Source of the DNA: Alphaproteobacteria bacterium
GTDB taxonomy: Bacteria; Pseudomonadota; Alphaproteobacteria; Rhodobacterales; Rhodobacteraceae
Assembly: GCA_013151335.1 (NCBI GenBank)
Contig: JAADIJ010000021.1
Coordinates: 9,446 to 51,495 of the forward strand
DNA length: 42,050 nt
Direction of reading: 5' to 3'
The notes beneath the pieces were generated by a model. It did no database searches. It saw nothing but the letters and a program-made list of their open reading frames with translations, and was not told the DNA's origin. Positions 1 to 42,050 of this stretch are shown here, in pieces. The position numbers and the translations under genes are program-made. Numbering within the stretch: position 1 is the first letter of the stretch; the number at the start of each line of letters is the position of its first letter.

Positions 1-290
1 CGCTGTTTTTGATCATCACGCTCAGGTCGATGTTTCGTCTGATCCGCGAGCGTGACCCGTTTATTCGTCTGGCTGGCACCGGCTTGGCGACGCTGTTTGG
101 TTTACAAGCTCTGATCAATCTCGGTGTTGCGGCGCGATTGTTGCCAGCTAAGGGGATGACCCTGCCATTTGTGTCCTATGGAGGCTCATCTTTGATCGCG
201 GCAGGGATTGCATTAGGGATGCTTCTGGCGTTTACACGAACCCGGCCACAAGGGGAGATGGGCGATATTTTCCGACGGCGGGCAAGGTAA
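1..290 (+). CDS. ftsW: FtsW, lipid II polymerase/divisome protein (C-terminal end, 5' truncated)
   Basis: Only the last 95 residues are visible; the reading frame (codons from base 3) is open to the left edge. The segment ends with two hydrophobic helices separated by a loop carrying [14 protein letters not shown], the conserved C-terminal signature of the SEDS family (FtsW/RodA), followed by a short basic cytoplasmic tail (RRRAR). FtsW is the septal peptidoglycan glycosyltransferase that works with a class B PBP in the inner membrane. Identification as FtsW rather than RodA rests on position: it is directly followed by murG and murC in the standard division-cluster order. The stop (TAA) lies 8 bases before the murG start, so the two are almost certainly co-transcribed. 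Confidence 0.93.
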
Positions 291-298
291 GGCATAAG

Positions 299-1399
299 AT
301 GGGCGCGCAACGAACGCTGATAATCGCAGCCGGAGGCACTGGCGGGCATATGTTTCCCGCCCAAGCTCTGGCCGAAGAAATGTTAAAGGCGGGCTGGCAG
401 GTCAAACTGTCAACCGACGCGCGAGGAGCGCGGTTCATCAGCGATTTCCCCTCCGAGGTGACGGTTCAAATTGTTGACAGCGCCAGTTTTGGTCGCGGCG
501 GTTTGCTCGCCAAATTGCTGACGCCCCTGCATCTGATCAAGGGCGTTCTAAGCGCGACTTGGCGCATGCTGATCGAGCGCCCTTCGGCGGTGGCAGGGTT
601 TGGCGGCTATCCGGCTTTTCCGGCGATGGCAGCCGCATGGATCACTCGCCGGCCGCGCATGATCCATGAGCAAAACGGAGTTTTAGGTCGGGTTAATCGG
701 CTGTTCGCGCGGCGGGTCAATCAGGTTGCTTGCGGCATGTGGCCGACCGATCTTCCGAGCGGCGTTGAGGGGATACACACCGGCAATCCGGTGCGTGCCT
801 CGGTGTTGGAGCGCGAGAGTGCGCAGTTCATCGAGCCGGGTGACTATCCCATGAGCATCTTGGTGATGGGGGGCTCGCAAGGTGCGCGCATCCTCTCTGA
901 CGTGGTGCCGGGTGCGATTGCGTTGCTGCCGGAAAGTATTTTGAAAAACCTGCGGGTCTCGCATCAGGCCCGCGCCGAGGATGTGGAGGCTGTGCGCCAA
1001 CGCTACGCCGATTGCGGTGTCACCGCCGATGTGGAGATCTTCTTTGATGATGTGCCGTCGCGACTGGCCGAGGCGCAATTGGTGGTGTCGCGTGCAGGGG
1101 CCTCGTCCATCGCTGACATCGCGGTGATTGGTCGTCCGGCGATTTTCATTCCGCTGGCTGCGGCCTTGCGCGATGAGCAAACCGCCAACGCAAAGGGCTT
1201 GGTTGATGCCGGAGCCGCGCTTATGATCACCGAGGATGATCTGACCGCGCTGGGTCTGGCGCGCGAGATCGAGGCGATCCTGACGGACGGTCCGCGAGCG
1301 ATCAAAATGGCCAACGCGGCCAAGGCATTTGGCAAGCCCGAAGCCACGCAATCCTTGGCGCTGATCGTGGAAGATTTGGTTTTCGGAGATAAAATATGA
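299..1399 (+). CDS. murG: MurG, UDP-GlcNAc:lipid I N-acetylglucosaminyltransferase
   Basis: A 366-residue GT-B enzyme, the normal length for MurG. It transfers GlcNAc from UDP-GlcNAc to lipid I, giving lipid II, at the inner face of the cytoplasmic membrane. The N-terminal glycine loop GGTGGH is at residues 12-17. The second glycine loop GGSQG is at 191-195. The UDP-GlcNAc-binding signature beginning RAGASSIAD starts at residue 265 and runs to a DEQTANA stretch. ATG 299 is preceded by AAGG at 289-292 with a 6-nt spacer, which supports this start. It lies between ftsW and murC with only 10 nt to murC, in the canonical order. Nothing looks odd in the sequence. Confidence 0.97.
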
Positions 1400-1409
1400 G
1401 CGAGCGGTC

Positions 1410-2822
1410 ATGAGTGCAGCCACCAAATTGCCAACAGATATCGGCCCGATCCACTTTGTCGGCATCGGCGGTATTGGCATGTCGGGCATTGCCGAGGTTC
1501 TGCTGAACCATGGCTATGATGTGCGCGGTTCTGATCTGAAGGCGACCAAGATTACCAAGCGTCTGGTCTCGCTGGGGGCGAAGATATTTGTCGGGCAAAA
1601 GGCCGAAAACCTGGTCGGAGCATCCGTGGTCGTGATCTCCTCCGCCATCAAACCGGGCAACCCCGAGTTGGATGAGGCCAGCAAGCTTGGCCTGCCCATC
1701 GTGCGCCGCGCCGAGATGCTGGCCGAGTTGATGCGCCTGAAATCCAACGTGGCCATCGCCGGAACTCATGGCAAAACCACCACTACGACTATGGTCGCGA
1801 CCCTGCTTGACGCGGGCGGCCTGGACCCGACCGTGATCAATGGCGGCATCATTCACGCCTACGGCAGCAATGCGCGCATGGGGCAGGGCGAGTGGATGGT
1901 GGTCGAGGCCGACGAGAGCGATGGCACCTTCATCAAGCTCCCCGCAACCATCGCCATTGTTACCAATATCGACGCCGAACATATGGAGCATTACGGGAAT
2001 TTCGATGCTCTGCGGGATGCGTTTTATACCTTTGTTCATAACATTCCGTTTTACGGCGTGGCGGTTTGCTGCACCGATCACCCCGAGGTTCAAGCCTTGG
2101 TCGGGCGTATTCGCGACCGCCGGGTGATCACTTACGGGTTCAACGCGCAGGCTGACGTTCGCGCGGGCAATTTGACTTATCAAAAAGGTGTCGCGCATTT
2201 TGACGTTTATCTGCGCGACGAGGATCAGCGGATCAACGGTATGACCCTGCCCATGCCGGGCGATCACAACGTGCTGAATGCGCTCAGCGCCATCGCGGTT
2301 GCGCGTCATCTGGGGATGAAAGCTGGCGAAATTCGCGAGGCTCTGGCCAATTTCAAAGGGGTTAATCGCCGCTTTACCAAAGTTGGCGAAGTCAACGGGG
2401 TGACCATTATTGACGATTACGGCCATCATCCGGTCGAGATTGCGGCTGTGCTCAAGGCGGCACGACAAGCAACCGAGGGGCGGGTGATCGCGGTCCATCA
2501 ACCCCATCGCTACAGCCGTCTTGCCGGCTTGTTTGAGGATTTCTGCACCTGTTTTAACGACGCCGATGTGGTGGCGATTTCCGATGTGTTTGCCGCTGGC
2601 GAAGAACCTATTGAGGGGGCCAGCCGCGATGATCTGGTCGCTGGTCTGATCTCGCACGGGCATCACCATGCCTTGGCGCTTGAAACAGAAGAGGGGCTGG
2701 CCGAGCTTGTTCGCCGCGAGGCCAAACCCGGTGATATGGTGGTTTGTCTTGGCGCGGGTACGATCTCGGCTTGGGCCAACGCGCTGCCGGAAAGGCTTGC
2801 ATCGGAAAGGCTTGCACGATGA
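1410..2822 (+). CDS. murC: MurC, UDP-N-acetylmuramate--L-alanine ligase
   Basis: A 470-residue cytoplasmic Mur ligase that adds L-Ala to UDP-MurNAc, using ATP. The N-terminal Rossmann motif [12 protein letters not shown] is visible near residues 16-27. The ATP P-loop GTHGKT is at 118-123, and [11 protein letters not shown] and the HQPHRYSR segment of the C-terminal domain follow. Length and domain order are standard. The extreme C-terminus contains a perfect-looking 15-nt tandem duplication (2788-2817) that encodes [10 protein letters not shown], so the tail has probably been lengthened by slippage. The stop overlaps the start of the next gene by 4 bases (ATGA), suggesting translational coupling. 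Confidence 0.97.
2788..2817 (+). repeat. 15-nt tandem duplication at the 3' end of murC
   Basis: Two adjacent copies of CGGAAAGGCTTGCAT/C (2788-2802 and 2803-2817) differ only at their last base. The unit length keeps the frame and duplicates the pentapeptide ERLAS/R just before the stop of murC. It looks like a recent slippage or duplication event. Confidence 0.9.
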
Positions 2823-3127
2823 ATGGTTCATTTTTGGCGACAATCGTTTGGGTGTTGGTGATCTCCTTTGTCGGCATGTTGCCAATGACCTATCACAAAC
2901 GCTTTGGTTTTCCGCTGCTGGCGATATTCCCGTTCGTGCTGATCTACCTCGGCTGGCAAAACGGAATTTACTGGTCGCTGGCGTTGCTGTTTGCGGCACT
3001 CTCGATTTATCGCTATCCGGCCAAATATTATGGCCGCCTGCTGTGGCGCAAAATCTCGGGTAAAGACGCCGCCAAAGATGCTGCTAAAGATGCTGCCAAA
3101 ATCTCTGCCAAAGACGCTGCCGATTAG
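2819..3127 (+). CDS. DUF2484 family small membrane protein
   Basis: A 102-residue protein starting at ATG 2819, which overlaps the murC stop by 4 bases. An upstream extension of the frame into murC is not needed. Two hydrophobic segments are visible (about residues 5-20 and 27-60), with basic residues after them, so it is an inner-membrane protein. The position between murC and murB and the core ([19 protein letters not shown]) match the DUF2484 family, which I recall as a Rhodobacterales companion of this cluster; its function is unknown. Unusual here is a tail of five KDAA-like units (residues 82-101), encoded by a 12-nt tandem repeat, giving a charged lysine/alanine/aspartate extension. 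The stop abuts the murB start, so it is part of the same operon. Confidence 0.8.
3062..3121 (+). repeat. 12-nt tandem repeat, five in-frame units (KDAA tail)
   Basis: Five consecutive 12-nt units of the form AAA-GAY-GCY-GCY begin at 3062, 3074, 3086, 3098 and 3110. The fourth is diverged (AAAATCTCTGCC, encoding KISA). They encode the C-terminal KDAA repeats of the DUF2484 protein. Synonymous differences between units (GAC/GAT, GCC/GCT) show that the array is not brand new. Confidence 0.9.
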
Positions 3128-4076
3128 ATGAGCGGCGCTGACTGGATATCATCCTTGCCACAACTCGCCGGAAAAACCACGCGAGATCGCGTTATGGCCG
3201 ACCTGTCATGGTTGCGTGTCGGAGGAGCGGTCGATCTGTTGTTTCAGCCCGCGCATATGGCCGATATTTCGACCTTCATGCGCGCTGTTCCAGACGACGT
3301 AAACGTGATGCCAATCGGTGTTTGCTCCAATCTGATCGTGCGCGATGGTGGTATTCGCGGCGCGGTCATTCGGCTTGGGCGCGGCTTTAACGGCTTTGAG
3401 GTTATGGCCAATGGTTGCGTTCGTGTGGGGGCCAGCGCGCTGGATGCGCAGATTGCCAAGAAAGCCGCCGAGGCCGGTTTTGATCTGACGTTTCTGCGCA
3501 CCATTCCCGGCGCGATTGGCGGAGCAATTCGCATGAATGCCGGGTGTTACGGCCATTATCTGGCCGATGTGTTCGTGTCGGCAACGGCGGTTCGCCGCGA
3601 TGGCAAGGTCGTGACGCTAAAGCCGCAGGACATGGATTTCGCCTATCGCCATACCGGCTTGCCGCCTGATCTGGTGATTGTGCAAGCGGTGCTCAGTCCG
3701 CCAAAAGGGGAGCCTGCCGCGCTTGAGGCCAAGATGGCGGCGGCGCTTGAGATGCGGGCTAAATCGCAGCCTGTGAAAGAGCGCTCTTGTGGCTCGACCT
3801 TTCGCAATCCCGCCGGTTTTTCCACGTATTCCGGATATTGATTTTATTAATGTCATATTCTATTCGATTATTATTAAGATGTTTAGCAAGATGCGCGGTT
3901 TTCGCCTTGGCGGGGCCGAGATGTCGCAAAAACATCCCAATTTTCTGATCAATACCGGCGATGCCACCGCTGCCGATCTGGAAAATCTTGGCGAGGATGT
4001 GAGAAAAAAGGTCTTTCAACACGCGGGAATAACGTTAGAGTGGGAGATCATGAGGGTCGGCGAACCGGCCCCTTGA
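3128..4076 (+). pseudogene. murB: MurB, UDP-N-acetylenolpyruvoylglucosamine reductase, apparently frameshifted
   Basis: MurB is the FAD enzyme that reduces UDP-GlcNAc-enolpyruvate to UDP-MurNAc with NADPH. The frame from ATG 3128 (directly after the previous stop) gives 237 residues with the FAD domain and the [11 protein letters not shown] motif carrying the catalytic serine, but it hits TGA at 3839-3841. The C-terminal part ([20 protein letters not shown] to the LEWEIMRVG tail with the catalytic glutamate) lies in the next frame and ends at 4076. Between them, 3824-3890 (67 nt) is about 25 percent GC and encodes nothing resembling the usual linker with its DLKAW..ID.AG motif. Its length is about that of the expected 22 codons plus one base. 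The gene is either mutated or misassembled here. Total span and flanking residues match a normal MurB of roughly 310 residues. Confidence 0.85.
3824..3890. other. Anomalous AT-rich block inside murB
   Basis: By hand count, 17 of these 67 bases are G or C, against clearly GC-rich flanks. It replaces the conserved MurB linker, leaves the flanking codons intact, has several stops in the murB frame, and is open in the +1 frame. I see no inverted-repeat ends, target duplication or recognisable mobile-element sequence. Confidence 0.75.
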
Positions 4077-4090
4077 AATAAAACAATAAA

Positions 4091-4110
4091 AAGGCCCGAA
4101 AACGGGCTTT
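4091..4110 (+). terminator. Short intrinsic-terminator-like hairpin between murB and ddl
   Basis: AAGGCCCG (4091-4098) pairs with CGGGCTTT (4103-4110) around an AAAA loop, with one G-U pair. The tract after the stem is only TTT. It would make a weak terminator or attenuator inside the division cluster, just upstream of ddl. Confidence 0.5.
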
Positions 4111-4131
4111 GAGCAGTGAATTGAGGCGGGT

Positions 4132-5046
4132 ATGTCCACTGACACTCCCTCCCGTATAGCAGTCCTCAAAGGCGGCCCAAGCGCTGAACGCGAGGTATCT
4201 TTGTCGTCAGGGCATGAATGTGCCAAGGCGCTGCGGGATGAAGGATTCGACGTAATCGAGCTGGACGCTGGGCCGGACCTTGCCGCTGTGTTGCAAGCAG
4301 AAAAGCCTGACGTGGTGTTCAACGCGCTCCATGGTCGCTGGGGCGAGGATGGCTGCGTGCAAGGCCTGCTTGAGTGGCTCGGAATTCCTTACACCCATTC
4401 CGGCGTGCTGGCCTCGTCGCTGGCGATGGATAAAGAGCGCACCAAGGCCGCTTATCGCGTGGCCGGTTTGCCGATTGTTAAGAGCTTGCTGGTGCCAGCC
4501 GAGGTGGCGCGCAAAGAGCACCCGATGGAGCCGCCTTACGTGATCAAGCCCTATAATGAAGGCTCATCAGTGGGTATTTATTTCGTCCACGAGGCCGCGA
4601 ACGGTCCGGCCAAGCTTGCGCAGGATATGCCCGAAACCGTCATGGTTGAGGCGTTCGTACCGGGCCGCGAGCTGACCACGACGGTGATGGGTGAGCGCGC
4701 TTTGAGTGTCACCGATATTCTGACCGATGGCTGGTATGATTATGACGCCAAGTACAAAACCGGCGGCTCGCGTCATGTGGTGCCTGCCGATTTGCCCGCG
4801 CCGATATGTGAGGCCTGCATGGAATATGCGGTGCGCGCGCATCAGGCGCTCGGCTGTCGCGGCATCAGTCGCACCGATTATCGCTGGGATGAGAGCCGAG
4901 GCCTTGACGGGTTGATCCTGCTTGAAACCAACACCCAGCCCGGCATGACGCCTACGTCCCTGTCGCCCGAACAGGCCGAAATTTGCGGCATCTCGTTTGG
5001 CGCGCTGTGTCGTTGGCTGGTGGAGGACGCGTCGTGCAACCGGTGA
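4132..5046 (+). CDS. ddl: Ddl, D-alanine--D-alanine ligase
   Basis: A 304-residue ATP-grasp ligase that makes D-Ala-D-Ala for the UDP-MurNAc-pentapeptide. The N-terminal GGPSAEREVS (residues 14-23) has the substrate-binding glutamate. LHGRWGEDG (67-75), KPYNEGSSVG (139-148) of the ATP-grasp fold and ETNTQPGMTPTSL with metal-binding residues near the C-terminus are all present. Length is normal for DdlB. ATG 4132 is preceded by GAGG at 4123-4126. The 3' end overlaps ftsQ by 13 nt. A weak terminator-like hairpin sits just upstream, so ddl may also be read from a promoter of its own, but I could not identify one. Confidence 0.97.
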   Translation: MSTDTPSRIAVLKGGPSAEREVSLSSGHECAKALRDEGFDVIELDAGPDLAAVLQAEKPDVVFNALHGRWGEDGCVQGLLEWLGIPYTHSGVLASSLAMDKERTKAAYRVAGLPIVKSLLVPAEVARKEHPMEPPYVIKPYNEGSSVGIYFVHEAANGPAKLAQDMPETVMVEAFVPGRELTTTVMGERALSVTDILTDGWYDYDAKYKTGGSRHVVPADLPAPICEACMEYAVRAHQALGCRGISRTDYRWDESRGLDGLILLETNTQPGMTPTSLSPEQAEICGISFGALCRWLVEDASCNR

Positions 5047-5927
5047 ACCCGCATCATAAAGACCCAGCTCCGAGCCGGGTTTCCTACCGGGTTCAGCGCT
5101 TGTGGCTGACGCCGGTTTTTCGCGCGATGTTGTTTACGGGCGTGCCGGTTTTTGCGGTCATTCTTGCCGTGAGTTGGTACATTTCTGACAATACACGGGT
5201 TGAGAATATCCGCTTGAAGGTCGCCACTATCCGCCAGAATATCGAAAACCGACCGGAATTCATGGTTAACCTGATGCGTATCGATGATGTCTCCGCCGAG
5301 GTCTCCGAGGATATTCGTGTGGTGACCGCCGTTGACTATCCAATCAGCTCGTTTGAGCTGGACCTCAAGGATATGCGCGCGCGGATCGAGGGGCTGGACG
5401 CGGTTTCCAGCGCCAAGCTGGTCGTGCGTTCTGGCGGTATTTTGGATGTCATCGTTACCGAACGATTGCCCGCGTTGGTGTGGCGCAGTCGTGATGGGCT
5501 GGAGCTGTTGGACCAGAGCGGGCATCGGGTTTCAAGTCTGGACACGCGCCAGATGCGCTCGGATTTGCCGCTGATTGTCGGGGACGGGGCGGATAATGCC
5601 ACCGAGGAGGCTTTGGCGCTGATCAAGGCCGCAAGCCCGATTGCCGGTCGAATTCGCGGCCTTAATCGCATCGGCGAGCGGCGCTGGGACGTGGTTTTGG
5701 ATCGCAACATGCGCATCATGCTGCCCGAAGAAAATCCGGTCGCCGCCCTTGAGGGCATCTTGGCGCTGGACGAGGTTGACGCGCTTTTATCGCGGGATTT
5801 GCAGGCGATAGACTTGCGCGACCCGCGCCGTACCACCTTGCGCCTGACTGACAATGCCGAGAAGAATTTGCGAGCAAACCCCGACAGCTCAACCCCCAAT
5901 AATACCGACGGAGGTTCATCCCTATGA
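5034..5927 (+). CDS. ftsQ: FtsQ, divisome scaffold protein
   Basis: A bitopic inner-membrane protein of 297 residues from GTG 5034. I chose this start because GGAGG at 5022-5026 lies 7 nt upstream; the frame is open further left inside ddl, but that extension has no such site. A short cytoplasmic N-terminus is followed by one membrane helix (about 31-50), a POTRA domain (about 76-146) and the FtsQ beta domain (VTERLPALVW onwards). FtsQ links FtsL/FtsB to the other divisome proteins in the periplasm. The polar, Ser/Asn-rich C-terminal tail is probably disordered. It overlaps ddl by 13 nt and ftsA by 4 nt, indicating translational coupling. Confidence 0.95.
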   Translation: MQPVNPHHKDPAPSRVSYRVQRLWLTPVFRAMLFTGVPVFAVILAVSWYISDNTRVENIRLKVATIRQNIENRPEFMVNLMRIDDVSAEVSEDIRVVTAVDYPISSFELDLKDMRARIEGLDAVSSAKLVVRSGGILDVIVTERLPALVWRSRDGLELLDQSGHRVSSLDTRQMRSDLPLIVGDGADNATEEALALIKAASPIAGRIRGLNRIGERRWDVVLDRNMRIMLPEENPVAALEGILALDEVDALLSRDLQAIDLRDPRRTTLRLTDNAEKNLRANPDSSTPNNTDGGSSL

Positions 5928-7257
5928 CCCAGCTTTACCAATCCCAACGGGCCATGCGCGCCCAGCGTCAGGCCGCGATGCAACGGGGAATTGTTGCCAT
6001 TCTTGATATTGGCACCTCGAAAATCGCCTGTCTGGTGTTGCGTTTTGATGGTGCGGCCAACGTCCCGCTGGTGGACGGGGTTGGCAGCATGTCCGGCCAG
6101 TCGCGCTTTCGGGTCGCGGGGGTGTTTAACACGCGCTCGCGCGGTGTGACCTTCGGCGAGATCGACCGTATGGAGGAAACCGAGCGCGCCATTCGCACGG
6201 CCGTTCAAGGCGCGCAGAAAATGGCCAATGTGCGCATTGACCATGTGATCGCCTGTTTTTCGGGCGCGCGCCCGCGCTCTTACGGGCTGGCCGGTTCGGT
6301 TGCGCTGGAAGATACATGCGTCACCGAGCATGATATCGCCCGCGTTCTGGCCGATTGCGACATACCGGATTATGGCGATGACCGTCAGGTCGTTCACGCG
6401 CTGCCGGTCAATTTTGCGCTTGATCACCGCTCGGGCCTGTCTGATCCCCGTGGGCAGATCGGCAACAAGCTGTCGGTTGATATGCATATGCTGACCATTG
6501 ATACCTCGGCGATTGAAAACGTTTTGCACTGTATCAAACGCTGTGATCTGGAGCTGGCGGGGATCGCTTCGTCGGCCTATGCCAGCGGGGTTTCCTCATT
6601 GGTTGAAACGAGCAACAGCTTGGCGCGGCTTGCATCGACATCGGCGGCGGCACCACCGGGATTTCGATTTTTATCCGCAAGCACATGATTTTCGCCGATA
6701 CGGTACGAATGGGCGGCGAGCATATTACCTCCGATATCTCGCAAGGTTTGCAGGTGCCACTGGTGATGGCCGAGCGGATCAAAGCGCGGTTTGGCGGGGT
6801 TGAGGCCACTGGAATTGATGATCGCGAGATGATTGATCTTGGCGGCGAGACCGGCGATTGGGAGCTTGACCGCCGCCGTGTCAGCCGCGCCGAGCTGATC
6901 GGCATCATGCGCCCGCGTGTTGAGGAAATACTGGAGGAGGTGCGCGCGCGGCTTGATGCGGCCGGGTTTGAGCATCTCCCCAGCCAGCGGATCGTTTTGA
7001 CGGGGGGCAGCAGCCAGATCCTCGGGATTGGCGAGATTGCCAGCAAGATCTTTGGTCGGCAGGTACGACTTGGGCGACCTTTGCGGGTGCGCGGATTGCC
7101 GCAAAACGCGACCAACCCCTCGTTCTCGGCGGCGGTTGGGCTGTGTTTGCACGCGGCAAACCCGCAAGACGAGTGCTGGGATTTTGAGGCTCCAATGGAT
7201 CGTTACGCGGGCCGGTCGATCAAACGGGCGGTGAAATGGTTTCGTGAGAACTGGTGA
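5924..7257 (+). pseudogene. ftsA: FtsA, actin-like cell-division protein, with an apparent 1-nt deletion
   Basis: FtsA is the actin-family ATPase that tethers FtsZ to the membrane. The first part (from ATG 5924) has the phosphate-1 loop DIGTSK (28-33) and the 1C domain, but changes frame and stops at 6688. The rest is in another frame: ACIDIGGGTTG (phosphate-2), then LTGGSSQILGI (adenosine loop), and a C-terminal amphipathic helix ending KWFRENW (membrane targeting). Inserting one G at 6621-6623 (TTGGCGCG to TTGGGCGCG) restores LGAACIDIGGGTTG and a 444-residue protein, the usual length. The lesion is therefore a single missing G in a short G run, either a sequencing/assembly error or a true mutation. 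It overlaps ftsQ by 4 nt. Confidence 0.88.
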
Positions 7258-7329
7258 AGGCGGGCTTGGCGGGGGCCAAACTTCGCCAATAGGCAAAAAT
7301 ACGCCAATAAATCGCTCTAACCCCAACAT

Positions 7330-7349
7330 ATTGTGGTAAAAAGCACAAT
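7330..7349. promoter_or_regulatory. Inverted repeat in the ftsA-ftsZ intergenic region
   Basis: ATTGTG (7330-7335) and CACAAT (7344-7349) form a perfect 6-bp inverted repeat with an 8-nt spacer, followed by a T run to 7353. It could be an operator for ftsZ or a weak terminator after ftsA. The 192 bases between ftsA and ftsZ are also where an ftsZ promoter would be expected, but I cannot assign one reliably. Confidence 0.35.
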
Positions 7350-7449
7350 TTTTAGGTGACCAGACAGATTGGCTCGGTTACCATATGGAATCAACGGTAT
7401 AATAATCGACCATAAGGTCGACCCTACAGGCAAGCAGGCGGACAGTATC

Positions 7450-9081
7450 ATGGCTTTGAATCTTCGGATGCCCGACAAGTTGGACCTTAGACCGAAAATC
7501 ACGGTTTTCGGGGTTGGCGGGGCAGGCGGCAACGCTGTTAACAACATGATCGACAAAGCGTTGGAGGGGGCCGATTTCGTGGTCGCCAATACCGATGCGC
7601 AGGCGCTGGCGCAGTCCAAGGCTCCGCAAAAAATCCAGATGGGCGAAAAAGTCACCGAAGGCCTCGGGGCTGGTGCGCGACCCTCTGTCGGGGCGGCTGC
7701 CGCTGAAGAGAGTATTGAAGAGATCGTTGACCGGCTTGCTGGCTCGCATATGTGTTTCATCACGGCGGGCATGGGCGGCGGTACCGGCACGGGGGCGGCT
7801 CCGATTATTGCGCGCGCGGCGCGTGAGCTTGGGGTTCTGACCGTCGGCGTGGTGACAAAACCGTTCCAGTTTGAAGGCAACAAGCGGATGCGGCAGGCCG
7901 AAGAGGGTGTTGATGCCCTGCAAAAGGTCGTCGATACGCTGATTATCATTCCCAACCAGAACCTGTTTCGTATCGCCAACGAGAAAACCACCTTTACCGA
8001 GGCGTTCTCCATGGCTGATGATGTGCTTTACCAAGGGGTCAAAGGCGTGACCGACCTAATGGTGCGCCCCGGTATCATCAACCTCGATTTCGCCGATGTT
8101 CGCTCTGTGATGGACGAAATGGGCAAAGCGATGATGGGCACGGGCGAGGCCAGTGGCGAGAACCGCGCCATTCAGGCGGCGGAAAAAGCCATCGCTAATC
8201 CGTTGCTTGACGAGATCAGTCTTAAAGGCGCGCGCGGCGTTTTGATCAACATCACCGGCAGCCATGACTTGACCCTGTTTGAACTGGATGAGGCCGCCAA
8301 TCGCATCCGCGAAGAGGTCGATCAGGACGCAAATATTATCGTCGGCTCGACGCTGGATACTGAAATGGAAGGCATGATGCGGGTTTCGGTCGTAGCGACA
8401 GGAATTGATGCCGCTGAAATCGCCTATGACATGCCGGTTCCGCGCCGTAAGATGTCCGAGCCGCTGGCTCCCCAAAGAGTTGAAGAGCCTGCGCCGAGCT
8501 TTAGGACATCCTCGAAATTCGCCAGCACCGAGGCCGATACCGGCTATGAAGAAGAGCAGCCAAGCTTGCTTGACGAGATGGAAAACGACGCGGTTTTCGC
8601 CGATGCTGACGACGAGATGTCGCTGTTTGACGCGCCAAGCGTGCAGCACGCAACCGACGATTTGCCGCCTCCGGTATACCAGCCGGAGCGTCAGCAACGT
8701 GTCGCCGCTCGGCAATTCGCCGAACCTTACGTCGAACCCGACGTCGGCTCTGATCTGACCGGATTTGTTGCGCCCAAACCGCCGAGCCCCGGAAATCCGT
8801 CGCCAAATACCATGGCACGCCTTCAGGCTGCGGTTAACAAAGCCCCAAGAGCGCGCGCGGATGGCCGCCCTTCTGTGGATAATAGTGCATCGCCGGAAAA
8901 ATCTGGTCGGTTTGGCATCAATAGTTTGATCAATCGAATGACGGGCCACGCACAGGAAGCTTCGGCGAGCGAAACTTCGCAGCGTATTCACCCAAGGGTC
9001 GATACTGAGCAGGCCACTGAAACTGATCCTGAGCAGGAACGCATTGATATTCCAGCGTTTTTGCGGCGTCAGGCGAATTAG
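7450..9081 (+). CDS. ftsZ: FtsZ, tubulin-like cell-division GTPase
   Basis: A 543-residue protein from ATG 7450; an upstream in-frame extension exists, but MALNLRMPD is the expected alphaproteobacterial N-terminus. GTP-binding elements are [13 protein letters not shown] near residue 20, the tubulin signature GGGTGTG at 109-115 and [11 protein letters not shown] (T7 loop). After the globular domain (to about residue 320) there is a long, charged, proline-rich linker of roughly 200 residues, typical of alphaproteobacteria. The protein ends with the conserved peptide [11 protein letters not shown], which binds FtsA and other partners. FtsZ assembles the cytokinetic ring. It is separated from ftsA by 192 nt, so it probably has its own promoter. 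Confidence 0.98.
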
Positions 9082-9151
9082 GATTAACTTTTCGGGCTTC
9101 GTTTAAGCCAAAATTCCCGTACTGATTCGGCGGAGTTTTGGCCTCTTCTGG

Positions 9152-9193
9152 CTATGGGTCAAAATGGAAACAAAGTGTTTCCTGTCTCCATAG
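9152..9193 (+). promoter_or_regulatory. Nested stem-loop between ftsZ and lpxC
   Basis: Outer arms CTATGG (9152-9157) and CCATAG (9188-9193) enclose a perfect 7-bp inner stem, GGAAACA (9166-9172) and TGTTTCC (9176-9182), with an AAG loop. It lies 70 nt after the ftsZ stop and about 157 nt before lpxC. No T run follows, so it is not a standard terminator. It may be a leader-RNA structure or a protein-binding site. Confidence 0.5.
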
Positions 9194-9349
9194 GCGAAAA
9201 TCCGCAGACGGGCCGTCGCATTGTTGCAATTGGTCACAAAGATTGAGTTGAGATTAACCTGCCCCTTCAATAGGAAAGGTTCAAGTTGGTGAAATGCCTC
9301 GGAAAAAACGCAGACACGCCACATTCAAAAGCCTTTTAGGGGACACTTG

Positions 9350-10270
9350 GTGCAGACGACCATAAAAAACGTGATAAGCCTCGTGGGCACAGGACTACAC
9401 TCCGGTCGCCCCGTGCGGATGCAGATTTTTCCGGCGTCGGCTGAATATGGTATCTGGTTTCGCCGGATCGACATTCATGATCGCGATAACCTGATTTCCG
9501 CGCGCTATGACAACGTCACCGATACGCGTCTGTGTACCCATCTCAGCAATGATGCTGGGGCCGATATCTCGACTGTCGAACATCTGATGGCCGCACTTAT
9601 CGGCTGTGGAATTCACAACGCTCTGATCGAGGTTGACGGACCAGAAGTGCCGATCATGGACGGAAGCTCGGATCGGTTCGTGCGCGAATTATTATCCGTT
9701 GGCGTTCAGAAACTGAATGCGCCGGTTCGTGTCATTCGAATTCTTGAAAAAGTCGAAATCGAAGCGGGCGGTGTCAAAGTTTCGATTGAACCTTGCGATA
9801 ACCTGGAGATTGAATTCTCTATAGATTTTCCTGACGCGGCGATTGGCCAGCAATCCAAAAGCCTCAATATGGCCAATGGCGCTTTCGTTCGCGAGCTGCG
9901 CGACAGCCGCACGTTTTGCCGCAAGGCTGATGTGGATTGGATGCTGTCCCAAGGTCTGGGACTTGGCGGAAATCTGGAAAATGCGCTGGTTGTTGATGGC
10001 GATCAAGTTCTTACACCCGGTGGAATGCGTCACGCGGATGAATGTGTGCGCCACAAGATGCTTGATGCGCTTGGAGATCTTGCGCTGGCAGGTGCTCCGA
10101 TCATTGGACGCTATTCGGGTGTGCGTGCCGGTCATGCGGCGACCAACGCGTTGCTGCGTAAACTCTTTGCGAATCCAATGGCTTACGAGATGGTCACCTG
10201 CGATGCAGAGACCTCGAACAAGCTGCCCGGCGTCGGTGTGATCCGCACAGACGTGATCCGCGTTGCCTGA
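9350..10270 (+). CDS. lpxC: LpxC, UDP-3-O-acyl-N-acetylglucosamine deacetylase
   Basis: A 306-residue zinc amidase catalysing the first committed step of lipid A synthesis, in the cytoplasm. GTG 9350 is chosen because AGGGG at 9338-9342 is 7 nt upstream; a TTG at 9347 would be too close. The motif TVEHLMAAL contains the first zinc histidine, and RHKMLDALGDLAL contains the HxxxD zinc ligands. The N-terminal GTGLHSG and the substrate-loop segment EVPIMDGSS are also typical. Length matches the family. It follows ftsZ after a 268-nt gap containing a nested stem-loop; this order (ftsZ-lpxC) is widespread in proteobacteria. Confidence 0.97.
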   Translation: MQTTIKNVISLVGTGLHSGRPVRMQIFPASAEYGIWFRRIDIHDRDNLISARYDNVTDTRLCTHLSNDAGADISTVEHLMAALIGCGIHNALIEVDGPEVPIMDGSSDRFVRELLSVGVQKLNAPVRVIRILEKVEIEAGGVKVSIEPCDNLEIEFSIDFPDAAIGQQSKSLNMANGAFVRELRDSRTFCRKADVDWMLSQGLGLGGNLENALVVDGDQVLTPGGMRHADECVRHKMLDALGDLALAGAPIIGRYSGVRAGHAATNALLRKLFANPMAYEMVTCDAETSNKLPGVGVIRTDVIRVA

Positions 10271-10280
10271 CCGCGGTTTT

Positions 10281-10303
10281 GCGCGTGGCGCGCGATAGTT
10301 TTT
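10281..10303 (+). terminator. Possible intrinsic terminator after lpxC
   Basis: GCGCG (10281-10285) and CGCGC (10289-10293) form a 5-bp GC stem with a TGG loop. A T5 run begins 5 nt later (10299-10303). The short stem and the gap before the T run make this only a candidate. Confidence 0.4.
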
Positions 10304-10414
10304 GTTACCGTTCTGTGGCCACAGGTTCCCAAAAATGCCTCAAAACCGTTTTTACTCTTGGCATTTTGTGCTAGGTAACACCACAATAGGGCTGCGATCT
10401 AAAACTGGGATGTG

Positions 10415-11257
10415 ATGCGAATGGGGACGCTAGGGAAACGGGCAAATCGATTTTTGCTTATTGCTGCCGTGCTATTTTTGGCGGCCTGTGCGAAAAAACA
10501 GACCGAAATCCCGCTTGAGCAACGACCGCCTGAATATATTTTCAAGGCAGCCGAGGCCCAGTTGGCGGCCGGGAAAAAGGAAGAGGCGGCGAAGACATTT
10601 GGCGAGGTCGAGCGTCTTTACCCCTATTCTGAATGGGCCAAGCGCGGCATCGTCATGTCGGCTTTTGCCTATCACAAAGCCAAGAAATACGAGCTGGCCC
10701 GCAGCGCAGCGCAGCGCTATCTCGATTTCTACCCCGCCGATGAGGATGCTGCTTACGCGCAATATTTGATGGCGCTGACCTATTATGACCAGATCGACAA
10801 GGTCGCGCGCGATCAGGGCAATACCTTTCAGGCGCTGCAGTCCTTGCGCGTGGTGATCGAGCGTTATCCCGACAGTAAATACGCCAAATCCGCCGCGCTG
10901 AAGTTTGATCTGGCGATAGATCACTTGGCTGGCAAGGAAATGGAAGTCGGACGATATTATCTCAAACGCGGTAATTTCAGCGCGGCAATCAACCGTTTCC
11001 GCGTGGTGGTTGAAGATTACCAAACCACGACCCACACGCCTGAGGCGCTGCATCGACTGGTCGAGGCCTATCTTTCGCTCGGGCTTGATGCCGAGGCGCA
11101 GACCGCTGGCGCGATCCTTGGGTATAACTTTCGAGGGAGCGTTTGGTACGAGGACAGTTACGCGCTGCTGACCGGCAAGGGCTTGCGGCCTGAAGCAAAA
11201 AGCAAGGGCTGGCTCAGCAATATTTATCGCCGGGTTATAAAAGGAACCTGGCTCTGA
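10415..11257 (+). CDS. bamD: BamD, outer-membrane assembly lipoprotein
   Basis: About 280 residues. The N-terminus is a lipoprotein signal with lipobox LAAC, and the mature protein begins at the cysteine about 25 residues in, so it is anchored to the inner leaflet of the outer membrane. TPR repeats cover the rest (for example EYIFKAAEAQLAAGKKEEA and YYLKRGNFSAAINRF). BamD helps BamA fold and insert outer-membrane proteins. The exact start is uncertain: GTG 10412, ATG 10415 and ATG 10421 are all possible near GGGA at 10407-10410. It lies between lpxC and recN in the usual Rhodobacterales order, with 25 nt to recN. Confidence 0.95.
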   Translation: MRMGTLGKRANRFLLIAAVLFLAACAKKQTEIPLEQRPPEYIFKAAEAQLAAGKKEEAAKTFGEVERLYPYSEWAKRGIVMSAFAYHKAKKYELARSAAQRYLDFYPADEDAAYAQYLMALTYYDQIDKVARDQGNTFQALQSLRVVIERYPDSKYAKSAALKFDLAIDHLAGKEMEVGRYYLKRGNFSAAINRFRVVVEDYQTTTHTPEALHRLVEAYLSLGLDAEAQTAGAILGYNFRGSVWYEDSYALLTGKGLRPEAKSKGWLSNIYRRVIKGTWL

Positions 11258-11282
11258 CCGGGGCAAATGAGGGCTGACGCAG

Positions 11283-12935
11283 ATGCTGCGCGGGCTTTTT
11301 ATCCGAGACATGATCCTGATTGACCGGCTGGAGCTTGAGTTCCAACCGGGCCTGAATGTGCTGACCGGAGAAACCGGCGCTGGCAAGTCTATCTTGTTGG
11401 ACTCGTTGGGGTTTGTGCTGGGTTGGCGCGGCAAATCGAACCTTTTGCGCAGCGGGGCCTCGCAAGGAGAGGTGGTTGCCGAGTTTGATGTGGCGGTCGG
11501 GCATCCGGTTGAAAAAATCCTTGAGCAGGCCGGAATTCCCGTTGGCGATGATCTGATTTTGCGCCGTACTAACAGCGCCGGCGGGCGCAAGCAGGCGTTT
11601 GTAAATGACCGGCGTTGCTCTGGCGAAATCCTGCGCCAAATCTCCGATGCGCTGGTGGAAATCCACGGCCAGCATGATGATCGCGGTCTTCTTAATCCAA
11701 GCGGTCATCGGGCGCTGCTTGATGATTTTGCCGATGCCGCTGGCGCGTTGTCTCAGTGTCGGCAGCGCTGGCGCGCGTTGTTTGAGGCGCGAAATGCTCT
11801 GGCTGAGTTGCGGGTAAAACTTGAAAAAGCCCGCGCCGATCAAGATTATTTAAGCCACGCTTATGGCGAGCTCACGGCCCTTGCCCCGGAACCGGGCGAG
11901 GACGCGATCCTCGATGCGAAACGCCGTCTGATGCAGGCGGCCGGGCGCATTCGCGAGGACATCGAAAAGGCGGCCCAAGCGCTTGGATTGCACGGGGCCG
12001 AGGGAGCGATTGGCGATGCGGCCCGTTGGTTGCAAGGGGCCGAGGCGCAGGCCGAGGGGCGGTTGGCCTCGCCGATTGCGGCGCTTTCGCAGGTGCTTGA
12101 AAACCTTGATGCCGCGCAGATCGGGGTTGCCGATTGTCTGGCCGCGCTTGATTTCAATCCACATGATCTGGAGGCAGTTGAAGAGCGCCTTTTTGCCATA
12201 CGAGCCTTGGCGCGCAAACATGACGTGGCGAGCGATGATCTGGCGGAGTTTGCCCTGCTGACCAAGGCCAAGCTTGACGCTATTGAAATTGGCTCGGCCC
12301 TGCTTGCGGACCTTGAGCAAGCGGTTGTGAAAGCAGAGGCCGATCATCAAAATGCTTGCGATTTGCTTGGCGAAAAACGTCGATCTGCGGCTGCCGATCT
12401 CGACAAATCAATGGCGCGCGAATTAGCTCCGCTCAAGATGGAGCGTGCGGTTTTCGTAACCGAGATCGCGCCGATTGCGTCCGGTCCCGATGGGGCGCAG
12501 AGCGTTCGCTTTACCGTCGCAACCAATCCCGGCGCGCCGTCAGGACCGCTGGAGAAGATCGCTTCCGGTGGCGAGCTTTCGCGGTTTTTGCTGGCGTTAA
12601 AGGTTAGCTTAAGCGCGAAAAATCAAGGCGTTACCATGATTTTTGACGAGATCGACCGGGGCGTTGGCGGGGCCACCGCCGACGCGGTTGGTCGCCGCCT
12701 GTCGGCTCTTGCCCAGCAAGGGCAGGTGTTGGTGGTCACGCATTCCCCGCAGGTCGCGGCCCTTGGCGCGCATCACTGGCGGGTGGAAAAAAACACCAGT
12801 GATGGGCAGACCAGATCGACGGTCAATCCGGTTGCGGGCACTGCGCGGGTGGATGAAATCGCGCGTATGTTGGCGGGTGACCGCGTGACGCCAGAGGCGC
12901 GCGCGGCGGCCGAAGTTTTGCTGAAAACCCACTGA
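11283..12935 (+). CDS. recN: RecN, SMC-like DNA repair ATPase
   Basis: A 550-residue protein of the usual RecN length. Walker A GETGAGKS is at residues 29-36. The centre is a long charged coiled-coil region. The ABC signature SGGE (near 429) and Walker B with MIFDEID (452-458) lie in the C-terminal half. RecN bridges DNA near double-strand breaks and assists RecA-dependent repair. It is the last plus-strand gene of this cluster, 25 nt after bamD, and is convergent with the next gene. I did not see an obvious LexA-type operator in the short upstream gap, so it is probably transcribed with bamD at least in part. Confidence 0.97.
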   Translation: MLRGLFIRDMILIDRLELEFQPGLNVLTGETGAGKSILLDSLGFVLGWRGKSNLLRSGASQGEVVAEFDVAVGHPVEKILEQAGIPVGDDLILRRTNSAGGRKQAFVNDRRCSGEILRQISDALVEIHGQHDDRGLLNPSGHRALLDDFADAAGALSQCRQRWRALFEARNALAELRVKLEKARADQDYLSHAYGELTALAPEPGEDAILDAKRRLMQAAGRIREDIEKAAQALGLHGAEGAIGDAARWLQGAEAQAEGRLASPIAALSQVLENLDAAQIGVADCLAALDFNPHDLEAVEERLFAIRALARKHDVASDDLAEFALLTKAKLDAIEIGSALLADLEQAVVKAEADHQNACDLLGEKRRSAAADLDKSMARELAPLKMERAVFVTEIAPIASGPDGAQSVRFTVATNPGAPSGPLEKIASGGELSRFLLALKVSLSAKNQGVTMIFDEIDRGVGGATADAVGRRLSALAQQGQVLVVTHSPQVAALGAHHWRVEKNTSDGQTRSTVNPVAGTARVDEIARMLAGDRVTPEARAAAEVLLKTH

Positions 12936-12975
12936 GCACAACGTCAGCCAAACGGGAGGCGCATGCCTTTGGCCT

Positions 12976-14349
12976 CTAGTTTTGCCGAACAACTTTGCCG
13001 GGGTTCATCAGGTTCTCAGGGTCAAGCGCGCGCTTTATTTCCGACATGACCTGCCAGCCGTCGCCATGTTCCGCTTGCATGAAATCAAGCTTTCCCATGC
13101 CAATACCGTGCTCGCCCGTCACGGTGCCACCAAGAGCGAGCGCGCGCTCGGCCATACGGTGGCTGAGGTTAAGGGCGGTTCGTTTTTCGCCCTCATCGCC
13201 GGGCGTGATCAACAACACGGCGTGGAAATTCCCGTCGCCCACATGGCCAAGGATCGGGCCGGGCAGACCGCTTCGCTCAATGTCGGCGCGGCTTTCGTTC
13301 ACCGCTTGCGCCAGACGCGAGATCGGGACGCAAATATCCGTCACCACCGCTGTCGCCCCCGGTTTCAGGGACAGCGCGGCATAATAAGCGTTGTGACGCA
13401 TGTGCCAAAGAGCGTTGCGATCCTCGGTTTTGCTCGACCATTTGAAATCGGTTCCGCCCATCTCGACCACGATTTCACCAACCCGCGCAGCGTCTTCGGC
13501 GACCGAGGTTTCAGAGCCGTGAAACTCGAGCATTAGGTGAGGTTTTTCGGGCATGTTGGCCCCGCTATAGCCATTAAACGCGCGCGCGGTGGCCTCGTCC
13601 ACGAACTCGATCCTTGCCATCGGAATACCCATTTGAATGGTGGTAATGACGGTGTTGACGGCGGCGTCTATGGTCTCAAACGCGCATATCGCCGAGGAAA
13701 CCGCCTCGGGTTGGCCGTAAAGTTTCAGAGTCAGCGCTGTGATCAACCCGAGCGTGCCTTCCGCCCCCACAAACAGCGCCGTGAGGTCATAACCTGCCGA
13801 AGATTTGCGCGCTCTGCCGCCGGTTTTTATGATCCGCCCGTCGGCCAGAACCACCTCAAGCCCCATCACGTTGTCGCGCATGGTGCCATAACGAACCGCC
13901 GTCGTGCCGCTGGCTCTGGTCGAGGCCATGCCGCCAAGCGAGGCATTTGCGCCGGGGTCAATCGGGAAGAACAGCCCGGTTGCGCGAAGCTCGGTGTTGA
14001 GGGCCTCGCGCGTGATGCCCGGCTGTACCGTGACATCTAAATCATCGGCGTTGAGGTCTAACACCTTGTTCATGCGCGAAAAATCAACGACTATGCCACC
14101 TTGGGCCGCAAGCGCATGCCCTTCAAGCGAGGTGCCAGCCCCCCAACCGATCACCGGCAAATGTCCGGCGGCACAAATCTTGATGATCTGTGAAACCTCG
14201 TCGGTGTTTTCAGGATAGGCGACCGCATCGGGAGGCATCGGCGCAAAATGGGTTTCGTTCTGGCCGTGCAGATCGATATCGGAGCCGGACGTTACCAGCC
14301 GTTTACCAAGCAGGGCGCGCAGCCTCTCCAAACTGTTTTGAAGCGTCAT
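12976..14349 (-). CDS. FAD-linked oxidase, D-lactate dehydrogenase/glycolate oxidase (GlcD-like) family
   Basis: 457 residues from ATG 14349 (MTLQNSLERL). A TTG 22 codons further upstream is also in frame, but it has no ribosome site and is not typical of the family. The N-terminal half is a PCMH-type FAD-binding domain with WGAGTSLEGH and PGANASLGGM. The C-terminal half is the FAD-oxidase C domain with HVGDGNFHAVLL and TGEHGIGMGK. Proteins of this build oxidise D-lactate, glycolate or related 2-hydroxy acids and pass electrons to quinone or cytochrome c at the membrane. The exact substrate cannot be read from the sequence; D-lactate is the best guess. It is convergent with recN and lies 46 nt downstream of a same-strand unknown gene. 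Confidence 0.88.
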   Translation of the reverse strand: MTLQNSLERLRALLGKRLVTSGSDIDLHGQNETHFAPMPPDAVAYPENTDEVSQIIKICAAGHLPVIGWGAGTSLEGHALAAQGGIVVDFSRMNKVLDLNADDLDVTVQPGITREALNTELRATGLFFPIDPGANASLGGMASTRASGTTAVRYGTMRDNVMGLEVVLADGRIIKTGGRARKSSAGYDLTALFVGAEGTLGLITALTLKLYGQPEAVSSAICAFETIDAAVNTVITTIQMGIPMARIEFVDEATARAFNGYSGANMPEKPHLMLEFHGSETSVAEDAARVGEIVVEMGGTDFKWSSKTEDRNALWHMRHNAYYAALSLKPGATAVVTDICVPISRLAQAVNESRADIERSGLPGPILGHVGDGNFHAVLLITPGDEGEKRTALNLSHRMAERALALGGTVTGEHGIGMGKLDFMQAEHGDGWQVMSEIKRALDPENLMNPGKVVRQN

Positions 14350-14395
14350 TCCATTTGATCCCGTTATCTGTTCGGCCAATGCCAACAGCGCGGAC

Positions 14396-14965
14396 CTATC
14401 GGCAGGAGTATCCAAAGCTGGTTTTGAGCTGGCCGGGGAATTTCAGTTCGAGATGGTGCAAAAGTATGCCGGTGCTGACAAGGCCTATTTCGAGTTTTTT
14501 GCTATCGGGCAGGGCCACCACCAGGTCGTTGGCGACCAATTTATAGCTTACACCGTTTATTGGTCCCGCAGTATTTGGCAGGGTAATGCGCCCGTTCTCG
14601 ATCAACAGCGGATTTAGGCATTCAGGCGTGGTATAGGAGGCCGAAACTCGTTTTGCGGTGCTCGCAATCGACCAGCGCCCCAGCAAAAAATCTGGTGCTT
14701 TACTTTTGAGGCGGTCATAGCCGTTGATGCGGCGATACTCGCGCAAGTAGAAATTATACCCGGCAACGCCTTTTATTTCATTCAGATATTGCTGCGGCGC
14801 GGACATCTTGAGATTTGCGAAATACCGCTCGGCGCGGTTTTGCTGGTGATTGAGAAACCAGATATACCCAGCCAAAAGAATGATCCCGAAAATCAAAATC
14901 CCCATGGTTTCGCGCTTGATGCGGCGCCACTCGATAAATCGCAGGGATCGTTGGACTTTGGTCAT
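14396..14965 (-). CDS. Membrane-anchored hypothetical protein
   Basis: A 189-residue protein I do not recognise. A basic N-terminus (about residues 1-20) is followed by one hydrophobic helix at about 21-39 (MGILIFGIILLAGYIWFLN). The rest is a soluble, probably periplasmic domain with several tyrosines and two cysteines (one in PECLNP, one near the C-terminus). AGAGG-like bases about 9 nt upstream of ATG 14965 support the start; an internal ATG at residue 21 is less likely. It sits 46 nt upstream of the FAD-oxidase gene on the same strand and diverges from the CLC gene. Function unknown. Confidence 0.75.
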   Translation of the reverse strand: MTKVQRSLRFIEWRRIKRETMGILIFGIILLAGYIWFLNHQQNRAERYFANLKMSAPQQYLNEIKGVAGYNFYLREYRRINGYDRLKSKAPDFLLGRWSIASTAKRVSASYTTPECLNPLLIENGRITLPNTAGPINGVSYKLVANDLVVALPDSKKLEIGLVSTGILLHHLELKFPGQLKTSFGYSCR

Positions 14966-15120
14966 GCGGATTTACCTCTTAAATCGGTCCACAAGTGGCA
15001 TTACATCGCGACAATCGCGCAACAGTCGGCCTTCGGAGTGATATTTTGGGTGTTGTGTCAAGTGAGCGTTGCACGGCGCGCGAACTCGGTCTAGTTGCGG
15101 CGTAGTTTAAGGACATTCAA

Positions 15121-16878
15121 ATGGCACAGATCGAACCTGCACACAATCGGCAAGTTAACCTCATCACGTTGTCGCTTATTGCGGTGGTGATTGGTACCGT
15201 TACCGGCTTGGGTGCCGTGTTCCTGCGCTGGTTGATCGGCGTTATCCATAATCTGTTTTTTCTTGGCCAGTTCGCGTCGGGCTATGACGCCAATATGCCA
15301 ACCGCCGAAAGCCCGTTTGGCGCGTGGGTCATACTTGCGCCGGTTATTGGCGGTGCGATCGTGGTGTTTCTGGTCAACAGGTTTGCACCCGAGGCCCGAG
15401 GTCACGGCGTGCCCGAAGTGATGGATGCAATTTATTTTCGCAACGGCTATATCCGGCCCGCCGTGGTTGTCATCAAGTCGCTGGCCTCTGCTTTGTCCAT
15501 CGGCTCCGGGGCCTCTGTCGGGCGCGAAGGGCCGATCATTCAGATCGGCAGCGGTATTGGCTCTGTTCTGGGGCGGGCGCTGCATCTTCGCCATTGGCAG
15601 GTTATTACCATGGTCGCAGCAGGCGCGGGGGCGGGGATCGCCGCCACGTTCAACACACCACTGGGAGCGGTGATGTTCGCGATCGAACTCATGCTGCCCG
15701 AGTTCAGTGCGCGCACCTTCCTCCCCGTGGTTCTGGCCACGGGAGCGGCGACCTATGTAGGTCGTCTGATCTTTGGCAACGAGCCGGCATTTTTGGTGGC
15801 GAGCTACAACTTGCCCGACCCCTTCGTTCCGCTTTCGGTGGATATGTTGCCGCTTTTTGCCATACTCGGCGTGCTGGCCGGCATCGCGTCGTGGTTGTTC
15901 GTTTGGCTGTTGCACTGGCTTGAGGATCGTTTCGATGCCATGCCGTATAACGCCTATATTCGCAACGCGATTGGCATGCTGTTTCTGGGGGTTTTATTTT
16001 ATGTGATGATGCGCACCACCGGCATGTACCAAACTGCCGGTGTTGGATATGCGACCATTCAGGCCATTCTCAATGGCGGTATCACCGCTGCTGGCCTGTT
16101 GATGGTGCTGTTCGTGGCCAAGCTGTTGGCGACCTGTATTAGTTTGGCGTCGGGCGCGTCGGGCGGAATTTTCTCACCCTCGCTGTTTTTGGGGGCCACT
16201 CTTGGTGGCGCATTCGGCTCGACGCTGGACGCAATCTGGCCGCAGCTTGGCTTTAGCCCGATTACTTTCGCGCTGGTCGGTATGGCCGGGTTGGTTGGTG
16301 GTAGCACCGGGGCGGCGATGACCGCGATCATGATGATCTTCGAGATGACTGGCGATTATAACATCACGCTTGCCGCGATTATCGCGGTCGCAACAGCAAT
16401 CGGCACGCGGCGCACGCTGGTTGTGGAAAACATCTACACCATGAAGCTGGCGCGGCGCGGCCATCATGTGCCCAGGGATCATCGAACCCATATGTTCCCG
16501 ATCCGGCTGGCGACCGAAGTTATGAAGCCGGTGGTGGCATCGGTTCAGGCCGCCGATCTGGTACGCGTTCCGGCGACGCTTTCGGATATGTTACCGTCTG
16601 ATATGGTGCATGTGGTCGTGGCAAAAGGGCGGATGATTGTTGGCATGGCGTTGGTGGATAAAAACGATTTCACGCGGGCTTACTCTCCCATACGCACAAA
16701 TTTCGGAATTGCGCGCGAGAACAATCTCTTGGAGATAATCTTGACCCGAATGGTTGAGCGCGGCCATGAGTTCGATCTTGTGGTCAAAGGCAAAGGCGTT
16801 CCACGACCGGAGAATGTTCTAGGGGTTGTGTCCCACGCCGCGATTACGGCCTCGGTTTTGCACGATTATGAGGGTTAA
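15121..16878 (+). CDS. CLC family chloride channel or transporter
   Basis: 585 residues. About ten or more hydrophobic helices fill residues 10-440, followed by a soluble C-terminal region starting TEVMKP that resembles a (degenerate) CBS-domain pair. CLC filter motifs are visible: GHGVPEV (94-100, with His where the E. coli protein has the filter Ser), GREGP (134-138, gating Glu136) and GGIFSP (348-353). Aligning NTPLGAVMFAIEL with the E. coli segment puts Leu190 at the position of the internal proton glutamate Glu203, so proton coupling may be altered or absent. ATG 15121 has AAGGA 7 nt upstream. It could move Cl- or another anion such as fluoride or nitrate, though CLC-F proteins look different. 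Confidence 0.93.
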   Translation: MAQIEPAHNRQVNLITLSLIAVVIGTVTGLGAVFLRWLIGVIHNLFFLGQFASGYDANMPTAESPFGAWVILAPVIGGAIVVFLVNRFAPEARGHGVPEVMDAIYFRNGYIRPAVVVIKSLASALSIGSGASVGREGPIIQIGSGIGSVLGRALHLRHWQVITMVAAGAGAGIAATFNTPLGAVMFAIELMLPEFSARTFLPVVLATGAATYVGRLIFGNEPAFLVASYNLPDPFVPLSVDMLPLFAILGVLAGIASWLFVWLLHWLEDRFDAMPYNAYIRNAIGMLFLGVLFYVMMRTTGMYQTAGVGYATIQAILNGGITAAGLLMVLFVAKLLATCISLASGASGGIFSPSLFLGATLGGAFGSTLDAIWPQLGFSPITFALVGMAGLVGGSTGAAMTAIMMIFEMTGDYNITLAAIIAVATAIGTRRTLVVENIYTMKLARRGHHVPRDHRTHMFPIRLATEVMKPVVASVQAADLVRVPATLSDMLPSDMVHVVVAKGRMIVGMALVDKNDFTRAYSPIRTNFGIARENNLLEIILTRMVERGHEFDLVVKGKGVPRPENVLGVVSHAAITASVLHDYEG

Positions 16879-16914
16879 TATTTAGAGAGCGGCTGCGCGG
16901 TTCCGGTGGTCGCG

Positions 16915-17256
16915 CTAAATTTGTTCGACAACCACCACGTTTGGGTAAAACGCCACGCATCCCGCGACACCCGAGGCGGACTCGAACGGCTCCTCATAAC
17001 ACCAAGCGGCGTCGGCGAGCAGACCGCTTTTGGTCTGAATCCCGAAATAAGAGGCCGTGCCTTTATGTGGGCAATAGGATGATTTGTCGGATTTCTCGAA
17101 GAACTCCATCGCGATATCATCTTGCGGGAAATAGATCATCACCGGCATTTCACCCTCTGTGAGCGCGACCGCTTTGGTGGTTTCGGCCAGAATTGCGCCA
17201 CCGGCGCGCGCGACCCAAGTACCTTTGGCGGGATGGGTTTTGATGTGATCGTTCAT
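16915..17256 (-). CDS. DUF427 domain-containing protein
   Basis: A 113-residue protein matching the DUF427 family, with YCPHKGTASYF and a tryptophan-containing AWCYEEPF segment, ending with VAFYPNVVVVE. Family length and motif order are normal. The biochemical role is not established. AGGAGAG just upstream of ATG 17256 supports the start. It is convergent with the CLC gene (36 nt apart) and 57 nt upstream of the pepP stop on the same strand. Confidence 0.9.
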   Translation of the reverse strand: MNDHIKTHPAKGTWVARAGGAILAETTKAVALTEGEMPVMIYFPQDDIAMEFFEKSDKSSYCPHKGTASYFGIQTKSGLLADAAWCYEEPFESASGVAGCVAFYPNVVVVEQI

Positions 17257-17313
17257 GGCGCTCTCCTGTTGCAGAGGGTCAGCATACAGGTGCGAGGTCA
17301 GGGCGCAACCGTC

Positions 17314-19119
17314 TCAGATCGGGGCGCAGGCCCGCGCCAGCCAATCTTGGGTGGACGGCGAACAATTCTGTGTGATTTTCACCAAAATCTCGGCGTGATA
17401 GGCGTTGAGCCAGTCGCGCTCGGCATCCGTCAGAAGGTCGAGATCGATCAGATTGCGGTCAATCGGGGTGAAGGTGAGGGTTTCAAACTCCAGCATCGCG
17501 CGCGCGTCTGCCCCCTCGATTTCGCCAGCTTCCTGCACCACCACGAGGTTCTCGATGCGAATTCCAAACTCCCCTTCGCGGTAATAGCCCGGCTCGTTTG
17601 ACAGGATCATTCCGGCTTCAAACGGGACATGCGATTGGCGCGAAAGACGTTGCGGCCCCTCATGCACCCCCAAAAAAGAGCCAACCCCGTGACCGGTTCC
17701 GTGATCAAAATCCAAGCCCGCCTGCCAGAGCGAAAACCGCGCCAACGGATCAAGGTCGCGCCCCGCAAGACCTCGCGGCCAGCGCGCAACAGAGATGGCG
17801 ATCATGCCCTTGAGTACCCGCGTGAAACATTCCCGCTGGGTGTCGGTTGCTGGACCAATAGCGATGGTGCGCGTGATATCTGTGGTCCCGTCGCGGTACT
17901 GTCCGCCGCTGTCGACCAACAGCAATTCACCGGTTTTGATCGTGCGATTGCTGTCATTGGTAACCCGATAATGGGTGATTGCACCGTTTGGGCCTGAGCC
18001 GCAGATGGTATCAAAACTGATATCAATCAACATGTTAGTGGCTGCACGCAGGGACTCGAGCTTTTTCACCACGTCGATCTCGGTGATGTCAGGCGAGGCT
18101 CCAAGCCCGTCAAGCCACGCCAGTAATTCGGCCATGGCAACCGCGTCGCGCAGATGAGCTTGGCGCGCCCCGTCGATCTCGGTCGGGTTCTTGCGTGCAA
18201 TCGGCAGCGCGCAGGGATCGGAGGCGTAATCAACCTCGACCTCGGCCTTGCTCAAGCGGTCGCTGATCCAGATCGCGGCGGTCGTTTTGTCGACGCCGAC
18301 CTTGCCTTTCAGTCGATCAAGGGTCGGGCCAAACTCATCATTCGTGGCGAAACTTACGTCAGGGCCAAGATGCCGCCCAAGCTCTTCGTCATGCTCGGTC
18401 GTGTCGGTAAACAGGGTCAGGCTGGCATCGTCATGAAGGATGGCAAAGGCCAGCGCGACCGGGGTTCGCTCAATGTCGGAGCCGCGAATATTCAAAAGCC
18501 AAGCGATGCTGACGGGCATGGTCAGCACGGTCGCCATTTGCCCCCTGTCTTGCAGAATTTGCGCGATGCGCTGTCGTTTGGTTTCACTGGCTTCCCCGGA
18601 AAACTCGACAGGATGGGGATAGATTGCTTGGGCGGGGGCGGATGGTTGATTGTCCCAAATCCGGTCGATCAGATTGGTGCTTTGAACCAAAACGATGCCG
18701 GTGTTTTCCAGCGCATCAGTCAGCTTGTCGATCTGATCTTTGACGTGCAGCCAAGGATCAAATCCGATCTTGCCACCATCTGGCAGGGCCTCGATCAACC
18801 AGCTCGCAAGCTTGGTTTCGGGCCAAGGCACTGGGGTGAAATGCGCTAAATCCACCTCGTTTTTGACCTGAACGCGGTAGCGCCCGTCGATAAAAACGCC
18901 GGCTTGTTCAAGCAGAGCCGCGCAAAATCCCGCCGAGCCTGAAAAGCCGGTCAGCCACGCTAAACGCTCGTCACGCGCAGGCACCCATTCGCCTTGATGC
19001 GCATCCGCGCGGGGGACTAAAAATCCGTCCAAGCCCTTGTTCACAAGGACATCTCTAAGCCGTTTTAGGCGATCCGGGCCATCTTTCGGGTTGGTTGCGG
19101 AGTTAAAAGATTGAAACAT
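17314..19119 (-). CDS. pepP: Aminopeptidase P (Xaa-Pro aminopeptidase, M24B)
   Basis: 601 residues from ATG 19119 (MFQSFNSATN). An in-frame ATG 8 codons earlier exists, but AAGGACAGG about 6-10 nt upstream favours 19119. The long form has two creatinase-like N-terminal domains and a C-terminal pita-bread metallopeptidase domain. Metal ligands are visible in order: VDSGGQYRDGTTDITRT (two Asp, near 401 and 412), GTGHGVGS (His, near 474), NEPGYY (Glu, near 508) and IENLVV (Glu, near 523). It removes an N-terminal residue followed by proline. It is probably cytoplasmic because there is no signal peptide. Confidence 0.93.
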   Translation of the reverse strand: MFQSFNSATNPKDGPDRLKRLRDVLVNKGLDGFLVPRADAHQGEWVPARDERLAWLTGFSGSAGFCAALLEQAGVFIDGRYRVQVKNEVDLAHFTPVPWPETKLASWLIEALPDGGKIGFDPWLHVKDQIDKLTDALENTGIVLVQSTNLIDRIWDNQPSAPAQAIYPHPVEFSGEASETKRQRIAQILQDRGQMATVLTMPVSIAWLLNIRGSDIERTPVALAFAILHDDASLTLFTDTTEHDEELGRHLGPDVSFATNDEFGPTLDRLKGKVGVDKTTAAIWISDRLSKAEVEVDYASDPCALPIARKNPTEIDGARQAHLRDAVAMAELLAWLDGLGASPDITEIDVVKKLESLRAATNMLIDISFDTICGSGPNGAITHYRVTNDSNRTIKTGELLLVDSGGQYRDGTTDITRTIAIGPATDTQRECFTRVLKGMIAISVARWPRGLAGRDLDPLARFSLWQAGLDFDHGTGHGVGSFLGVHEGPQRLSRQSHVPFEAGMILSNEPGYYREGEFGIRIENLVVVQEAGEIEGADARAMLEFETLTFTPIDRNLIDLDLLTDAERDWLNAYHAEILVKITQNCSPSTQDWLARACAPI

Positions 19120-19193
19120 TCTGCCTGTCCTTTTTTGCCGCATGGCGGTCGTTGGCCAAGGCCAGACGTCATGTAATTACTGACGAGCCGCGT

Positions 19194-21065
19194 CTATCCC
19201 GCCCGTCCAAGCGCGCGGCGGGCCTTGGCGCGGGGGTCATTGTCAAACAGTCCGGCGAGTTGTTCGGTCATCGCCCCGGCGAGTTGCTCCACATCGGTGA
19301 TGGTCACGGCGCGCTCGTAATAACGGGTGACATCATGGCCGATACCAATGGCGATCAGCTCGACCGCGCGGCGCTTTTCGACCATGGCGATCACGTCGCG
19401 CAGGTGCTTTTCAAGATAGCTGGCTGAATTGACCGAAAGAGTGGAATCGTCAACAGGCGCGCCGTCGGAAATCACCATCAGAATGCGCCGCGCTTCGGGC
19501 CGCGCCATCATACGGCGATGGGCCCATTCCAGCGCCTCGCCGTCGATATTTTCCTTCAGCAAGCCCTCTTTCATCATCAGCCCAAGATTTGGCCGCGCCC
19601 GACGCCACGGCGCATCAGCGCGTTTATAGATGATGTGGCGTAGATCATTGAGCCGCCCCGGCGTTTGCGCGCGCCCCGCCGCAAGCCATTTTTCGCGCGA
19701 TTGCCCGCCCTTCCACGCCCGCGTGGTAAAGCCCAAAATCTCGACTTTGACCGAGCATCTTTCCAGCGTGCGCGCCAAAACATCGGCACAAATCGCAGCG
19801 ATAGAAATCGGGCGACCGCGCATGGAGCCGGAGTTATCCAGCAACAACGTGACGATGGTGTCGCGAAAATCGGTGTCTTTTTCCTGCTTGAACGACAGCG
19901 GCGTGGTCGGGCTGACAACCACTCGTGCCAGACGGCCCGCATCCAGAATTCCCTCTTCAAGGTCAAACAACCACGAGCGGTTTTGTTGGGCTTGCAGACG
20001 CCGTTGCAGCTTGTTGGCGAGACGGGAAACGGCCCCCTTCAAGGGGTCGAGCTGCTGGTCGAGATAGGCGCGCAGGCGCTCAAGTTCGGCAGGTTCGGCC
20101 AAGTCTTCTGCTCTGATTTCTTCATCAAAATCAGTGGTATAGACTTTGTAATTTGGATCGGCGTCGGAATGAGGCGGTGGGGGAGGAGGCTCCAGCGGAG
20201 GCTCTCCATCGGCCATTTCGGCCTCGTCAGACATGTCCATATCATCCATGTCTTCCATGGAGACCTGCGCCTGCGTATCCTCGGTTTCGGTCTGTTGATC
20301 GTCGTCGGCATCGTCTTGCTCGTCGTCCTGATCCTGATCGTCGCCGCCCTCGTTTTCGGGCTGATCCTGCTCTTCGGGATCTTCTTCGCTGTCTTGATCT
20401 TGCTCGTCATCGCGCTGGTCGGGGTCTTCGCCAAGCTGGTCGCCATAGCCAAGATCACGGATGAAATCGCGGCTGAGGCGAGAGAACTCGATCTGATCCT
20501 CAAGGCAGGCGTCAATGTTTTGGAGGGTATCCCCAGCCTCGGCCTCCATGAAATCGCGCCACAACTCCATGACGTTATCGGCACCGTTAGGCAGATCACG
20601 TCCCGTGGCCAGATGGCGCACGAGATAGCCCGCGGCGGTTGGCAGCGGCGCTTGGGCGGCGTCGGTAATTTGCGAAAACCCCAGCCGATCAGCGTCGGCA
20701 GAGATTTTGGCGTCGATATTGCTGGCGGTGCCGGGCATCACGCGTGCGCCAACGGCCTCGCAGCGGGCGGTCTCCATCGCCTCGTAAAGGTCGCGCGCCA
20801 TTTGCCCTTGGGGCAGATATTTCGCGTGGGTTGCATCATTGTGAAACCTGAGGCGGAGGGCCAGAGCATCGGCGGTGCCGCGCGCGAGCAACACTTCGGC
20901 CTTGGTCATGCGGCGGGTCACTTGCGGCAAGCGCATGGTGTCCTCGGCCAAACCGGGAGGATCGACCGTGAAGGCCACATTCAACTCGCCGTTATTTGCC
21001 AGCGCTTTGGTCGCCTCGGCGAGCGCCTTTTTAAACGGATCGGCGGGGTTGTCAGATTTACTCAA
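19194..21065 (-). CDS. cobT: CobT, cobaltochelatase subunit
   Basis: 623 residues from TTG 21065; AGGGGG lies 5 nt upstream, and [14 protein letters not shown] is the expected N-terminus, so the rare start codon is credible. A long, very acidic Asp/Glu/Gln-rich segment (about residues 215-290) precedes a VWA domain with the MIDAS motif DNSGSM at 410-415. CobT works with CobS as the AAA+ ATPase pair that drives CobN to insert Co2+ into hydrogenobyrinic acid a,c-diamide in aerobic B12 synthesis. cobS lies immediately upstream on the same strand (56 nt apart). No CobN gene is in the window. Length and layout match the family. Confidence 0.96.
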
Positions 21066-21121
21066 AGCAGCCCCCTAAATTTATGGCCAGCAATCGAGGC
21101 CCGGTGTTCGCCGTGGCCAAT

Positions 21122-22108
21122 TTAGCCAAGGCTGACACTGGCCGCACTTTCCGGCAGTTCTGCATCAAAACAACGCTGATAAAACTCGGCCACGGTCTGA
21201 CGCTCCAACTCGTCGCATTTGTTGAGGAAGGTCAGGCGGAAGGCAAAGCCGACATCGCCAAAAATCTCGGCGTTCTGGGCCCAGTTGATCACGGTGCGCG
21301 GGCTCATCACGGTCGAGATATCGCCCTGCATGAACGAGGTGCGCGACAGATCGGCAACCGTCACCATCTGGCCGATGATCTTGCGGCCATTATCGGTGTT
21401 GTAATGGGGGTTTTTAGACAGAACGATCTGGGTTTCGGCGTCATGGCTGAGGTAATTGAGCGTGGCCACCAGCGACCAGCGATCCATCTGAGCCTGATTG
21501 ATTTGCTGCACCCCGTGATAAAGCCCGGTGGTGTCGCCAAGCCCGACCGTGTTGGCGGTGGCAAACAAACGAAAGCTCGGATGCGGGGTGATGATCTCGT
21601 TTTGGTCAAGCAGGGTCAGCTTGCCGTCATGCTCCAGCACCCGCTGGATCACGAACATCACATCGGCGCGGCCGGCATCATATTCGTCAAACACAATCGC
21701 GGTCGGATTGCGCAAGGCCCATGGCAGGATGCCCTCGTGAAATTCGGTGACTTGCTTGCCGTCTCTGAGTTTAATCGCGTCCTTGCCGATCAAGTCGATC
21801 CGGCTGATGTGACTGTCGAGATTGACGCGCACGCAGGGCCAGTTGAGATGGGCGGCGACCTGCTCGATATGGGTCGATTTGCCGGTGCCGTGATAGCCTT
21901 GAATAAGCACGCGCCGATTATGGGCGAACCCCGCCAGAATGGCCAAAGTTGTGTCTTTGTCGAACTTATAAGTCGGGTCGATATCCGGCACACGGTCGCC
22001 GCGCTCGGCAAAGCCGAACACATCCATGTCGGTGTCGATGCCAAAAAGCTCGCGAACGGAAAAGCGTTTTGTCGGCTCTGCCAGGGGGTCCATTTTAGTC
22101 TCGGTCAT
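21122..22108 (-). CDS. cobS: CobS, cobaltochelatase AAA+ ATPase subunit
   Basis: 328 residues. Walker [10 protein letters not shown] is at 71-79 and Walker B VFDEYDAG at 139-146, with sensor residues after [12 protein letters not shown]-terminal [15 protein letters not shown] is typical of CobS. It forms hexameric complexes with CobT in the cytoplasm and powers cobalt insertion by CobN. It is followed by cobT (56-nt gap) and preceded by a J-domain gene on the same strand with a 122-nt gap, so the three may form one transcription unit. Confidence 0.97.
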
Positions 22109-22230
22109 GCGTCATTCCGTTGTCCAGCCGTCACCCTCAGGTGGCAGTATTTCAGTCTTGTTTAGTGGCGCAAATCATTGGGATGCGCAAGAGGGCGCGC
22201 GTGCAACCTGACGTTACTTGAGCGCAGGCT

Positions 22231-22890
22231 TTATGGCCGGAAGCTGCGGCTTTCCTTGATTTGATCCCACGCCCAGACCACCTCTTGCAGGCGATCCTCG
22301 TCATCGCGATTGCCGCCATTCATGTCCGGGTGCAGGTCTTTGACCAGCGATTTATACTGCTTGCGCATCTCGGATTTGGTCCAATGGTCCTTGGCATCAA
22401 GAATAACCAGCGCGCGTCGCTCGGTTGGTGGCAGACGACGTGCGTGGTTTTGCCCGCGTCCGGTGCCGGGGTTTTGGGTCGCGTTGTCGCCCAGTACCTC
22501 CATGGGATCGTCAATGCCGAGACGTGCCCAGGCCTTGGCCTCGGCGGCGGCCCCTTGCGCGGATTTGCCACCCTTTCCGAACGGTTTTGTCGGCCGCTCC
22601 CACACCCGATCGGCGGCGAACTGCTTTTCAAGCTCTTCTTCGGAGTGGTTCTCGAAAAAATTCCATTTCAGGTTATATTCGCGCACATGCACGTTACAAA
22701 ACCACAGGAACTCCTCCAGATTATCGGGATTTTTCGGGGCGCGGTACTTGCCCGCCTCTGTACAGCCATTATGTTCGCATTGGCGCGAAGAGGTATCAAA
22801 TGCGCCGGACATGCCGCGACGACCGCGAGATCGGCGCTTTTTGTCGGCAGAGACAGAGATATCAAACGAAAACGGAGAGCGGCCAGCCAT
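22231..22890 (-). CDS. J-domain (DnaJ-like) protein
   Basis: A 219-residue protein with a C-terminal J domain: the HPD motif is at residues 187-189 (DLHPDMNGG), with helix II (MRKQYKSLVK) before it. The N-terminal half has C38-x4-C43 and C65-x2-H68, a possible zinc site. J domains stimulate DnaK ATPase activity, so it probably delivers a particular client to DnaK. It lies directly upstream of cobS on the same strand, an arrangement I recall from other Rhodobacterales, and diverges from bolA. Its client is unknown; the neighbours suggest the cobaltochelatase or iron-sulfur proteins, but that is inference. Confidence 0.88.
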   Translation of the reverse strand: MAGRSPFSFDISVSADKKRRSRGRRGMSGAFDTSSRQCEHNGCTEAGKYRAPKNPDNLEEFLWFCNVHVREYNLKWNFFENHSEEELEKQFAADRVWERPTKPFGKGGKSAQGAAAEAKAWARLGIDDPMEVLGDNATQNPGTGRGQNHARRLPPTERRALVILDAKDHWTKSEMRKQYKSLVKDLHPDMNGGNRDDEDRLQEVVWAWDQIKESRSFRP

Positions 22891-22985
22891 GCCTTGATAA
22901 ATCCTTTTGCTTTTCGACTCGGAGGGCAGAGTTTAGTGTTTTACGAGGCAGGGCCAAGGGGCAAACTTAAACTTAGGTGAAAAAA

Positions 22986-23243
22986 ATGCAAATTGCTGAT
23001 CAGATTTCCGAGAAACTCACGGCGGCGTTTCAGCCAACCACGTTGGAAGTCGTTGACGACAGTGAGTCCCATCGCGGCCACGGTGGTTGGCGTGAAGGGG
23101 GTGAGACCCATTTCAACGTGCTTATTCGTGCAAGCGGATTTGACGGGCAGAGCCGGATTGAGCGACATCGCGCCGTGCATGCGGCGCTGACACCAGAGCT
23201 GGTGGTAAAAATTCATGCGCTGTCGTTGGATATCGGGGTTTAG
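22986..23243 (+). CDS. BolA family protein
   Basis: 85 residues from ATG 22986; AGGTGA about 7 nt upstream supports it over the in-frame GTG at 22977. The BolA fold is recognisable: an N-terminal amphipathic helix, the LEVVDDSESHRGH strand-loop with conserved histidines, THFNVLIRASGF and the C-terminal helix ending VKIHALSLDI. BolA proteins bind monothiol glutaredoxins through an Fe-S cluster and affect iron-sulfur handling or transcription. It cannot be separated from IbaG-type paralogues by eye. It is divergent from the J-domain gene, with 95 nt between them. Confidence 0.9.
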   Translation: MQIADQISEKLTAAFQPTTLEVVDDSESHRGHGGWREGGETHFNVLIRASGFDGQSRIERHRAVHAALTPELVVKIHALSLDIGV

Positions 23244-23255
23244 GCGGAGGGTTGG

Positions 23256-23750
23256 CTATTCGCCGGCCAGCTTCATGTGATCGGGATATTCGCCGCCCTG
23301 ATCTTGCATCAGCCGCGCTTTGCGGTTGCGCAAAATACCCAGAACTCCGGCTTGGGTGGCAGGCTCGTCGGCCTCTTGCATGTCGGTATTGATCGAGGTG
23401 ATGTTTGAGGCGGCGTTGGGCGGGGACATGATCACGTCATGCTCGGTCTTGTCCTCGGGCACGTCATGCAGCTCGATCTGGCGCGTTGGCGGCACTTCAA
23501 AGAACTGCTGCTCGGCGACGATTTTGCGGCGGAAAACCAAGACCGATTGATAGGCTTCGACCCGGCGGGTCAGGCCTGATTTCTCCTCGCAAGGCAGACT
23601 TTCGGCCCTAAGATATTCCCAATCCTTGGCGGCCATATCATTCATGACTTCGGCAATTACGGCTGCAAACAAATCTTCATGACTGCGCACACCTTTAAAG
23701 GACTTGGTCTTTTTTGGCGCTGCAACGCATTTATATTCGTAAAGGGCCAT
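23256..23750 (-). CDS. DUF4177-like hypothetical protein
   Basis: 164 residues from ATG 23750 (MALYEYKCVAAPKK); an in-frame start 6 codons earlier is possible but less typical. The N-terminal 60 residues resemble DUF4177 (YEYKCV with a W-E-Y-L segment). The remainder is polar and acidic, probably disordered, ending in a basic LRNRKARLMQDQ stretch. No signal peptide or membrane helix. Function unknown. It is convergent with bolA (12 nt apart) and has the long AT-rich intergenic region upstream. Confidence 0.75.
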   Translation of the reverse strand: MALYEYKCVAAPKKTKSFKGVRSHEDLFAAVIAEVMNDMAAKDWEYLRAESLPCEEKSGLTRRVEAYQSVLVFRRKIVAEQQFFEVPPTRQIELHDVPEDKTEHDVIMSPPNAASNITSINTDMQEADEPATQAGVLGILRNRKARLMQDQGGEYPDHMKLAGE

Positions 23751-23905
23751 GTTACGGCACTTCCCCATCTATCGCCCCCACGACTAAATTTCTCCACCTG
23801 ACTCTAAGTACAGGATAAATTTTACAGAAATGTAACACCCATATTTGGAAACAATATAGGTTTATTGTTTTGACTATCGGGTCAAAACTTGGGGCCGCTG
23901 ATAAA

Positions 23906-23929
23906 TGATCCACAAAATGTTGTGGATAA
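23906..23929. promoter_or_regulatory. Inverted pair of DnaA-box-like 9-mers
   Basis: TGATCCACA (23906-23914) is one base from the consensus TTATCCACA. TGTGGATAA (23921-23929) is an exact consensus match on the opposite strand. They face each other with 6 bases between. One exact 9-mer match in 42 kb is not significant on its own, and ftsZ contains another at 8874-8882; the pairing in an AT-rich intergenic region is what stands out. Confidence 0.35.
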
Positions 23930-24009
23930 GAAACCATAAGGGGATACGAAAATTATATCAACAACCTTAGGTCTAATATAGAGTCGATAAATTGCTGCCC
24001 ATGTCGAGG

Positions 24010-24050
24010 GCCGTTAACTATTTCTAAGATGATTTCTGTCGCTTAACGGC
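24010..24050. repeat. 8-bp inverted repeat downstream of gatB
   Basis: GCCGTTAA (24010-24017) and TTAACGGC (24043-24050) are perfect inverted copies with a 25-nt spacer, flanked by ATGTCG at both ends (24001-24006 and 24051-24056). It could fold as a hairpin in the gatB 3' region or act as a binding site. There is no T run next to it. Confidence 0.4.
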
Positions 24051-24122
24051 ATGTCGTGCGACAAAATTGCGTTTGGCAATCAGACCGATTCTCTCGCACC
24101 TGCGCCCCCGTATCGGCAAAAA

Positions 24123-25634
24123 TCAGCCACCAAGCTTTTTGGCCACCAGCTCGTTCACCACTTTGGGGTTGGCCTTGCCACCAGTCGCCTTCATCACTTG
24201 GCCCACAAACCACCCCGCCAGTTTGGGATTGGCCGCAGCCTTTTCCACCTGAGCCGGATTGTCGGCGATGATCTTGTCCAGCACCGCCTCGATGGCACCG
24301 AGATCGGTGACTTGTTTCATCCCCCGACTCTCGACGATTTCGGCGGGGTTGCCGCCCTCGGTATAGACAATTTCAAACAAATCCTTGGCGATTTTGCCCG
24401 AGATATCGCCCTTGGCGATCAGGTCGAGAATCCCGCCAAGCTGGCCCGCGCTAACCGGGCTGTCGGTAATCGTGCGGTCATCTTTATGCAGACGACCAAA
24501 CAGCTCGTTTATCACCCAGTTGGCGGCCTGTTTGCCGTCGCGCCCCTTGGCCACATCCTCAAAAAACGCGGCATTGGCGTGTTCCGCTGTCAGCACGTCC
24601 GCATCATATTCGGTCATGCCGTAATCGGCGACAAAGCGTGCTTTTTTGGCATCCGGCAGCTCGGGCAGGCCTGCCTTGATCTGGTCAACCCAAGCCTGCT
24701 TGATGTTCAGCGGCAACAAGTCGGGGCAGGGGAAATAGCGATAATCATGCGCCTCTTCCTTGGAGCGCATGGAGCGGGTTTCGTTCTTGTCAGGATCGTA
24801 AAGACGGGTCTCCTGACTGATGGTGCCGCCATCCTCCAGAATGGCGATTTGGCGACGCGCCTCCACGTCAATCGCCGCCTGAATGAAGCGGGTCGAGTTC
24901 ATGTTTTTCAGCTCACATCGCGTGCCAAGCAGGCTGAAATCATCGGCCACGCGGAATTTCTCGTAATCACCGGGCCGACACACCGAAACATTGACGTCAG
25001 CGCGCATGTTGCCGTTTTGCATATTGCCGTCGCAAGTGCCAAGATAGCGCAGGATTTGACGCAGTTTGATCACATAAGCCGCCGCTTCTTCGGGACCGCG
25101 AATGTCGGGGCGGCTGACGATCTCCATCAGGGCAACGCCGGTGCGATTGAGATCGACGAACGAGTTGTTGGGGTCCATGTCATGCACGGATTTTCCCGCG
25201 TCCTGCTCCAGATGAATACGCTCAATGCGCACCAAACGAGCCTCGCCATTGCCCATCTCGACCAGCACTTCGCCCTCGCCAACAATTGGGTGGTAAAGCT
25301 GGCTGATTTGGTAACCTTGGGGCAGGTCGGGATAGAAATAATTCTTGCGGTCAAAGGCCGAAAACAGGTTAATCTCGGCCTGAAGGCCAAGGCCCGTGCG
25401 CACCGCCTGCTCGATGCAATATTGGTTAATCACCGGCAACATTCCGGGCATGGCCGCATCCACAAACGCGACATTCGAGTTCGGCTCGGCCCCGAATTTG
25501 GTCGACGCCCCCGAGAACAGCTTGGCGTTGCTTGAAACCTGCGCGTGAACCTCAAGGCCGATGACCAGCTCCCAATCCTCATGCGCACCGGCGATGGTTT
25601 TGGGTTTTGGCGAGGTATAGGAGAGGTCAAGCAT
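24123..25634 (-). CDS. gatB: GatB, aspartyl/glutamyl-tRNA amidotransferase subunit B
   Basis: 503 residues, normal for GatB. The N-terminal cradle domain has [13 protein letters not shown] and the glutamine/tRNA kinase region with [16 protein letters not shown]. The C-terminal YqeY-like tail domain ends LVAKKLGG. GatB is the kinase/transamidase subunit of GatCAB, which amidates Glu-tRNA(Gln) or Asp-tRNA(Asn) in bacteria lacking the matching synthetases. No gatA or gatC lies in the window, so the subunits are unlinked here. It is followed by the AT-rich intergenic region. Confidence 0.97.
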
Positions 25635-25738
25635 GGAATTTTCCGGCGAATTTACGATTTCGCAGCAGTGTTATGACAGCCCCGTGGCAGAGGCAAGAGG
25701 CAGCACAGGTTTGCCGCTCGCTTCAACGCCGGGATGGC

Positions 25739-26143
25739 TCAGAACTGGCGTTCATAAGCGCCGTTGTCTTTGCCCGTCAGCGTTGTGTTGACCTCCTCGC
25801 CAAACTCCAAACGCTCGTCGCAACGGATATCGCGCAACCCGTTGGTGGAGGTGTCGAGGATTTCAAATCGAAGGTTGCAGTTGAACGCCCCCAACATGAA
25901 TTTGCGCCCCTTATAATTGTAGCTGATGACATAGATCACCGGAGCGTTGGTTTGTCCGGTTTTGACAATCGACAAAATTTCGTATTCGGCACCCATCGGT
26001 GCCGGTTCCACCGACAAATCCGGCCAGTCGATGAACACCACGCGTTTGGTCTTTTCAAACTGCGCCTGTGCTGGAGTGAGAGCGAAAGCCCACGCCAAAA
26101 TCGTAGCTGTTGCAACGGTTGTAAACGCTCTTGCCAAGGTCAT
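25739..26143 (-). CDS. Small exported hypothetical protein
   Basis: 134 residues from ATG 26143, chosen because AAAGGG lies about 8 nt upstream; an in-frame ATG 9 codons earlier has no ribosome site. The N-terminus is a clear signal peptide with a predicted cut after AQA (LTPAQA-QFEK). The mature domain is about 105 residues with two cysteines (NCNLRFEI and IRCDERLEF) that could form a disulfide. No transmembrane helix follows. I do not recognise the family. It lies 39 nt downstream of the SDR gene on the same strand and may be co-transcribed with it. Confidence 0.72.
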   Translation of the reverse strand: MTLARAFTTVATATILAWAFALTPAQAQFEKTKRVVFIDWPDLSVEPAPMGAEYEILSIVKTGQTNAPVIYVISYNYKGRKFMLGAFNCNLRFEILDTSTNGLRDIRCDERLEFGEEVNTTLTGKDNGAYERQF

Positions 26144-26182
26144 GTTGGCGCCCTTTCTCTGGTTGGTCATGATTTCAGCCAG

Positions 26183-26938
26183 CTATCTGCCGCCGCCCAC
26201 GTCAATCGACGTCGCCGTAATATATGAGGCCTTGTCCGACATCAAATAAACGATGGTGTCGGCGACCTCTCTGGCGCTGCCGGCGCGGTGCATGGGCAGC
26301 TCGTTTGACATATTCCGGACCCGATCCGGCTCGCCGTTCTTGGCGTGGATTTCGGTGTCGATAATGCCGGGACGAACGCCGACCACCCGCACATGATTGG
26401 CGGCCATCTCGTCGCCAAGCCCCTTGGTCAGCACATCAAGCGCGCCCTTGGAGGCGGCATAATCCACATACCGGCCAGCGCTGCCAAGGCTGGCGGCCAT
26501 CGACGAAACGTTAACAATGACCCCGCCAGCTCCGCCAAATTGGTAGGACATTCTGATGGCCGCTTGCTTGGCGCATAAAAATGGGCCGATAGTATTGATG
26601 TCAAACATCCGGCGCAGGCGCGCGTGTGAAATGTTTTCGACCCGCGCGGGCTCGTCGACGATTCCGGCGTTATTCACCAGCACTCCCAGTTCGCCGAGCT
26701 CCTCGTCAAAGTGTTCAAACATGTTTTCAACGTCGTCTGGATCGGAGATATCCGCTTGTAAAATGACGGCGGTTTGGCCTAGTGCGCGCACTCTTTTTGC
26801 TGTGATTTCAGCACCTTCACGGTCGCTGTGATAGCCGATACCAACATCATAGCCGCACTCTGCCGCTGCGATTGCCGTAGCCGCACCTATCCCGGAGCTT
26901 GCGCCGGTAATCAAAATTGTTTTTGGCGTCGCGACCAT
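26183..26938 (-). CDS. SDR family oxidoreductase
   Basis: 251 residues, classical short-chain dehydrogenase. The NAD(P)-binding TGASSGIG is at 11-18, NNAG at 89-92, the catalytic serine near 145, and YAASK with Tyr160 and Lys164. The cofactor segment GYHSDREGAE after strand 2 gives no clear NAD/NADP preference. The substrate cannot be deduced. A candidate promoter (26962-26990) and a perfect 12-bp palindrome (26992-27003) lie just upstream. The downstream small exported gene is in the same direction. Confidence 0.93.
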   Translation of the reverse strand: MVATPKTILITGASSGIGAATAIAAAECGYDVGIGYHSDREGAEITAKRVRALGQTAVILQADISDPDDVENMFEHFDEELGELGVLVNNAGIVDEPARVENISHARLRRMFDINTIGPFLCAKQAAIRMSYQFGGAGGVIVNVSSMAASLGSAGRYVDYAASKGALDVLTKGLGDEMAANHVRVVGVRPGIIDTEIHAKNGEPDRVRNMSNELPMHRAGSAREVADTIVYLMSDKASYITATSIDVGGGR

Positions 26939-26961
26939 TCAGCCCCCCCGAGAACTCCCTC

Positions 26962-26990
26962 ACATTACCCTTTCAGGATGTGTTGCTCAA
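26962..26990 (-). promoter_or_regulatory. Candidate promoter of the SDR gene
   Basis: On the minus strand TTGAGC (complement of 26985-26990) and TAATGT (complement of 26962-26967) are spaced by exactly 17 nt, and the predicted start is about 15 nt upstream of the SDR ATG. Matches to consensus are 4/6 and 3/6, so this is only suggestive. Confidence 0.35.
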
Positions 26991-26991
26991 T

Positions 26992-27003
26992 CGGGTTAAC
27001 CCG
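26992..27003. promoter_or_regulatory. Perfect 12-bp palindrome upstream of the SDR gene
   Basis: CGGGTTAACCCG is a perfect palindrome placed directly upstream of the candidate -35 box. A repressor or activator dimer could bind here. The neighbouring terminator region also contains a GGTTAACC palindrome (27075-27082), so part of the pattern may be shared by chance. Confidence 0.4.
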
Positions 27004-27048
27004 GAAACGGAGCCGACTCTCGTCAAGTGGGTCGTTTCGGGTACAGTT

Positions 27049-27090
27049 AATAAAACCTTACTGAAAGTTTGAGAGGTTAACCTTTCAGTA
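27049..27090 (-). terminator. Intrinsic terminator of pepN
   Basis: Read on the minus strand, TACTGAAAG (27090-27082) pairs with CTTTCAGTA (27067-27059), a 9-bp stem whose first arm lies in the last pepN codons, followed by AGGTTTTATT. This is a normal Rho-independent terminator layout. Confidence 0.65.
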
Positions 27091-29638
27091 TCCGCTCAAC
27101 CATCTCAGAGGTATCTCGCGACAGGCCATCAGTACCCGCAATCTTGTTAAGTTCGGCGCGCATCTGCTGCTGGCGACCCTGATCAAACCAGCGCCAGGTT
27201 TCAAATACCGTGCTCATCCGGGCGGTGGTTTGGGGATTAATTGGATCAAGTCGCAGCAGCCAATCAGTGACAAATCTATAGCCTTCGCCACTGGGATCAT
27301 GAAATCCAGCCGGATTCATATTGGCAAAACCGGCGATCAGACCGCGAAAACGATTGGGGTTTTTCCAGTCAAAATCTTTGTGCTCGGCCAATGATTTCGC
27401 AACTTTCACCGCCTGATCGGGCAGGGCAAGTCCGGCCTGTAGCATGAACCATTTATCAATGACCAACTCGTTACTCTGCCATGTTTGATAAAAATCGGCA
27501 GCCTCGGTTTCGGCCTCACCGATGGACAAAAGACTGGCCAATGCCCCGAGCTTTTCGGTCATGTTATCGGCTTGTTGATACTGATATCGCGCAAGCTCCG
27601 GGCCGTCTCGCAATGTTAGAAGTGTTAAGGTTGCCGCGCGCAAAGCCCGCTTTCCGGCATCTTTTGCATCTGGGTTATAGGCACCCGAAACGGTCATTTG
27701 GTCGTAAAGATGGCGCGCATCTGGCCCCATTCTCGCGGCGATGGCGCGGGAAAGCTCTCGTCTTACCGTGAAAATCGCCGTCGGATCAGGCGTTTTTCCC
27801 AGATCGTGAACGGTTTTGATGATATCCCCCATCGTGGGCAAACTCAGGACCAGCGCCCGAAATGCCGGATCAAGAGCGGTGTCGCAGGCAGTCAGATGCA
27901 GGGCTTCAAGCAGCGCCGGGTCAGGGGCGGCGCCGTTCAAAACCATATCAACCAGCACATCGCGCGCGAGATTTTGCCCCACTTCCCATTTGTTGAACGG
28001 ATCGGTGTCATGGGCCAGCAAAAAGGCCTGCTGGGCCGCTGGCATAGGCCGCTCCAGAATGACCGGAGCCGAGAAATTCCGCAATAACGAGGCCACGGGT
28101 TTGGCGCTCAGACCAGTAAACGAAAAGCTCTGCTCGGCCTTGGTCAACTCAAGCAAGCGGGTCGCCACGACCTCGTCTCCATTTGCGCCGATCAGGCCGG
28201 TTTTGATCGGAATGACTTGTGGTTTTTTATCAGATTGCCCCACAGTCGGCGGGTTGGTCTGACGAAATGTCAGGGTGTAGGTCCCGTCCTTAAAACTGTC
28301 GCTAACGCTCACGCGCGGGGTGCCTGACTGGCTGTACCAAAGCTTGAACTGGCTCAGATCGCGGCCAGTTGTATCCTCAAAAACGCGCAGCCAATCCTCG
28401 ATGGTACAGGCCTGCCCGTCATGGCGTTTGAAGTAGAGGTCAAGCGCGCGACGATAGGCCTCTTCACCGACAAGCGAGTGCAACATGCCAATAAGTTCCG
28501 CCCCCTTATTATAGACGGTCGCGGTGTAGAAGTTATTGATTTCCTTATATTCTGCGGGGCGAACCGGATGGGCGAGGGGGCCTGCATCTTCGCGAAACTG
28601 TGCCGCGCGCAACTGCTGTACCTCGGTGATACGCTTGACCGCACGACTGCGCTGATCGCCCGAGAAACTCTGGTCGCGAAACACCGTCAGCCCCTCTTTT
28701 AGTGACAGTTGAAACCAGTCGCGGCAGGTGATGCGATTGCCGGTCCAGTTGTGAAAATACTCATGCGCAATGATCCCCTCGATCAGCGCATAATCCTGAT
28801 CGGTGGCGGTTTCGGGGCTGGCCAGAACGTATTTGGAGTTGAAGATATTCAGCCCCTTGTTTTCCATCGCCCCCATGTTGAAATCGTCAACCGCAACGAT
28901 CTGAAACAGGTCGAGATCATACTCGCGCCCATAAGTCTCCTCGTCCCATTTCATCGAGCGTTTGAGGCTGTCCATCGCATATGCGCACTTCTTTTGATCG
29001 CCCTCGCGCACCCAGATTTTGAGGTCAACCTCGCGGCCCGAAGCGGTGGTGAACCGATCATCAAATGACACCAGATCACCGGCTACCAGCGCGAAAAGAT
29101 AGGCGGGTTTTGGCCACGGATCCTGCCACTCAACCCAGCCCTCGCCTTGGCTGGAGCAGTTGCCGTTTGACAGCATTACCGGCAAATCACCCTCGATACG
29201 CACGGTGAATTTGGCCATCACGTCCGGGCGATCCGGGTAGTAGGTGATCTTGCGAAACCCTTCGGCCTCGCATTGGGTGCAAAACATGCCCTTAGAGGTG
29301 TACAGACCGTTAAGCGAAGTGTTGCCAGCAGGGTTGATCTCGACCTCCGCCGCAAATTCAAACTTGTCCGGCAACTGATCGCCGCGAATGGTTAATGTCC
29401 TCTGTGTCAGATCATACTTCGCCGCCGTCAAGGCAGAGCCATCCAGCGTCGCGCCGATCAAGGTCAGGCCCTCGCCGTTCAGCACCAGATCGCCCGAGGC
29501 CTCGGGATTTCGACGAAATGAAATCTGCGACAGCACGCGGGTGTTGTTGGGTGACAGGCGGAAGGTCAGATGGACCTCATCAATCAGAAAACTGGGGGCC
29601 TGATAATCGGCGAGAAAAATAGTCTTGGCGGTGGTCAT
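27077..29638 (-). CDS. pepN: PepN, aminopeptidase N (M1 family)
   Basis: 853 residues, the usual proteobacterial PepN length. The substrate-binding GAMEN is at 256-260, the zinc motif HEYFH at 292-296 with the third ligand Glu315, and the C-terminal helical domain follows. It removes N-terminal residues from peptides in the cytoplasm; no signal peptide is seen. It is divergent from the next gene (about 217 nt) and has its own terminator overlapping the stop codon. Confidence 0.97.
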   Translation of the reverse strand: MTTAKTIFLADYQAPSFLIDEVHLTFRLSPNNTRVLSQISFRRNPEASGDLVLNGEGLTLIGATLDGSALTAAKYDLTQRTLTIRGDQLPDKFEFAAEVEINPAGNTSLNGLYTSKGMFCTQCEAEGFRKITYYPDRPDVMAKFTVRIEGDLPVMLSNGNCSSQGEGWVEWQDPWPKPAYLFALVAGDLVSFDDRFTTASGREVDLKIWVREGDQKKCAYAMDSLKRSMKWDEETYGREYDLDLFQIVAVDDFNMGAMENKGLNIFNSKYVLASPETATDQDYALIEGIIAHEYFHNWTGNRITCRDWFQLSLKEGLTVFRDQSFSGDQRSRAVKRITEVQQLRAAQFREDAGPLAHPVRPAEYKEINNFYTATVYNKGAELIGMLHSLVGEEAYRRALDLYFKRHDGQACTIEDWLRVFEDTTGRDLSQFKLWYSQSGTPRVSVSDSFKDGTYTLTFRQTNPPTVGQSDKKPQVIPIKTGLIGANGDEVVATRLLELTKAEQSFSFTGLSAKPVASLLRNFSAPVILERPMPAAQQAFLLAHDTDPFNKWEVGQNLARDVLVDMVLNGAAPDPALLEALHLTACDTALDPAFRALVLSLPTMGDIIKTVHDLGKTPDPTAIFTVRRELSRAIAARMGPDARHLYDQMTVSGAYNPDAKDAGKRALRAATLTLLTLRDGPELARYQYQQADNMTEKLGALASLLSIGEAETEAADFYQTWQSNELVIDKWFMLQAGLALPDQAVKVAKSLAEHKDFDWKNPNRFRGLIAGFANMNPAGFHDPSGEGYRFVTDWLLRLDPINPQTTARMSTVFETWRWFDQGRQQQMRAELNKIAGTDGLSRDTSEMVERILKG

Positions 29639-29855
29639 GTTTTTGAGGCTCCGATCTCGTTTCGCGTCAGACTAAGAGCCTTACATCTGAGGGCAAGTCG
29701 AGATTATGCACAGGGGCGTGAAAACAGCGCAGAGATTTCCCCTACGCATTTCCGGTATCCGAATTTGCATGGCAAAACTCTTTATCCACCCCCCTCGACC
29801 CAGCGACCAAGTTAGAGTATCCCACTCCCAACCCATATTATATTCAGGACAGATC

Positions 29856-30620
29856 ATGGCGCGGCCCGTAGTCGGCATTATCGGAAATTTCCATTTGCTG
29901 GGCGAAGACTTCCCCATTCAGGCTTCTGGCATGATCAATCTCGAGGCCGTGGCCCATGTTTCCGGTGCCATGCCGGTGATTGTTCCGTCCGATCCGCGCC
30001 TGGTGGATGTCTGCACCCTTTCTCGCAGTTTTGACGGCTTTTTGTTTACCGGCGCGCGCCCCAATGTGCATCCGTCCTTTTATGGCGAGCCGGAAACCGA
30101 GGCCCATGGTGCGTTCGATTATTGTCGCGATGAACTGACGTTGGAGCTGATCCGAAAATGTGTTCAGGCAGGCCAGCCGGTGTTCGGGGTTTGTCGCGGC
30201 TTTCAAGAGTTTAACGTGGCGTTTGGCGGAACACTTCACCCGGAAATTCGCGACTTGCCCGGCAGGATGAACCACCGGATGCCGCCTGACGGCACGCTTG
30301 AAGAGAAATTCGCCCATCGCCATACGGTCAGCTTGAAAAAAGGCGGGGTGTTTGCCGGAGTTTTGGGGGCGGAGGAGGTGTTGGTGAACTCGCTGCACGG
30401 CCAAGGTATTAACGAGCCTGGGCCTAATATTGTGGTTGAGGGCTTTGCGCCCGATGGTACGCCCGAGGCGATCTACGTCAAAAATTCGCCCGGTTTTTCG
30501 CTGGCAGTTCAGTGGCATCCTGAGTGGAATGCGGCCACTGATCCGGTCTCAAGACCGTTGTTCGAAAGCTTTGGTTCGGCTTTGCGCAAGTGGAAAAACG
30601 GGGTTAGGGCCACGCCCTGA
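29856..30620 (+). CDS. Class I glutamine amidotransferase-like gamma-glutamyl hydrolase (PuuD-like)
   Basis: 254 residues from ATG 29856, with AGGA 6 nt upstream (29846-29849); longer in-frame starts lie in the pepN promoter region and lack such a site. The peptidase C26 fold is shown by GVCRGFQEFN with nucleophile Cys113 and by QWHPEWN with His221 and Glu223. Relatives hydrolyse gamma-glutamyl-GABA in putrescine breakdown, or other gamma-glutamyl amides. No other puu genes are nearby, so the substrate is uncertain. Cytoplasmic. Confidence 0.87.
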   Translation: MARPVVGIIGNFHLLGEDFPIQASGMINLEAVAHVSGAMPVIVPSDPRLVDVCTLSRSFDGFLFTGARPNVHPSFYGEPETEAHGAFDYCRDELTLELIRKCVQAGQPVFGVCRGFQEFNVAFGGTLHPEIRDLPGRMNHRMPPDGTLEEKFAHRHTVSLKKGGVFAGVLGAEEVLVNSLHGQGINEPGPNIVVEGFAPDGTPEAIYVKNSPGFSLAVQWHPEWNAATDPVSRPLFESFGSALRKWKNGVRATP

Positions 30621-30651
30621 GATCAGGCGCGGCCTGCCCCAATTTTCCGCG

Positions 30652-30972
30652 TTAATTTTCGGTTCGTGACGCCTTTTCCGCAATGCCAGATTGACCCTGC
30701 CGCCGCTCTAATTCTTTGAGGACATCGCTCAACTCCACGTCTCTGGAGGTCAGCATGACCAGCAGGTGATAAAGCACATCTGCCGCCTCGCATGTAAGGT
30801 TTTCGCGGTCGTTTTTCACGGCAGCGATGATCGCCTCGACCGCCTCTTCGCCGAATTTCTCAGCGGCTTTCTCGGGGCCTTTTTGTAAGAGTTTGGCTGT
30901 CCACGAGCTGGCTGGATCAGCCGATTTACGCGCTTTGATGGTTGCCGCCAGATCGCTAAGAATGTCGCTCAT
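30652..30972 (-). CDS. hisE: HisE, phosphoribosyl-ATP pyrophosphatase
   Basis: 106 residues, the normal single-domain size. The MazG-like all-helical fold shows metal-binding acidic residues in [13 protein letters not shown] and [10 protein letters not shown]. It removes pyrophosphate from PR-ATP, the second step of histidine synthesis. The start overlaps the hisF stop by 4 nt, so it is the last gene of hisA-hisF-hisE. Not fused to hisI here; hisI is not in the window. Confidence 0.95.
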
Positions 30973-31727
30973 AATCGTACCTCTATGCCTGCCGCCGCCA
31001 TATGTTCCTTGGCTTGGCGGATGGTGAAATCGCCGAAATGAAAGATTGAGGCCGCCAGAACCGCGCTGGCATGGCCCTCTGTTACCCCCTCGACCAGATG
31101 ATCGAGCGTGCCAACCCCGCCCGAGGCGATCACCGGAATGTTGACCGCGTCGGCGATGGCGCGGGTTAACGGCAGGTTAAATCCGGCGCGGGTGCCGTCG
31201 CGGTCCATCGAGGTTAATAAGATCTCGCCTGCTCCTTTGCTGGCGACCAGTTTGGCGAACTCGACCGCGTCGATGCCTGTGCCTCTGCGTCCGCCATGGG
31301 TGAAAATCTCCCATTTGCCGGGAGACACTGTCTTGGCGTCAATCGCCACAACGATGCACTGGTTGCCAAACTTGTTCGCGGCTTCGGCCACCACATCGGG
31401 ATTGGCCACGGCAGCCGAATTGAACGAAACCTTGTCCGCCCCCGCCAGCAAAAGTGCGCGCACATCATCCGGCGTGCGCACGCCCCCGCCAATGGTTAAC
31501 GGCATGAAACACTGCTCTGCGGTGCGCTGCGCCACGTCATACATGGTGCCACGATTCTCATGGGTGGCGTTGATGTCCAGAAAACACAGCTCGTCAGCGC
31601 CTGCCGCGTCATAGGCTTTGGCGCTTTCAACCGGGTCGCCGGCATCAATCAGATCAACGAAATTGACCCCCTTGACCACACGGCCATCTTTGACGTCGAG
31701 GCAGGGAATGATGCGAGTTTTCAGCAT
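30969..31727 (-). CDS. hisF: HisF, imidazole glycerol phosphate synthase cyclase subunit
   Basis: 252 residues, a TIM barrel with two half-barrel repeats. The catalytic aspartates are in place: Asp11 (IPCLDVK) and Asp130 (VAIDAK). With HisH it converts PRFAR and ammonia to imidazole glycerol phosphate and AICAR. It lies 3 nt after hisA and overlaps hisE by 4 nt, but its partner hisH is separated from it by hisA and the DUF2147 gene. Confidence 0.97.
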
Positions 31728-31730
31728 GGC

Positions 31731-32453
31731 TTAACTTTTCAAAAGAGCGACCGCGTCGCCAAGATCAATTTGACCATCATAGAGTGCGCGCCCCGAAATT
31801 GCACCGTCAAGCGGTGCGCCACAGTTTTTCAGCGCCTCGAGATCGGCCATAGACGACACGCCGCCGCTGGCAATCACCGGAATATTAACCGCGTTAGCAA
31901 GGTCAGCGGTTGCCGTGATATTGGGCCCCTTCATCGCGCCGTCACGGTTAATATCGGTGTAGATTATCGCCGAAACGCCGACATCTTCAAACCGGCGTGC
32001 CAGTTCGGTGACGTCAATATCGGTATCGTTGGCCCAGCCACGGGTCGCCACCATCCCGTTTCGCGCGTCCAGTCCAACGGCGACATAGCCCTCAAACCGA
32101 CGCGCGGCCTCGCGAACGAGGCCTGGGTTTTCAACTGCGATCGTGCCAAGGATCACCCGGCGTATCCCTTTTTCAAGCCAAGCCTCGATTGTCGCCAAAT
32201 CCCTGATCCCACCGCCCAGTTGTGCCGGGATCGAACAGGTCTCAAGGATCGTCTCGACTGGTGCTGCATTCACTGGCTCACCGGCAAAAGCGCCATTCAA
32301 ATCAACAAGATGCAACCATTCACATCCCGCATCCTCGAACGATTTGGCTTGCGCGGCGGGGTCATCACTGAACACGGTCGCCTGCTCCATCTCGCCCTTG
32401 AGCAAGCGCACGCATTGGCCGTCTTTCAGGTCTATCGCGGGGTAAAGGATCAT
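31731..32453 (-). CDS. hisA: HisA, ProFAR isomerase
   Basis: 240 residues, a TIM barrel related to HisF. Catalytic aspartates are Asp8 (YPAIDLK) and Asp129 (GLDARNG). It performs the Amadori rearrangement of ProFAR to PRFAR in histidine synthesis. It is followed after 3 nt by hisF. The 139 bases upstream separate it from the divergently read DUF2147 gene, so it probably needs its own promoter there; I cannot place one with confidence. Confidence 0.97.
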
Positions 32454-32592
32454 GAATGGTGGCTCCGGCTATGGTCTCGGCCTGTCATAATCTTTGGCTG
32501 GGAAAAATGCCACGCAAAAACGTTGACCAAAAGTAAAGCTTGCGATTTGAGCCGATATTGAGGAAAATTGTGTGGAAACAAGGGAGAATACA

Positions 32593-32988
32593 ATGAAAAA
32601 GCTTATGTTAATGACTGCGGCCGCCCTCTTGCTCGGCACAGCTGCGTTCGCAGACGAGATTTTCGGTACCTGGAAAACCATTCCAGACGATAATAATATC
32701 TATGGTCTGATCAAGGTCGAGGCGTGTGGCGACAAGATTTGCGGCACGTTGATCAAATCGTTCAATGCGAGCGACAACAGCCCCTACCAGAGCGAGAATA
32801 TTGGCAAGAAGCTCGTCTGGGACATGGTTAACAAAGGCGGTGGCAACTACGGCGGCGGCATCGTTTGGTCGCCCGATCGTGACAAGGAATACAGCGGCAA
32901 GCTCAAGCTGCGGGGCGATAAGCTGACGGTTCAGGGCTGCATCTTTATCATTTGCCGTGACGGCGGTACCTGGACCCGCGTTAACTAA
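32593..32988 (+). CDS. DUF2147 domain exported protein
   Basis: 131 residues from ATG 32593, with AGGGAG about 6 nt upstream. A signal peptide (MKKLMLMTAAALLLGTAAFA) is followed by IFGTWKT, the usual start of the DUF2147 domain, and two cysteine pairs (ACGDKICG and GCIFIICR) that could form disulfides in the periplasm. Function unknown. It lies between hisA and hisH but on the opposite strand, with its stop one base from the hisH stop. Confidence 0.88.
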   Translation: MKKLMLMTAAALLLGTAAFADEIFGTWKTIPDDNNIYGLIKVEACGDKICGTLIKSFNASDNSPYQSENIGKKLVWDMVNKGGGNYGGGIVWSPDRDKEYSGKLKLRGDKLTVQGCIFIICRDGGTWTRVN

Positions 32989-32989
32989 T

Positions 32990-33631
32990 TCATGGGTTCC
33001 ATTTCAGAAAATTGCCAATCAATCGCAAGCCGGTTGTTTGGCTTTTTTCTGGGTGAAACTGGGTGCCAACGATGTTGTCGCGCCCAACTACCGCAGTAAT
33101 ATCCCCGCCATAATCGCAGCGTGCGAGACGATCCGATGGGGTGGTTGCCGCCAGATGATAGGAGTGCACGAAATAGGCGTGCGCTCCGTTTGAGATGCCC
33201 TCAAACAGCGGGTGATCGGCGTCAAATATCAGCTCGTTCCAGCCCATATGCGGGATTTTTAGCGATGGATCTTTTGGCGCAAGCTCCACCACATCGCCGC
33301 CAATCCAGTCAAATCCGGCAGTGTTTTTTCCGTGCTCCAAGCCACGCGTGGCCATCATCTGCATGCCAACACAGACGCCAAGAAACGGAACCCCGCGTGT
33401 TATAACGGCCTGCTGCATGGCCTCAAACAGGCCGTTGAAACTAGCCAGTCCGCGCCGACAATCGGAAAACTCTCCGACTCCCGGAAGAACGATTCTGTCA
33501 GCGTTTGCAATTAGTTCCGGCTTTGAAGACACGATGATTTCGCCTGCGTCCAGCTCGTGCGCCATCCGCTGGAAGCTCTTTTGCGCCGAGTGTAAATTCC
33601 CGCTTTCGTAATCGACTATGACCGTCGCCAC
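32990..33631 (-). CDS. hisH: HisH, glutamine amidotransferase subunit of IGP synthase
   Basis: 213 residues from GTG 33631, one base after the hisB stop; an 11-codon longer form would overlap hisB and is less likely. AAGGA lies about 10 nt upstream. Class I amidotransferase triad: Cys87 (LGVCVGMQ), His193 and Glu195 (QFHPEKSQ). It supplies ammonia from glutamine to HisF. The gene is cut off from hisA/hisF by the convergent DUF2147 gene. Confidence 0.96.
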   Translation of the reverse strand: MATVIVDYESGNLHSAQKSFQRMAHELDAGEIIVSSKPELIANADRIVLPGVGEFSDCRRGLASFNGLFEAMQQAVITRGVPFLGVCVGMQMMATRGLEHGKNTAGFDWIGGDVVELAPKDPSLKIPHMGWNELIFDADHPLFEGISNGAHAYFVHSYHLAATTPSDRLARCDYGGDITAVVGRDNIVGTQFHPEKSQTTGLRLIGNFLKWNP

Positions 33632-33632
33632 G

Positions 33633-34220
33633 TTACAAGATTCCTTTGGTCGAGGGGATTGCATCAGCTTTGCGCGGATCGGTCTCCAGCGCGTCGCGAA
33701 GGGCGCGGGCCACGGATTTGAAAGCGCTTTCAGCGATGTGGTGACTGTTCAGACCAGCCAGTTTTTCCACATGCAGCGTGATGCCTCCATTCATGGCAAG
33801 TGCGGTGAAAAACTCGCGCACCAACTCGGTGTCAAATGTACCGATTTTCGAGGTTGGCATCTCCACATTCCACACCAAAAATGGCCGCCCGGAAAGATCG
33901 AGTGCTGCGCGCACCAAAGTCTCGTCCATGGGCAGCAGGCAAGAGCCATAGCGTCTGATTCCGGTTTTATCGCCAAGCGCTTTGGTTAACGCCTGACCCA
34001 GAGCGATGCCGCAATCTTCGACCGTGTGGTGGTCGTCGATGTGCAAATCTCCCGTCGCGCGCACCTTCAAATCAATCAGCGCGTGGCGCGCCAACTGGTC
34101 CAGCATGTGGTCAAAAAAGCCAACCCCGGTTTGATTGTCGTAAATTCCGGTCCCATCAAGGTTAATTTCCACCTCGATTTTGGTCTCGGCGGTCGTGCGG
34201 GCAATGGTGGCGGTACGCAT
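33633..34220 (-). CDS. hisB: HisB, imidazoleglycerol-phosphate dehydratase
   Basis: 195 residues from ATG 34220 ([17 protein letters not shown]); a 15-codon longer frame exists but is not typical. The two metal-binding histidine motifs are visible: IDDHHTVED and [10 protein letters not shown]. It makes imidazole acetol phosphate. This is the monofunctional dehydratase, not the fused form with histidinol phosphatase found in E. coli. hisH follows immediately, so the two are translationally coupled. It diverges from the GT2 gene, with about 133 nt between. Confidence 0.96.
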
Positions 34221-34353
34221 ATCTGGGCCTTTGGCTGCGGGGTTTTGGGGGCTTATAGGGCGCAAACGGAGTTTTTTACAAGAATACTCTTGCCAATCTC
34301 GGTGAATTCATTGATTTCAACAGCCAGTTCTCAGCGAAAAAGAGTGGCCAGAC

Positions 34354-35466
34354 GTGTCAGCGGATATGATTTCTCACAAGTTTCCTGACCTGACAATTGT
34401 CGTGCCGACGTTTAACGAGCGCGACAATGTCCGCCCGTTGGTTGATCTGCTTGAAACCGCGTTGGCTGGCATCGCTTGGGACGTGGTTTTCGTCGATGAC
34501 GACAGCCCCGATGGCACCGCCAAAGAGGTGCGCGCGCTGGGGCGGGAAAAATCGTTCGTACGCGTCATTCACCGGATCGGGAGGCGTGGTCTTTCGGGGG
34601 CTTGCATCGAGGGGATTTTGTCGAGCATCGCGCCGATCGTCGCCGTTATGGACGGGGATTTGCAGCATGACGAGACCAAACTGGTCGAGATGTTAGCCGC
34701 TCTCAAGGCCGATCCAGAGCTTGATTTGGTGATCGCCAGTCGCAATGTCAGCGGCGGCTCCAGCGGCACTGGCCTGTCATCGATGCGCAAATGGGGCAGC
34801 GATGTGGCCACGTCGATGGCGCGTAAAATGCTGAAAATTACCGCAACCGATCCCATGAGCGGGTTTTTCATGGTGCGCCGCGAAAGCTTTAATTCCGTGG
34901 TTTTGAACCTGCAACAACAGGGCTTTAAGATTTTGGCGGACATGCTGTCGGCCAGTGCCGGGCGTTGGAAAACCCATGAGGTTGCCTTTACTTTTCGCGA
35001 GCGTCAGCATGGCGAAAGCAAGATGGACAGCGCCGTTACGTTTGAGTTTCTCAGCCTGCTTGCCGTGCGCATGACCGGCGGTGTGGTGTCGATCCGGTTC
35101 ATATTGTTCATGCTGGTTGGCTTGTCTGGTCTGGCGGTTAACCTGATCGTGTTGCGGTTCGTTCTGGGTTTTTTGCCCGACCAGTTCGCGTTGTCGCAAA
35201 CCGTGGCGGTGGTGACGGCCATGACCACCAACTTTATTTTGAACAATGCGCTCACCTATAAAGACCGCTCGTTGCACGGGGCCGCGTTTCTGCGTGGCTT
35301 GTTGTCGTTTTACGGGGTTTGTTCGGTCGGGGCCGTGGCCAATATCGGGGTTGCGACCGCGATTTTCGCGGTGGTGCCGAACTGGGCGCTTGCGGGGTTT
35401 GTCGGGGCCTTTATCGGTGCGCTCTGGAACTTTGTCGCCAGTTCTCTGGTCACGTGGAAGTCCTGA
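34354..35466 (+). CDS. GT2 glycosyltransferase fused to a GtrA-like membrane domain
   Basis: 370 residues. The N-terminal 230 residues form a GT-A, DPM1-like transferase with IVVPTFNERDN, VDDDSPDGT and DGD at 100-102 as the nucleotide-sugar/metal site. The last 130 residues form four hydrophobic helices typical of GtrA (for example FILFMLVGLSGLAVNLIV). Such proteins put a sugar on polyprenyl phosphate, and the GtrA part may help flip or anchor it. GTG 34354 is the likely start, though ATG 34366 is possible. The stop touches the next start, so it is paired with the GT39-type gene. Confidence 0.9.
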   Translation: MSADMISHKFPDLTIVVPTFNERDNVRPLVDLLETALAGIAWDVVFVDDDSPDGTAKEVRALGREKSFVRVIHRIGRRGLSGACIEGILSSIAPIVAVMDGDLQHDETKLVEMLAALKADPELDLVIASRNVSGGSSGTGLSSMRKWGSDVATSMARKMLKITATDPMSGFFMVRRESFNSVVLNLQQQGFKILADMLSASAGRWKTHEVAFTFRERQHGESKMDSAVTFEFLSLLAVRMTGGVVSIRFILFMLVGLSGLAVNLIVLRFVLGFLPDQFALSQTVAVVTAMTTNFILNNALTYKDRSLHGAAFLRGLLSFYGVCSVGAVANIGVATAIFAVVPNWALAGFVGAFIGALWNFVASSLVTWKS

Positions 35467-37008
35467 ATGGCGGGGTTGTCGCGCAGAAATCTTCTTGGGC
35501 CGCTGACCCGCGAGGGCGTTGTTTCTGATCCGGACGCGCGCCGCTTGTTGTGGCAGATCATCATCGTCGCTCTGATCGTAAAGATCGCCTTCGGGATTTT
35601 TCTGCCGATGGGGGCTGACGAGGCCTATGCCACCGCCGTTGCGCGTGAGTTCAGCATTAGCTTTTTTGACCATCCGCCGATCAGTTTTTGGCTGCCGGTG
35701 ATCTTTGCCAAACTGACCGGGATCGAGCATCCGATGATCTACCGCGCGCCGTTCCTGTTGATCGGGGTGGGCACGACGTTGGTGCTGTTTTTGATCGGCA
35801 AGGAGGTGTCGAGCAACCGCGCCGGACTTTGGACCGCGCTGCTGTTTTCTACTTCGCCCTTCATGCTGTTGTCGGGCAGCCTGTTCGTGGTGCCGGACGG
35901 CCCGCTCTATTTGGCCACTGCGACTGCGGCACTGTTTTTGGTGAGGATCGCCAAGCTTAACCGCGACGCTCCCCTGCAGTATTGGCTGTTTGCCGGAGGG
36001 GCGCTGGCGCTGGCGCTGGCCTCCAAATACCACGCGGCGTGGTTTCCGGTCGCGATCCTGATCTATGTGATCCTGACCCCGAAAGCGCGGCATTGGCTGG
36101 TGCGACCGGGCCTGTGGCTGGGCGGGGGGATTGGCCTGATTGGGTTGCTGCCGGTTTTGATCTGGAATGCAAACCACGACTGGGCCTCGTTTGCGTTTCA
36201 TTCGGCGCGCGCGTCGGGCGGTTTTAGCGTGGCGATTTTTGGCGTGACCTTTGCCCTTCAAGCGATTTTTCTGCTGCCAAGCGGGATGTTTGCAGCTTTT
36301 ATGGGGCTGGGGATGGCGCTTAAAAAGCGCGGAGGCTCGCCCGAGTTTTTGTTGGCGCTGATCGCCTTGGGACCGATCCTGATCTTTAACTATATCTATC
36401 TGACCAGTGGGGTTACTTTTGCCCATTGGACCATGCCAGGTTGGATTTTCGCGCTGCCGCTTGCCGGAGTTTGGCTTGATAAATCCTCCGTGATGCGACG
36501 GGCTAAGTTCCTTGGTTGGACCAAAATTCTAAGCCTCGCGTTTCTGGTGCCGATAACCGTTTTGGTCATCCAGGCCAACACCGGGGTGCTGACGCGCTAC
36601 ATCTATAAAACCCCGCCCAGCTGGGACAACACGTTGGTGCTGTCGAGCTTGCGTGGGCTGAAACCGGCGCTTGTGAAACGTGGTTTGTGGGCGAGTACCG
36701 ATGTGATCATGACCAATGGTTGGATCCCCGGCGGGCGGATCGACACGGCTTTGGCGAGCGAAAAGCCCATGCGCATTTATAAAGGTATCGGCGCGCATCA
36801 CTTTGCCTATATCAGCGATGCCAAGGCCACCGGGCGGGGGTTGTTCATGGATATTTCACTGGTTTCAAAAGCGGATATGACCGGCCAAACCTTGCTCGCG
36901 CGCGCGCGGGCGATTGACCCTGCGGCCCGGTTGCTGGCGCCGGTAATTCTGCCGCGCGGCGGGCAGGATTACGTCGCCATCTCGATGGTCGCGCTTACGG
37001 TTCGATAA
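35467..37008 (+). CDS. GT39/ArnT-like polyprenyl-phosphate-sugar transferase (PMT_2)
   Basis: 513 residues with about 10-12 hydrophobic helices. The first periplasmic loop contains ADEAY (Asp51, Glu52) and FDHPP (67-71), hallmarks of ArnT/PMT GT-C enzymes. These take a sugar from a polyprenyl phosphate donor and place it on lipid A, a glycan or a protein on the periplasmic face. ATG 35467 follows the previous stop directly. The upstream GT2-GtrA gene is the natural source of the donor. The acceptor is not known. Confidence 0.9.
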   Translation: MAGLSRRNLLGPLTREGVVSDPDARRLLWQIIIVALIVKIAFGIFLPMGADEAYATAVAREFSISFFDHPPISFWLPVIFAKLTGIEHPMIYRAPFLLIGVGTTLVLFLIGKEVSSNRAGLWTALLFSTSPFMLLSGSLFVVPDGPLYLATATAALFLVRIAKLNRDAPLQYWLFAGGALALALASKYHAAWFPVAILIYVILTPKARHWLVRPGLWLGGGIGLIGLLPVLIWNANHDWASFAFHSARASGGFSVAIFGVTFALQAIFLLPSGMFAAFMGLGMALKKRGGSPEFLLALIALGPILIFNYIYLTSGVTFAHWTMPGWIFALPLAGVWLDKSSVMRRAKFLGWTKILSLAFLVPITVLVIQANTGVLTRYIYKTPPSWDNTLVLSSLRGLKPALVKRGLWASTDVIMTNGWIPGGRIDTALASEKPMRIYKGIGAHHFAYISDAKATGRGLFMDISLVSKADMTGQTLLARARAIDPAARLLAPVILPRGGQDYVAISMVALTVR

Positions 37009-37068
37009 AGTTCTCGTTGGGTCTGACTTTACCGCTTCAAGTATTTTTTTGTCGTGCTAAGGTCACAA

Positions 37069-38286
37069 ATGTCCAAAAAGCTGCCGATAATTTTCCTGCT
37101 CATCACGGTCATGATCGACTCGATGGGAATAGGCCTGATCATGCCTGTCATGCCCGAATTGATCATTGAGCTTGGCGGCGGAGACCTCAGCCGTGCCGCC
37201 ACTTGGGGCGGGGGGTTGGCGGCGATATTTGCCGTGATGCAGTTCCTGTTTGGGCCGATCATTGGCAATCTGTCCGACCGGTATGGTCGCCGTCCGGTGC
37301 TTTTGCTGTCGCTGGCGGTGATGGCGCTTGACTATGTGATCATGGGGTTTGCCAACGCTATGTGGTTGCTGGTGGTCGGGCGGCTTATCGGCGGCATCAC
37401 CTCGGCCACGCAATCGACGGCAAATGCCTATATGGCGGATATTTCCGAGTCCGATCAGAAGGCGCAGAACTTTGGGCTGGTGGGGGCGGCATTTGGTGTC
37501 GGCTTTATTCTTGGCCCGCTTGCGGGGGGCTTGCTCAGCACGTTTGGACCGCGCGCCCCGTTCTTTGCCGCCGCCGCTCTGGCCACCGCCAACACTATTT
37601 TCGGCGCGTTCATCCTGCCTGAAACCGTCACTGACAAAATTCGCCGCCCGTTTTCATGGACGCGCGCCAACCCGTTCGCAGCGTTCAAATATATCGGCAA
37701 GCTGCCGGGTGTCTCGCGCTTGCTGGTGGCCTATTTCTTCTACAACATCGCGTTTTTCGTCTATCCCAGCGTCTGGGCCTATTACACGCAAGAGCGATTT
37801 GGCTGGGACGCAACCATGGTCGGCGTCTCGTTGGCGGTGTTTGGCGCGTCAATGGCGCTGGTCCAGGGGGGGCTGATCCGCCTCGTTATCCCGCGCATCG
37901 GCGAGCATTACACGGTGGTTATTGGTCTCGGCATCAATATCCTCGCGTTCACCATTTACGCATTGGCGTTTGAAGGGTGGCAGATCTTCGCGCTCGCGCC
38001 GATAACATCGCTTGGTGCTATCACCGGACCGGCCTTGCAGGGCATCATGTCGCGCGCCGCCAAAAGTAATCAGCAGGGAGAGCTTCAGGGCGTTCTGACC
38101 TCGATCTCGGCCATCGGCATCATTATCAGTCCGGTGATGATGACCAGCACGTTCAGTTATTTCACCCGCGCGGGCACGCCTTACTATTTCCCCGGAGCGC
38201 CGTTCGTTCTTTCGGCGGGGCTGGTGTTGTTGTCGCTGGTTATATTCGCAGGCCGCGAGCGGTTGCACAGTTATAAACCCGATTGA
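37069..38286 (+). CDS. MFS transporter, TetA-like
   Basis: 405 residues from ATG 37069, with AAGG 6 nt upstream (5 codons shorter than a GTG in frame). About twelve hydrophobic helices; the motif GNLSDRYGRRPVL lies between helices 2 and 3. The N-terminal segment DSMGIGLIMPVMPEL is close to the tetracycline-efflux subgroup of the major facilitator superfamily. It exports an unknown compound; resistance to tetracycline should not be assumed. It is followed by a strong bidirectional terminator. Confidence 0.9.
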   Translation: MSKKLPIIFLLITVMIDSMGIGLIMPVMPELIIELGGGDLSRAATWGGGLAAIFAVMQFLFGPIIGNLSDRYGRRPVLLLSLAVMALDYVIMGFANAMWLLVVGRLIGGITSATQSTANAYMADISESDQKAQNFGLVGAAFGVGFILGPLAGGLLSTFGPRAPFFAAAALATANTIFGAFILPETVTDKIRRPFSWTRANPFAAFKYIGKLPGVSRLLVAYFFYNIAFFVYPSVWAYYTQERFGWDATMVGVSLAVFGASMALVQGGLIRLVIPRIGEHYTVVIGLGINILAFTIYALAFEGWQIFALAPITSLGAITGPALQGIMSRAAKSNQQGELQGVLTSISAIGIIISPVMMTSTFSYFTRAGTPYYFPGAPFVLSAGLVLLSLVIFAGRERLHSYKPD

Positions 38287-38330
38287 TCAGGGGCTTTATG
38301 GCGGAGTGGCGCATGCCTGTTCGCCACAAA

Positions 38331-38357
38331 AAAGGCCCGCCTAGATAGCGGGCCTTT
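38331..38357. terminator. Bidirectional intrinsic terminator
   Basis: AAAGGCCCGC (38331-38340) and GCGGGCCTTT (38348-38357) form a perfect 10-bp stem with a 7-nt loop. The A-rich left side gives a T run on the minus strand, so it serves both the MFS gene (plus) and the BMP gene (minus). Confidence 0.85.
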
Positions 38358-38382
38358 CGTGTTGTTTCGTCGTCCCGAAGCG

Positions 38383-39456
38383 CTAGTTCGGCAACTTGCC
38401 GTCGACGCCTTGAACGTAGAAGTTCATGCTGGCCAAAGTCGCGTCATCGGCGACTTCGCCCGCTTTCAACCAGACAGAGCCGTCCTGCTTGTTGATCGGT
38501 CCGGTAAAGCTGTTGAGGCTGCCATCGGCCAGACCTTTTTCCAGGGCCTTGGCACCAGCCTGAACATCGGCAGGGATCTTGTCAGAGAACGCGCCGATTT
38601 TAACCATGCCCGGGCCAATACCGTCCCAAGTGGCTTTGCTTTTCCAGGTCCCGTCAAGAACAGCTTTGACCCGCTCGATGTAATAAGGGCCCCAGTTGTC
38701 GATGATTGACGAAAGCCTTGCATCTGGCCCGAACTGCAACATGTCCGAGGCCTGACCAAAGGCATAGATGCCTTTTTCTTCGGCGATGGTCAGTGCTGCC
38801 GGGCTGTCAGTGTGCTGCATGATAACGTCTGCACCCTGCTCGATCAAAGCATTGGCCGCGTCGGCTTCTTTGCCCGGATCAAACCAAGTGAACACCCAGA
38901 TCACCTTGAATTTCACCTTCGGATTGACAGCTTTTGCTGCCAGATAGGCCGCGTTGATGCCGCGCACAACTTCCGGGATCGGGAAGGAGGCGATATAGCC
39001 GATGGTGTTGGTCTTGGTCATTTTACCGGCGATATAGCCGATAACCGTGCGTCCTTGGTAAAAACGTGCCGAGTAGGTCGATACGTTTTTGGCCCGTTTA
39101 TACCCGGTTGCGTGCTCGAATTTCACGTCGGGGAACTTTTTGGCCACGTTGATGGTCGGGTCCATATAGCCAAACGATGTGGTGAAAATCAGCTTGGTGC
39201 CAGACAGCGCCATTTGGGTCAGAACCCGCTCGGCATCGGCCCCTTCAGGGACGCTCTCCACATAGGAGGTCTCGATTTTGTCACCAAGTGCGGCGTCGAG
39301 GGCTTTGCGGCCGAGGTCGTGCTGATAAGTCCAGCCAAGGTCACCGACCGGGCCGATATAGATAAAGCCAACCTTCAGCTTTTCCTGTGCGAACACAGCC
39401 CCGGCAAGCCCAACGGCAAGCGCGGCCCCGGTCAATAAGGATTTCATAAGTCTCAT
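38383..39456 (-). CDS. BMP family ABC transporter substrate-binding protein
   Basis: 357 residues. The N-terminal signal peptide is cut after VFA (AVFA-QEKLK); there is no lipobox cysteine, so the protein is free in the periplasm. The BMP/PnrA fold is shown by VGFIYIGPVGDLGWTYQHD and GADVIMQHTDSPA. AGGAAGGAAG upstream of ATG 39456 gives a strong ribosome site. BMP proteins commonly bind purine nucleosides. Its permeases and ATPase are upstream on the same strand, with a stem-loop in the 53-nt gap. Confidence 0.93.
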   Translation of the reverse strand: MRLMKSLLTGAALAVGLAGAVFAQEKLKVGFIYIGPVGDLGWTYQHDLGRKALDAALGDKIETSYVESVPEGADAERVLTQMALSGTKLIFTTSFGYMDPTINVAKKFPDVKFEHATGYKRAKNVSTYSARFYQGRTVIGYIAGKMTKTNTIGYIASFPIPEVVRGINAAYLAAKAVNPKVKFKVIWVFTWFDPGKEADAANALIEQGADVIMQHTDSPAALTIAEEKGIYAFGQASDMLQFGPDARLSSIIDNWGPYYIERVKAVLDGTWKSKATWDGIGPGMVKIGAFSDKIPADVQAGAKALEKGLADGSLNSFTGPINKQDGSVWLKAGEVADDATLASMNFYVQGVDGKLPN

Positions 39457-39477
39457 GTTTCTTCCTTCCTGTTAGAT

Positions 39478-39504
39478 GGGCTGGCAGATCAGCCCGGTTT
39501 TTTT
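39478..39504 (+). terminator. Stem-loop between the permease and BMP genes
   Basis: GGGCTG (39478-39483) and CAGCCC (39490-39495) pair around GCAGAT, followed on the plus strand by T7 (39498-39504). For the minus-strand operon, which reads the other way, it would be a hairpin rather than a terminator; it could separate expression of the binding protein from the permeases or stop antisense RNA. Confidence 0.4.
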
Positions 39505-39509
39505 AGCCT

Positions 39510-40430
39510 CTAATGCGAGGCGTGGAACACACGGCCAAGTGAGGCCGGAGCGCTGGTTCGAGCCCCTGAAATGAAGACAAGCACAATGATTGTCACCAGA
39601 TAGGGGGTCATCGACAAATAGGCCACGGGGATATTTACCCCGACCGCCTGAAGATTAAGCTGAAGGACGGTCACACCGCCAAAAAGATAGGCCCCGAGGA
39701 TCACGCGCCACGGCCGCCAAGAGGCAAACACCACCAGCGCCAGCGCGATCCAACCGGCCCCCGCCGTCATGCCTTCGGTCCATTGGGGAACCCGGATCAG
39801 CGACAGATACGCGCCGCCAAGCCCCGCGCACGCGCCGCCAAACATGATCGCCAGAATGCGAATGCGCACGACCTTATAGCCAAGGGCATGGGCGGCTGCA
39901 TGGTTCTCGCCGACAGCACGCAATATCAGGCCTCCTTTGGTGAATTTCAGAAAATACCAGACGGCAGCCACCAACAGCAACGAGATATAGACCATGTAGT
40001 CATGGCTCAGCAACATGCGCCCGATATAAGGAATATCCTTCAAAACCTGAATATCCAGTTTGGGAAACGAGGGCGGCTTGGTGCCGGTATAGCGTTGCCC
40101 CATTAGCGCGGACAGCCCGAGGCCGAACATGGTCAGCGCCAGTCCGGTTGCCACTTGATTTGACAGTAAATACTGGGTCAGGATGCCAAAGGTCAGCGAT
40201 ATCAACGCCCCGCCAAACATCGCCCCCAACAGGCCAAGCCAGGGCGAGCCGGTTTCGACCGACACAGCAAAGCCGAAAATCGCGCCGGTGATCATCATGC
40301 CTTCAACGCCGAGATTGAGAACTCCGGCTTTTTCCACCACCAGTTCACCGATGCCCGCCAAAAGGATTGGGGTCGAGGCGACCATGATGCTGGCAATCAG
40401 CACGACCGGATTGATTGACGACAAATCCAT
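39510..40430 (-). CDS. ABC transporter permease, nucleoside-type (NupQ-like)
   Basis: 306 residues from ATG 40430; an 8-codon longer frame also exists, but GGAG lies about 8 nt upstream of 40430. About eight to ten hydrophobic helices of the BPD_transp_2 type, with GELVVEKAGVLNLGVEGMM and AVGENHAAAHALGY (the EAA-like loop that contacts the ATPase). It forms the membrane channel with the next permease. The start overlaps the stop of that gene by one base. Confidence 0.93.
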   Translation of the reverse strand: MDLSSINPVVLIASIMVASTPILLAGIGELVVEKAGVLNLGVEGMMITGAIFGFAVSVETGSPWLGLLGAMFGGALISLTFGILTQYLLSNQVATGLALTMFGLGLSALMGQRYTGTKPPSFPKLDIQVLKDIPYIGRMLLSHDYMVYISLLLVAAVWYFLKFTKGGLILRAVGENHAAAHALGYKVVRIRILAIMFGGACAGLGGAYLSLIRVPQWTEGMTAGAGWIALALVVFASWRPWRVILGAYLFGGVTVLQLNLQAVGVNIPVAYLSMTPYLVTIIVLVFISGARTSAPASLGRVFHASH

Positions 40431-41503
40431 CAGCTGTGCTCCTTTCTGACCCAACGTATTCGGTAGTTTGATAACACATCAACTGCCAGTAAAAAGAACA
40501 AGAGCATGCCCTGAAAAACCGAAATCGCGGCTGCCGGGACACGCAACACAAACTGCGCCCCTTCGCCGCCGATATAGGTCAGCGCCATCACCAGCCCGGC
40601 CAGAAATATCCCCACCGGATGCAGGCGACCAAGAAACGCGACGATAATGGCGGTAAATCCATAGCCGACCGGAAAATTGGTGGTGAGCTTGCCCGCAGGC
40701 CCCGTGACCTCGAATAGTCCGGCCATACCAGCCAGAGCGCCAGAAATGCCCAAAGTGACCGCGATCAGCACATTAGGGTTAACCCCGGCAAACCGGGCTG
40801 CGCGCGGCGATTGCCCGGTCAGATTGATCTGAAAGCCGAGAATATGCCGGTTCATGATAATATAGGCGACGATCACAGCGGCGAACATCAAAAGTACGCC
40901 GTAATGGATACCGGTGCCGGAAAACAGCTCGGGATTAGAGGCGCTGGCATAGTCCTGAAAGCTGCGCGATTCAGGAAAGTTATGGCCTTCGGGATTGCGC
41001 AGAGGACCAGATACCATGCCGCCAAGGAAATTGGTCGCCACATAGACCAGCATCAAGGATACCAATATCTCGTTGGTGCCGTATTTTATCTTTAGCAGCG
41101 CGGGTATCATCGCCCATGCAAACCCGCCAAGCGCGCCTGCTGTGGCCATAAGTGGCAACAACCACGCCCCTTGAGTTGGGTAAAACGCCAAGCCAACAGC
41201 GCCGCCGCTGATCGCGCCCATGATGAACTGCCCCTCGGCGCCGATGTTCCAGATGCCCGCCTTAAAGCCCATCGACAGGCCAATGGCGATCAGGATCAGA
41301 GGGGCCGCTTTGACCAGCATTTGCGAGCGGGTATAGGGTTGCAAAAGCGGGTCGAGAAAGATCACCCGGATCGCTTCGACCGGATCTTTTCCGAGCGCTG
41401 CAAACAGAAAACCACCGGCGATCATGGTAGCGATCACCGCCAGAACCGGCGTGACCGCTGTCCACAGGGCAGATGAGTTTGGCCGTAGCTCAAGCTGGAA
41501 CAT
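40430..41503 (-). CDS. ABC transporter permease, nucleoside-type (NupP-like)
   Basis: 357 residues, again of the BPD_transp_2 type, with about ten helices, GIWNIGAEGQFIMGA and the loop GQSPRAARFAGVNP. It pairs with the downstream permease to form the inner-membrane channel of a BMP-dependent importer. It overlaps the ATPase gene by 14 bases (41490-41503) and abuts the next permease, so the four genes are one operon. Confidence 0.93.
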   Translation of the reverse strand: MFQLELRPNSSALWTAVTPVLAVIATMIAGGFLFAALGKDPVEAIRVIFLDPLLQPYTRSQMLVKAAPLILIAIGLSMGFKAGIWNIGAEGQFIMGAISGGAVGLAFYPTQGAWLLPLMATAGALGGFAWAMIPALLKIKYGTNEILVSLMLVYVATNFLGGMVSGPLRNPEGHNFPESRSFQDYASASNPELFSGTGIHYGVLLMFAAVIVAYIIMNRHILGFQINLTGQSPRAARFAGVNPNVLIAVTLGISGALAGMAGLFEVTGPAGKLTTNFPVGYGFTAIIVAFLGRLHPVGIFLAGLVMALTYIGGEGAQFVLRVPAAAISVFQGMLLFFLLAVDVLSNYRIRWVRKEHS

Positions 41504-42050
41504 TTGAAGCCTCCATTCCGCCCATCATCAGGCCAATTTCATCCATATTTAATTCCGAGGTTTCGCGCGGCTTGGTAAGCCGCCCCTCGTTCAGAACCGC
41601 CAACCGGTCAGAGACCTCGAGCAGTTCGTCCAGATCCTGACTGATCACCACTACGGTGGCACCAGCCTCTGCCAAATTCATCAACGCTTGGCGGATAGAG
41701 GCAGCGGCTGCCGCATCAACGCCCCAAGTGGGTTGGTTAACCACCAAAACCTTGGGCTTTTGCAAAATCTCCCGACCAACCACGAATTTTTGCAGATTGC
41801 CGCCCGAAAGGGACTTGGCCGAGTTGCTAATCCCCGGTGTGCGCACATCGAACTCTTTGACGATGGCGCGGGCAAAACCGCGCGCCGCTCCCCAGCGTAA
41901 AAAGCCGTTAACGGAAAGCTTCTGGCGCACATTTCCGGTCAAAAGCGCGTTTTCAGTGAGGCTCATATCGGGTGCCGCCGCATGGCCAAGGCGTTCCTCA
42001 GGCGCGGTCAGAACCCCAAGCTCGCGCCGCTCGTTGGGGCCAAGATCGCC
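41490..42050 (-). CDS. ABC transporter ATP-binding protein, nucleoside-type (NupO-like; N-terminal part beyond window)
   Basis: The last 186 residues are visible; the frame is open to the right edge. This is the end of the second nucleotide-binding domain of a two-domain ATPase. APEERLG precedes PDMSLTENALL, and the signature SGGNLQKFVVGREI is followed by the Walker B region VLVVNQPTWGVD, where N-Q stands in place of the usual D-E pair. The H-loop region is less clear. The degenerate second site is common in this subfamily. Its partner permeases follow directly. Confidence 0.92.
   Translation of the reverse strand, partial: GDLGPNERRELGVLTAPEERLGHAAAPDMSLTENALLTGNVRQKLSVNGFLRWGAARGFARAIVKEFDVRTPGISNSAKSLSGGNLQKFVVGREILQKPKVLVVNQPTWGVDAAAAASIRQALMNLAEAGATVVVISQDLDELLEVSDRLAVLNEGRLTKPRETSELNMDEIGLMMGGMEASNVPA

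Follow-up and report, generated by a model that had tools for sequence, protein, structure and literature searches.

A 73-base Chlorobiota segment in murB of a draft Rhodobacteraceae genome, best explained as an assembly or library chimera

The murB gene in a draft genome of the family Rhodobacteraceae is broken by 73 bases that are identical to a stretch of a Chlorobiota MAG. The break lies in the window, the whole stretch of 42,050 nucleotides analyzed here. We put a probability of about 0.86 on the explanation that the block is a chimeric joint in the draft, in which a scrap of presumably co-sequenced Chlorobiota stands where native murB bases are missing. The evidence that carries this explanation is the exact match to a single donor, the breakage of the sole murB found in an otherwise whole cell wall gene neighbourhood, and the presence of gaps and other frame lesions in the same assembly.

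Interruption of the murB frame

The lesion is made up of three features, given in the coordinates of the window:
3128 to 3823, plus strand: upstream part of murB, with FAD_binding_4 and the start of MurB_C; 78% identity to the relative L023
3820 to 3892, no strand given: foreign patch in murB, a 73-base exact copy of L051 5193-5265 replacing about 66 native bases
3894 to 4076, plus strand: downstream part of murB in another frame, E 3.2e-17 to MurB_C; 83% identity to L023

The murB frame from 3128 is unbroken up to the codon that closes ...GFS at 3823 and then runs into a stop at 3839-3841, and the downstream half restarts at RGFRLGG from 3894 in a different frame. The halves match the MurB_C profile (PF02873) at positions 3-32 and 43-98, the upstream match falling under the curated cut-off as is expected of a fragment. 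No continuous reading frame crosses the C-terminal domain of MurB, which is left in two pieces in different frames; each of the nine other same-genus genomes has a single unbroken MurB_C match. A sequence-only reading of the window had described an AT-rich block at 3824-3890, of about 25 percent GC and with stops in frame, between intact flanks of murB. This was borne out, since the halves are good to 3823 and from 3894, 17 of the 67 bases are G or C (0.254) and the stop at 3839-3841 lies within the block.

The murB segment was aligned with those of 12 relatives, 8 from the same genus and 4 from the same family, out of 30 returned loci. In the relatives the native segment mostly reads like STGxADDVHDLKAWKVIDDAG(L/M). 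The alignment agreed with the earlier view that a conserved segment has been replaced, as native codons were swapped out and not added to. From GFS to RG there are 70 bases here against 66 in all 12 aligned relatives, or 67 against 63 when the codon preceding RG is taken as native. The net change in length is +4 and in frame +1; the frame shift of +1 claimed at first sight therefore stands, and the length of 67 against 66 given with it does not. The codon differences to L023 are mostly synonymous in both halves (upstream, 104 are synonymous and 51 non-synonymous among 232 codons; downstream, 25 and 10 among 60), so that a long decay did not take place, and both halves look constrained.

AT-richness by itself is not rare in this genome. 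In the 42-kb window, 14 of 41,984 windows of 67 bases have a GC content no higher than that of 3824-3890, and 765 kb of the genome hold 48 spots with a 67-base GC of up to 0.31, the murB block included, 35 of them with no open frame of 120 codons spanning them. What is beyond chance is the position of the block within a conserved gene, together with its exact 73-base match to one other organism.

Source of the patch

The source was sought by an exact scan of the GTDB r220 genomes using 27 bases of the block, which gave three hits, apparently all at one conserved gene start. Two of them, Flavobacterium croceum (L050) and a Polaribacter MAG (L052), match the 27 bases exactly in the region of this gene start but part from the block further downstream, and were rejected. 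L051, a stretch of contig JAADIS010000025.1 from a Chlorobiota MAG (isolate M_MetaBat.65), is identical to window 3820-3892 in all 73 bases and in the same orientation at its positions 5193-5265. There the patch is the beginning of a glmM-like gene of 461 codons (3844-5229, minus strand), read on the reverse strand; the gene scores above the cut-off of TIGR03990 (phosphoglucosamine mutase), and the patch holds its first 12 codons plus 36 bases of leader. Compared with the Chlorobiota phosphoglucosamine mutase gene, murB carries the leader and first codons without a single mismatch, but as a mere fragment in antisense.

Among 173 genomes of the donor family, 47 match the patch at E up to 0.001, and the MAG itself is the only one that matches it in full length. 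The matches in the other 46 end at or before position 41 in 34 cases (the coding part is 1-37), none goes past position 63, and the best has 84% identity over bases 1-61. The sole full match in the donor family points to the species of the MAG, or one very near to it, as the source. In the recipient family, the patch was found only in this assembly and in none of the 393 others among 394 genomes. The sequence-only reading had offered a misassembled or chimeric stretch as one of two explanations, and the exact Chlorobiota copy supports it, although it falls short of proof.

Several other origins were considered and rejected. Based on alignment scores set against 2000 dinucleotide shuffles, the block has no residual similarity to the 8 same-genus segments, either as decayed native sequence (mean score p 0.16, best score p 0.44) or as inverted decayed native sequence (p 0.75 for the reverse complement). 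A local copy or inversion is not supported, as the best matches within about 2 kb on either side score 7.5 and 9.0 against a mean of 9.5 for 200 shuffles. A search for a second copy of the block in the assembly returned just 18- and 14-base hits with E of 0.43 and 2.8. An origin from a phage or a plasmid gained no support: weak matches (E up to 10) came from 123 phage records and 54 plasmid records, none of them over 80% of the query; the best 20 of the 123 and the best 20 of the 54 reach at most E 0.1 and 54% of the query. Of two scans of viral contigs, one gave a 21-base match in an unrelated context and the other none.

Joints and search for further donor sequence

At the left joint, TTCC is common to both sequences and the last 14 bases are identical at 11 positions; across 372 kb of the donor genome, counting both strands, a fraction of 7.4e-5 of sites reaches this level. 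Given TTCC, 7 of the 10 further bases agree (0.0066). The right joint, judged from the relatives, shares one or two bases at most, and a displaced match of 10 out of 12 bases lies a few bases on (p about 0.02). The spacing between the similar stretches is near equal in donor and recipient. The similarity on the left exceeds chance and suggests that the joining was guided by weak annealing or weak alignment, which could happen in the cell, in the tube or in software.

No second convincing donor patch was found in the parts compared, which were covered by three comparisons. When 765 kb of the assembly was compared with 372 kb of the donor MAG, the next matches after the block covered 49 bases at 81.6% identity (E 1e-5) and 39 bases at 84.6% (E 2.9e-4). 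The first of these pairs L114 6818-6866 with L104 15641-15689 and is probably a conserved gene. Against the entire donor MAG, window 1-3780 gave a 21-base match at 3397-3417 (E 0.02), which fits murB of the relatives, and two weaker ones. The same comparison for window 3961-23960 yielded a match of 56 bases at 77% identity (E 0.005), another of 22 bases without mismatch (E 0.03) and a weaker one. The donor contig had a second match in the entire assembly of 72% over 82 bases (E 8e-4) and another with E 0.12; the former, L085 1430-1511 with G000:C163:24236-24317, is probably again a conserved gene. In our judgement, none of these matches is longer than expected by chance or gene conservation.

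State of the assembly

The assembly has 3,288,827 bases in 227 contigs, with tool figures of 98.63% completeness and 0.02 contamination, and the window lies in contig C12. The gene order is murG, murC, a small gene, murB, ddl, ftsQ, ftsA and ftsZ, and murG, murC and ddl beside the broken murB are whole. The other explanation of the sequence-only reading, a lesion compensated by another murB, found no support, since neither the MurB_C Pfam model nor the MurB protein of a relative detected a second murB in the assembly.

Eight N runs of 12-84 bases each occur in the 765 kb sampled. The window itself spans exactly the interval between two such runs, C12 9398-9445 (48 N, L036) and 51496-51579 (84 N, L037). 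Elsewhere, a run of 69 N stands in for about 25 codons of another gene that are present in a relative, which shows that the assembly does contain gaps of the same size as the lost murB segment. N runs are present in the donor MAG as well, with three in 20 stretches sampled; this fits a common pipeline and does not prove one.

Frame lesions were counted by applying the same reference ORFs of a relative genome (G007) to this assembly and to controls, the matched ORFs being stop-to-stop frames, some of them antisense, and not gene counts. Nine flags were raised in 178 matched ORFs (49,963 residues) of this assembly, against none in 102 matched ORFs (28,992 residues) from 130 kb of three other same-genus genomes, a control set smaller than the assembly sample. 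After leaving out the duplicate strand of one lesion, an antisense pair between murG and murC, and two coincidences with N runs, five lesions remain: that in murB and the following four.
5924 to 7257 of the window, plus strand: ftsA, in which a one-base loss near 6607 leaves two frames, 5924-6688 and 6685-7257
L067, about 1099-1158: one-base loss compared with G007
L106, about 1494: five-base loss compared with G007
L071, about 6832: 44-base difference from G007 in a low-complexity part near an N run

The ftsA lesion is 2.8 kb from that of murB, and its flanks match ftsA of four same-genus stretches in an alignment; this split is probably an assembly error too. Models of 16S and 23S rRNA found no match in the assembly. 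This absence would fit a MAG, but it was given no weight because these models also failed to hit 5 and 4 of 14 control genomes, respectively, and the 23S search missed three of four same-genus genomes.

Discussion

How, then, could a scrap of a Chlorobiota gene come to stand in murB? Chimeric joints and wrongly closed gaps are a general class of error in draft or metagenome assemblies. The draft would come from a metagenome, or from a DNA preparation in which the Chlorobiota donor was also present. Some 66 native murB bases would be missing from the contig, their place taken by the 73-base piece from the start of the glmM-like gene on the reverse strand, and the left joining would have occurred where both sequences have TTCC and a run of weak similarity. 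Either a short scaffold gap or a spot of low coverage was closed with a wrong read, or a chimeric library molecule was carried into the assembly; these are two routes by which the joint may have formed. The presence of donor and recipient in a single sequenced sample is something we infer, as is the step that made the joint.

An artefact is favored because the sole murB found is broken while the adjoining murG, murC and ddl are whole, because the assembly is scaffolded with N gaps of similar size, and because it has more frame lesions than its same-genus peers. As in other members of this class, foreign sequence from a single other organism sits between native flanks, in a scaffold that has N gaps of the same size range and further frame lesions. 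The present case differs in that the patch is very short and the left joint has just four bases in common. Some observations weigh against an artefact. The bases shared at the joints, four at the left one and one or two at the right, are few by the standards of usual assemblers and gap closers, it is unusual for a chimeric molecule to have two joints and come back almost in register, and the parts compared yielded no second donor patch, although further patches are not a necessary feature of an assembly or library chimera.

The isolate name M_MetaBat led us to suspect the East Pacific Rise M-vent study as a source of the donor sample. The string itself was not found in the literature searched. 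In that study, binning used contigs over 3 kb and MetaBAT2, with a maximum k of 92 in IDBA-UD (PMC7329443). The link is unproven, and a maximum k of 92, as given there, does not fit the contig name contig-127.

The strongest alternative, which we nevertheless regard as improbable, is that a short Chlorobiota single strand, annealing at two weakly matching murB sites in the course of replication or transformation, took the place of the sequence between these sites. The two flanking similarities, that on the left rare in the donor genome and that on the right displaced, could fit this, as could their near-equal spacing, the shortness of the replacement and the foreign donor. Short-patch double illegitimate recombination (SPDIR) is known from naturally transformed Acinetobacter baylyi, where it likewise leaves a short foreign patch between weakly similar flanks by replacement and not insertion. 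Double illegitimate recombination in A. baylyi has been published, to go by its title, by Hulter and Wackernagel (2008; reference list of PMC8116780), and a full account of the short-patch process was not found in the literature searched. Unlike in A. baylyi, however, the sole murB found is destroyed, the donor belongs to another phylum and the patch is known from an assembly alone. Recombination would have removed the only murB found while the wall pathway seen remains whole, and a living consensus genome should not carry such a patch. The other frame lesions of the assembly, that in ftsA included, and the occurrence of the patch in one of 394 family genomes also speak against it. The fuller proposal, a natural cross-phylum event with its donor caught, in which the glmM start of a Chlorobiota entered murB of a neighbouring proteobacterium, in a cell or subpopulation that survives or has just lost MurB, is about as improbable.

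Compared with an assembly or library chimera, the remaining explanations fare poorly. It is very unlikely that murB was truly lost and its role taken over by some other enzyme or a further murB: at 98.63% completeness a missed copy is possible in principle, but neither another MurB_C domain nor a further full-length MurB match turned up in the genome. The idea that murB received a mobile or regulatory element, or that the segment is bypassed or spliced out, has neat edges as the sole point in its favor and can practically be dismissed, as the segment takes the place of native codons rather than adding to them, has no copy elsewhere in the assembly or in the 393 other family genomes, and is the start of an ordinary glmM-like gene in its source, which already refutes the element reading.

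These results suggest that a draft of this completeness and contamination may still carry a foreign scrap within a core gene, too short for the usual contamination checks and yet traceable to its source species. Were it genuine, the patch would offer a rare example from nature of cross-phylum illegitimate recombination whose donor is known. As it stands, it merits a note in the genome record and not a biological claim, and annotation of this genome would wrongly call murB and ftsA lost.
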